From positions 24,187,001 to 24,251,000 of the forward strand of contig CP142461.1 in NCBI GenBank assembly GCA_038049695.1: 64,000 nt of DNA, written 5' to 3'. The translations under genes were made by a program, and so were the position numbers. The stretch comes from Cinnamomum chago (taxonomy: Eukaryota; Streptophyta; Magnoliopsida; Laurales; Lauraceae). Shown one piece after another: positions 1 to 64,000 of the stretch (the first letter of the stretch is position 1; every line of letters starts with the position of its first letter). The notes below the pieces were generated by a model. That model had not been told where the DNA came from, searched no databases, and was given only the letters and a program-made list of their open reading frames with translations.

Positions 1-2770
1 GGTAAAACAGTCATTTCACACCAAATCTGTACCTAAAACTTATTATTCTCGAAATCCGTGAAACATATACTTTTTGAAAACTAGATAATTCGACGATCAT
101 TTCTTCCTTCTTCGTCGAATCCATCCGAGGTCCCGAATTAGATGATTTCAGCCAAACTAGTACCTTAAGTTGTGGGACCCAAACCTCTTTTGTTAACAAA
201 AGAGAACCCACCTCTTTCATTCTCATTTTACTCTCCATTGCTCCAGCACAAACCAGCTGAACCTAGGGTTCCTTGTGTTTTTCCTCTTCTTCTTGTTTCT
301 TCATCTCCAAGCCACACCAAGAGTTCATCAATCAAGCAATGAAGATCACCAATCACTTCCTCATCTCACAAGCTTCATCTTGATACCATTTTTGGAGGAA
401 CCCATCAATCTTGAGATCTCCTTTGAACTAGTTCTCTTCATTTGAAGGTCATCCAAGTAAGTGATTCTTCCCATCTTCTAGATTTGTTGTCTCCTAGCCC
501 TTGAGAAGCTACATTTGCATTATTGTTGGTTCATTCATTTTCATTCCTTGTGTAACCCATTTTAGGGTTGTTTTGGGGGTTATTGATTGTAGCTTGGCTT
601 TGAGCAATAGAGGTGAATAGAGGCTTGTTTTCAGCTAGCTTGGACTAGAGGCAAGTGAATGTTTGGATGTCCTTGAGTTTGAAATGGTTTGGTGAAGTAT
701 TTGTGGATTTTCCATGCTTTCATTAATGTGTTTTGGTTGAAATAAATGCTCATAAAGCATCTTGATAGTCTCATTTAATGTTTTGTAAACAGGTTGGTTT
801 AGCATTTATTGTCTTTTGGATATATCCTAAATGAATGTTTGTGAAATGGTTTCCTTCCTCTTTCCTTTGTATTGGACTTGATATGGAAGAAGTGATGGAG
901 TGAACACATGATGGGGTTTTGAAGAAGTGTAGTTAGAGGCATTGGAGGAGCTCTTAGCTCAATTCTATTATAAGGACTCAATAGAAGTGGGGAAAATGGT
1001 TTTAAGGAGGAGAAATGGCTAAAAATCTGATTACAGTGGGTGTTCCCACACTTGGCGGTCAGCCTGCGGTCACCTGGCGGCTAACCGCCAGCTAGCCGAA
1101 ATGTCACGGTGGCTTTTCCAGAGAGCACACTTCTTCTCCTCAAAACTCAGTTAGCTCCACGGTTGGCCAGCGGCTAACCGCAGAACACATCAGTGGCTAA
1201 CCGCTAGCTAACCGCACTTGGCGGTCAGCTTTCCAGTAAGCTGCATTTCTGCAGCCCAGCCGCGGTCAGCCAGCGGCTAGCCGCCGCTGGGAAACCGAAA
1301 TTCCCCAGATTTTGAAAAGCTCCCCGCTCGAACGAACTCTCCGGTTCGTTCGAGCGTTGAGCTTTGTCGATCAAAGGAGATTCACTAGGCATTGTATGAG
1401 GCCATTCGAGAAAGAAACCATATCACGAGAATGTCATTCGAAGTTTTGAAAATCCAAAGTGTATAAGGAGCCCGGGATGTCTTCAAACTCAAGGAGTACC
1501 AAGTCTTTTCAATAACCGACATACGGGACCCCTATCCACTTAAATAGATCTCGAAATCAACAGTTTTCCCGAAATGGTATAGTTCATTATATTTCTTCAT
1601 TTCCAAGATTTACTTTACATGATCTGTTTTCCCGAAAGCTTGATGGTTAAACTAGTAACATTGACTTGTCCCGAAGAGTATCACCCGTTATGAAATGAAA
1701 GTTATACATTTGAATATTCTTGCCCGTTCATTGATTTACTTGTACTTGATTTACTCGCATATGTATCGATGTGTTATTTGACATATGTGTCGGCATCACT
1801 AAGCTTGGATACCTTGTCGGTTTGATCCACCAACTTGGAGATCCCTCTCCCGTCCCGCCAGCTGCAGTTTGGATCCTGATACCCGGTTTATTACCGTGGT
1901 CCCGTCCCGATACCCGGCTCGCTACCGTGGTCCCGTCCCGTATATTTATATTGTATATATGATTTGCGTTGATTCTCCTCACCTTATGTGACTGAGATCA
2001 ATGTCCCGTGATACTGTTGTCACTTTAGTGACAGAGGACTTAGCTTTATGTGATTGCCATCTTGTGAGTTCCCGATCCCTTGGTTACCTCATATGTTTTA
2101 TCTTGTTGATATGTTTTCTAGCAAATGATTTATCTATTTTATGAGAGTTCTTGCTTAAACAGATTTTCTTGCTTTTCGAGATATTTCATCTATTATATGT
2201 CGTTGTATCTTTTCACTCTCTTGCCAGACCGTCGTGTCTGATACATTTGCTTTGGTACTCAGGTCCCGTTGCCGGTTTCCTTGAGGAGGAGCCAGAGGAG
2301 GCGGTAGGTGAACCGCAACCTCTAGTTGAGTGGCGCGCTGACGATGTCATGTAGACATTAGACTGCTATGAGAAGCGTAACATTTTGGGAGAACTAATTA
2401 ACCATTCTTTTTGGGTTATTGTTTTGTTAATATTGGCCTTTGTTGGCCTCTAATTTTGGGGAATGTAACTAAATGTTATTTTGTCTAACTTTAACAACTT
2501 TTGGGAAACATGCTATAGATCATTGCTCATTCTGATACAGTATTTTATACTTGATGTTAATGCTTTCATGACTAGAGATAGTCTGACTATTTGACTTGCT
2601 ACATGCTTCCGCACCTAAGAGAAATGTTCATTGATGGTTGTGATATCCTCACCGCGGACACCTGTGGGAAATTAAATAAATTGTATATTGTGAATGTAGA
2701 TATTCATCATTAATCATTTTTCACTAATGTCCCGATCCCGGATTCGGATTCCCGGTCCGGGGTCGTGACA
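1..2770 (-). mobile_element. Long gypsy-type LTR, copy A (partial, runs off left edge)
   Basis: Read on the minus strand this starts at 2770 with TGTCACGACCCCGGACC and runs leftward past base 1. It is the same family as the element at 44829-47926 and, more distantly, those at 18467-22480 and 56091-60315: they share the opening block, a block with the phrase GTGTCCGCGGTGAGG, and a 3' block with the phrase GGATTCGACGAAGAAGGAAG (here inverted, near 100-125). Related complete copies start TG, end CA and carry 5-bp duplications, so this is an LTR, probably solo. The TGTCACGACCCC start and 3-4 kb size suggest the Tekay/Del chromovirus lineage; that is inference from LTR style, because no coding sequence is attached. 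No open frame is conserved between copies. Confidence 0.8.
1045..1300. repeat. Motif island with GCGGTTAGCCGC-type repeats in LTR copy A
   Basis: About 250 bases densely packed with near-palindromic variants of 'ggcggctaaccgcc' and 'agctagccg'. The same motif occupies the equivalent place in the LTR at 56091-60315 (58320-58600). Copies 18467-22480 and 44829-47926 have different motifs at this place. It is followed on the right by a larger palindrome, gctcgaacgaac...gttcgttcgagc. Confidence 0.75.
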
Positions 2771-3510
2771 TTAAGTCTTTTCCATTGCTTATGCATGTCA
2801 TTATACATTCATTATCGTGTTGTTGTAGGCTACAAAAAATTGGACAAGAACCTAAAAATTACTAAAACGATATTGTTATTAGAAAATTGAACGATAATTA
2901 ACATTGAGTGAAATCGTTAGTCCTTCTCATGTTTTATGCATCTCAATTTAAATTCAGCAATTTTTTGTTGTTGGATACTAAAATTGGGTGAAGAAACTAA
3001 AAATTATGGTATTGATATCGTTATCAAAGAACAATTTTATTTTTTCTCAATAATCGAATTACATTCTCCATCGTGAGTCCTTCTAATCGTTTAGGCATCT
3101 CAATATAAAGTAACCATACTTTTGTTGTTGGAAACCAAAAGTGGATGAAGAAAAAAAAGTATGTTAACGATATCGTTATTAAAGACAAATTTCATTTTTT
3201 TCATTAATCGAAAGTGAGTGAAATCGTGATTCCTTGTCATTGTGTATCACCTCAATATAATGTCCCCACTATTCTGTTGTTGGACACCAATATTGGATGA
3301 AAAACATAGCAATTACAATTACTTCTTTGTTATCAAGAACAATTTTTCTTGTTGTCATTAAACGAAACTGAGTGAGATTGCAAGTCCTTCTCATTGTGTA
3401 TGCATCTCAATATAAAGTCCCCATTATGGTGTCGTTAGACACCGGAATTGGAAGAAGAAGATAAAAATTATGGTAACGAATTCGTTATCAAAGAACTTTC
3501 CTTTCTTTCC
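2771..3510. repeat. Five ~154-bp imperfect tandem units
   Basis: The phrase (a)tcgttatc/taaaga recurs at about 2868, 3014, 3169, 3324 and 3478, a spacing of 146-155 bp. Each unit also contains a 'tgttgttgga...accaaaattgg(a)tgaagaaa' block and a 'catctcaatataaagt' block. The units are AT-rich, diverged and non-coding. They lie between the end of LTR copy A and a transposase-like exon, so they may be intronic or belong to a decayed DNA transposon. Nothing else is recognisable up to 3868. Confidence 0.7.
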
Positions 3511-3868
3511 AGCATAAAGTCATAACTCGTTGTTGTTTGATAACTTCATTGGTAAACAAAACAATGAAGTTGGCTTTATAAATCATTTAGCATTGGAAAA
3601 CTATTTTGACCAGTATAGAGCATTGGTTTTTGTGTTTCTCATGTTTTTTTCTTAATTGTTAAAATTTTGTTGTTCTGCGTCATTGTCTATGCATCTCTTA
3701 ATTGAGTCGCTATGATGTTTCTTCTAGGAGTTAATGATATTGATGCCCAAAGTAATATGTCAAATTCAGTTTGGGCACTTCATTCTTGGATCTACACCTT
3801 GCATGTGTTTATCAATTGTGTTACATAGCTCGAAGTTTTACATAACTCGATTATGTTGCTGTAGCAGG

Positions 3869-5046
3869 ATGCCTGATTGTGATTTACTAGTCAAATTCCA
3901 TTCTGGTGGAGAAATTTCTTGGGATAATGGAAGTCCAATTTATATTGGAGGTTGTCCAAAGATGGTGTTCTTCAAAAGATCAACCACGTACTCACAATTG
4001 GTCCAAAAAATACGTGATCTCTCAAATGGGAACATGCTTGGACATATCCCAATTATACAATATCTCCATCAGAATGGGAAAGTATGCTGTTTGCTAGGCA
4101 TAACAAACGATGAAGATGTAGAGATTATGTTCAGAGCATCTTCGGGTCTGGATACAAGTGCATTGTACCCGTACATCCAGCGAAGCGCGATTAATGCAAC
4201 AGATCACCAAGAGTGTGAACAAAGGTATGCTATGATTGGACTTGTCATTTTCCACACCAATTCTTAATACTGAGCATCTTTAATTTTATGTATACATAGA
4301 GTGGGATCTCGTAAAGGCGTTCAGCCTAGTAGTCCGCCAATAATTCTTGGAAAAAGGTCAGCACTAAATAGCGATATAGCTATACTAGCCCAAATGCTCG
4401 CCAATTATATGCTTAGCCGGACAGGTTCCTCGACCACCATCAGGTGCTTAACACCAACATCGTTCGATACGAGGATGCGATTTTGAACAACACACTACCA
4501 TCTCCAAAGTATAGTATCCTCTACTTTATTTTGCTTATTGATCCATAATCGTTTAGTTTCCATATTTTTCCTTGGATCTATTCGGTGTATTTTTTATATT
4601 TCAACTTTAACAATAGTGTGGAACATCATCGCTGTAAAAAATCTCTTGATCTTTTCAAACTAGCAAGGCATGTCCTCATTATAATTGAGTTTTACCTGCC
4701 TTTGATATGGAAAAAATAAGATGGCTCGTGTTTCTTCCGAATGAAGTATCTATAATGATCACGCTCATTTATCATCCAGGGTTAACCCAATGAGGATAGG
4801 ATCTGACTTGGCACCAAAAACTACCGCGGTCAACAGAGAATTTATTGTGCAACAATCATATCCATCTGTAGACCTTGGAGCTGATTTTGAATTGCCCTTT
4901 TCACAAGGAGGCTACATCTGCAAAGGAGAAGAAAACCCATTTGCAGAAAATGATGTTGGGTTGGAGACTGATAGTGGCAACCTTGATAATCTGCATGTGG
5001 ATACTAAAAGTTGTAGAGAAGCAGGCTACACCTTTAGAGGAAACAG
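3869..5046 (+). pseudogene. Fragment resembling the N-terminus of Mutator-like (MuDR) transposase
   Basis: An exon from 3869 (ATG directly after an AG acceptor at 3866-3867) to 4224 encodes a protein opening MPDCDLLVKFHSGGEISWDN and continuing with a W/Y-rich beta-strand pattern (YIGG, LVQKIRDLS, VCCLLGITNDEDVEIMF). This resembles the PB1/MuDR-type N-terminal domain that precedes MULE transposases. A donor GT at 4225 and an acceptor ending at 4299 join in frame to a second open stretch that ends at a TGA near 4484. A third open stretch starts after an AG near 4779 and runs to a possible donor near 5047. No catalytic DDE domain, zinc knuckle or TIR was seen. The family call is moderate, the exon joins are inference, and the locus is probably a decayed MULE or a gene derived from one. 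Confidence 0.45.
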
Positions 5047-5845
5047 GTTACATGCTCCCATTGCAAGAAGCATGGCCATAATAGACAGACATGTAGAGAT
5101 CTACCTCCAAGGGGATGACTCTTCCATCCTCCCCCCCCCTCTTTTTTTTTTTGGGTGTTGGAATGAGATAGAACTTCGTGGCGTTCACATCTCAATTGTT
5201 TGATCTCGGGCTTGGTGTAAATACTTTTTTATGTTGCGGGAGCATATTTTGACTTCTATTTTGGATGTATCTCTTGCTGAATATGGGAGAATATACTGTG
5301 TATATTCTGATGTGTAGATGCAAACCTGTGTTGATGTTTGCATGTGATAAGTTGTTAAAGGATTTTTTTGTATACCGGCAATGACAAATGAAACTAATGC
5401 TATTGGAAACTGGGATTCTACATTTATGTCATTTGTGCGTTTATCAATTTTCTTTTGTCATGGTTGAGCTTTTCCCGCCACCAAGGAATACTACCCATTT
5501 TGTTTCTGTGAATTTATCTTTTCATATCTTCTACTATAATTATTGTTTATCCTATAACTTGGCCTTTTAAATGTAGTTTTCATTATATTCTGATCATATA
5601 TCTGGATTTTTAGCCTATTTTGAAAAAAGCCCTCTCGAGAGAGAGGAACTGATTGTTGAACTATGTGAAAATCACCAAAGGTGGCTTCAGACATTTATGA
5701 CCCGTGAACCTACCTTTCCATCCAGGCCGATCAGCCCAAAGCATAAATTGCTTGGCATGCTAATATGCGTTCTAATTTACCTAAGAAGGGTTGATATGAG
5801 GGCTGGCCCCTTTGGTGGAAGTATAATCCATCAAAACTCAAACAG
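5047..5845. other. No gene recognised
   Basis: AT-rich sequence with a C/T homopolymer tract at 5130-5150. Short open frames are unremarkable and none shows a recognisable domain. A short palindrome (ctctcgagagag) lies near 5631. It bridges the transposase-like fragment and the TTCGAA repeat array. Confidence 0.5.
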
Positions 5846-6420
5846 GTTCAAAATGATTATAGGGTCGAACTCAAAACTTGCTAGTTCGAACCCTTGGCCC
5901 ATCTGGAAATTGGCCTAGAAAGTCCTGTATACGAAGGTTCGAGATCCTATCTCGTCGATCGAAAAAAAAAGATGTTAACTGTTAATGGACTTCGTATGAG
6001 GCCTCACATTATGGTTTAAGAATGATTCACAGCTAGGCTGCATTTTCCTGATTCACCGGCACTGGGCCAACTTCCAGCAAACACAAAGGTTCGAACCCTT
6101 GCATTTAGGGTTCGAACCTTGAAATTCTGAACTGCCCGAGCCAAATTCCAGGGGCGGATAAGGTTCGAACCCTTGTAACAAGGGTTCGAACCTTAGAATT
6201 CATAACTCCCTGAGCCTTTTTCCAGGGGGGGGGGGTCAAAGGTTCGAATCCTCATCCTGAGGGTTCGAACCCTTGTATCCTGCACTCCTCAGGCCATTTT
6301 CCAAATGGGTCGAAGGTTCGAACCCTCAGGACTCCTACATTCCCTGAGCCATTTTCCAGGGGGGTCGAAGGTTCGAACCCTCATCCTCAGGCCATTTTGC
6401 CAGAGGGTCACCGACAACCA
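5846..6420. repeat. GGTTCGAACC motif array (motif island of a G-family LTR)
   Basis: The palindrome ggttcgaacc or a one-base variant occurs about ten times (near 5882, 5935, 6087, 6108, 6160, 6182, 6240, 6261, 6314 and 6369), alternating as 'aaggttcgaaccctt' and 'agggttcgaacctt' within longer repeats that contain 'cctgagccattttccag'. It directly abuts the G-family LTR copy at 6421-7454, where another G copy (42161-43018) has a purine/pyrimidine tract instead. The motif matches the Pol III B-box core, but nothing around it folds as a tRNA. Confidence 0.7.
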
Positions 6421-7454
6421 TGCACCCAGGGTCGCCGGCGACCATGGGGGAATTTTCCCATTTGGTCGCCGTTTCGTCGGCCGTTTTTCGATCTTTTTGT
6501 TTATTTTTTGCTCCTGTATTTTTCTTGACATTTTCCTCATTTTTTGGATTGATTCTCCTGAAGAAAGCCTAACAAGAAGCCGTGCAAATCGGAGCACAAA
6601 GTTTCCTATTTTTTGGAAAAGCAGAAGACTTTGTGGTCGATTTTCCGTCAAGAGCCGGAACTAGGTCAAACGATGTCGAAATGACCTGAAATTTGAGGTG
6701 AAGCCTTCTGAGCAGTAGATAGGACCAACCATGGGCTTTGGTTTGAGTTTTGAAGCCGTTTGGGGTCCCATCGCTGCTAGGCTTGATCTCGCTGCGAGAA
6801 AGATGTCGCGCTTTGATGTGCGGTCAACCGATGTCCGATTGACCCGAAATTTGACAGGAAGCTTATTGGAGTCATTTTGAGATGATCCATTGGCTTCGTT
6901 TTGGATGTCATGGTCTCGGGGTGCTCCGCCGCCGGTAGCCTTGATTTTCTTCCGGAGTGTCGAAGTCGGGTCAAACGTTGTCGGAATGACTTGAAATTTG
7001 ACATGCAGCCCTGTTGAAGCATGTTGAAGCCGCCCATGTGCTCCGTTTGATGAGTAATGGTCCCGGTGGTTCTCGCCGCCGATGAGCTTAATTTTCTTTC
7101 GGAGCGTCGAAGTCGAGTCAAACGTTGCCAGAATGACCTCAAATTTGACGTGGAGCCTTTTGGAGGTATTTTGAGACCACCCGTAAGCTCAGATCAAAGT
7201 TTTGATGTCTTCGACGCTGCCGCCATCAGGAGCGCCTGTTTGGCTGCCGAAGGAGTGAAGTTAGGCCAAATGATGTCGGAATGGCCTGAAACTTCATGTG
7301 AACTCCTCTTTTGGCTGTTTTGAAGGATTTTGCAATTTTTGTTTGATTCTGACAAGATCTGATGCTTGAAGTAGCATTGCCCGTTTGTAGTAGGATGCGG
7401 CTTCATGCGGCTTCCTGATGTTAAAGAGGCAAACTGACATTTTTGGTGTCAACA
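6421..7454 (-). mobile_element. G-family LTR, 5' part (copy G3)
   Basis: On the minus strand it begins at 7454 with TGTTGACACCAAAAATGTCA and is similar to the minus strand of 13540-14700 and the plus strand of 42161-43018 through most of its length. Shared landmarks are the repeated phrase 'aggtcaaacgatgtcg(g)aatgacctgaaattt' and a segment near 6540-6610 ending 'ggagcacaaagtttcc'. It abuts another G-family LTR segment at 7455 in the same orientation, so it was probably inserted into it. No TSD could be confirmed because the left end merges with the TTCGAA array. Confidence 0.7.
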
Positions 7455-7964
7455 ATTTAATTGCCCTTAATCTTCATGATGAGAGGAGTTTCATGATTTT
7501 AATATCATGATTACTTGAATTTGTAACTCCCATTTGCTTGATTTTGATTGAGCCGTCCAAAATAATGAGTTAATGACCACATTAAGTTGTCACTACAAGA
7601 AATTTGGGGTTTAAGGACGACCCAAATTTGTCCCAAAATGTACATATTTCGTCACCAAAACTAATTGAGACGAAAATTTTTCGTCACCCGTTTTGTTGCC
7701 AAAGCCTTGTCACTAAAAGGTATTGGAAACGGAAAAAAAATTCGTGATTGAAAAAGATAAATTTGTGACGATTTTTTTTTGTCTCCAATACACTCTGTTG
7801 GAAATAAGTAATTTTTTTTCGTCTCCAATACACTATGTTGGAAACATACTTGTAAGTAATTAGTGACAAAATATTTTGTCATTAAAGGAAGAAATTAGAG
7901 ACAAAAATATTTTGTCATAAATATAAAAAATAGAGACGAAATTTTTTTATCGCATTTACCCCAC

Positions 7965-8223
7965 CCAACTCAAGGACTTCCCAGGAGGTCACCCATTCTA
8001 ACACTGCTCCAGCCTGAGCATGCTTAACTTCGAAATTTTTACGATTTTTGGAGCCACACGATTTTAGAAGACTTCATGCTAAGTTAATACGGGGTTTGAC
8101 TTATAAACCATGCTCAACACTTGGATATTTCCGATGCGGGCTAACGGAGACTCATCGTTTGAAGCCGGTGGTTGACACACTACACCCCGCGATTAAGAGT
8201 ACCGCCCGGACCAAGATCTCACA
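7965..8223 (-). mobile_element. Cassandra-type TRIM LTR (first copy, truncated)
   Basis: On the minus strand it starts TGTGAGATCTTGGTCC at 8223 and matches the two downstream copies up to the 5S-like segment (about 7972-8040), but lacks the last ~40 bases of the LTR (no GGGCTGTGACA end). It joins CACTA subterminal repeat sequence near 7965. Confidence 0.8.
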
Positions 8224-8268
8224 TTCTCCCCCACTAGAAATAGAGCCATCCTCGGCTCTGATACCAAC

Positions 8269-8579
8269 TGTCACAGCCCCGCCCAACTTAGCATGAAATT
8301 ATCCGCTTTGGCCCACGTGTACGTGCGAGGACTCCATAGGAGGTCACCCATCCTAGTACTGCTCCCGCCCGAGCACGCTTAACTTCGAAGTTCTTACGCT
8401 TTTCGGGGCCGCACGGTTTTAAAAGGCCTCATGCTAAGTTAATACGGGGTATAACTTATAAGCCCATGGTCAGGACTTGGATATTTCCGATGCGGGCTAT
8501 CGTAGACTCGTTGTTTGAAGCCCGTGATTGACACGCTACGCCCAGTTGTTAAGGGTACCGCACGGACCAAGATCTCACA
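8269..8579 (-). mobile_element. Cassandra-type TRIM LTR (second copy, complete, 311 bp)
   Basis: Minus-strand LTR from TGTGAGATC (8579) to GGGGCTGTGACA (8269). It is followed by a 45-bp internal region (8224-8268) holding a PBS, complement of ggctctgatacca at 8254-8266, which matches initiator tRNA-Met, and a polypurine tract, complement of tctcccccac. At 8328-8398 the minus strand reads like plant 5S rRNA: AAGTTAAGCGTGCTCGGGC (A box), GAGCAGTA (intermediate element) and GGATGGGTGACC (C box). A 5S-like insert in a ~300-bp LTR with a tiny coding-free interior is the hallmark of Cassandra TRIMs, which use Pol III promoter elements. Confidence 0.9.
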
Positions 8580-8624
8580 TTCTCCCCCACTAGAAATAGA
8601 GTCATCTTCGGCTCTGATACCAAC

Positions 8625-8935
8625 TGTCACAGCCCCGCCCAACTCAGCATGAAATTGTCCGCTTTGGCCCACGTGCACGCACAGAAACTTCCCAGGAGGT
8701 CACCCATCCTAATACTGCTCCCACCCGAGCACGCTTAACTTCGGAGTTCTTAAGATTTTCGGGGACGCATGGTTTTAAAATGCCTCATGCTAAGTTAATA
8801 CGGGGTTTGACTTATAAGCCCAAGGTCAGGACTTGAATATTTCTGATGCGGGCTAACGGAGACTCACCGTTTGAAGCCCGTGGTTGATATGCTATGCCCC
8901 GTGGTTAAGGGTACCGCCCAGACCAAGTTCTCACA
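8625..8935 (-). mobile_element. Cassandra-type TRIM LTR (third copy, complete, 311 bp)
   Basis: Same length as the second copy and closely similar. A second 45-bp internal region (8580-8624) with PBS at 8610-8622 separates them. The 5S-like part lies at about 8687-8753. Its outer end reads TGTGAGAACTTGG rather than TGTGAGATCTTGG. The order LTR-interior-LTR-interior-LTR is a tandem TRIM, as expected from unequal recombination between LTRs. Confidence 0.88.
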
Positions 8936-9439
8936 GTAGCAGAGACTGAGAGAGGTAGGTGTACCTTGCGGTGGCGGACTCCTGGATGGAGGATGATGGG
9001 CACAGATGATGGTGATTGGTGATGGTGGCTGCGTTTGGGAATTCTAGACGAGAGAGACTGAGAGAAGTAGAGATAAGAGGGATCACTGATTAGGGATGGG
9101 TCTGCACTGCATGTGCTGATGGAGGGTGATGATGATTGATGGGGGCCAATGGGCCATGGAGCTGCTGCTTGAGACGATGGGTGGGAGATGTTGGAAAAGG
9201 GTTCTTCTCTCCTCTTCTGGAAAAGGATTTTGGAAAAGGGGGAAAAGGGTTTTGGAAAAGAGAGACCGGGATAGATGGAGGGACAAAGGGGGAAATGAGT
9301 TGTGGGAAAGGGGCGTTGGATTGGGGTTGGGGGGGGGGGGGATGGACGTTAGGGCCTTGGGGGGCCCATTTTAGTCATTTTAAAGGCTTTTCCAAAGCAA
9401 TACTTGTAAGAGAGGAATAGGCTCAAGTGTGAACGAAAT
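8936..9439. other. CACTA interior, no gene recognised
   Basis: Purine-rich sequence with 'gatgatgg' runs and a G homopolymer near 9329-9342. Open frames on both strands are compositional (Gly, Trp and Lys rich) and have no domain. Possibly a fragment picked up by the transposon; its source is unknown. Confidence 0.4.
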
Positions 9440-11690
9440 TCGTGCCATCGCAAATGAAATTGGCCCCTTATTTTGGTGACCAAATATTTTCGTCTTCCAT
9501 AACTTATCCTTAATAGTGACGAATTATGTTCGTCACAAAAATAAATTATATTTTGTGACAAAAATTTTCGTCTCCAATGAGCTAAAATAATTCGCGCCAA
9601 AGCAAATGAAATTGGCGTCTTATTTTGGTGACGGAATATGTTCGTTGTCTATAACTTATCCTTATTGGTGACGAATTACGTTCGTCGCAAAAAAAAATAA
9701 TATTTTGTGATAAAAATTTTCGTCTCCAATGAGCTAAAATAATTTGCGCCCGCAAATGAAATTGGCACCTTATTCTAGTGACGAAATATTTTCGTCTTCC
9801 ATAACTTATCCTTATTAGTGCCGAATTAAGTTCGTCACAATAACAAATTATATTTTGTGACAAAAATGTTCGTCTCCAATGAGCTAAAATATGAAAGTCC
9901 AAGACCGAATCCTAGAGAGGGGGGGGGGGGGGGGTGAATAGGATGAGCTCTAACAACCTAGACCAATTTTAATTCTTTCAACTTTTAAGTCAATTAAGAT
10001 GTGATGAAGATTAATTATCTTGTGATAGATAAGGATTTCTAAGATATGCATACACAAGTAATTACCAACAACAATCTCCATACAACCAAAAGAGAATCAT
10101 TCATGAAAAAGAGAGCAAAAGAGCAACCACCATGACAAGCACATTTATAGTGGTTCGGCCAAATTGCCTACATCCACTCCCGATACACTTATCGGTATTC
10201 ACTAACTTCAATTAAGGTTTAGGATCACCTCAAAGCTTACAATCAACACTATGCTTTTCAAGGCTTAGCATAAACCTTTACAACATATGCTTTTCAAGGC
10301 TAAGCATGAACCTTTATAACAAGGAATTTTTCTCTTAAGAAATATGCCTAAGAATGCATGGATAAAGAGAACAATGAAGTGCAATGGAGTGCCTCTAAAT
10401 AGGCTAATTAGAATGTGAAAACTCAACTCCTAGAAATATGCATAACTATGACAAAGTCTATGAATGATGCATTTTCTAGAAATAACTCTTTCTCTTTGAA
10501 AAGATAAAAACTAGAATGATGCAAAGATGTTAATCAAATATTTGAGAAAGAGTTGTATGTCTAACACATGTGATTAACAATGAAAAATAACTTGTTTTCA
10601 AGAAAGATGTTCTAACGTCTAACAAGTTGATTTTTGAAACAAGAGAGTAAAATCATGTGTAACATAGACCATATGTTGCATCCATAAAGCTTATGTGATT
10701 TCTAAAGTACTAAGCATGTTATGAAGGTCAACATTTTAAAAGGAAAGCAACTTGTTAATCATGTATTGAAAGAGATCAAAGATTTGAAACAAAACATGAT
10801 TTTAAAAAGACTAGGATTAAAGAAAGCACACCCATTTGAAGATCAAAGGTTGACTTAATGGAATGGCTTCATAATCCCTTTGAAAATGCTCTTGAGAAGT
10901 TGCTAATCCTTGGCCTCAAAAGTCCCTCTAATGTTAGCAACTTTCTTCAACCAAAAAAGCCACTTTTTATAAAGAAAAAGTTGCCAACGGCTAGTCCTCG
11001 GTCGACCTGCAAACAGGTCTCGGTCAACCGGGAAAGCACAACGGTCATATATCTGACCGTTGGAGCTTCAGTTCAGAAACTGCACAAAAAAGCTGCAGTG
11101 ATCCCGGTTGACCGACAAGCTTGGCCCGGTCGACCTGCAACACTGGCAGATGCCCAGATTTTTTGAAAAATGAGTGAAACATGCAACTTTTGAGGGCATC
11201 TTCCAGGGGACTTTGAGACACAAATACCAAGCAATAAATCATGACTGAAAGAAAATGAAAACTGAATTTTTTAAAGCCATGAAAACTCCAAAACAAAATA
11301 ATGATTTTAAAGTTAGAAACTTTGGAAAGCTTGGATGATTTTTGAAACCAAAAACTCCATGATCTTAAGAGATAAACTGAAATGAAAACCATGCATATCA
11401 AATGATAAATACAAAGATCAAGAATGAGAAATATGCATGATGATCCTACGAATAAGACCATGAGAGAATGAGAGGACAAGCTTTATGAAATTGAATGCAT
11501 CCTATCAAATTGCAACAAAACAAAAACTCTAACAAAATAATCCGCGCCAAAGCAAATGAAATTGGTGCCTTATTTTGGTGACGAAATATGTTCGTCTTCC
11601 ATAACTTATCCTTATTGGTGACGAATTACGTTCGTCGCAAAAAAAAAAAAAAAAATTTGCGACAACAATTTTCGTCTCTAATGAGCTAAA
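9440..11690. repeat. Four ~151-bp tandem units of the CACTA element (split by a solo LTR)
   Basis: The phrase caaatgaaattgg recurs at 9451, 9603, 9752 and 11552. Subtracting the 1643-bp LTR and one 5-bp duplication places the last at about 9904, so spacing is 149-152 bp. Each unit contains 'gtgacgaaatattttcgtcttccataacttatcctta', 'gacgaattacgttcgtc' and 'ttttcgtctccaatgagctaaaata'. The dense GACGAA/TTCGTC content suggests subterminal binding-site arrays. Confidence 0.8.
9892..11534 (-). mobile_element. Solo SIRE-like Ty1/copia LTR, TSD aaata
   Basis: On the minus strand it begins TGTTAGAGTTTTTGTTTTGTTGC (11534) and ends GGACTTTCA (9892). It is flanked by aaata at 9887-9891 and 11535-11539. 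It is similar to the LTRs of the copia element at 50119-62575. A minus-strand TATA box (CTTTATAAAAAGTGG, around 10960-10975) is followed upstream by a GGTCGACC motif island at about 10998-11140. A G homopolymer (~9920-9936) lies near the LTR 3' end. No internal region remains, so this is a recombination product. Confidence 0.93.
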
Positions 11691-12260
11691 ATAATTGGCG
11701 CCAACACAAAACAAGTTGGCGCCATATTTTTGTAGACGAAATTTTATTTTCGTCTCCTATACTTTTGAAAAAAATGAAAACAGACGACAAAATTTATATT
11801 TCGTCCCCTTTGGGTGTTCTTTTAAGACAAAAAAAAATTTCGTCACCAGATTTCGTCGCAACAGCCTAAATTTCTTGTAGTGTGTCATAAAACAGGTCAA
11901 TTAACTGCATTAAGTGGTCGCCAGGGCATTTGAAGAGTTGTGGGTCGTGCTTCGTCTTTTGAAATTCTTCTTGTGACGATCGCTAATAGATCCACATGTT
12001 GTTTGACGTTGGATGGCGATACAATTTCAGACAATGGTTGAAATCAGTGGGCCGGTGACATCTGTCTTGTCAATTTCTCGATCGGTCGGACAGAAAGTGT
12101 ACTTTCTTGGTCAGCCGGTTGACGATCTTGGAGCGATCAATGATGATTTCATGCTCTTGATGGTGGATCCGAAATGTTGATGAAGATCAGTCGATTTTGG
12201 GCATAAAAAATCAGATTTTCAGAAAACCACAGGGGTTGGAATTCCCGAAACGTGAAAATG

Positions 12261-12749
12261 GTCGAAAAATGGGCCAAAAGAGACAAGGTTTTTTTTGTTT
12301 GCTGTGAAAGGCGATTTTGTGCCGTAGGAGGCGATTTGTGCCATAGAAGGCGATTTTTTGCTGTGAAAGGCGATTTACAAATCTCATCAATAAAGAAAGA
12401 CAGGAAATGTGATTTTTTTCTCTTAAAGAAAATACAAAATACAACAGAAAAGTGAGAAAGGGAATCTGACTTCTCATGAAATTGCGGGGACACGTTCAAA
12501 TCGACGGTTGTAAGTCATGTATGGACTTCGCCATCGTCCTTCAGATGAGAACATGCGATGCTTTGATTCTTTTGGCTTGGCTTGGACTTTAGTTATTTTA
12601 GAGGATAAAGACCAAGGGAAGGTCCTGTATCCAATAAAAAATGAAGAGACGGGCTGAAAAGCCACGTCTAGGCCATGTTGAATAGGAGAAGAGAGGGCTT
12701 TGGCTTGGCGGGAGTGCTCCCCAAGGGGCTTCAATCACCTTGTGGTGTT
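12261..12749 (-). mobile_element. G-family internal region (short)
   Basis: Matches the 37200-37660 and 39690-40120 parts of the tandem G internal repeats, including the block 'ctcatcaataaagaaagacag'. It opens with 4-5 degenerate copies of 'gtgaaaggcgattttgtgcc' (12300-12380). On the minus strand it directly follows the 3' end of the G1 LTR, as an element's leader would. No gag or pol domain was found. Confidence 0.6.
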
Positions 12750-14700
12750 TGTTACAGCAGAATTTCTTAAGAGTAGCAGAGCTTTTGGGAATTCTGGACG
12801 ATCTTTTCTGGCTGATTTTTCTGATCCGTTCTCCTTGGAATGATCTCCTATTTATAGGCCTTTGGTAGCCATTTAGGAGTGTTTATGAGCTTTGATGGCT
12901 TTAAAGCTCCATGATGGGAGGAGTTACAAGTTTTTATTTCTTGATTTTGTAACTCCTTTTTCTTTGAATTTGATTGGCCGATGGAGAATGATGGGGATTT
13001 AATCGCCTTTAATCTCCATGATGAGAGGAGTTTCATGACTATAATGCCATGATGGCTTTGACTTGTAACTCCCATTTCCTTGGTTCTGATTGGGCCGTCC
13101 AAAATAATGAGTTAATGACCGCATTTAGTTGGGTCAATTAATAGCATTAAGTGGTCGCCGGGGATTTGAAGAGTCACAGGTTGTGTCGCGTCTCTTGGAA
13201 TTATTCTTGCGATGATCGACGATGGATCTTCATGTTGATATATGTCGGATGATCATGCAACTTCAGACATAGATTGCTAACAGCGGGCCAGTACCATCTG
13301 TCTTGTCGATTTGTCGATCGGTCGGACAGAAAATGTACTTTCTTGGTCAACCGGTTGGTGATTTTGGAGCGATCAAAGAAGATTTCATGCTCCTGACGGC
13401 GGATCCGAGATGTTGACGGAGATCGGTCAATTTCAAGCATCAAAAATCAGATTTTTAGGAAATCACAAGGGCTAGAACTCCCGAAACGCGAAAAGGATCG
13501 GAAAACGGGCCTTCCGGCAGAAATTCGGCGACTATGGGGTTTGGTCCCTTTTGGTCGCTGTTTCGTTGGCCATTTTTCGAGTTTTTTGGTTTTTTTTTCT
13601 CTTGTATTTTTCTTGACATTTTTCCTCATTTTTCAGATTGATTCTCCTGAAGAAAACCCAAAGAGAAGTCGTGCAAAACCGGAGCACAAAGTTTCCTATT
13701 TTTTGGAAAAGCCGAAGACCTTGTTGCGCAGAATTGCCGATTTTTGTTAAGAGTCGAAACTAGGTCAAACGATGTTGGAATGACCTGAAATTTGAGGTGA
13801 AGCCTCCTGAGCAGTAGATAGGACCAACCATGGGCTTTTGCTTGAGTTTTGAAGCCGTTTGGGGTCCCGTCGCTGCTAGGCTTGATTTCACCGCGAGGAA
13901 GATGTCACGCTTTGGTGTGCGGTCAACCGATGTCTGATTGACCTAAAATTTGACAGGGAGCTATTGGAGTCATTTTGAAATGATCCATTGGCTCCGATTT
14001 GGGTGTTGTGGTCCCGAGGTGCTCCGCCGCCGGTAGCCTTGATTTTGTTTCGGAGCATCAAAGTTGGGTCAAACGTTGTTGGAATGACCTGAAATTTGAC
14101 GTACAACCCTTTTGAAGCATGTTGAAGCCGCCCATGTGCTTCGTTTGATGAGTAATGGTCTCGGTGGTTCTCGCTGCCGAGAGGCTTGTTTTTTTTTCGG
14201 AGTGTCTAAGTTGAGTCAAAAGTCGCTGGATTGACCTGAAATTTGACATGGAGCATTTTGAAGGTATTTTGAGACCATCCGTAGGCTCTGATCGAAGTTG
14301 TGATGTCTTCGCAGCTGTCGCCGCCAGGAGTGCCCTTTCGGCTGTCGGAGGAGTAAAGTTAGGCCAAATGATGTTGGGATGGCCCGAAACTTGATGTAGA
14401 GCCCCCTGGTGGCATCTTGGGGCCAGCTGTGAACTTTGTTTTGTTTGTCAGGGTCTCTGGGTTCACCGTCGCCGGGAGCGCCTGCTCAGCTATTGGAGGA
14501 GTGAAGTTGGGTCAAATGATGTCGAAATGGCCCTAAACTTCATGTGAACTCCTCTTTTGGCTGTCTTGAAGGATCTTGCAATTTTTGTTTGATTCTGACA
14601 AGACCTGATGCTTGAAGTAGCATTGCCCGTTTGTAGTAGGATGCGGTTTCATGTGGCTTCTTGACGTAGAAGAGGCAACGTGACATTTTTGGTGTTAACA
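12750..14700 (-). mobile_element. G-family LTR, complete copy G1 (1951 bp)
   Basis: The minus strand begins TGTTAACACCAAAAATGTCA (14700) and ends GCTGTAACA (12750). A minus-strand TATA box (TATAAATAGGAG, complement of 12846-12857) lies ~100 bp before the 3' end, which fits a U3-R-U5 layout. Its parts recur at 6421-7454, 7455-12260, 41929-42160 and 42161-43018. The family is probably Ty3/gypsy by size, but no attached pol confirms this. Confidence 0.75.
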
Positions 14701-15160
14701 AATGCCCGCTCGAGGTACAACGACGAGTAACTTTTGGAGTCGATGTGCCTCGAAGAGAAACTTGAAGGAGTGCTTTTGATTTGACCAAGAGTCTTTGAGC
14801 ATTTTTTTTAATAGCCTTTTGAGTTTCCAAGGGGATTTTGTGGTAGTGAGAGAGATCACGTACCATCTCAAGGCAAAGTTTTGAAAATGACATGAGGGAG
14901 TTGGATTTTGATTTTTCCTTTTGACCTTGTGAACCTAAGGGCTTTATGTGGCGCATCAGGCGATTAGGAAGGATGTTTTGGTTTTTGACCTTGTGACCTA
15001 ACAAGCTGTATGTGGCAGGTTAGGGGGTCGGGGTGATTTTTGGATTTTGACCTCGTGACCCAACAAGCTGTATATGGCAAATTGGGGGGTCAGATTTGGT
15101 TTTGACCTTGTGACATAACAAGCTGTATGTGGCAAGCTGGAGGGCCATGTTTGGATTTTG
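14701..15160. repeat. Tandem ~55-65-bp repeats
   Basis: The phrase ttgacctygtgac recurs at 14920, 14985, 15046 and 15101, each followed by 'taacaagctgtatgtggca' and a G-rich 'aggtt(a)gggggtc'. These are four diverged units ahead of the PMD pseudogene's upstream region. Bases 14701-14900 hold no recognisable gene. Confidence 0.7.
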
Positions 15161-15419
15161 TGGAATGTCAATTTCAAGATTTTGGCTCAATTTGGTATAT
15201 GAGGATGGATGGTTTGAAATTTTGGAAGCTCATGAGGCTTGGATTTTTTTTGTGTGGTCCAATCAACTCAAAAGAGGTATGGAACCATTTTGTATGCTCT
15301 TGGTGAGAGGAATTTTTTGAAAGGAAGCCCTTTTTAGTGCCTAGGTGGTCAAACTTGGCTCATGTGAGCTCACCCATGGGACCTTAAGCTTTTATAAAGA
15401 TAGATTAGATCTCACATTG

Positions 15420-15650
15420 TGTCATTTTGTAAAGAATATCTAAAAATATCCTTTTGGATAGAGAATATCTAAAAATATCCTTACTTGGAGAGAATCTCTC
15501 AAGTTTCTCTTCTTTTGTGAGAGATTTTCTCAAAGTATCTCTCTTTGGGAGAGAATATTTCGCATTCCCTTTCTTTTTGGAGAAAATTTCTCAAAGAATC
15601 TTCTCTTTGGGAGAGAATATCTCAAATCTCCTTTCTTTTTGGGAAGGTTG
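15420..15650. repeat. Degenerate 'gagagaatatctcaaa' repeats
   Basis: Six or more imperfect units of about 30-40 bp built on 'ttttgg(g)agagaatatctcaaa' and 'tctc(c)tttctttt'. They lie directly upstream of the TATA box of the PMD pseudogene. The palindromic core gagat...atctc makes small hairpins likely. Confidence 0.6.
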
Positions 15651-15700
15651 CTAATTTTTTGCACTTACCTCCTTGTTTCCGCTTTTGATTTGCTCTCTTC

Positions 15701-15708
15701 TATAAAAG
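15701..15708 (+). promoter_or_regulatory. Probable TATA box of the PMD pseudogene
   Basis: TATAAAAG lies in pyrimidine-rich context, 121 bp upstream of the ATG at 15829 and followed by a CT-rich leader typical of plant 5' UTRs. No other TATA of this quality lies between it and the ATG. Confidence 0.5.
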
Positions 15709-18466
15709 CAAGAGGAGATTGGATCTTTGCTTCATTGTTTTCTTTCTTTGCAAGAGTCTTCAAGAGTGCTCTAAGATCAAGAATTCTTCTTCTTCTTCAA
15801 AGATCTTCAAGCTTTTCTTCTTCCATCAATGGCTTCAAGTAAGTTTTCTTTTCCAAGAAATTTTCATTGTAGAAGTAGAATTCTTTCTCTTTTCTCTTTT
15901 CTTTTTTTTCTTTTGGCTATACGGAGGTCCGTACGGACCTGGCCGTACTGCCATGTGGCAGTGGGCCACGGCCTGCTGGCCATTTTTTTTTGAAGAAATC
16001 TATCTCTTTTTTTTTTTTTGCTTCTCTTTTTTTTGCTCACCAAGATAATGAGGTTTATGCACCATGATAATGAGGTTTATGCATTCCAAGATGTTCATGC
16101 ATATTTCTTTCTTTCTCTTTTTTTTTATGCATCAAGATAGAAGGATAAAATCTCTAAGTCAAGTCAACATGAATTTTGACTTTGACAAAGTTTGATTGGT
16201 TTTGACCAAATTGGGTTGCAATTGGTGAAACTTTTGTCAAGGGTTTCCTAGCATCTAATGCATGACAACTTTCCTTCTATGCATGGTTTTTTTTTTTTTT
16301 TTTGTAAATTGAATTGGAAATATGGAAATATGATGATGCATACCTGAAGGTCTTTTGTAAGTTTTGGAATTGGAGCTCGCAGCAATGTTGAACCCTTTTC
16401 CATTCTTGTGAGGTCTTCGAGGAACTTTGCAAGTTTTGAAGTTTGGAGCTCACAGCAATGTTGAGCCCTTCCTTAAGCTTGCTATCTTCTTTAGGATGTT
16501 TCCCTTTTCTTTGGAATTGTCCCGGAATCATGCCAAAATTTCGCTAGAATTTTTTGGCAAAATTCTATCACTTTGATGATTGATTTTTCCTTTTCTATCC
16601 TTTGCAGGTAGTTCCTCCAGAACGAACAAGGGCAAAGAGCCTGTTACTGATGCACCTCGTTGGTCTACCAGGTCTCCTAATGTTGCCGTACAGTAGGCTT
16701 GGGAGAAGGTCTAGTTTGTGGAGAGAAACTTGGAAGAGTGTGACTCCCTCAACCGTGATGAGATGAGACAGCGATTGATCGCTCTCAAGGATGAGGAGTG
16801 AAAGAATGCGCGATTAAGATCTGAACTCTTGATGAAACGAAGAGTTCTGAGGCTGGAATTTTAAAACTTCTAACTAGGATCGAATATAGAAAGTAAACCA
16901 GCCATGGAAATCGCACACAAACACCATGCAATTATGATCAACTTGTGTGTAATCAAAGAAGATACAATGGAGAAGACATACCTGATGTACTTGGGTGGGA
17001 AAACCTCTGATTTCTGAACTTTAAGATCAGATCTGTAGGCTGTAACTTTCAGCACACCTTGCTGGAATTTCTGCAACAGGTTTCTCTTCTAGTCTTCTCC
17101 TCTATTCCTCTTTCTCTAAATCTGATTGGCTAGTGTTGGTGGGAACTTACTAGGTTTCTCTCTTATTGTTTTTCCTTGATCTTATGCGAAAAGATCAGAT
17201 CTGATGTGGTCTTTCTTCAAGAATAGAAGATGCAATCAGCCAGGATCCTTTTCTTGTGCAAAGGACGTCCAAAATGGGCTGGACGTTTTCTATGGGAGGC
17301 TCCTCTCAATGTTTCCAAACCCTTGCACGCCCAAGGGAGGATTTCTCTCCTTCTTTCTTTCTCTCTATGTGTTGCACGCCCAAGGGAGGGGAGAACCATG
17401 TATATATATAAAGGAATTCCTATTGAAGAAGTGTCCTTAAAGAATTTGGAAACCATGAGGAGCTTACCAAAAATAAACCAATACTACAATGGACGTCCAA
17501 CACTCCTAATTTTTAGTTTCCAAAGATAATTAGGAAACTTCAATCTTTAGGAAAACTTGCACAAAAAGAATTTCAGCCTTCCAAGTGATAGGACCTTCAC
17601 AATCTTGGGACCCACACATTAGGGACCACATTGGCTAGCCCACACACACTATTGCTCATGCATCAATAATTTATCTAGAGTGGTAATTCATGTATGCCAT
17701 CATGGGCCTATTTGAATTTACACTCAAAATTATTTATCCACATTATTAAACAATTTAGGAAACCTTGCCAATCTAGGAAAGTGGCTAGAGAAGGGACCAA
17801 AAGACATATTTGCCCTTGGCTTCCAAAATGACCAAAATGTCCATGCTAACCCCATAGCAACACTAGGATCATTTTAACCTTAACTCATTCCACTAGAGAG
17901 TTATGGTTGCACTCCAGGGACAAATATTAAATTGCAAATTAAGCTCATCATAAACTGACGATTGTCTTTGACCTACCAAGTACAATGACCACAATGCCCC
18001 TCTATGTAACATCCATAATCAAGTAGGTTAACTGATGTACTATCTACCTTCTTGATTACATCTTATCCTTAGAACTTCATACCCTTGACTTAATCATCAT
18101 CCGGATATCATTCTCTTGATCCAGGGAGCGACCCACAAGTTCAATATCCATATGGAACATCCATATACTAAGATCTTAGATTCTGATGATTAATCGGATA
18201 ATTCTAAGGGGACTATCATTCCATCACACGATGGCATAGATTCCATATTGCATTTGCACATCCCAACTAATCAAGCCCGAGCACCCAAAACACAGAGCTA
18301 TTGACCCATGAACAGGATCTCACCCATAGTGAATTAAAGTACAAGAACTCGACTTTGTTAGTTCATCCACATATGCTCAAGATTAAGAGCACTGGTCACT
18401 CAGTAGCATAAGGTGACTTGATCTCTCTCAGTGACAGTACTATTTTAGAGATCACACCTTTAATGG

Positions 18467-21400
18467 TGTCACGCCCCCGAACCGAAACCTCAGGGGCGGG
18501 AAATGGGATTAAAGCATAAATGTATTTTACTTCTCCCAGGATCCGCGTGTGTGAAGACAACACATTCTGAATATTTTGCGGAAGCATTTGTGGCGTTGCG
18601 ACCCGAAGTCCGTGGCCATCGGATTCCGCATCGCACTCAACCTTTAACACTAAGCTATCATATCAAGAACCATATCAGACTGGAGTAAACCATCACAATA
18701 AATTACAGAGCTGACAGTAACAGGATATTACATTCCCAAATATGTTCAGGTTACAATTATCAATGTACATTAATTAAGAATCCCAAGAAAAAGGCTAATA
18801 AAAGCCATACAACGATAAGCTATAAACTACTACCCAAATGTGACGTAGCTCCGATGTCAAGCTCAATGTCTACATGACATAGCCGACAAACCAACCTGCA
18901 AGGCATGGCTCCACAGCCAACAAAAACACTCAACTCGGGGCGAAGAAATCTGAACCTGAGTACCAAAAGTAGTGGGTCAGACACAACGGTCTGGCAGGTG
19001 GATGAAAAGATAACAAATATACGGAAGAATAAAACATAAGTTAAATCATGATACTCGATCAAATGCTGCATATAATTAAACGGGTGCAAAAGTCGGGAAT
19101 CTCGGGGAAAGCCTGTATTCATTCCAAGCATGGGTAAAACGTGACTATCTAATAAAACATGTGTTCATTTGAAACTTAAGTAAAAACATAAGTATACAAC
19201 AAACCAGGTATTCGTAGCAGTCTAGCAAAACCAATGTACATTTGAAACATATGTGAAAATACGGATATTTAACAAACCGGGTGTTCATTTAAAACAGGTA
19301 TAAACATAGATATCTGACAAACCAAATGTCCTTTAAAGCAGGCTCGGATATTTAACAATTCGGGTATTCCTTTAAAACATGTGTAATCATATAAATCTAG
19401 CAAAATCATTGATCGTTTGAAACATATGTAAAAGCATGGGTATTTAACAATTCGGGTATTCATTTAAAACATGTGAAATCACATAAACCTAGTAAAACCA
19501 TCGATCGTGTGAAGCATATATAAAAGCATGGGTATTCGCCCAACCGGCATTCATTTAAAACATGTGCGGGTACAAAGAACAGAAGACAATATAATAATAA
19601 CTGAATTTACATTGGAGAATATTAGCACTTGTTTAAATAACAGCTTTCATAAAGGAAACAAATCATTTATCGGAAAGCAAGTAAGCAATATAAAACGTGT
19701 CGGGTATCCAAGGAATCCGGAACTAGCAAGATGGCAACCACACGAAGCTAAGTCCTCTATCACTAAAGCGATAGAGCAAGAACTAGGCCCTGATCTCAGT
19801 CACTCGAGGTGAGGAGAAACAGGGGATCTCATATAAATACTTATACTAGGCACTGATCTCAGTCACTTGAGGTGAGGAGAAACAGTGGATCTCATGAATG
19901 CATATACATATACTATACATGACCACGGTAGCGAGCCGGGCATCGGGGACCACAGTAGCAATCTGTGGTATCGGGACAAGGCCACGGTAATAACCGGGTA
20001 GCGGGATCCAAGCTGCAGCTGGCGGGACAAGAGGGGGATCTCCAAGTCGGTGGATCAAACCAACGAGGTTATCCAAGCTTAGTGGTGCCGACTCATAGGT
20101 CAAATACAATCGAGACAATGCAATTAAATCAAGTACAATAGATATAATTAAACGGGCAAGACGGGGGTGCTCAAGGGCACACTGACATATCATGTGGTGC
20201 AATGCACTTCGGGACAAGTAACTGTTACTAGAGTAACTCCAATGCTTTCGGGAAAACAAGTCATGTAATGCAAATCTCGGGAAAAGAGGTGAAACAATGA
20301 ACTATAACAATTTCGGGTAAAAATATCGGTTTCAAGATCTATTTAAGTGAATAGGGGTCCCGTATGTCGATTATAACAATTACTTGGTACTCCTTGAGTT
20401 TGAAGACATTCCGGGCTCCTTATGCACTTTTACTATTTTAAAATCTTAACATGAGCTTATGGGTAGTACTAGATGTTACAATAGCAAGAATCAAGATTAT
20501 AAACGGTCCATCCTAGGCATGACATTAATCCGGAAACATTGAGCAACCTATTCAGTCACCGAAACGAATAGAATTCGCGATAACCAAGGAAAGGCTCGTG
20601 TTTAGATATAAAGAAGATATCGCGTCGTTCCATCCCGTTCAAGATTGAAATGGATAGAACTTCGATGCCACCGAACCAACCGTGAGGCGTGTCGGCTCAA
20701 GACATTCTCACACTTGGTCCAAACAGTCCAAAAAGGGTAGCCAGGGTCCCACCTAGAACCAAGAATTAGTGTCTAAATCAACACCATTCTTTTCTTTTAG
20801 TTTCCTAGTCTTAGAGACCTTAGATTAGGGTACAATTGGTCTTAACACTAAGGTATATACCTCTAGGACTCATAGAAAGCCCAAAGGTTTCCAAAAAAAA
20901 AACACAATATCAAATTTCACTGGACTCAAACTGAGTCCTCCGATCGATCGGTCCTAAGGGCCGATCGATCGATCGAAATTTCTGTACCAGAAATGTACAG
21001 GGTCCGATCGATCGGCCAATCGATCGGCCCAAAAAGCCTCTCAGTTAAAGACAGGCCGATCGATCGGCCTGTAGGTCTGATCGATCGGACCTGGGCGTGC
21101 AGCAGGTCCGGGACATTGAATTTTTCCTTCTTTTTTCCTTTCCTTCCAACACTTCAACAACCACAAAGAACTACAATCAAGATGACTTCAACACATATTT
21201 TTCAAGACATTAAAATGAGCTAAAGAGCTCCTCATTTCAAGTTTCTCCTTTTTCCATTCTTTCCATTCTTTCCATTCTTTCCATTCACAATAAATCTCAA
21301 GGTGGAGAAAACTCATTCATGTGAAATCATTTGAAACCTTGACAATATGATGCATACATTTTCCAAGCATGAACAAGAGGGAAATAACTCATCAATAAGC

Positions 21401-22480
21401 ACATTTCGAAATCAATATTAATCATAGTGAAGACAACTACTACAATCACCAAAACCCTTAATGAAACAAGATTTTTCTCACAAAACATGTTAATAATCAA
21501 AACAATCCATTCATCCACTTGCCTTTGACTCTAATCAAGCAAATCAAGCTCCTAATCACCTCTCAAGCTCAAGATCCACAATCTCTACAAAAACCCACAA
21601 AACAAACCCTAAAATGGGTTAAACAATGAAATGACCATGAAACCTTTCAATAATCAAGGTGGAGCTTCTCTAAGGCTAGAAGATTACAAATCTAGAGGAT
21701 GAAGAAGAATACTTACTTGGAAGGTCCTCTAATGGACAAGGTAAGCTGAAGGGAGGTCTTGTGATGGAGGGTTCTCTTCACAAATGGTATCAATGGAAAG
21801 CTTGCAAGATGAGGAAGAAGAAGGTGGTCTCCATTTCTTGATTGATGAACTATTGGTGTGGCTTGGGGATGAAGAAGCAATAAGAAGAAGAAGAAGTTGC
21901 AAGAAAAGCCCTAGGCTCAGCTGGAACAATGGTGAATGAAATGAATGAAGGAGATGGGTTCCTCTTATAAACAAGTGAGGTTTGGGTCCCACAACTTAAG
22001 GGACTTGGGTGGCTGAAATCATCTAATTTGGGACCTCGGATGGATTCGACGAAGAAGGAAGAAATGATCGTTGAAATATCTAGTTTTCAAAAAGTGTATG
22101 TTTCACGGATTTTGAGAATATCGAGTTTTGGGTACAGATTTGGTGTGAAAAGACTGTTTTGCCCTCAAGGCCAAGAAATCGAGTTTCGGATTCTCAAATG
22201 GATACGAGATCAACATGAAAGTTGTAGGATTCCTCAAGATGAATGCAACGGGCCAAAAACACACTACGAAACAAATCGGGAAAATCTCACAAGTAAAAGC
22301 AAAGCCGAAAAGGGAACCCCCAAAGGGCCCCACAAGCTACCAAAGCACTCAAAAGCTCAAAACTAGAAGAAAATCATTCTAGCTCACGAACTCAACCCAA
22401 AAAATACTAATCCCACTAAAAGAAACTAATCCACAAATAAAACAACACTAATCCAAGAGATTAGGGGTCGGGTTCTCACA
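18467..22480 (+). mobile_element. Solo long gypsy-type LTR, copy B (4014 bp), TSD aatgg
   Basis: Starts TGTCACGCCCCCGAACCG, ends GGGGTCGGGTTCTCACA, flanked by aatgg at 18462-18466 and 22481-22485. Similar to 56091-60315 over its whole length except the motif island, which here (about 20935-21110) is built of ccgatcgatcgg. No gag, pol, PBS or second terminal copy is present inside, so the whole 4 kb is read as one LTR. LTRs this long with this start are typical of Tekay/Del chromoviruses (inference). Confidence 0.9.
20935..21110. repeat. CCGATCGATCGG motif island in LTR copy B
   Basis: About eight copies of gatcgatcg(g) with spacers such as 'cctaagggcc' and 'cctgtaggtct'. Sits where copies A and 56091-60315 carry GCGGTTAGCCGC and copy 44829-47926 carries TCGCTCGAGCGA. 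Confidence 0.8.
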
Positions 22481-25400
22481 AATGGTCCTGTTCAATGCAT
22501 GACACATGCACTAATGAGATATATCCAGGAAAGACCTCCCGTGACTAAGGTAAGTCACCCTGAACACAGGAGAGTTTCTCATTATAACTTATACCAAGAT
22601 GAAGTGCCCAACTCCACCTTTCAGTTATGAACAAATTAGTTATTTCCAGTGTCCATGACTTAGACCTTTCGGTGTGCAGTCACTACACACCCAAGTCATT
22701 TACTGGAAAACAATGGGCCTTACACAACCATACATATACACAAGTAATAAGAGAAAGATGTCATTCTATTAAATAACCAATGAATATCCAGTAACAGAGA
22801 TGTGAGTGCAGTCAGTGGGCTTTAGGGCATACACCAATCCCAACAAGGAGTTCTACAGAATTATGGTAAGCAACCGTCCTTGGCTCATGGACGATCAGAG
22901 CATTGTGCCCAAGTCTACCTTCTTCTTTGGCGATGTAGTCCCTGACGACTTGACATACCAAAGGAGATGTTTTCAGTTCTCTTACACAGTTGATGGTGAG
23001 GAGAGAACTATTTCTACCCAGTCGACCTTTGATCGGACTGTCTCGATCATGAGTCTTTCTCCCACGTGTCCCAAGAGGGAGGATCCTCCAAGCTGGGTGA
23101 AGAGGACCCATGTGATAAAGACCGGGGTTTTTGTTGGCGGCCCTTCCAGATATACGGAGAAGTCGCTTGTCCGTATGGACATGTTGATGCCCTCCAGTGG
23201 CTACCAACGTTCTGACCATCCGTCGGTCAGTTTGAGACCGGTTGGCCTTGACATTTTTCGGGGTGACTGCAGCAATTGGGTGAAGCCTTTTTTACTTCGT
23301 GGCCGTTTCAGTGCTAATTCGAGCTGGGAATTGCGGACTGATCACACTCTGCAGGTTGGTGGAGCCATTTTGAAGGAGGCCGGGATCTTCGACGCAGTTC
23401 GAGCTTTTCGGAAGACCGTGGTTTTCTCTGATGAGGTCTTCATGGCCATGCTAGAGTCATTCCTCCCATACACCAACACCTTCATTGTGATGAACAGTGA
23501 GATTGGTTTTACTTTGAAGGAATTAAGCGTCATCATCGGGCTGCCTATCCTTGGCAAACTCTATGAGGAGTTTATGCCTATTGACAGCGTTCTTGAGGAG
23601 CAGTCCGAGGGGTTCAAGCTCCTATACTTTTAGCTTGTCGCCTTCTATGATTTTTTGAAGGAGAAGGAGGGCGCGAAAGTCCAGTATAGCAATTGGAAGA
23701 ATTGTAGCTCCAACTTTTTTGACGGCGAAGAGTCTTCTGATGGTTTGGCCCAAGATGCTAGGGCCAAGAACCCAGGTTTGAAGAAGATTTCCGTCATGCG
23801 AGATGACTTGAAGAAGTTCTTCGGGGAGTACAAACGCCATTTATCCTAACATTGCACTGCGGAGAGATCTTGCTGTTTACCTCACTTATTGGTTGGGTGA
23901 TACTCTTTTTGCTGGAGGAGATGGAACACACAACAGGCCGCACTGTATTTTTTTGGCTTGTCATATGGCGTTCGGAGAGCGGCTGGCTTTGGTGCCTACT
24001 CTTTACTCCTATTTATGTATTGAACTGCAGGCTGCTGCTTTCTTGGTTCGGCTGGGGCTTCCTATGAATAGGGTATTTTCAACCCATATTTTTTATTCGT
24101 GGTATGTGTACCACTGTCCCGGCTTCCACCGATTAGAAGCTGCACAGGATGATGACCCTTTCATGATTCGATTGGCTAGGGGGACAGCCGTTAACGAATC
24201 TCTTTTGTTTGCCCGTTTGAGGATCCGACGGTTCAAGGACGTCGAGATCGGGCAATCTTCAGTGAAGCTTTCTCCAGGTTTGCGGAAGAAAGCTTTTGAC
24301 TTTGGTGCCTCCCGTGATTCCGCCAGGGCGGGGTCGGGAAGACACCACTCCTTGACCAATGCAGAAAAGGGGTGGCTTTTTAACATACATGTTGGTACGA
24401 TGGTGTACCGGAGACTTCTTTTTGTTGACATCCAGCCATATGTTCCCTCGCGTTTCGCGCTGCAGTTGGGCTTCTCTCAAGGCGTTGTTGGAGCGCCTTC
24501 GAGCATGGTGAAGTGTTTTGGAGGTTTGCAGGATAGGAGAAGTGCATGGGCCTTTTACAGTGCGGAGGACACTACCGCCATGATTTCCTATCTTGAGTTG
24601 CCCATTTTTCGGACTGCTGGGTTCACGAAATGGGTCGTGGAAAGCTTTTCAGTGTGCCGGGGGCTTTCCAAGAAGGAGCTTGATGTCAAGCAATCTCCTG
24701 GGAAGGGTCTTGGCAGATCAGATGGAGTCCGGCGAGAGGAAGTTTTGACTTTCCTTTCCGGAGAGAGGCACAAGATCGGATTTCTCAGTGAACATGACAT
24801 CATCAGATCAGAAGCTGTACAAGAGATACCTAGTGAGGTCTTGGAACAGCTAGAAGAGGAGGAAGCCGAGATCGACACTTGGATGCAAGCGGGACTAACG
24901 AAGACTTCCTTGGAGTCTACTGGGAAGAGCAGACCATCCGGTGAGGAATCAAGCGAAGATCCTGACTTTGACAATGAGGCGGGTACTTCTAGTAAATCAA
25001 CCCATAGAAGCAAAAGGAAGAGAGGGCATTGCCGTAATAAGAGACGACACGATGACTCTCCTGATCTAGAAGTCCCTCCCACCATTGCTAAAGAGATGTC
25101 AGGGGATGCTGATGAGCCTCCAGAAAAGAGGCGCTGAGAAGAAGAGACCGCTGATGAAGGTATGGTTCTTCCTCTTTCTTTCTCCATTTCTTTCATTGAA
25201 GTTTCTTTTTTTTTTTTCTTTCTCTCCTTTTTTTAGTGGAAGATGATGATTCGGTGATGCCTGAGGTCCCGGCTGATGAAGAAGTGACGGATCCGATTGC
25301 GGCATCTGGAGAAGAACCGAGGGACTCTGGAGTGATTCCAGAATCTTCACTTGGTATGAATTCTTTGTATTTTCTTTTTTTTTTGTCTGTGCTGTCATTT

Positions 25401-26388
25401 GCTAACATGTTGCTTATTTTTTTGTCAGCTGACTTGCCACAGGATTCCGACAATTTTGAGCCATCCATGGATGCGGTCTTTGACGACGCTTCAGATGAAG
25501 TCATGGAGGCAGAAAATATTCCGTCGATCGTCGGAGAAGGTATTTGTAGCAATAACCCTGATGATAATGATTTTTTCAACAGGATCATATTCGTACCTCT
25601 TTTGTTTTGTTTTGCTGGCAGATTGTGAGGTAGTAGAAGAAGTTCCTCCGTCTTTCTCAGTGCCAGAGCAGGGGATGCCTGCAGTTGAACCAGAAGTAGG
25701 GACTTCTTCTTCCAGTTTTAATGCAGCAGAGATGAAATCTTCCGATTCCTTCTCTAGTGTCTCCGATTAGAAAGAGCTTAATGATCATTCCTCCAACAGA
25801 ACATGACACGGGCAGTCGACCAATGGAGAGGGGCGAGCCTTCATCCGGGCCATCTCTTGAGTATGCGAAGAAAGTGTTGAAGAGCGTTTTGAGCTCATGG
25901 GTCAAAACTCTTTCTTCTAGCCATTTAGATAGAAGCCGACTTTGGCATGGTCAAGCATGTACATGACATCCTTACTGATAACAAAGAAGTCGGTCTGGAC
26001 ATTGAAGGTGCGAAGGCTTTTGTTCATGAAGTCATAGCTCTAGGGAACAATTGAATTGAAACCAAGAGCTTCCCAAGTGGTGACCAGGCATCGTCTTGAG
26101 CTATTGGAGGAACAAGCTGCTACAAAATGGGTTGCCATTGTGGAAGCTCGTGCCAGAGAAGGGACTCTGATTCGCCAAGTCGAGGAGGCTGAGAGCAATC
26201 TCCGGAGGAAGATTCAAGAGTACGAGCAATGGCAGATTCTTTGGGAAGAGCTTCCCTGTGCTGCAGATGGATTACGGCGTTGTTCCACATTTTATTGGAA
26301 GATTTTAAAGAAGCGTGGCCTGGAAGCCTTAGAGGCTAAGACCAGGAGTCTGCTTGAGGAGTTGAGTCTTTGGTTAAAGACCATGTGA

Positions 26389-26600
26389 GACTGAGCTCCT
26401 GATTCTTGTAACAAACTTTTTTCTTCTTTTTTTTGTACCCGTGTATACTCACATATTTTTTGGTACTCTTTCTCTTGTAGTGCTTGTGGACAATCTTTTT
26501 AGCACTTCTCTTTTTTTGTATTCCCTCTTTTCACTCAAATCCTTTTGTGATAAATTCAATCAATAGTTAATTGGGAATGTTTGTTTGGAAATTTGATCAA
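26389..26600. other. Region downstream of the PMD pseudogene
   Basis: A 3'-UTR-like T-rich stretch follows the TGA at 26386-26388. No gene seen. Confidence 0.4.
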
Positions 26601-27500
26601 AAGTTTGTCATTTTGTGAAAAACCTTTTATCAAATGGTTGTTTTGGCGTGAAAGCCGAATCTTGAGATGGCATGGAAGTCGAATTTTGAGATGGCATGGA
26701 AACCGAATTTTGAGATGACATGAAAGCAAAAATTTGGGTCGGCATGGAAGCCGGTTTTGTTTGTGGCATGGGAGCCAAAATTTTTGTTTGTGGCATTGCT
26801 AGCCGGGTTTGTTTTGGCATGGTAGCCGAAATTTGTTTTTGGTATTGATAGCCGATGTTGTGGCATTGATAGCCAAATTTTTTTTTGTGGCGTTTATAGC
26901 CTAGTTTTCTGTGGCGTTTATAGCCGATTTTTGGCATGAGAGCCGATTTTTTGAAAATTGAGTTTTGTTTTGTTGGCATGAAAGCCAAATTTTGAATTGG
27001 AATGACAGCCAGGTTTTGTGGCATTTATAGCCGATTTTTTGGCATGAGAGCCCGGTTTTTTGGCATATATAGCCGATTTTTTAGTTTTCAAAAATGAAAA
27101 TATCGACTAAAAGTCGCCTCCCTACTGAATGGTCTTGCAAGTATCGATGGAATGTCGCCTCCTCGCTAACTTCATTGCAAGTTTCGACTAAGCGTCGCTT
27201 CCTTGCTTTTTTCAAAATTTTGGTTTTGTGGGTATCGAGTGAATGCCGCTTCCCCACGATTTTTGAAATTTGAGGTCTTTTTTCTTTTACCTCGGTTTTT
27301 TGTTTGAATTTTGGGTTTGTGGATATCAACTGGAATGTTGCGTCTCCATGATTTTTGAAATTTTGCAAGTATCAACAAAGTGTCACTTCCTTGCGATTTT
27401 GAAAATTTGAAGTATCAAATGGGGTTCGCATCCTTCCGATTTTTGGGTTTTGCGAGTATCGACTGAGCGTCGCTTCCCCATGGTTTCTAAAAAACCTTTT
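26600..27500. repeat. Two adjoining tandem-repeat arrays
   Basis: From about 26640 to 27090, units of ~27-30 bp on 'ggcatgga(a)agccgaattttgagat' decay rightward into 'ggcgtttatagccgattttt'. From about 27100 to 27480, units of ~55-60 bp on 'gcaagtatcga(c)t...gaatgtcgcctcctcgc' follow. Long minus-strand frames here are produced by near-3n unit lengths and look repetitive, not domain-like. Confidence 0.65.
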
Positions 27501-27837
27501 TTTTGTTTAAAGACACGAGGGTCGTAAATTTTGATTTAAAACCATTTTTGGATGTAAAAGTCAGGGTGGACTACGGTGGAAATTCCTGAGTCCTGATTTT
27601 GTTTCAAACCATGAATTTTTGGTTCAAGGATAAAAAATTTGGTCAAGTCCGGGAAGAGGCTCCTAAACTTGGATTTTTGGATTTTTTTGAAAATGAAACT
27701 ATGAAAGTAAGCATTGTTTTGAAATTTTAGAAATCTCAACAGAAGGATGAAAAATCTAAAAGAGGCGGGTTTGACGAGCGAGTACCTGAGAATAGGCTTT
27801 TGGCCATGCAAGCATTGCTCTGACCCAGTGGCGTAAG

Positions 27838-29354
27838 TGAAAGTCCTTGGATCTTAACCCTAGAGGGGGGGGGGGGGGTGAATAGGGTGTGCTACAAATA
27901 TGACCAATTCAAATCAATTTTTAACTCTTTAAGGTAAACTAGTCACATAAGATGATTTACCAAACAAGATGCGGAGGCTAAGAAACCAATCGCCACAAGT
28001 AAACACACTACACAAAGATTTATAGTGGTTCGGCCTCAATGCCTACGTCCACTACCGGCTTGTGAACCAATCACCCCACCAGATTTCCACTAATTATGCG
28101 TTTTACTAGGTTAAGCAATAACCTTTACAATGTTGTTTTTACTAGGCTCAACAACAACCTTTACAAGATGCTTTTCAAGGCTAAGCAATAACCTTTACAA
28201 TGTGCTTTTCTAAGGCTAAGCAATAACCTTTACAAATGAAGATTTTCTCTAAGAAGGTGTCTCTTCAAGAACACTCTAAGAGATACAATTTAAGCACAAA
28301 TAAAATGCCTCTTAAATAGGCTGATATGAAGGTGTGTTTCAAATTACAAACATACACTAAAATAAGCTAAAGTGTGTGCACAAGTGTATGAAAGTTTTAC
28401 TTCAATCAATTTCTACAATGTAGCTCTTAAATGAATGCTTGATGCATTTTAAAATGTAAGCTCAGAATAATAATGATTGAAGATAAATGCTAATCACAAG
28501 AAGGATTCAAACAACTTAAAGAAATGAACTAAATCAAGTTGTATGAATTTTAAAGTCTAAGAACACTTGTGATTTAGACAAGAGTGTTTGCAAACCATTC
28601 TTAATATGCCAAAGATGATAATGAGTTTGCTAAACATCCCCTCCAAAGCTAGACATCATGCATTTATGAAAATCCAAAGGTTTAAACATGCATTGATTCT
28701 AATTTGAATGGAAATCAAAATAACTAGAAAGAGATACCTTTTTAAAACTCAAGCATTTGATTTCCAATGACCTTCTAGCACTCTTGGCTTATTCCACTTC
28801 CTTTGGCTCCAATAGGGTCTCAAAGATTCATTAGTCAAGCCTCTAAAAAGGTTGGAATAAAATGGACTTTATAGGGAAAAACAGTCCAACGGCTAGTTGG
28901 TTAGGTGGACCTGGGCCTGGCTCGGTCGACCGGGTACACTGGCCCAGCTTCCAGCAGGCCAGTTGGGCCGGTCAACCGGGCACAGGGGCAGGTCGACCGA
29001 CCAAACAAGCCTGGGTTGAGTTCCTGAGATTTTTCTAAAAATCTAAAGATGCACTATGGAACTCAAGGCTAGTGTACCTTATGCATACTAAAATGATTCT
29101 AATAATGAAGAATGTATGCAAGGCACAAACCTAAAAACTCAATTTGATTTTCCAAAATAAATGCACAAAGAATTAGGTTTTCAAAAGTGTTTGGATTCTA
29201 AAACATGCATGAATCAAATTCATTTCAAAAACATGTGCAAATGCAAGTAGAATCCAAGTTTCCAAAGTCAAAAACTAAGAGCTCATGTGTGTGATCATTT
29301 GATAGTGAATGTGAATGTGCATCCATCAAAATTGCAACAAACAAGAACCTAACA
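27838..29354 (-). mobile_element. 3' LTR of the pol-less copia derivative (1517 bp)
   Basis: Similar to 33876-35461, but 69 bp shorter, the large difference falling in the GGTCGACC island (about 28895-29005). Carries a G homopolymer (27866-27880) near its 3' end. Its start on the minus strand is TGTTAGGTTCTTG, against TGCTAGGTTCTTG in the 5' LTR. Confidence 0.9.
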
Positions 29355-30153
29355 ATCTCCCCCTTTGCAATTTGATGGCAATTCCTATGATCACAGCACT
29401 TAAGGGACTTTGGATCTTCTTGACAGCTCTGAACTTGAAATCACTTGAATGTAGCTTCGACCTCATGACCGATTCGTCGAGAGCATTTGACTTTAATCTT
29501 TCCAAGCTGATTTCTCCCCCTTGGTTAGAGCTCTCCCTTGCTCTTAATAACCAAGCAATCTTCACTGAGGCTCTTGAAGTTGATCTCCCCTTCAGTTTGA
29601 TCTGTTCTTCTCTCTGTCTGATCTTCTATTCTTCTATTCCCCTTAGACCTTGCATATATCTGATCTTTATCTCCCCTTGTGTCTTTAAGAGATCTGTTCT
29701 TTTTCTCCCCCTTTGTCATCGAATTGCAAAGGAACCTGTATACATGAAAAAAAAACATATACCTTTCAGTAGCACCTATTACCTGATGAAATTGCAAATG
29801 TTATGCAGAACAGGTTGTCATGTATATAGATTTGTGTATGCATTGTTTGAATGAATCTACGATAGCATATATAAATAGATGTAACAAATTAAAGCTTCAA
29901 AACAACAGAAAGCATTCATCAATAGAATCACAAAGGAGAAAACAAGATTAAATATGAAACTGTACTTTCATTGATTAACCTAGAAAAGTCCAGTCCAAGA
30001 TTCATTAAGTACTTGACCATTTATATTAACAAGAGAATATGATCAGTACTCAAAACAATAGGTTAGATGATAGAAAATGAATACAACATGTGAAAAACAC
30101 TCTATCACTACCCAAAATAACCCCAAAATAGACAAGAAAACACTCCTAAAAGA
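29355..30153. other. 3' non-coding region of the copia derivative
   Basis: On the minus strand this lies between the H3-tail ORF and the 3' LTR. Contains several CTCCCC-rich tracts (about 29355, 29515, 29580, 29640, 29670, 29705) that are polypurine on the element strand. The plus-strand open frame over it lacks any domain and is compositional. Confidence 0.55.
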
Positions 30154-30317
30154 CTAAGCAGAGTCTGGAGGAGATGGAGGCATAACGTCATCATGTCGCC
30201 TACAGCTCTTGGAGATGTTCGAAAGATACTTCAAAGTCTTGCTCATCTTCCCTGAGACCTCTTAACGAAATTCATGAAATTCAGTCCGCATAGAAGCAAC
30301 CACCTGCTCCAAGGATG

Positions 30318-31319
30318 TCAAGCGCTCCTTCGTAGTAGGCCGAGGAGGGGGACGGGGCTGTCGTGTCTGAGCGGGCGGGTCAAGCTGGGGCTGCGCTGAT
30401 CTGCAATCTCTAAATCTGCAGCCTCTAAATCTTCGTCTCCTTCAGCTACAGGATTTGCCCGAGGAGGTGGAGGAAGCTTCATCAGAAGAATGTTGGTCTT
30501 GTTGAAGACTGTAGTTGGCTCTGGTCTATCTGAAGGAGGAACCACCACCCCAAATGAACTGGCAAGCTGAGTAATGAGATATCCAAAAGGAGCAGCACAT
30601 GGCTGGGAGCCAGTGATCACGCGTATGATGTGGTGCATAATGATAGACGGTAGACACATGGGCACCCCAGAAATCACATTTTGAAGAAGATTCGCCATGT
30701 AAGGAGTGACTTCTGCCCTATTCCCTTTCCTTGGATATATAGAGTGAGTGAAAATGATATGAATAATCCGAAGAACGGGAATCATAGAGGAGGCCTGAAG
30801 ACAATTTTTGGCTGACCACTCTTCAGGATGACCACATAGAGCAGTGGTGACAGCCTCTCTCTCATCGAGTGGAAGAACTTCTGAAATAAACTTTGGGCCA
30901 CTCGACTTGGAGATGCCAAGGATGGAAGAGATCGAATCAATGGTAACTGTCTCCTTACCATGAACGAAACTAATGGTGAAGGAGTTTGCAGATGAAGAAC
31001 AAATAGATTTGTATAGGCCATGGATAGAGGAGGCATATGTCTTGCCACTCCATGTCAGAATTTTTTCCCACCCAATGGCCTCTAAGATGGCAGGGACTTG
31101 GTAGTCTACTAGGTCACCGACCACACAGAATTTTTCAACTATGATCCCTTTGTTCCTAAACGATTTCAGAACAGAAGATGGGGAACGGAGAGGGTTGAAT
31201 TTAATCTCACGAGGTCGACCAAGCTCCGGAGAAGTGGAGGGAGACCTATGGGAATAAGAAGCTTCACCGGTTTTGGATTTCTTAGGTGGTCTCCTCGCAG
31301 TCTGTTTAGTTCGAGCCAT
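30318..31319 (-). CDS. Histone H3-tail-mimic ORF with plant-transposon-protein-like domain
   Basis: 333 codons from ATG (31317-31319). The N-terminus reads MARTKQTARRPPKKSKTG: after Met removal, the first eight residues equal histone H3 (ARTKQTAR, including K4); H3 K9 is replaced by R and the rest differs but stays basic and NLS-like. A Ser/Pro linker (to ~45) precedes a globular part (~50-285) with the pattern of the 'putative plant transposon protein' domain (SWISS-style motifs seen: TIDSISSILGI, EEWSAKNCL, YPRKGNRAEVTPYMANLL, FGYLITQL), often found on plant retroelements. It ends Pro-rich; a frame change near 30385-30400 leads to a coil-like segment (RLTSLEQVVASMRTEFHEF), one TAA, and a stop at 30154, so the original protein was probably longer. 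No catalytic motif is recognised and expression is unknown. The domain name is my recall, not a search. Confidence 0.8.
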   Translation of the reverse strand: MARTKQTARRPPKKSKTGEASYSHRSPSTSPELGRPREIKFNPLRSPSSVLKSFRNKGIIVEKFCVVGDLVDYQVPAILEAIGWEKILTWSGKTYASSIHGLYKSICSSSANSFTISFVHGKETVTIDSISSILGISKSSGPKFISEVLPLDEREAVTTALCGHPEEWSAKNCLQASSMIPVLRIIHIIFTHSIYPRKGNRAEVTPYMANLLQNVISGVPMCLPSIIMHHIIRVITGSQPCAAPFGYLITQLASSFGVVVPPSDRPEPTTVFNKTNILLMKLPPPPRANPVAEGDEDLEAADLEIADQRSPSLTRPLRHDSPVPLLGLLRRSA

Positions 31320-31790
31320 TGTAAGAGAACAAGGAAGAAATGCTCAAGGTAATGATAGATGGCTGAAACTAGGCACAACTGTTGCTAATTTAGAAGAAAA
31401 ATTGGTTCAGGAATTTTAACAAACAGTTGGTGTGCAGGTTCTGGAGCTGGGAGCTTCACACAGAATGGGGCTAAGAAGGGGGTGTCCAAAAGACTACAGA
31501 AGCTCCTAACACAAACAAGAAACCACAAAATAGTACACAAATAAACAGAAACCAGTCAAACAGAGAAGGGAAAACTAAGGTTGGAAAACGACAGAGAATG
31601 GTGAGAGAAACACAGTGAGAAGAACAACTGGACAGTGAAGAGGAGGAAGAGCACGAGAAATGGGAGACAAAACCAGAGAAGAGGGGGCTGAACCAGGAGA
31701 GGGATACAGGAAAATGAAGGAAAAAAAACAGAGGGGAAACACGAGCTGCTGCGGTCGACCTTCTGAGAAGGGAAAGAGCAGGTTCTGTTT
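31320..31790. other. Leader region of the H3-tail ORF
   Basis: On the minus strand this is a CT-rich leader upstream of the ATG at 31319, consistent with a 5' UTR. No TATA box or gene was recognised. Its right edge joins the chimeric gypsy-LTR insert at about 31791. Confidence 0.45.
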
Positions 31791-32275
31791 AAAAGACTGT
31801 TTTGCCCTCAAGGCCAAGAAATCGGTTTTTGGGTTCTCAAATGGATATGGGATCAACATGAAAGTTGTAGGATTCCTCAAGATGAATGCAACGGGCCAAA
31901 AACACAATACGAAACAAATCGGGAAAATCTCACAAGTAAATACAAAGCCGAAAAGGGAACCCCCAAAGGGCCCCACAAGCTACCAAAGCACTCACTGAGT
32001 AATGCTACTTGGACAAACTTTTTGGCCAGAATTTTGGCCAACCCATATGGTTTCCATTGAATATCACTATGATATTCAATGGAAACCATATGGGTTGGCC
32101 AAAATTCTGGCCAAAAAGTTTGTCCAAGTAGACTTTTTGGCACTCAAAAGCCCAAAACTAGAAGAAAAACCCTTCTAGCTCACAAACTCAACCCAACAAC
32201 TACTAATCCCACTAAAAGGACTAATCCACAAACAAAACACCACTAATCGAAGAGATTAGGGGTCGGGTTCTCACA
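31791..32275 (+). mobile_element. Gypsy-type LTR 3' end, plus orientation (chimera part C1)
   Basis: Matches 59983-60315 and 22151-22480 from 'aaaagactgttttgccctcaagg' through the terminal 'ggggtcgggttctcaca'. It is interrupted by a hairpin MITE (31995-32139). At 32276 it is joined to the inverted 5' half of the same LTR family. Confidence 0.85.
31995..32139. mobile_element. 145-bp hairpin MITE with perfect 61-bp arms
   Basis: Bases 32006-32066 and 32070-32130 are exact reverse complements with a 3-base loop (cta). Short non-palindromic ends (ctgagtaatgc, gactttttg) complete it. It is flanked by gcactca at 31988-31994 and 32140-32146, and the uninterrupted target is visible at 60176-60190. 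TIR class is not assigned; the 7-bp apparent duplication might be part of an 8- or 9-bp one with a mismatch. Confidence 0.9.
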
Positions 32276-33526
32276 GTTCTAACGATCGATGGTTTTGCTA
32301 GAGTTATATGATTACACATGTTTTAAAATGAATACCCGAGTTATTAAATGTCCATGCTTTGGAATGCGTTTTAAATGACACTCGTTTTGTTAGATCCCGA
32401 TGTTTATACATGTTTTAAGTGAATACCCGGATTGCTAAACATTCGTGCTTTGTTTTAAATGACACTTGTTCTGCCAGGTCACTATGTTTATACCGGTTTC
32501 AAATGAATACCCGATTTGTTAAATATCCCTGTTTTGAAATATGTTTTAAATGACACGTGTTTTGTCAGGTTTCTATGTTTATACCTGTTTCAAATGATTA
32601 CCCGAGCTATTTAACATCCATGCTTAAGAATATGTTTTAAATAACACGCGTTTTGCCAGATCCCTATGTTATACCTGTTTTAAAGGAATGCCCGATCTGT
32701 TGAAGATCCATGCTTTGAAATGTGTTTAAATGAATGTGGTTTTGCCAAACTTCCATATTCATACATGTTTTCCACGAACACCCGATTGTCAAATATCTAT
32801 GCTTTTATAGATGATGTAAATGAACATATGCTTTATTAGATCTTCCTGTTTTAACCATGTTTGAAAAGAATACATGTTTTATCCGAGATTCCTGAGTTTT
32901 CACCCGTTTAATTATATGCAGCATTTTGAGCAAATAGCATGATTTATCATTTGTATTATTATTCGCTATATTGTGTTCTTTTCATCCACCTGCCAGACCG
33001 TCGTGTCTGACCCACTACTTTTGGTACTCAGGTTCAGATTTCTTCGCCCCGAGTTGAGTGCTTTTGTTGGCTGTAGAGCCATGCCTTGCAGGTTAGTTGT
33101 CGGCTATGTCATGTAGACATTGAGCTTGACATCGGAGCTACGTCACATTTGGGTAGTAGTTATAGCTTATTGTTGTATGGCTTTTGTTAGCCTTTTCTTG
33201 GGATTCTTAATTAATGTACATTGAGAATTGTAACTTGAATATATTTGGGAATGTAATATCCTGTTACTGTCAGCTCTGTAATTTATTGTGATGGTTACTC
33301 CAGTCTGATATGATTCTTGATATAATAGCTATACGCTAAAGGTTGAGTGCGACGCGGAATCCGATGGCCACGGACTTCGGGTCGCAACGCCACAAATGCT
33401 TCCGCAAAATATTCAGAATGTGTTGGAATGTGTTGTCTTCACACACGCGGATCCTGGGAGAAGTAAAATATATTTATGCCTTCATCCCATCTCCCGCCCC
33501 CGAGGTTTCGGTTCGGGGGCGTGACA
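32276..33526 (-). mobile_element. Gypsy-type LTR 5' part, minus orientation (chimera part C2)
   Basis: The minus strand begins TGTCACGCCCCCGAACCG at 33526 and follows the LTRs at 56091 and 18467 for ~1.25 kb, through the phrase 'ctgccagaccgtcgtgtctgacc' (plus orientation, ~32990) and the 'aatacccg..ttgtt..aatatcc' tandem blocks, up to 'gattacacatgttttaaa'. It abuts C1 tail to middle. Confidence 0.85.
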
Positions 33527-33537
33527 TTTAGTCTTTT

Positions 33538-33774
33538 TTATTCTTCTCTTAATTTATTGTTTTTCTTATTAAGCTCTAGAGATAATGTGTATAATTCTTC
33601 ATAGGCTTGTTGAAGATCATCTTCATCATATTCTTCTTCTTGATTTAATTCACATTGAGATTCTTTTAATTGAATGTTTGAATCTCCAACAGATGGAAGA
33701 ATGAGAGGTCTAGGTGAATCTACACAAAAGTCTAAACAACCTACCTTAGTGGAATCCATATCAAAAGTATTCAT
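33538..33774 (-). pseudogene. Gag-like fragment of the copia derivative
   Basis: A 78-codon minus-strand frame (opening MNTFDMDSTKVGC, ATG at 33772-33774) starts ~85 bp after the PBS. Its C-terminal half (acidic stretch, then QAYEELYTLSLELNKKN) resembles the acidic/coiled-coil region between the two zinc knuckles of the copia polyprotein at 52860-52930 ([17 protein letters not shown]). The gag core is missing, so the element's leader was joined directly to this part. It is cut by the gypsy-LTR chimera at 33526. Confidence 0.6.
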
Positions 33775-33875
33775 TCAAACACAAATCTAGGGTTATAAAC
33801 TCTAGGTTTTCACACCTAATCAAGAGTTCCAAACACTTGATCCTAAAATATAGAGCACGAGGCTCTGATACCAAT

Positions 33876-35461
33876 TGAAAGTCCTTGGATCTTAACCCTA
33901 GAGCGAGGGGGGGGGGGGTTGAATAGGGTGTGCTACAAATATGACCAATTCAAATCAATTTTTAACTCTTTAAGGTAAACTAGTCACATAAGATGATTTA
34001 CCAAACAAGATGCGGAAGCTAAGAAACCAATCGCCACAAGTAAACACACTACACAAAGATTTATAGTGGTTCAGCCTCAATGCCTACGTCCACTACCGGC
34101 TTGTGAACCAATCACCCCATCGGATTTCCACTAATTATGCTTTTTACTAGGCTAAGCAATAACCTTTACAATGTTATTTTTACTAGGCTCAACAACAACC
34201 TTTACAAGATGCTTTTCAAGGCTAAGCAATAACCTTTACAATGTGCTTTTCTAAGGCTAAGCAATAACCTTTACAAATGAAGATTTTCTCTAAGAAGGTG
34301 TCTCTTCAAGAATACTCTAAGAGATACAATTTAAGCACAAATAAAATGCCTCTTAAATAGGCTGATATGAAGGTGTGTTTCAAATTACAAACATACACTA
34401 AAATAAGCTAAAGTGTGTGCACAAGTGTATGAAAGTTTTACTTCAATCAATTTCTACAATGTAGCGCTTAAATGAATGCTTGATGCATTTTAAAATGTAA
34501 GCTCAGAATAATAATGATTGAAGATAAATGCTAATCACAAGAAGGATTCAAACAACTTAAAGAAATGAACTAAAACAAGTTGTATGAATTTTAAAGTCTA
34601 AGAACACTTGTGATTTAGACAAGAGTGTTTGCAAACCATTCTTAATATGCCAAAGATGATAATGAGTTTGCTAAACATCCCCTTCAAAGCTAGACATCAT
34701 GCATTTATGAAAATCCAAAGGTTTAAACATGCATTGATTCTAATTTGAATGGAAATCAAAATAACTAGAAAGAGATACCTTTTTAAAACTCAAGCATTTG
34801 ATTTCCAATGACCTTCTAGCACTCTTGGCTTATTCCACCTCCTTTGGCTCCAATAGGGTCTCAAAGATTCATTAGTCAAGCCTCTAAAAAGGTTGGAATA
34901 GAATGGACTTTATAGGGAAAAACAGTCCAACGGCTAGTTGGTCGGGTCGACCTGGGCCTGGCTAGGTCGACCTGGCCCAATGGTCAAAAAGCCCCAACGG
35001 CTAGTTTCCCGGTCGACCTGGGCCTGGCTCGGTCGATCGGGTACACTAGCCCAACTTCCAGCAGGCCAGCTGGGCCGGTCGACCGGGCACAGGGGCAGGT
35101 CGACCGACCAAACAGGCCTGGGTTGAGTTCCTGAGATTTTACTAAAAGTCTAAAGATGCACTATGGAACTCAAGGCCAGTGTACCTTATGCATACTAAAA
35201 TGATTCTAATAATGAAGAATGTATGCAAGGCACAAACCTAAAAACTCAATTTGATTTTCCAAAATAAATGCACAAAGAATTAGGTTTTCAAAAGTGTTTG
35301 GATTCTAAAACATGCATGAATCAAATTCATTTCAAAAACATGTGCAAATGCAAGTAGAATCCAAGTTTCCAAAGTCAAAAACTAAGAGCTCATGTGTGTG
35401 ATCATTTGATAGTGAATGTGAATGTGCATCCATCAAAATTGCAACAAACAAGAACCTAGCA
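33876..35461 (-). mobile_element. 5' LTR of the pol-less copia derivative (1586 bp)
   Basis: Pairs with 27838-29354. The GGTCGACC island (about 34930-35110) has an extra ~69-bp block containing 'ggtcgacctgggcctggct' again. The G homopolymer near its 3' end is 33906-33919. Confidence 0.9.
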
Positions 35462-35469
35462 GTAAGTCC

Positions 35470-36196
35470 TCAAGGGTAGTATCGCTTCAGGAATTTGCTG
35501 CTAATGGGCAGCATACATCTGTCGCCCTCCATGTTTAGGAGAGTGTATGCGCCGTTGGAGAACACTTTGTCGATGACGAAGGGTCCCTCCCATTTTGGTT
35601 CGAGTTTGCCTTTGGATTTGTGGGCAAAAACCATTGGCCTTTTTACTCCAAGAACCAAGTCGCCATTCTTATAGGCGCGTTGCCTGACCTTCTTGTCGAA
35701 AGATCCTGCCATGCATGCTTGGTACAACTCAATGCTTTGTAGAGCTTTAAGCCGTCTTTCATTGAGATTGTCCAGTTCTTGGAGTCTCAATTTGACATTG
35801 CTTTCTTGCGTCATGTCATTTTGTAAAGATACCCTTAAAGAAGGAATTTGTACTTCTAAAGGGACAACAGCTTCGCACCCATAGACCAAAGAGAATGGTG
35901 TGGTATGGGTTGGCCCTCGAACGGTGGTTCGATAAGCCCACAAAGCTTCAGGTAATTTGTCGCCCCAGTCTCCTTTGTGACTAGAGACCATTTTCTTAAG
36001 GGTTTTGCAGAGTGTCTTATTAAAGGCTTCTGCTAGTCCGTTCGCTGTCTGATTGTACGGAGTCGAAGGAAAACTTTGGATTTTGTACTTGTCGCAGAAC
36101 TTGTAGAATCGGTGACTCCGGAATTGCGGTTCGTTATCATGGACGAATCTTCTACGTATGCCGAAGCGACAAATGATGTTGGTGTGCAAGAAATGA
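35470..36196 (-). pseudogene. Ty3/gypsy integrase C-terminal fragment
   Basis: The minus-strand frame shows the second catalytic Asp in FVHDNEPQF and the catalytic Glu in TANGLAEAFNKTL, then LPEALWAYRTT and TPFSLVYGCEAVVPLE, the standard gypsy integrase core, followed by the GPF.VIDKVFSNGAY and LKRYYP C-terminal segment. It stops at 35470. The first catalytic Asp and the HHCC zinc domain are absent because the sequence is cut at 36196 by the chromodomain element's LTR. The copia derivative inserted just after its stop codon (TSD gtaag, 35462-35466). Confidence 0.88.
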
Positions 36197-36625
36197 TGTT
36201 AGTCTCAAAACATCACATGGTTGGTCGAGCGGTGAAAATCTGACGAACGCAGTTCCTGCACGACGTCGACCGTAGTGCCTGCAGCACCTGCACGACGTCG
36301 ACCGCAGCACCCGCAGCACCTACACGTCTGCGTTCACAGCAACACAGCACAACATCTGTACACCCCACGTGCAGCGCAATACTGCACACACCATATGCAG
36401 TACAACACGTCGTGCACGTCTATCACTGCACAACACCGACGTCCATCGCACCAGCGACCGAAGGGTGATACCCATCCGCACCAAGGGATTCATATGCTTC
36501 ATTTAGCTTCCAAATCACAGTCCATATGTACCAATGAATTGTTTATGCAGCAGTTAGGTCTAGGAGTACCCATCCCACCGCACCATCTGCGTACCAATGC
36601 AACTTTAGCTATTTAGGGGCTAACA
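36197..36625 (-). mobile_element. Short LTR of a chromodomain gypsy element (probable 3' LTR, ~429 bp)
   Basis: The minus strand begins TGTTAGCCCCTAAATAGC at 36625, immediately after a polypurine tract (complement of accctcccccactt, 36626-36639), and plausibly ends GAGACTAACA at 36197. It cuts the integrase frame of the adjacent gypsy fragment. It contains repeated 'tgcacgacgtcgaccg' blocks near 36255-36310. The other LTR is missing, so length and TSD cannot be confirmed. Confidence 0.65.
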
Positions 36626-36637
36626 ACCCTCCCCCAC

Positions 36638-37009
36638 TTAAGCCATGGATGACCTCGTCCGTTTCTGAGCCAGATACTCTGCGATCTCCTTTTCAAACTG
36701 CCACAAAGCGGTTGCCTTGTCCCAAGAGGCTTCATTCTCTTCAGTACCCTCCCATTGTATCAAGTAACTAGTCCTCTGATTCTTCTTGCTTTCGCCCTCA
36801 GTTTTGTCAGCCAAAATCTTTTCAATTTTGTGATTGAACTGAGCACGAATCGTCGGTGGAGCCCTCCGAGACACTCCTCGGCTTATGTCACTTGGATCTT
36901 CATGATAGGGTTTGAGAAAACTAACATGAGAGACTGGATGCACCTTGATCCTTTCAGGCAGATTCAGTCTGTTGATGGACCCAATTTTTTCTTTCCTCTC
37001 CTCTCCCAT
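36638..37009 (-). pseudogene. Chromovirus integrase C-terminus with chromodomain
   Basis: The minus-strand frame contains LPERIKVHPVSHVSFLKPY, the segment that links gypsy integrase to its chromodomain, then KIEKILADK, SYLIQWEGTEENEASWDKATAL and EKEIAEYL, a recognisable chromodomain (aromatic positions Y and W retained). It stops at 36638, just before PPT and LTR, the normal place at the 3' end of chromovirus pol. Upstream coding is lost at about 36972, where the tandem G-like repeat begins, so the first ~12 codons of the open frame belong to that repeat. Confidence 0.85.
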
Positions 37010-39458
37010 CCGCCCCCGGGGTCACCGAGAGGAATCGAATGGAGGGAGGAAAGGGGGAGAAAAAAGGGCATCTATATTTTGTACGGGTATGCCAGATTTT
37101 CTATTCTACTTGGAATTCAGAGATGGTGATCCGGAGATCCACCTTTGCAAGTGGAAAGGAAATCAACCTTTTTTCTAACTTTCCATTGCACACATATTTA
37201 AGAAAAGAGACATTTTTTTAATGCCGTGAGAGGCGATTTTGTTTGCCGTAAAAGGCGATTTTGTGCCGTGAAAGGAGATTTTGTGCCGTGAAAGGCGATT
37301 TTTCCGTGAATGGCATTTTACAGATCTCATCAATAAAGAAAGACAAGAAATGTGATTTTTTGTCTCTTAAAGAAAATACAAAGTACAACAGAAAAGTAAG
37401 AAAGAGAATCTGACTTCTCAGGAGATTGCGGGGACTAGTTCAGATCGACGGTCGCAAGTCATGTATGGACTTCGCCATTGTCCTTCAGATGAGAACGCTT
37501 GATGCTTTGATTCTTTGGCTTGGCTTGGACTTCAGTTTTTTAGAGGACAAGGACCAAGGGAAGGTCCTATATCCAATGAAAAATGAAGAGTCGGGCTGAA
37601 GAGCCGCGTCTTGGCCATGATGAGTAGGAGAAGAGAAGGCTTTTTCTTAGAGAGGAGGGGGGCATAGCTTATGATTGGTTGACTTCTTTGTCAGGCAAGA
37701 GGCTGGTTTCACCTCCTTCATGTATGTAAGAGGATAAAATCAGTTTTCTTTGAGAAGGGCTAGGTTGGCTTTGCAGATGTTCGGAACCTCCTTTGTTTTG
37801 GTGAAGGTCTTGGGGACCAAGTCTTAGGGTAGACCTGGTTCTCTGCAGGTTGAGGCTTCGTGTGGTTCCCACGGGCTTCAGGTTTCTTCGTGTTCGTCCT
37901 TGGTCTCATGGCAGTGACACGTTGCAGGGCGATCTTTTGCTTCTTAGCAGGTGCGATTTTCTCTACGAGAAGTGGGAACGGTCCCAGCTACCCGAAGATG
38001 ATAATCCGGGGAGTAGAGGTCGACCCGGTGTTCTGAGATTTTCCGAGGGAGGTGACGCTTTGGCAGCTAGCAGGGCACTTATGAGTGCACTTGTTCTGCT
38101 TCTCCTAGAGCTTGAGCTGGTACTTGTTCTAATCGAAAGTGATGGTTAATGAAGCTGCCATTGCTAGTTTTGGAAAACTTCTGAAACAAGACCACTTCCA
38201 TTAGTAATCACAAGAATACAGTGATCATAAATGGGAAAGAACTATGGTTTTGTCTTTTCAAATCGCTCGAGGGAGCATGGCCCAGTCCAATCGAGGTGAA
38301 GAAGGCAAAAAGCCATAGAGGATACAATTGTTCTGAACGCAAGTATAGGAGGCTCAGAGCGAGCATTCCAGTGACTGCTAGAAGCAATTGTAGACCATAA
38401 TTCAAATTACCGAGAAGCGAGGCTCACTCGAGGTAAGATGATATAAGGTTGGAGATACAAATGTGTCGGTCGTGAATACAGTAGACCCGGAAGGGCGTAC
38501 TAGCACCGCTAGGCACAAATGTTGCAAATCGCGTCCTTGGAATATGCACGAGATGGGATTTTTTGAAAGGTCAAAATTGGATTCATAAATGAGTGCAAAT
38601 GGTATTCCAATTTGAACGTAAGCTACAAGCGATTTCCGCGAGCTTTTAACCGAAAGGGAAGTAACCAAGATTTCTCAGATATAAACCCAAAAATGACAAT
38701 TTCTTTTCGAAAGTTCTTTTTTTTTTTGAAATTTTTTTTTGAAAGGAACACAAATGTTTTCAATTCGGTCTTATGAAGCGTTAGTAGATAGATCAGCCCC
38801 CAGGTAAGGGTAGGATTACTTAATGAACCCGTTTGGAGGACCCTTGCCTCGAACAGTCTAGCTGTCTCCACACTCTGATCAAGGCTTTTCTTAGATTTAC
38901 TTTGGTCAAAGAACAGAATTGGTGCGACCTTAGTGGGTTTTGAAAATAAAATTTTTGATCTTTTTTTTAATGGATTCATCAAAGAGAATGAACGGTGTCC
39001 CAATCCGAATAAGGGCTCAAACATTTCTGTGAGCACTAAATCCGAAAAGCAGGGGACAAAACTTTCTTAAATTTGATTCCGGAAAAAAGAAAAAAAAAGT
39101 TTTTAAGGAGTTTTTGTTTGGAAATCCCTATCGGACTCATCAAAGAGAAAAGGTGGCCCATTCCCCGATAAGAACAATAGCTGCGAACATTTCTGTGAGC
39201 TATCATGTTCAAAGAAGAGAGGATCAAAGTTTCTCAAAATTGAATCCAAGAAAGAAAAATTAGATTTTCTTTCTTTTTGAATTTTTGTTTCTGAAATAAG
39301 AAAGAATGGAAATAAGGTCAAAGGTAGAAAGTTTCCAAAAATCCCATCTCATATTTTTTTTTGGATGCAAGATCTAACATAGGCCACCAACTAGAAAAGA
39401 GCCTAAGAATTCAAGCATCGTGTTCTCAGATGAACCGGTCCCACCGGGTGTGCCAGCT
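36973..39458 (-). repeat. G-family internal region, tandem copy R1 (2486 bp)
   Basis: A direct repeat of 39459-41928 at an offset of 2486 bp, with roughly nine of ten bases matching by eye. Contains a CT/GA-rich 200-bp start, 'ccgtgaaaggcgattttgt' short repeats (37230-37320), and on the minus strand a frame opening MAASLTITFD near 38145 that is broken by stops here. It adjoins the chromodomain fragment on the left. Confidence 0.75.
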
Positions 39459-41928
39459 TGATGGACCTGATTTTTTCTTTCCTCTCGTCTCCCATCCGAC
39501 CCCGGGGTCGCCGAGAGGAATCGAATGGAGGGAGGAAAGGGGGAGAAAATGGGCATTTATATTTTGTACGAGTATGCCAGATTTTCAATTCTACTTGGAA
39601 TTCAGAGATGGTGATCCAGAGATCCACCTTTGCAAGTAGAAAGGAAATTAGCCTTTTATCTAACTTTCCATTGCACACATATTTAAGAAAAGAGAGGCGA
39701 TTTTATTTGCCGTAAAAGGCGATTTTGTGTCATGAAAGGCGATTTTGCGCCGTGAAAAGCGATTTTTCCGTGAAAGGCATTTTATAGATCTCATCAATAA
39801 AGAAAGACAAGAAATGTGATTTTTTTGTCTCTTAAAGAAAATACAAAGTACAACAGAAAAGTAAGAAAGGTAATCTGACTTCTCAGGAGATTGCGGGGAC
39901 TAGTTCAGATCGACTGTCGCAAGTCATGTATGGACTTCGCCATCGTCCTTCAGATGAGAACGCTTGATGCTTTGGTTCTTTCGCTTGGCTTGGACTTCAG
40001 TTTTTTAGAGGATAAGGACCAAGGGAAGGTCCTATATCCAATGAAAAATGAAGAGACGGGCTGAAGAGCCGCGTCTTGGCCATGTTGAGTAAGAGAAGAT
40101 AAGGCTTTTTCTTGGAGGGGGGGGGGCGCACATGATTGGTTGACTTCTTTGTCAGGCAAGAGGCTGGTTAATCCTCCTTCATGTATGGAAGAGGATAGAA
40201 CCTGTTTTCTTTGAGAGGGGCCAGGTATGCTGGCTTTGCAGATGTTCGGGACCTCATTTGTTTTGGTGAAGGTCTTCGGGAACAAGTCTTAGGGTAGACC
40301 TGGTTCTCTGTAGGTTGAGGCTTCGTGGGGTTGCCACGGGCTTAAGGCTTCTTCGTGTTCGCCCTTGGTGTCATGGCAGTGACACGTTGCAGGGCGATCT
40401 TTTGCTTCTTAGCAGGTGCGGTTTCCTCTACGGGAAGTGGGAATGGTCCCAGCAGCCCGAAGATGATAGTCTGGGGAGTGGAGGTCGACCCGGTGTTCTG
40501 AGATTTTCTGAGGGAGGTGACGCTTCGACAGCTAGCAGGGCGCTTATGATTGCGCTTGTTCTGCTTCTCCTGGAGCATGAGCTGGTACTTGTTCTCATCG
40601 AAGGTGATGGTTAATGAAGCTGCCATTGTTAGTTTTGGAAAACTTCTGAAACAAGACCACTTCCATTAGTAATCACAAGAATACAGTGATCATAAATGGG
40701 AAAGAACTATGGTTTTGTCTTTTCAAATCGCTCGAGGGAGCATGGCCCAGTCCAATCGAGGTGAAGAAGGCAAAAAGCCATAGAGGATACAATTGTTCTA
40801 AACGCAAGTATAGGAGGCTTAGAGCGAGCATTCCAGTGACTGCTAGAAGCAATTGTAGACCTTAATTCAAATTATTGAGAAACGAGGCTCACTCGAGGTA
40901 AGATGATATAAGGTTGGAGATACAATGTGTTGGTCGTGAATACAGTAGACTCGGAAGGGCGTACTAGCACCGCTAGGCACAAATGTTGCAAATCGCGTCC
41001 TTGGAATAGGCACGAGATGAGATTTTTTGAAAGATCAAAATCGGATTCATAAAAGAGAACAAATGGTATTCCAATCCGAACGTAAGCTACAAGCGATTTC
41101 CGCAAGCTTTTATCAGAAAGGGAAGGAACCAAGATTTCTCAGATGTAAACCCAAAAATGACGATTTTCTTTTTCAAAGTTTTTTTTTTTTAATTTTTTTT
41201 TGAAAGGAACACAAATGTTTTCAATTCGGTCTTATGAAATGTTAGTAGATAGATCAGCCCCTAGGTAAGGGTAGGATTACTTAATGAACCCGTTTGGAGG
41301 ACCCTTGCCTCGTACAGTCTAACTGTCTCCACACTCTGGACAAGGCTTTTCTTAGATCCACTTTGGTCAAAGAACACAATTGGTGCGACCTTAGTGGGTT
41401 TTGAAAATAAAAATTTTGATCTTTTTTTTAATGGATTCATCAAAGAGAACAAACGGTGTCCCAATCCGAATAAGGGCTCAAACATTTCTGCGAGTGCTAA
41501 ATCCGAAAAGCAGGGGACCAAACTTTCTTAAATTTGATTCCGAAAAAAAGAAAAAAAAATTTTAAGGAGTTTTTTTTTTTGAAGAGTTTTTTTTTTTTTT
41601 TGAAATCCCTATCGGACTCATCAAAGAGAAAAGATGGCCCATTCTCCGATAAGAACAATAGCTGCGAACATTTCTGTGAGCTATCAAGTTCAAAGACGAG
41701 AGGATCAAAGTTTCTCAAAATTGAATCCAAAAAAGAGAAATCTGTTTTTCTTTTTCTTTTTTTTAAATGAGAAAGAATGGAAATAGGTTCAGAGGTAGAA
41801 ATTTTCCAAAAATCCTATCTCATGTTTTTTATTGGATGCAAGATCCAACATAAGCCACCAACTAGGAAGGAGCCTAAGAATTCAAGCATCGCGTTCTCAA
41901 ATGAACGGCGTCCCACCAGGTGGTGTTT
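39459..41928 (-). repeat. G-family internal region, tandem copy R2
   Basis: The second tandem copy. On the minus strand it follows a G-family LTR 3' end (41929-42160) directly, as an internal region would, beginning AAACACCACCTGGTGGGACG. A minus-strand frame at 40342-40626 (94 codons, opening MAASLTITFDENKYQ) is intact here; it has no domain I recognise and may be the first ORF of the element. Confidence 0.7.
40342..40626 (-). CDS. Unrecognised short ORF of the G-family interior
   Basis: 94 codons, Lys/Arg/Gln-rich, opening MAASLTITFDENK and ending ANTKKP. The homologous frame in R1 (near 37870-38150) has stop codons. No gag zinc knuckle or other known motif was found. It may be only the 5' end of a once longer frame, because the downstream minus-strand sequence has scattered similar short frames. 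Confidence 0.35.
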   Translation of the reverse strand: MAASLTITFDENKYQLMLQEKQNKRNHKRPASCRSVTSLRKSQNTGSTSTPQTIIFGLLGPFPLPVEETAPAKKQKIALQRVTAMTPRANTKKP

Positions 41929-42160
41929 TGTTGCAGTAGAGTTTCTTTAGAGTAGCAGAGCTTTTGGGAATTCTGGATGATCTTTCTGGCTGATTTTTCT
42001 GATCCGTTCTTCTTAGAATGATCTCCAATTTATAGGCCTTTGGTAGCCATTTAGGAGTGTTTATGAGCTTTAATGGCTTTAAAGCTCCATGATGGGAGTT
42101 ACAAGCTTTTATTTCTTGATTTTGTAACTCCTTTTTCCTTGAATCTGATTGGCCGATGGA
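41929..42160 (-). mobile_element. G-family LTR 3' end (copy G5)
   Basis: Matches 12750-12985 of the G1 LTR, including the TATAAAT-type promoter (complement of 'ccaatttatagg', near 42026) and the terminal minus-strand ...CTACTGCAACA. It is joined head-to-head to copy G4 at 42161. Confidence 0.75.
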
Positions 42161-43018
42161 TGTTGACACCAAAAATGTCACTTTGCCTCTTCAACATCAA
42201 GAAGCTACATGAAGCCGCATCCTACTACAAACAGGCAATGCCGCTTCAAGCATCAGATCTTGTCAGAATCACTTGAAAACTAATAGATCCTTCAAGGCAG
42301 CCAAAAGAAGAGTTCACATGAAGTTTCGGGCCATACCGACATCATTTGGCCTAACTTCACTCCTCCGGCAGCCAAACAGGCGCTCCTGGTGGCGGCGTTG
42401 AAGACATCAAAACTTTGATCTGAGCCTACGGATGGTCTCAAAATACCTCCAAAAGGCTCCAAGTCAAATTTCAGGTCATTCCGACAATGTTTGACCAGAC
42501 TTCGACGCTCCGAAAGAAGATCAAGCCCCTCGGCGGTGAGAACCATCGGGACCATTACTTATCAAACGGAGCACATGGGTGGCTTCAATATGCTCCAAAA
42601 GGGTTGCACATTATATTTCAGGTCATTCCGACAAACGTTTGACCCAACTTTGACGTTCCGAAAGAAAATCAAGGCTACCGGCGGCGGGAACCCAAATGGC
42701 TTCAAAACTCAAACGAAAGCCCATGGTTGGCCCTATCTATTGCTCGGGAAGCTCCACGTCAAATCTCAGGTCATTCCGACATCGTTTGACCTAGTTTCAA
42801 CTCTTGACAAAAATTAGCAACTCTGCGTGCAAAGTCTTCGGCTTTTCCAAAAAATAGGAAACTTTGTGCCCGGTTTTGCACGACTTCTCGTTGGGTTTCT
42901 CCAGCAGAACCAAGCCAAAAAATGAGGAAAAATGTCATGAAATATTCAGGAGAAAAAAGAAGAAAAAAAGCTCGAAAAACAGCCGAAAAAACGGCGACCA
43001 AAAGGGAAAATCCCCCCT
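42161..43018 (+). mobile_element. G-family LTR 5' part (copy G4)
   Basis: Starts TGTTGACACCAAAAATGTCA and matches the reverse complement of 6440-7454 and 13540-14700 through 'cggcgaccaaaagggaaaat'. There the other copies turn into a TTCGAA array or a short GC-rich block, while this copy turns into a pyrimidine tract. Confidence 0.8.
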
Positions 43019-43610
43019 CTCCCTCTTTCTTCCTCTTTCCCCCCTCCTTTATTTTCTTCCCCTCTCTCATTTTTTCTTTCTCCCTCCCCCCTCTCTATTT
43101 TCCCTCCCTCCTTCCCTCCCTTCCTCTTCTTCTTTCTCCTACCCCCTCCTCTTCCACTCCTTCCCCCTCGCCCTCCTAGTCGCCGACGAGGAGGGAGATC
43201 AAGTGGCAATGCTGCACCAGGCAGAAATCCTGCCGCCTGATCTCCCTCCCCGTCTACGGCTGGGAGAAGGAGAGGGAGAGGGGGAGTGGAGTGGGGTGGG
43301 GGAAGGGAAGGAGAGAGAAGAAGAGGAAGGAGAGTGGGAGAGAAAATAGAGGAGGGAAGAGGGAGGAAGAAACGAGGGTGGAGGGGGAGGGGGGGAAGGG
43401 AAGGAGAGAGAATAAGAGGAAGGGAGAGAGGGAGGGGAAATAGAGGAGGGGGGAGGGAGGAAGAAACAGGGAGAGGGGGAGAAAAAAGAGGAAGGAGGAG
43501 GGAGGAAGAAAGAGGGAGAGGGGGGAGGCTGGCTGGGGATCCCTCCTTGCCGGAGACTGGGAGGGTGGGGTGGGGGAGAGGAAAAGGGAAAGGGAGGAGG
43601 GGTAGTTTAG
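43010..43610. repeat. Large pyrimidine/purine inverted repeat
   Basis: 43010-43180 is almost pure C/T and 43260-43610 almost pure G/A. The two arms are imperfectly complementary, and the centre (about 43183-43265) is itself inverted: gaggagggagatca against tgatctccctcc. Long open frames on both strands here are compositional, Pro/Leu/Ser-rich one way and Gly/Arg/Glu-rich the other. Such DNA can form triplex or hairpin structures. Confidence 0.8.
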
Positions 43611-44250
43611 GAGTGAAATTTTTTTTCTTTGCAGTGTGGAGAGACACTTTTATGGTGCCAATAGAACTCCCCAATGACAAAAACACTCGTGTGTCATTTT
43701 TTTCAGATTTTTTCTTTAATACATCATTTAAGAGAAATGATCAAGTCCAACCCAAATGATCTAAGTAAGGCCCACTTCATCCAGTACCCTTATGCATAGA
43801 TGCTTTAAAAGTATGGTGCATATGGAATCCAAATGATTGAAAACTAGCTTCATTAAATGGTTATGATAATCAAGATTAAGTAGAAACTTAAGCCATATGA
43901 GAATCAAGAAGAAAGAAAACTAGACCAATTATGGCATTGTGATCACTGTCAATATTTGATTAATGCTCGTAAAGTGATTTTTGGGTTGGTTTAAGGACAA
44001 AAGAAGGTTAAGAAAAGGCAAAAGCATATCATAAGGGTATTTTTTTCATTTTTTAAAATTATCTTATGGGGAGGACTTGATTTGAAAAATGGAAAACTTT
44101 TATATCTTTCTGAAATATTCAAATCCTCATGTACTTTTTAAAAATGAGTGAAAAGTTTTATATTTTTAAATCTTCCTTTATAAAAAAGAACTTGCATTAC
44201 AAAGGAATAGGAAAGACAATAGAAGAATTTAAAAATAATAAGCGCCAATA
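43611..44250. other. No gene recognised
   Basis: AT-rich unique-looking DNA between the purine tract and the left inverted-repeat arm. Only short open frames, no domain, no terminal repeat seen. Confidence 0.45.
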
Positions 44251-44252
44251 TT

Positions 44253-44415
44253 AAAAAAAGGATTTTACCTGAAAACTTCCGTTAGATTTACTGTATACCT
44301 AAAAGAACCTAAAAGATATGAATCAACCGTAGTAGTCGCATGTGCTCTTTTTTGTTCAATTTTGTTTTATTGTTTTGTCGAGCGACGATATCCCTGCTCG
44401 CCTACATATACAAGC
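44253..44415 (+). repeat. Left arm of a ~150-bp inverted repeat
   Basis: Pairs with 47927-48080 in inverse orientation: shared blocks are ggattttac/gtaaaatcc, cctaaaagatatgaat/attcatatcttttagg, ttattgttttgtc/aaaacaataaa and gatatccctgctcgcc/gagcggggatatc. Possible TIRs of a decayed DNA transposon, but no flanking duplication is evident. Confidence 0.65.
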
Positions 44416-44828
44416 TGGAGTATCCCTGCTCATTTTTTCTTGCTCGTCATAGTTAAGTGATGATATCGCCGCCTAAATCAGATTGAGGAGAAAAAACCTT
44501 TCTTCTTTTGGATGTTGGCGGCTTGGTGATGGAGGTTGCATGGTGATGATGGGTGAAGTTAAAGATGATGGTGAAAGAAAAATGAGAGAGATGAGTACCG
44601 GTCAAAGTATAAGGTTGTTTAGGGGCTAGGAATTGGATTGGTGGGGAAGGGGGATGTAGAGGGAATAAGATGAAATGATGATGTGGGTAAGGGTGGTTTG
44701 GAAATGGGCAGTGGTTGTGCAGAGAGATGAGAAAAAGATGTTGAGAAAGAGGGGCTGTAAAGAGAGGAAAAAAATGAAAGAAAAGGAGAAAAGGATGGGT
44801 TCAAGAAAGAGAGAGAAAAGGTGAGTTA
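44416..44828. other. Purine-rich stretch inside the inverted repeat, no gene
   Basis: Contains 'gatgatgg', 'gagagag' and 'gaaaaggaga' runs; the short minus-strand Ser/Pro-rich frame at 44619-44804 is compositional. Confidence 0.45.
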
Positions 44829-47800
44829 TGTCGCGACCTCGGACCGCGAATCCGAAGGACTGATCCGGGATCGGGACTAATGGATAATGATGATTGAAGG
44901 ATCTACATCAACAATATACAACTTATTTAATTTCCCACAGGTGTCCGCGGTGAGGATATCACAACTATCAATGAACATTTCTGTTAAGTGCGGAAGCATG
45001 TAGCAAATCAAATAATCAGACTATCTCTAGTCATGAAAGCATTAACATCAAGTATGAAATACTGTATCAGAATGAGCAATGATTAGTAATATGATTCCCA
45101 AAAGTAGTTAAAGTTAACAAAAGATCATTTAATTACAATCCCCAAAATTAGAGGCCAACAAAGGTCAATATAGACAAAACAATAACCCAAAGAATGGTTA
45201 AATAGTTCTCCTCAAAATGAAACGCCTCTCTTAGCGACCCGATGTCTACATGACATCGTCAGCACGCCACTCGACTAGAGGTTGCGGTTCACCTACCGCC
45301 TCCTCCGGCTCCTCCTCAAGGAAACCGGCAACGGGACCTGAGTACCAAAGCAAATGTGTCAGACACGACGGTCTGGTAAGAGAGTGAAAGATACAACAAC
45401 ATATAATAATAAGGGAAATACCTTGAAAAGCATAGAAATCTATTTCAACAAGAACTCTCATAAAGTAGATAAATCATTTGTTAGAAAACAGGTAAGTAAG
45501 GTAAAACATATCAGGTAACCAAGGAATCGGGAACTAACGAGATGACAATCACATAAAGCTAAGTCCTTTGTCACTAGAGTGACAACAGTGTAACGGGATG
45601 TTGATCTCAGTCACACAAGGTGAGGAGATTCAACACAAATCATATATACAATATAAAATATACGGGAACGGGACCACAGTAGCGAACCGGGTATCGGGAC
45701 GGGACCACGGTAATAACCGGGTATCGGGATCCAAACTGCAGCTGGCTTGACGGGAGAGGGATCTCCAAGTCGGTGGATCAAACCGACAAGGTATCCAAGC
45801 TTAGTGATGCCGACCCATAGGTCAAATAACAAATCGAGACATATGCAAGTAAATCAAGTACAATAAATAAACGAGCAATACGGGGTGCTCAAGGGCACAC
45901 TGTCATTTCATGTCGGGCAATACATTTCGGGACAAATAACTGTTACTAGTGTAACTATCATGCTTTCACGAAAACAAATCATATAGTATAATCTTGCACT
46001 GAAATGAAACACTGAACTATACCAATCTCGGGTAAAATACCGGTTTCAAGATCTATTTAGGTGAATAGGGGTCCCGTATGTCAATTATAATAAAGACTTG
46101 GTATTCCTTGAGTTAGAAGACATTCCGGGCTCCTTATACACCTTGAAGTTTCAAAACTTCGAATGAAATCTTTGTGATATGGTTTCTTCCTCAAATGGCC
46201 TCATACAATGTTTAATAAATCTCCTTGACATAGAGGGGTTCCCAGAGAATAGACCCAACCATTGAAACAGTTGAACATTGTCCTAAACATAGCCTATGCC
46301 AGACGAACCGCATCGCTCGAGCGGACTGGAGGGTTCGCTCGAGCGAGTCGCTCGCTGGAATGTTGGTCTGGGTGGGTTCACTGGAGCGAAGTTGAGGTTG
46401 CTCGAACGAACTCATTGGGTCGAGCGAATATTTAAATGCGTTCGAACGAACAACTCTCTGGAATGAGTTCTGGGATGTCCGCTCAGCCACAAGGGGTCCG
46501 CTCGAGCGACCAAGCTACTGGAATGCTCCGAACCCTTTCCTGGACAAGTAGCTCGAGCGAAGTGTCATGGTCGCTCGAGCGAACTGTCCAGAACCTGAAT
46601 TCGGACCAGTTCAGCTCCACAATAACTCTTTCTTTTTACAACCCCTTCTTAACCACTTTCATACATCAAATGAGGAGTATAAATCTCCATCCAAATGACC
46701 TCAAATCTCCAACCACATCCATCACATTCTCCTCCATCCATATCACATTCAATACAAGGAAGGAAAAGAAGGAAACCATCTCACATAATATACATATTTG
46801 AGATAAAACAAGAAGACATTAATTGCTATGAACTGCTACCTCTCTTGGACATAAATGCACCATTAATACTTCCATGAACATTTAATTCAAAACAATGGTA
46901 ATAAATATGCATTAATGGAAAAATACCCAAAGTCAATGAAAGCTTAGAAAAATCATTCATCCACTTGCCTTAGGTCCTCTAACAATGCAATCAAGCTCTA
47001 ACAAGTCTCCCAAGACAATGGTCCAAGCTACAAGAAAGATCCCAAAATAAAACCCTAAAATGATCAAACAATGAAATAACAAGGAAACCTTCCAATAATG
47101 AAGGTAGAGCTTCTCTATGGCCAAAGGAATACAAATCTAGAAGATGAAGGGGATTACTTACTTGCAAAGTCCTCTAATGGCAATGATAAGCTCAAGGAAA
47201 GTCTTGGAAATGGAGGCTTCTCCCCACGAAACTATTAAGAGAGAGCTCTCAAGGAGGTGAAGAAGATGATGGCCTCTAATCTCCTCTTGGTGCAAGCTTG
47301 GGAGTGGATTTAGGGTGAAGAAGCAAGAAGAAGAAGAAGTTGTAAGAAAAACCCTAAGCTCCCACTCTAGTGCTGGAAAAAGAAAATGGAAGGAGAAATG
47401 AGAAAGAATGGTTCCCTTTGTTAACAAATAGAATTGGGTCCCACAACTAAAGAAGCTAGATTGGCTGAAATCATCTCTTTCGGGACCTCGGATGGATTCG
47501 ACGAAGAAGGAAGAAATGATCGTCGAAATGTCTACTTTCCAAAAAGTATATATTTCATGGGTTTCGGGAATATCAAGTTTTGGGTACAGATTTTGTGTGT
47601 AATGACTGTTTTGCCCTCAAGGCTTTGAAATCGGGTTTCGGGATCTCAAATGGACACGGGATCAACATGAAAGTTGTATGGAATAATAATACTAATAAAA
47701 CGAGATTAAAACCATGAATACAAAAATCTCCGATAAATCTCCAAACATATGCAATGTCATGAAAAGGAACCCTCAAAGGGCCCTACTAACCCAAAGAAAT

Positions 47801-47926
47801 CAAAATCGCCCAAAACTAGAATCCAAGCTATTCCAAACCCAACTTAGTCAAAATCACTAATCAAGCTTAGCACTAACACGCTACTTAATTAGTACTAATC
47901 GGGTTCACTCGGGTCGGGGTCTTACA
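44829..47926 (+). mobile_element. Long gypsy-type LTR, copy D (3098 bp), no clear TSD
   Basis: Starts TGTCGCGACCTCGGACCGCG and ends GGGTCGGGGTCTTACA. Closely similar to the reverse complement of 1-2770 from the first base. The flanks are agtta and ggagg, so no 5-bp duplication is seen, unlike 18467-22480 and 56091-60315. Insertion in an inverted repeat followed by deletion on the right is one explanation. Motif island at 46310-46600. Confidence 0.82.
46310..46600. repeat. TCGCTCGAGCGA motif island in LTR copy D
   Basis: About ten copies of (c)gctcgagcga(a) or gttcgaacgaac spaced by 15-30 bases. Same relative place (about 1480 bp from the LTR start) as the GCGGTTAGCCGC island of copy A, its closest relative. 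Confidence 0.8.
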
Positions 47927-48080
47927 GGAGGTGAGCGGGGATATCACCACTTGATAAAACAATAAAGAAAAATAAAAAAGGCCCCTAGAACTGCTACGGC
48001 TTATTCATATCTTTTAGGTTCTTTGTTGGTCTATAGTGAATATAAGGGCCGATTTCTTCGTTAAAATCCTCAATTAACAA
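47927..48080 (-). repeat. Right arm of the ~150-bp inverted repeat
   Basis: Inverse partner of 44253-44415, about three quarters identical by eye. It begins exactly at the end of LTR copy D. Confidence 0.65.
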
Positions 48081-48513
48081 ATTCAAATCAACAACACTCA
48101 TAAATTAGCTCACAGCTTAGCAAAACAATCTACAATATTCATGTTGCCAAGAGAAAACCTAAAAACCTAGAAAAAGACCAAGCAGGGCATTGGATGTCGA
48201 TCAATCTGTTAATCTAGTTGTAAGTTTGTTTTCACTTGAGATAATAAGATCTTGTGGCACAGTCAAAGGTGCTTGCTATTCTGACTTTCAATCTCCCACC
48301 TCCCCTTTGCACGGATGGTCTACTCCTCACCATAAAGTACTCGTATTGTTGTTTACTCCATTCACTTATTAAAGGAAAAACCTTTCCTAAAAGAATATTT
48401 TTGCTATATTACATGCAAGAGGTGTTCTTTTTTCTTTTCTTTTTTACGTTTTAAACTTTAAATAATAAGCACCATTATGAAGCTCCACTTCAACTCCTCC
48501 CATCTCATGAATC
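48081..48513. other. No gene recognised
   Basis: AT-rich DNA between the inverted-repeat arm and a copia LTR. Contains 'aataataagcacca' (48460-48475), similar in direct orientation to 'aataataagcgcca' at 44232-44245. Confidence 0.4.
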
Positions 48514-50118
48514 TGTTAGGGTTTTTTTATATTGCAATTTGATGGACGCATTATCATTTTAGCATCATTCGAATTTTCACACATGCATTGATTTAGAAAA
48601 TCTTGAAATCTTGATTTACACATGCATTGTTTTTAAGGCTTGTAGAAATATTTATATATGCATGTTTTGATTTTAAACTTGGATGCATTTAAATTTGAAA
48701 ACAAGTTTTATGAATCAAGCAAGCCTATGAGTTTTAAATCTTTGAAATCATTTTAGGCTTTTTATGTTTCATGTTTTTAAACCTCTTAGTTTGATTTAAA
48801 TCATGATTCCAAGCTTGATTCAGTGGCCCAAAATTCCCCTCCTAGAATTACTTTGAAATATGCTAAGGGGAATTTGGTCCCTGGGCCCAGGTCGACCTGC
48901 AATATGCTCGGTCGACCGAGCCCATGGACCCGGTTGACCGAGCACACTGCAGGTCGACCAGGAAAGAGCCGTTGGGGCTCTTTTTAAACGGTCAGATTTA
49001 TGACCGTTGAAGCCCAGGTCGACCGGGGAAAGATGCAGGTCGACTGTGGACTCGCAAAAACTCAATTTTTTAGTATAAATACAAGTTCATTCCTTTTGAA
49101 AAAATGTTGAAAAAGAGAGGAACTAAGAACCACTCTTGAGGAGTTTGGAGACAAGAAAAGGGGGATGAACTAAGAGAGACCAAGGGGTCATTAGTGAAGC
49201 TAAAGCTTGGATCAATGAAGTTAAATCTCTAAGTAAGCTTTACTTTTATTAATCATATGTTATATGCTTTGTTTAAATGATTGGTAAATGAGTTTTAGCT
49301 TGATAACTATGATGTGTTGAATCCATTCTTTATTTAATCTTTGATCTAAGTTGGATTTGATTCTTCACCTTGATTTCAAACCAAGTTTGTTTTAAAATCT
49401 TCTTTAATCATGCTTAGCCAAAATCTTTGATTTCTTTTATAGCATGATTCATTTACTTGGTTGAAACTTTATTTGTTGTTTTCATTCATATAAACCTTTG
49501 TTAAATTTATTTGGTTTTGAAAGCAACATTGCACATGCATCACATGTTTAGAGTTAATTAGTTTCATACAACTTGTGAGCCTTTGATTTTCATATCATTA
49601 ACAAGTTTGTATTCATACATGTGATTTGCATTTCACTTCAATCAATATCTTTTATGTGCCTTAAACTTTTAAATGCTTTGAGCATATATTGATTGAGCTT
49701 ACTTTTTAACTTGATTGAAGTTATCACACACACACACACACACATCATGACCATACACATTTGTGTTCATATAGTGTTTGTGTGAGTTAGATTTTCAATT
49801 TCATATCCGCCTATTTTAGAGGCATTGTAATTGAGCTTAAATTGTATCTCTTTTAGTGTTTGTGTAGACACTACTTTAAGAGAAATTATTCATCTTGTAA
49901 AGGTTATTGCTTAGCCTAGAAAAGCACATTGATAGGTTGTTGTTTAGCCCAGAAAAACATCACTGTAGAGGTTATTGTTTAGCCTTAGAAAGCATAGTGT
50001 AAGAGGTTATTGCTTAGCCTTGGAAAGCATATTGTAAAGGTTGTTGCTTAGCCTTTTGAAAAGCATAGATGTGGAAATCTGGTGGGGTGTTGGATCACAA
50101 GCCGGTAGTGGATGTAGG
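48514..50118 (+). mobile_element. SIRE-like copia LTR (5' portion), host of the next element
   Basis: Starts TGTTAGGGTTTTTTTATATTGC and follows 62576-64000 and, inverted, 27838-29354 and 33876-35461. GGTCGACC island about 48888-49045, TATA box (TATAAAT) at about 49074-49080. Cut at 50118 by the copia element that begins at 50119, exactly inside the conserved phrase 'accggtagtggatgtagg'. The remaining LTR tail should lie beyond the right edge of the window. A (CA)n microsatellite lies at about 49724-49745. Confidence 0.88.
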
Positions 50119-51651
50119 TGTTAGAGTTTTTGTTTTGTTGCAATTTGATAGGATGCATTCATTTTCATAAGCTTGACCTCTCATTCATTCATGGTTTTAT
50201 TCTTAGGATCTTTATGCATATTTCTCTTTCATAATCGTTGTTTTCATCATGTGATATGCATGGTTTTCAATTCAGTTTTGTCTTTTAAGATCATGGAGTC
50301 CTTTAAGTTCAAAATCTTTCAAGCTTTCCAAAAGTCTCTCTCTTTAAAATCATTATTTTGATTTGGAGTTTCCATGGCTTTAGAAATTCAGTTTTCATCA
50401 TCTTTCAGTCATGAATTCATGCTTGTGATATGTGCCTCAAAGTCCCCTGGAAAGTGCCCTTAAATGTTGCAAATTTCTAAGGATTTCAGAATTCTGGGCA
50501 CTCTTCAGGTCGATCGGGCACACTGCAGGTCGGCAGGGTTCTGAAGCTCCAACGGTCTGTTTTCTAACCGTTGTGTGTACCCGGTTGACCCGGCCCTGTA
50601 CCAGGTCGACCGGGAACTAGCCGTTGGGAACTTTTTCTCTATAAAAAGTGGCGTTTTTGTTTGGAAAAAGTTGTTGAAACTTAAGAGACTTTTGAGGCCA
50701 AGGACTAGCAACTTTTAAAAAGCATCTTTGAAGAGATTATGAAGCCATTCCCTTGATTCAACCTTTGATCTTCAAATGGGTGTGCTTTCTTTAATCCTAA
50801 GTCTTTTAAAATCATGTTTTGTTTCACTCTTTTGATTTCTTTCAATGCATGATTAACAAGATGCTTTTCTATTACAATGTTGTCCTTCATAACATGCTTA
50901 GTACTTTAGAAATCTCATAAGCTTTATGAATACAACATATTGTCTTTGTTACACATGAAATTGGTTTCTTGTTTCAAAATCAACTTGTTAGACTTTAGTA
51001 TATCTTCTTTGAAAACAAGTTAGTTCTCTTTGTTAAATTCATGTGTTAGACAAACAACTCTTTCTGAAACATATGATTATCATCTTTGCATCATTCAAGG
51101 TTTTATCTTTTCAAAAAGAGAAAGAGTAATTTCTAGTAAATGCATCATTCATAGACTTTGTCATCCATATGCATGTTTCTAGAAGTTGAGTTTTCACTTT
51201 CTATTTAGCCTATTTAGAGGCACTCTTTTGCACTTAAATAGATCTCTTAATCCATGCACTCATAGGCATATTTCTTAAGAGAAATCTTCTAGTTGTTGAG
51301 GTTTATGCTTAGCCTTGAAAAACATAGTTTATGTTGTAAAGGTTTATGCTTAGCCTTGAAAAGCATAGTGATGAATTGTAAGGTTTGAGGTGATCCTAAA
51401 CCTTATTTGAAGTTAGTGAAATCCGGTAGGTGTACCGGGAGTGGATGTAGGCAATTTGGCCGAACCACTATATATGCTTGTGTTATGGTGATTGTCTTTA
51501 TGCTTTCTTTTTATGGATGATGTTATCTTGGTTGATTTACAATTCTTCTTCAAAGCATGAAAGACTTAAAAGCAAAGAGAATTATAAAGTGGTCTAGTTA
51601 TTTGAGCTCACCCTATTCACCCTCCCTCTAGGATTCGATCTTGGACTTTCA
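50119..51651 (+). mobile_element. 5' LTR of SIRE-like Ty1/copia element (1533 bp)
   Basis: TGTTAGAGTTTTTG...GGACTTTCA, followed by the PBS. Nearly identical to 61200-62575, apart from a 29-bp length difference in the GGTCGACC island (about 50500-50615). TATA box CTATAAAAAG near 50638. The likely target duplication is gtagg (50114-50118), whose partner is outside the window. Confidence 0.93.
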
Positions 51652-51653
51652 AT

Positions 51654-51666
51654 TGGTATCAGAGCC
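51654..51666 (+). promoter_or_regulatory. Primer-binding site (initiator tRNA-Met)
   Basis: TGGTATCAGAGCC, three bases after the LTR end, complementary to the 3' end of plant initiator tRNA-Met. The usual PBS of Ty1/copia elements. Confidence 0.95.
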
Positions 51667-54600
51667 TAGGTGCTCTTGTTTAGGTCTAACAACCTAGAGT
51701 TAGAATCCTTAGAGTGAGTTTTTGCTTTTGTGGTCACCATGCAATCCCAATTAGGAGAAGGTCATGCCACTAATAGACCACCCTTGTTTAATGGCTCCCA
51801 TTACCGGTATTGGAAGATTAGGATGCAAGTCTTTCTAGAATCTCAAAGTCTAGATGTTTGGAATATCATTGAAGAAGGGTATCATGAACCCATTATCACT
51901 GAACAAGATTCGGAAGGACATGTCATATCTATCAAGCATAAGCCTAAGAAAGACTGGACTCAAGGAGAGAAAGATAGGGCAAATCTAAATGCTAAAGCTA
52001 AAAATGCCTTGTTTTGTGCATTATCCCAAGAAGAGTTCAATAGGGTAGTAAATTGTATTGCTGCTAAGGAAGTGTGGGATACCTTAGAGACTACTCATGA
52101 AGGGACTAATCAAGTCAAAGTAGCTAAAATCCAAATGTTGTCTACTAAGTATAAAGAACTCAAAATGCAAGAGGAAGAAACCTTTGACGAGTTCTATACT
52201 AAATTCATGGAGATTGTTAATTCCCTCATAGGTCTAGGGGAGAAGATGGATGAGTCCAAAGCTGTTAGAAAAATATGAAGATCTCTTCCCAAAAGGTTCA
52301 AACCCAAGATAGTAGCTATAACTGAAAGTAAAGATGTTGACAAGATCAAAATAGAAGAACTTAGAGGAAATCTTCTCACTTATGAATTAGATTTTGAAGT
52401 CCCTAGCAAGAAGAAAGGTGTAGCTCTTAGCTCCCAACATAAAGAAAATGACAATGAGAGTGAGAGTGATGATGAAAACACTATTTTGCTTGCTAAGAAG
52501 TTTAAGAATTTCCTTAAAAACAAAAAGAACTATAAAAATTCTGAAGATTCTAGAAATGAAGATTTTCAAAGGAATTCAAGGGGATCTTTTACCAAGAAGG
52601 ATGTACAATGTTACAACTGTAAAGGATTTGGTCACATCACTCAAAATTGTCCCTCCCCTAAAGAATCTGAAAAGAAAGATAAGAAAGAAAAGAAAGTCTT
52701 GAACATAACTTGGGATGATGATGAAGATGAAAGTAGTGACAATAATGAACCTCAAAATGATGAAGATAATGATAACTCCACTTCTTGGCTTCTCTTTACT
52801 CCCATTGAAGAAAACAATGATCATAATGTTTTAATAGAAGAAGTAAATGATGAGAATAGTGAAACGGATATTCATCAAGCCTATGAGGAACTATATGAAC
52901 TATGTGAAGTCATAACCAAGAAAAATAAAAGTTTAAAAATTGAATCTAAAAGGCTTGTGAATGATCTAAATGTTGTAAAAGATCAATTAATCTTGAAAGA
53001 CAATGAGATAAGAAGTGTTCAATCTAAGTTGACTACCTCTAATGATAATCTAGCTAAAGCTGAAAAAGAAATTCATAATTTACAATGTCTGCTAGAATCT
53101 AGTCAACAAGAATCAGAATATCTACAATTGAAACTTCAAAAGGGAAAACATGTTGTTGAAAAATTTACCTTGGGAAATGACAAATTCTATCAAATGTTAG
53201 GTATGAACAAAATTTTTGGTAACAAGAATGGTATAGGTTTTGAATGCTCCTCTAGTAGCAAGAAAAATAACTTTCAACATATATCTAGGACTCATTTCAA
53301 ACCTATAGATAAAATCTTCTTTTCCTCTAGATGGACTTGTCACTATTGCAATCAAATAGGTCATCTAGTTCCAAATTGTCCTTTTAAGTTTAGGATGTCT
53401 CAAAATCAGCTTTCTAGAGCTCTCTTTAAATTTGTTCCCAAGACTACTACCTCTACCTTCATTAAGGCTACTTGGATTGAAAAAGAGAAAAGTGTCAAGA
53501 ACTTTCTAGTTCAAACAGCTCTTAAAGTTAAGGAAAACTCTAGATGGTTTTTGGATAGTGGTTGCTCCAAACATATGACTGGAGACCGTTCTAGATTTAT
53601 CACGCTTGAGAACTATGATGGAGGAAATGTGTCATTTGGAGATAATCGGAAAGCTCAGATTATTGGAAAAGGATGTGTTGGAGGAGATCAAATGCCTACG
53701 TTAAAAGATGTTTTCCTTGTGGATGGTTTAAAGCATAATCTCTTGAGCATAAGTCAGTTATGTGATAAAGGAAACAAAGTTGTTTATGATAGCAAATCTT
53801 GCAAAGTTCTGGATGAGAAATCCCACAAAGTTCTACTCACTGGATTACGTACTAAAGATAACATCTACACCATAGAAGAATGTTGTGAGAATAAATCCAT
53901 GTGTTTAATGTCAAAAGTTCAAGAAAATCAGTTGTGGCATCAAAGAATGGGACATATAAATTACAAACTGATGAAGATCTTATCCAAGAAAGAAATTGTT
54001 AGAGGAATACCCAAATTACAAACTGATTACAAATCTGAATTGTGTAAGGCTTGTCAAATGGGTAAACAAATGAAGAAAAGTTTTAAAGGTATAAAAGATA
54101 TATCCTCTGCTCGTCCTCTTGAACTCATTCATATGGACCTCATTGGACCTGCACCTGTTCAGAGTATTGGTGGGAGAAAGTATATCTTAATTATGGTTGA
54201 TGATTATTCGAGATTTGGATGGGTAGCCTTTCTTCATGCAAAATCAGATGCAGTAGATAATATCATAAGGATCTGCAAGAAAATTCAAGTTGAAAAGGAC
54301 TGCAAAATTAAGAAGATAAGAAGTGATCATGGAGGCGAATTTGAAAATGAAAGATTTGCAGACTTCTGTGAAAGCCATGGGATCAGTCATCAATTCTCTG
54401 CTCCAAAAACTCCCCAGCAAAATGGAGTAGTTGAAAGAAGAAATAGAGTTATTCAAGAAGTGGCCAGAACTCTTCTTAATGAGAAAAATCTCCCTCGTAA
54501 CTTATGGGCTGAAGCTATAAACACTGCTTGCTATCTTATTAATCGTGTTTATTTGACAAAGAACACCAACAAAACCCCTTATGAGCTGTATTTTGGAAGA

Positions 54601-56090
54601 AAACCAAATCTGGCTTATCTTAGAGTGTTTGGTAGTAAGTGCTATATTTTAAGAGATAGAGAACAACTTGAAAAGTTCGATTCCAAATCTGATGAAGGGA
54701 TCTTCTTAGGGTATTCTGATAAAAGCAAGGCTTATAGAGTGTTCAACTTCAGATCGATGACTGTTATGGAATCAGCTCATGTTGTCTTTGACGAGACTAA
54801 TCAAATTAAGAAAGTTCTTCATGATGAAGAAGTGACCTTAGTTGAGCAGCCTATTTCATCTGAAATTGAAGAAGAAATCCCCTCAGTCCCTACTATGCCC
54901 ACAAAGTTATTAAAAAATCACAACTTGGATAATGTCATTGAAGACATCACAAAAGGAGTCATGACAAGAAGACAGGTTCATAATCTATGTGCTCGCTATT
55001 CCTTTGTTTCACAAATTGAGCCCAAGAACTTCGCTGAAGCAGAAACCAAGTCTGAATGGATTGATGCCATGCAAGAAGAGCTAAATCAGTTTAAAAAGAA
55101 TGATGTGTTGGATCTTGTACCTCTTCCTGAAGGCAAAAGCCAAATTGGCACCAAATGGATTTTCAAGAACAAGTTGGATGAATCAGGAAATGTTATAAGG
55201 AACAAAGCTAGACTTGTAGCCAAAGGGTATGCTCAAGTTGAAGGAATTGATTTTGAGGAAACCTTTGCCCCTGTAGCTCGGTTGGAGTCTATTCGAATTT
55301 TATTGGCCTATGCCAGCAGCATGAAGATTAAACTGTTTCAAATGGATGTGAAGAGTGCCTTTTTAAATGGTGAAATTGAGGAAGATGTGTATGTTACTCA
55401 ACCTCAAGGCTTCGAGGATCCTCATCACCCATAATATGTTTTTAAGTTGAAAAAGGCTCTCTATGGATTGAAACAAGCTCCAAGAGCCTAGTATGAAAAG
55501 CTTACAAGTCACTTACTTGAAAATGGATATGAATGTGGGAATGTGGACAAGACTCTCTTCATTAAAAAGGTTGATAAAGATATACTCATTGCTCAGATAT
55601 ATGTTGACGACATTGTTTTTGGATCCACATCTAATCAACTTGCTCAAGGTTTTTCTCAGTTAATGAGCTCCACTTTTGAAATGAGTTTGGTAGGACCCCT
55701 TCAGTTGTTTCTAGGATTACAAGTTAGTCAGACTGATCATGGTATCTTTCTTAGTCAATCCAAGTTTGCTCTAGAAATAGTGAAAATGTTTGGCTTAGGA
55801 GAATCTAAGACTAGTTGCAATCCCATGGGCTCCACTACTTAAATCTCTAGTGACCTTCAGGGTAAGAAAGTTGACCAAAAACTTTATAGGAGCATGATAG
55901 GAAGCCTTCTCTATCTCAATGCTAGCAGACCTGATATCTCTTTTAGTGTTGGAATATGTGCTAGGTATCAATCTGATCCCCGAGAGTCTAAAATTAAAGT
56001 TGTTAAACGTATCATAAAATATATTAATGAGACTTCTCATTATGGTATCTGGTATCCTCATGACTCAACTCTGCAATTAATTGGATATAG

Positions 56091-59000
56091 TGTCACGCCC
56101 CCGAATCGAAACCTCGGGGGCGGGAGATGGGATTAAGCATAAATTGTATTTTACTTCTCCCAAGATCCGCGTGTGTGAAGACAACACATTCTGAATATTT
56201 TGCGGAAGCATTTGTGGCGTTGCGACCCGGAGTCCGTGGCCATCGGATTCCGCGTCGCATCAACCTTTAGCCCATAGCTATTATATCAGGAATCATATCA
56301 GACTGGAGTAACCATCACAATAATTTACAGAGCTGACAGTAACAGGATATTACATTCCCAAATATATTCAAGTTACAATTATCAATGTACATTAATTAAG
56401 AATCCCAAGAAAAGGCTAACAAAAGCCATACAACAAGAAGCTATAAACTACTACCCAAATGTGACATAGCTCCGATGTCAGACTCAATGTCTACATGACA
56501 TAGCCGACAAAACAACCTGCAAGGCATGGCTCCAAAGCCAACAAAACACTCAACTCGGGGCGAATAAATCTGAACCTGAGTACCAAAAGTAGTGGGTCAG
56601 ACACGACGGTCTGGCAGGTGGATGAAAAGATAACAAATATACTGCAGAATAAAACATATGATAAATCATGCTATTCGATCAAATGCTGTATATAATTAAA
56701 CGGGTGCAAAAGTCGGGAATCTCGGGGAAAACTTGTATTCATTTCAAGCACGGGTAAAACATGAACATCTAATAAAACATGTGTTCGTTTGCATCATCTA
56801 TAATCATAGATATTTGACAATCGGGTGTTCGTCTAAAACATGTATAAATATAGTGGTTTGACAAAACAAACGTTCATTTGAAACTTAAGTAAAAACACAA
56901 GTATACAACAAATCGGGTATCCATAGCAGTCTGGCAAAACCAAAGTCCATTTGAAAGATATGTAAAAATACAGATATTTAATAAAACTGGGTATTCATTT
57001 AAAACATATCTCAAAGCAGGGATATTTAACAAATCGGATATTCATTTGAAACCGGTATAAACACAGTGATCTGGCAAAACAAGTGTCATTTGAAACATAT
57101 TTCAAAGCATGGGTATTTGACAATTCGGGTGTTCATTTAAAACATGTGTAATCACATAAATCTAGTAAAACAATCGATCGTTTGAAACATATGTAAAAGC
57201 ATGGGTATTCGCCCAACCGGCATTCATTTAAAACATGTGCGGGTACAAAGAACAGAAGACAATATAATAATAACTGAATTTACATTGGAGAATATTAACA
57301 CTTGTTTAAATAACAACTTTCATAAAGAAAATGAATCATTTATCGGAAAGCAAGTAAGCAATATAAAACATGTCGGGTATCCAAGGAATCGGAAACTGGC
57401 AAGATGGCAACCACAAGAAGCTAAGTCCTCTATCACTAAAGCGATAGAGCAAGAACTAGGCCCTGATCTCAGTCACTCGAGGTGAGGAGAAACAGGGGAT
57501 CTCATATCAATACATATAAATATACTAGGCCCTGATCTCAGTCACTCGAGGTGAGGAGAAACAGGGGATCTCATGAATGCATATACATATACTATACATG
57601 ACCACGGTAGCGAGCCGGGCATCGGGGACCACAGTAGCAATCTGCGGTATCGGGACAAGACCACGGTAATAACCGGGTATCGGGACGGGACCACGGTAGT
57701 AACCGGGTATCGGGATCCAAGCTGCAGCTGGCGGGACGGGAGGGAGATCTCCAAGTCGGTTGATCAGACCAACAGGGTTATCCAAGCTTAGTGGTGCCGA
57801 CTCATAGGTTAAAACCAATCGAGACATATGCAAGTAATCAAGTACAGTAAATAAACGGGTAAACGGGGGTGCTCAAGGGCACGTAAATAAACGGGTAGAC
57901 GGGGGTGCTCAAGGGCACACTGTCATATCATATCGGGCAATACATCTCGGGACAAGTAACTGTTACTAATGTAACTTCAATGCTTTCGGGAAAACAAGTC
58001 ATGTAATGCAAATCTCGGGACAAGAGGTGAAACAATGAACTATGACAATTTCGGGAAAAGTATTAATTTCAAGATCTATTTAAGTGAATAGGGGTCCCGT
58101 ATGTCGATTATAACAATTACTTGGTACTCCTTGAGTTTGAAGACATTCCGGGCTCCTTATGCACTTTTACACTTTTCAAAACTTCGAATGACATCCTTGT
58201 GATATGGTTCCTTTCTCGAATGGCCTCATACGATGCTTAGTGAATCTCCTTTGATCGACAAAGCTCAACGCTCGAACGAACCGGAGAGTTCGTTCGAGCG
58301 GGGAGCTTTTCGAAATCTGGGGAATTTCGGTCACCTGACGGTTAGCCGGCGGTTAGCCGCCGCTGGGACAGGCGGCTAGCCGCTGGCTGACCGCACAGCT
58401 GACCGCGGCTGGGCTGCAGAATGCAGCTTACTGGAAAGCTGACCGTCAAATGCGGTTAGCTGGCGGTTAGCCGCCGATGTGTTCGGCGGTTAGCCGCTGA
58501 CCAACCGTGGAGCTGACTGAGTTTTGAGGTGGAGAATGATGCTCTCTGGAAAAGGAACCGTGACATTTCGGCTACCTGGCGGTTAGCCGCCAGTGCTGGA
58601 ATCACCCACTGTGTTCAGATTTGAGTCATTTTCCTCCTCAAAATCATCCTCCTCACTTCCACTTAATCCTTGCCACATAACTGAGCTAAAAGCTCCTCCA
58701 ATGCAACTATTTACACTTCTCCACAACTCCAATATGGGTTCATCTCCTCACCTCTTCCATCAACATCAATTCCAATACAAGGGAAGAAGGAAACCATTTC
58801 ACAACATTCATTTAGGATATAACCAAAGGACAATGCATGCTAAACCAACATGTTTACAAAACATTAAATGACTTAGCCAATCACATTCCTCATGAAAACT
58901 CCAATGAGAATGTAAAACTAAACATCTCCTTTCTTCTCACTTAAAACCAAACCAAAGGGGAGAATCCCCATTGTATACAAGGGTCCATTTGCCAAAATCA

Positions 59001-60315
59001 AGGGGTAATTAAAAACCATTAATCCCATTTCCAAGACAATAGATTAGTTGGCCAAACTCTTTAAATGAGCTTCTATTTCAAATCCATACAAGCTAGTAAA
59101 CATAAACATGGGTGGGAAACCAACCCCATTCATTTCAAGACCATGTGAGCAACTTGACAATTTGAAAGCATATCTTTCCAAGAAATTAACAAGAGAGAAA
59201 CAACCAATTCATATGCATTTCGAAATCAATAGAAATGTGACAAGAAGCATATGTGCAAACATGTATCCAATGATCAAGAACAAGTAATAAAACTTAAGAT
59301 TTTCTCATAAAACTTAATAACATTCAAACCATCCATTCATCCACTTGCCTTGGGTCCCAAGCTAGCAAATCAAGCTTCTAATCACCTCTCAAGCTCAAGA
59401 TCCACAATCTCTACAAAAAACCCCAAAACAAACCCTAAAATGGGTTAAACAAAGGAAGACAATGAATGGGCTCAAATCAAACTAAGAAATAGAGCCTAAG
59501 GGAAAGCCATAGTACATACAAGGAAAATGGGAAGGATTCTTTACCTCTAAGGCCATGAATGAACAAGAAGAAGCTTGCAATAGGGGCTGCCCACCTTGGT
59601 TTCCCACAAAAATGGTGTCAAACAAGAGAGGAGATGAAGGAGAAGAAGTTGCCGGAGTTCCCTCGTCGGATTGGTGGCTCGGAGGCTCCATTAGAGCAAG
59701 AGAAATGGAAGAAATGGAGAAGAGGGCTGCTGGCACTGTAGCTGGGAAGTTTCAGTCGATGGAATGGAGAAATGAGGGAGAAAGGGAGTGGAGAGACCTC
59801 TTATAACATGGGTGGGTGTGGGTCCTACTTCACTTAACACTTGCCAAGGGTAAAACATCTCTTTGTGGGCCTCGGAAGGATTCGACGAAGAAGGAAGAAA
59901 TGATCGTCGAAATATCTAGTTTCCAAAAAGTATAACTTTGGCATGGTTCTGGGATCTCGAAATTTGGGTCCAGATTTGGTGTGAAAAGACTGTTTTGCCC
60001 TCAAGGCCAAGAAATCGGTTTTCGGGTTCTCAAATGGATATGGGATCAACATGAAAGTTGTAGGATTCCTCAAGATGAATGCAACGGGCCAAAAACACAA
60101 TACGAAACCCATCGGGAAAATCTCACAAGAAAAGCAAAGCCGAAAAGGGAACCCCCAAAGGGCCCCACAAGCTACCAAAGCACTCAAAAGCCCAAAATTA
60201 GAAGAAAACTCATTCTAGCTCACAAACTCAACCCAACAAATACTAATCCCACTAAAAGAACTAATCCACAAATAAGACAACACTAATCCAAGAGATTAGG
60301 GGTCGGGTTCTCACA
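56091..60315 (+). mobile_element. Solo long gypsy-type LTR, copy E (4225 bp), TSD tatag
   Basis: Starts TGTCACGCCCCCGAATCG, ends GGGGTCGGGTTCTCACA, flanked by tatag at 56086-56090 and 60316-60320. Inserted between two bases of a Ser codon of the copia RNase H, whose frame continues at 60321. Related to 18467-22480 throughout except the island. Contains no coding domain, PBS or repeated end, so it is one LTR. Confidence 0.94.
58320..58600. repeat. GCGGTTAGCCGC motif island in LTR copy E
   Basis: About twelve variants of 'ggcggttagccgcc' and 'agctgaccg', preceded by the palindrome gctcgaacgaacc...gttcgttcgagc (58268-58300). The same motif set as copy A, inverse orientation. Confidence 0.8.
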
Positions 60316-60780
60316 TATAGTGATGCAGATTGGGTAGGATCAATAGATGATAGGAAAAGCACTAGTGGCTGTTGCTATTTCTTAGGAAACTGCTTAGTAG
60401 CCCGGCATAGTAAAAAGAAAAATTATGTATTCTTGTCTACTGCAGAAGCTGAATATATTGCTGCAGGTAACTGTTGTGCCCAACTGTTGTGGGTGAAACA
60501 AACTTTGTTAGATTGTAATGTTCCACAACAATGCATGCCTATCATGTGTGATAACTCTAGTGCCATTAGTATCTCTAAAAATCCGGTTCAGCACTCTCGC
60601 ACTAAGCACATTGACATTCGCTATCATTTCTTGCGTGATCATGCTGACCAAGGCACTACTGAGTTATTGTTTGTTCCTATAGATACCCAATTGGCTGACT
60701 TATTTACAAAACCCCTTGGAAATGATCGTTTCATAAAATTGAGACATCAATTGGGCATTGGCCCTTGCCCTGATTTTTAA

Positions 60781-61199
60781 ATTCTTGTTGGCTAATCACC
60801 TGTTCCACATTTTATTTTTATATCTCTTATAAACAGGTGCTACAAACAAGGTTGTATGTTTTATCTTTGATGGGCAGGCTCCTTTGCAATTAGATGTCAA
60901 AGGGGGAGAGAAAATATCAATTGTTCCTCAAGGTATTCACCAATTGAGGGGGAGAAGATTCAAAGGTCGCTATTGTTGAGGGGGAGTAGCTTTGCCTAGA
61001 GTGTTATTTTGTATAGCTTCTAGGTTGGTCGCTTATGTCGTCGCTCCTACAAGGAAAATCCAAAGCTCCAAAATATCTAAATGCTCGCAAATATCCAAAG
61101 TTCCTTAAATATCCAAAGAAGTTGCTGTTCAAGATTCAAAGGAGATTGAGAGAGAGTTCAAGCTTCAAGAAGTTGCCATCAAATTGCAAAGGTGGAGAT
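60781..61199 (+). other. 3' region of the copia element with repeated polypurine tracts
   Basis: Between the pol stop and the 3' LTR. AAAGGGGGAGAG, TTGAGGGGGAGAAG and TTGAGGGGGAGTAG (about 60900-60990) resemble extra polypurine tracts. The operative PPT is probably aaaggtggagat (61188-61199), next to the LTR. Confidence 0.75.
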
Positions 61200-62575
61200 T
61201 GTTAGAGTTTTTGTTTTGTTGCAATTTGATAGGATGCATTCATTTTCATAAGCTTGACCTCTCATTCATTCATGGTCTTATTCTTAGGATCTTCATGCAT
61301 ATTTCTCTTTCATAATCGTTGTTTTCATCATGTGATATGCATGGTTTTCAATTCAGTTTTGTCTTTTAAGATCATGGAGTCCTTTAAGTTCAAAATCTTT
61401 CAAGCTTTCCAAAAGTCTTTCTCTTTAAAATCATTATTTTGATTTGGAGTTTCCATGGCTTTAGAAATTCAGTTTTCATCATCTTTCAGTCATGAATTCA
61501 TGCTTGTGATATGTGCCACAAAGTCCCCTGGAAAGTGCCCTTCAATGTTGCAAATTTCTAAGGATTTCAGAATTCTGGGCACTCTTCAGATCGACCTGCT
61601 TGTGTGGCCGGTCGACCAGGTCCCTGGGCACACTGCAGGTCGACAGGGTTCTGAAGCTCCAACGGTCTGTTTTCTAGCCGTTGTGTGTACCCGGTCGACC
61701 CGGCCCTGTACCAGGTCGACCGGGAACTAGCCGTTGGGAACTTTTTCTCTATAAAAAGTGGCTTTTTTGTTTGGAAAAAGTTGCTGAAACTTAAGAGACT
61801 TTTGAGGCCAAGGACTAGCAACTTTTAAAGAGCATCTTTGAAGAGATTATGAAGCCATTCCCTTGATTCAACCTTTGATCTTCAAATGGGTGTGCTTTCT
61901 TTAATCCTAAGTCTTTTAAAATCATGTTTTGTTTCACTCTTTTGATTTCTTTCAATGCATGATTAACAAGATGCTTTTCTATTACAATGTTGTCCTTCAT
62001 AACATGCTTAGTACTTTAGAAATCTCATAAGCTTTATGAATACAACATATTGTCTTTGTTACACATGAAATTGGTTTCTTGTTTCAAAATCAACTTGTTA
62101 GACTTTAGTATATCTTCTTTGAAAACAAGTTAGTTCTCTTTGTTAAATTCATGTGTTAGACAAACAACTCTTTCTGAAACATATGATTATCATCTTTGCA
62201 TCATTCAAGGTTTTATCTTTTCAAAAAGAGAAAGAGTAATTTTTAGTAAATGCATCATTCATAGACTTTGTCATCCATATGCATGTTTCTAGAAGTTGAG
62301 TTTTCACTTTCTATTTAGCCTATTTAGAGGCACTCTTTTGCACTTAAATAGATCTCTTAATCCATGCACTCATAGGCATATTTCTTAAGAGAAATCTTCT
62401 AGTTGTTAAGGTTTATGCTTAGCCTTGAAAAGCATAGTTTATGTTGTAAAGGTTTATGCTTAGCCTTGAAAAGCATAGTGATGAATTGTAAGGTTTGAGG
62501 TGATCCTAAACCTTATTTGAAGTTAGTGAAATCCGGTAGGTGTACCGGGAGTGGATGTAGGCAATTTGGCCAAAC
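61200..62575 (+). mobile_element. 3' LTR of the SIRE-like copia element, interrupted
   Basis: Nearly identical to 50119-51465 except a 29-bp longer GGTCGACC island (about 61590-61720). It is cut at 62575, in 'gcaatttggcc(a/g)aac', by another copia LTR; the last ~185 bases of the LTR are therefore not next to it. Confidence 0.92.
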
Positions 62576-64000
62576 TGTTAGGGATTTTGTAGATTGCAAT
62601 TTGATGGATGCATTATCATTCTAGCATCATTTGATTCACACACTTGCATTGTTTTAGATAAACTTGAAATCTTGTTTTATTCATGCATTGCTTTTAAGAT
62701 TTGTAAAAGTATCAATTTATGCATGATTTGCTTTTAAAACTTGGATGCATTTGATTTTGAAAAGAGTTTTAGAAATCAAGCTAGCCTTTGGTTTTAAAGT
62801 TTTGAATCATTTTAGGTTTTTTATGTTTCATGTTTTTAAACCCCTTAGAATGATTTAAAACATGTATTCAAGCTTGATTTAGTGGCCCAAAAAGTTCCAC
62901 AAAGAAAATCTTTGAAATATGCAAAAGTGGAATTTTTGGCCCCGGCAGTGTCGTCGGTCGACCGGCCCAGAGGTCCTGGTCGACCGGGAACACTGCAGGC
63001 AGAAAATGCCCTGGGCTGTCTAACGGTCAGAAATCCGACCGTTGTGTGATCCCGGTCGACCGAGACCTGTTTGCAGGTCGACCGAGGACTAGCCGTTGGG
63101 CACTTTTTGCTATAAATATGAGTTCTTTCCTTTGCCAAAAGTTGGGAATTTTAAGCCCCTCCTTGAGAGGTTTTGAGGCATATTCAAGGGAAAAGAACCA
63201 AGGGATGAAGGGGAGCATCAGGAAAGCTAAAGCTTGGATTAATGAAGTTAAATCACCAAGTAAGCTTTACTTTCCTTAATCATATGTTTTCATGCTTTGT
63301 TTTATTTTTGGTAAATCATTTTTAGCATGTTAAACTATGTTTGTGTTGTGTCCTTAACATGTTTTATGTTTTGAATTTATTTATTGTTTTGGATACAACA
63401 CCATATGATTCAATCCAAGTAGTACTTAATCTTTGGTAAATCTAAGTAGATCATGTTAATGAAAGAACCTTTGAAATTATATGTAACATGATTCCTATAC
63501 TTGGTTGAATCTTTGGTTGTTGTTTTCCATCATAAGAAAATCACTTTCAACACTATCTTATGTTTTGGATTCAACTTCTTTACAAATCATATGTTTTCAT
63601 GTTTTGTTTTATCTTTGATAAATCTTTATTAGCATGTTAAACTATGATGTGTTGTATCCTTAGCATGTTCTATATTTTGAATAGATCTATTGCTTTGGAT
63701 ACATCACCATTGATTCAATACAAGTAGTACTTAATCTTTGGTAAATCTAAGTAGATCATGTTAATGGAAACATCTTTGAAATTAGATGTAACATGATTCA
63801 TATACTTGATTGAATCTTTGGTTGTTGTTTTTCCATCATAAGAAAATCTCTTTCAAATGTATCTTATGTTTTGGATTCAACATCTTTACAAATCATATGT
63901 GTATTATTGTTTTAAAGTTTCACAACTTGCCTTACTTTGATAGGTATATCACTTTCAAGTTGTATTTATAATTACATATGATTTGTCCCCTATTTTCAAT
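62576..64000 (+). mobile_element. SIRE-like copia LTR, partial (runs off right edge)
   Basis: Starts TGTTAGGGATTTTGTAGATTGC, similar to 48514 onward. GGTCGACC island about 62945-63085, TATA box (CTATAAATATG) near 63110. Contains a ~307-bp tandem duplication (63278-63890). Whether it is solo or the 5' LTR of a full element cannot be seen. Confidence 0.88.
63278..63890. repeat. ~307-bp tandem duplication inside a copia LTR
   Basis: The phrase aatcatatg begins at 63278, 63585 and 63891. The two units 63278-63584 and 63585-63890 match along their whole length with scattered substitutions. LTR 48514-50118 has a single related unit here. Confidence 0.85.

Follow-up and report, generated by a model that had tools for sequence, protein, structure and literature searches.

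A histone H3-like N-terminus conserved on the PF20167 protein of a non-autonomous LTR retrotransposon family in Cinnamomum chago

To our knowledge, the known histone mimics come from viruses and host regulators. The mimic motif of influenza NS1 is C-terminal and that of G9a is internal, whereas in the open reading frame (ORF) family described here the H3-like sequence stands at the N-terminus of a protein encoded by a transposable element. The SNAG sequence differs from that of H3 and its binding has been demonstrated; in contrast, the tail of the ORF family is identical to H3 over residues 1–6, and its binding is a prediction. SNAIL1, the GFI1 SNAG domain, G9a and NS1 are described as histone mimics (PMC5663869, PMC5896174). 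As in the present family, the very first residues of SNAIL1 and GFI1, which are nuclear proteins but not histones, imitate the H3 tail through their SNAG domains, in their case for LSD1 (PMC5896174). NS1 and G9a, a parasite and a host protein respectively, likewise carry a short H3-like motif (PMC5663869).

An account of a sunflower Athila element describes an additional ORF that contains PF20167 and for which nuclear localization is predicted (PMC11728184), so that this plant LTR retrotransposon likewise carries an extra PF20167 ORF. Unlike the element in our window, which lacks pol and has ends of the Ty1/copia type, Athila is a Ty3/gypsy element. The word "histone" was absent from the main text of the Athila paper (PMC11728184) and from that of PMC7264820. 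Among the papers listed by literature searches on ARTKQTAR/MARTKQTAR, histone mimicry and PF20167/Transposase_32, none describes such an element, judged by titles and the openings of abstracts. LARD, TRIM and TR-GAG are types of non-autonomous plant LTR elements. They likewise have LTRs, a primer binding site (PBS), a polypurine tract (PPT) and a target-site duplication (TSD) without pol and are probably mobilized in trans; unlike them, the element described here contains a conserved ORF that is under purifying selection and gives PF20167 as its only Pfam match above the cut-off.

The window is the whole stretch of C. chago DNA that was analyzed, 64,000 nucleotides in length. Positions 30318–31319 of its minus strand form an ORF of 333 amino acids that starts ATG GCT CGA ACT AAA CAG ACT GCG AGG AGA and encodes the N-terminus M-ARTKQTARR; the coordinates, strand, start codon and MARTKQTAR sequence given by a first-pass annotation were all confirmed. 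Copy alignment and selection counts delimit an H3-tail-like hexapeptide, ARTKQT, as residues 1–6 after Met (31299–31316), and a basic NLS-like patch, here RRPPKKSKTG (31266–31295), whose function we infer. The Pfam domain PF20167 (Transposase_32, "putative plant transposon protein") was matched by residues 82–258, with Met as residue 1 (30546–31076), at E = 9.3e-15 and 55.4 bits, above the curated cut-off of 45 bits. PF20167 was the sole Pfam match above its cut-off in the conserved ORF, and it was matched at E ≤ 0.01 by all 27 full-length relatives, the first one with 57.9 bits. No histone family was among the Pfam matches of the window ORF and its full-length relatives, and a search of PDB sequences with the window protein gave no match up to E = 10. 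Histone H3 was therefore rejected as the identity of the product, and the earlier statement that the rest of H3 is absent held, the H3 likeness stopping at residue 8. The replacement of K9 by Arg was also borne out, Arg occupying this position in 115 of 121 aligned copies.

Among the 108 relatives that retain the ATG, the ORF has a length of 380–392 amino acids in 28 and of at least 340 in 38. The protein of the family consists, in order, of ARTKQT, a free residue, a basic patch (usually R-R-P-S-K-K-S-K-T-G), a Ser/Pro-rich linker, PF20167, a P/Q-rich linker and a coil-like C-terminus. The tail, domain, P/Q-rich linker and C-terminus align across 27 full-length proteins, "coil" being a judgement by eye, and tail peptides of the family include ARTKQTWRRPSKKSKTG and ARTKQTARRPPKKSKTG. 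Comparison of the reading frame with the 28 relatives identifies the window ORF as a truncated copy of the 380–392 residue protein. As its frame diverges from those of the relatives near the end, the product has only 333 residues, and this copy is broken. A remnant of the coil-like segment, recognized from the intact relatives, lies in another frame at 30154–30317 of the minus strand and contains a further stop at 30262–30264. A domain plus a coil had been proposed for this protein; the PF20167 part of that proposal stands, and the coil is missing from the truncated product of the window copy.

The ORF is part of an LTR retrotransposon with paired TG...CA LTRs, a TSD, a PBS and a PPT, all of which read on the minus strand. 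Upstream of the ORF are the TSD CTTAC (35462–35466), the 5′ LTR (33876–35461), identified by its pairing with the other LTR and its exact ends, and the PBS TGGTATCAGAGC (33862–33873), which we take to be of the initiator-tRNA-Met type. The 5′ leader directly before the ORF (31320–31790) is kept at least partly in 25 of 29 other copies. Self-comparison identified the segment at 31791–33526 as a later insertion, a rearranged piece of a repeat, here called X, that is foreign to the element; X was rejected as a part of the element because it also splits a copia pol in the window, and in another copy (L012) X lies after the ORF. Downstream are the PPT AAAGGGGGAGAT (29355–29366), the 3′ LTR (27838–29354), identified by self-comparison and exact ends, and the second CTTAC (27833–27837). 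Over 1517 aligned bases the two LTRs show 27 differences (K80 0.018, measured on 33873–35458 versus 27835–29351), which at a substitution rate of 1.3e-8 indicates a young insertion of about 0.7 million years. The element adjoins the end of an ORF at 35470–36189 with weak, below-cut-off integrase matches, by eye a Ty3/gypsy remnant.

No gag-pol ORF was found between the LTRs of the element in the window, and it was therefore rejected as an autonomous Ty1/copia element. Among 29 other copies (L002–L030, with 1.5-kb flanks), the 3′ LTR begins 1.76–2.05 kb after the start codon in 25, thus about 0.8 kb behind a full-length ORF, and did not show at this distance in four (L002, L008, L012 and L022); four of the 29 have an LTR end on the 5′ side of the start codon, at a distance of 56 to 1141 bases. 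Clustered copies recur every 6.1–6.3 kb, and this period, less one LTR of an assumed length of about 1.5 kb and the ORF, leaves too little room for gag-pol. Evenly spaced copies of the H3-tail ORF at C10:21361676-21380631 (about 6.31 kb), C4:78064053-78076764 (about 6.34 kb) and C9:34238168-34251290 (about 6.09 kb) resemble tandem arrays with common LTRs.

A Ty1/copia element separate from the ORF element occupies 50119–62575 of the plus strand and is a candidate for the helper lineage by its Pfam matches, LTR ends, PBS and PPT. It contains matches to copia gag (PF14223), integrase and RVT_2. The LTR ends, the PBS with its flank and the PPT with its flank are near-identical in the two elements, and by these features, shared with a gag-pol copia, the ORF element is a non-autonomous Ty1/copia relative. 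From this near-identity we infer that the copia lineage is the likely source of the machinery; a Ty1/copia lineage whose LTR ends, PBS and PPT match those of the family probably mobilizes the copies in trans.

DNA coding for MARTKQT with any codons occurs at 364 places in the 1.06-Gb genome; as controls, the reversed pattern and two peptides with the same residues in shuffled order were each found once. An H3-type continuation (Lys9 plus a Ser/Thr-type codon) follows at 15 of the 364 places, and MARTKQTAR-R is found at 107 sites. Twenty MARTKQT places outside the 121 aligned copies, chosen by codon variant and hence non-random and MARTKQT by construction, comprised 16 with the tail of the ORF family and four H3 genes or pseudogenes; in copy L166 the family tail is recognizable over only about 20 residues. 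As the 16 include divergent subfamilies (MARTKQTARRPSKKSKTN... and MARTKQTARRPLKKSKTY...), the tail predates the group closest to the window copy. The copies all belong to a single genome, and no relatives were found in non-plant collections of viral contigs (protein search and alignment), genome contigs (alignment) and phage or plasmid sequences (tblastn).

Conservation of the tail was scored in the best 121 of 1650 candidate copies in the genome, which are 71–100% identical, so that the sample is biased to near relatives. Reading frames taken straight from the protein match had N-terminal frame breaks or replaced sequence in eight to ten copies. Alignment of the DNA restored the tail in all except L066 and L074, the two copies that lack Lys4, in which the N-terminus is rearranged. 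Of the 121 copies, 86 match ARTKQT fully, 25 differ from it at one residue, seven at two, one at three and two at all six; the individual residues are kept in 114 (Ala1), 102 (Arg2), 118 (Thr3), 119 (Lys4), 110 (Gln5) and 109 (Thr6) copies, and 83 copies begin exactly with MARTKQT. Unrelated N-termini in homologous ORFs, which would have spoken against a conserved tail, were thus not what we observed. Residue 7 varies freely (Trp in 42 copies, Phe in 33, Ser in 27 and Ala in 14), and the two residues after it are Arg8 in 114 copies and Arg9 in 115. The first-pass annotation had treated eight residues as the unit, which does not hold since the seventh, Ala, is variable among copies; the conserved unit is ARTKQT, with a free residue and then a basic patch behind it. 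In the 60 bases before the ATG, column conservation averages 0.675, one block about 20–30 bases upstream being better kept; in the first 30 codons it averages 0.92 for the first and second codon positions and 0.72 for the third. We conclude that conserved coding starts at the ATG of the ORF.

Selection was analyzed on a tree of 117 of the 121 copies built from codons 11–317, with changes inferred by parsimony and binomial tests applied to the substitution counts. The copies left out were L066 and L074, with their rearranged N-termini, and L049 and L119, which are identical to L048. Residues 1–6 gave an omega of about 0.11 on internal branches (S = 25, N = 7) and about 0.19 on terminal branches (S = 61.5, N = 29.5), compared with 0.15 and 0.44 for the domain, 0.25 and 0.59 for residues 8–17, and 0.28 and 0.66 for residues 18–36. 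Neutral evolution of the N-terminal codons, named beforehand as an observation that would count against a selected tail, was therefore not seen, and residues 1–6 are under purifying selection. All 24 changes inferred at T3 were synonymous, and T3 and K4 together had 39 synonymous and no replacement changes. The abundance of synonymous changes in residues 1–6 speaks for a constraint at the protein rather than the RNA level. Residue 7 gave an omega of 0.75 on internal branches (S = 4, N = 14) and 0.36 on terminal branches; being nearly unconstrained on internal branches, it forms a free spacer flanked by two motifs. These tests presume that copies evolve independently along the tree and would be disturbed by gene conversion. 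We are highly confident of the family, its architecture and the purifying selection as given here.

Conserved residues of the H3 N-terminus are therefore found at the N-terminus of a non-histone protein, as expected of an H3-tail mimic. A Met before Ala is normally removed. As Ala follows Met in this protein, removal of Met would expose Ala1-Arg2-Thr3-Lys4-Gln5-Thr6 as a free end, as on the H3 tail. The basic patch would then carry the protein into the nucleus, the C-terminus may multimerize it, and host proteins that recognize the first six residues of H3 would bind or modify the tail. Proteins that contact the start of H3 include H3K4 readers (PHD fingers), LSD1-like demethylases, K4 methyltransferases and Haspin; candidate partners of the tail are PHD fingers, LSD1-like demethylases, H3K4 methyltransferases and a T3 kinase. 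The tail might titrate silencing-promoting readers of unmodified H3, or it might bring an H3K4-type activity to the chromatin or RNP of the element itself. Binding or modification by a host H3-tail protein, with a decoy or recruitment role, is our tentative explanation, to which we give slightly less than an even chance. A reader ligand is favored because a constrained ARTKQT, a free residue 7 and a basic patch fit a six-residue ligand joined to an import signal, and we consider a role as decoy or recruiter more likely than one in steering integration. The full scenario, in which a nuclear, multimerizing retrotransposon protein shows ARTKQT as a decoy or bait to host H3K4/T3 readers and modifiers and thereby escapes silencing, in a family with hundreds of copies, is conceivable but has perhaps one chance in three. 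The kept H3-like tip suggests that elements may imitate a chromatin tail of their host. Extra ORFs of plant retrotransposons are mostly of unknown function, and here selection keeps the exact residues used by K4 readers. The fate of such a genomic parasite depends on chromatin. If the explanation is true, it would be a case of histone mimicry by a transposable element and a handle on the interplay of elements and silencing.

The main alternative, which we consider almost as plausible as mimicry, is that the N-terminus is one long basic tail for nuclear import or for RNA or DNA binding, and that its match to H3 is coincidental. Stretches upstream of 20 other PF20167 domains, a non-random sample of mostly long open frames from 150 hits in the genome, contained no ARTK start; 17 had starts of the MAPK, MVPK or MPPK type and three were unclear. 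Given these basic N-termini in other PF20167 families, ARTKQT could have arisen by drift on a basic tail. Other PF20167 ORFs in the genome start MAPKK..., which recalls plant H2B N-termini and is probably generic. Constraint is also not special to the H3-like stretch, as the neighboring RRPSKKSKTG is conserved too, with K12 (seven synonymous and no replacement changes) and K15 (close to the same) about as strict as K4. Lys12 is among the 14 of 318 codons without a replacement change, and the replacement share of residues 1–6 is higher than that of 15 six-codon windows in other parts of the ORF. ARTKQT is thus constrained like the best parts of the domain rather than uniquely. Moreover, the H3 likeness ends at residue 8, with Arg at the position of K9, and eight of 28 full-length ORFs deviate from ARTKQT, all at R2, Q5 or T6, the other 20 being exact. 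Against a tail kept merely for its charge, Lys4 is never replaced by Arg in the 121 copies, all changes at T3 are synonymous, and the constraint extends to Ala1 and Thr3, which a charge-only role would not need. Furthermore, R2 changes chiefly by CpG decay (12 of 17 non-Arg codons are of this type), whereas the NLS-like stretch tolerates substitutions, with K, R or M at residue 13 and P or E at residue 10. By a rough estimate, a match over these six residues would arise by chance in a given protein family with a probability of about 1e-7. Protein families number in the tens of thousands and the reader was predisposed to see H3, so that coincidence is still a realistic possibility, and since the family need have arisen only once, a single coincidence would suffice. 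Even then, antibodies to H3 N-terminal marks might cross-react with the transposon protein.

It is improbable, in our estimate, that the tail was acquired from the 5′ end of a host H3 gene and that all likeness beyond residue 8 has been lost since then. Ala7 occurs in several divergent subfamilies (11 of the 16 additional places, besides the 107 MARTKQTAR-R sites), and ARTKQTAR may for this reason be ancestral; however, midpoint rooting gave Trp7 as the root state, and an outgroup root based on six distant PF20167 domains was unsupported. Codons 9–11 of some copies, such as L159 (AGA CCA CCC), are each one replacement step from the H3 codons for K9, S10 and T11, but three such residues are weak evidence, and no H3 likeness was seen past residue 11.

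Positions along chromosomes were compared after omission of near neighbors in clusters, leaving 117 of the 121 family copies and, for the presumed helper copia, 100 of the 104 copies scored. That the tail steers integration through H3-tail readers in target chromatin, as had first been proposed, is very unlikely: the family does favor chromosome middles (median relative position 0.77, with 3.4% of copies in the outer 30%) more than do the 150 other PF20167 hits (0.43 and 30.7%; p = 2e-21), but the presumed helper copia, which in the window has a gag ORF with another start than the ARTKQT ORF, is distributed much as the family is (0.72 and 8%; p = 0.14), so the tail need not steer insertion.

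Several further repeats were observed in the window. Repeat X is about 4 kb long, and copies or parts of it lie at 31791–33526, 18463–22480, 56087–60315, 4–2771 (reverse) and 44828–47821, one copy being rearranged with one end inverted. X interrupts the Ty1/copia pol between the end of the reverse transcriptase and a segment at 60265–60777, which looks like RNase H by eye and has no Pfam match. Within the X piece of the ORF element, positions 32005–32131 form a perfect inverted repeat with 62-nt arms separated by 3 nt; the matching repeats at 22345–22351 and near 60180 continue without it. Two plus-strand ORFs lie at 22806–25137, the first with a weak, below-cut-off match to a plant mobile domain (PF10536, E = 6e-6). 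Finally, 36972–39450 and 39458–41922 are adjacent direct repeats of about 2.47 kb that are 91% identical, and the former extends over the start of an ORF on the minus strand that matches a chromodomain (36638–37009, E = 2e-6).
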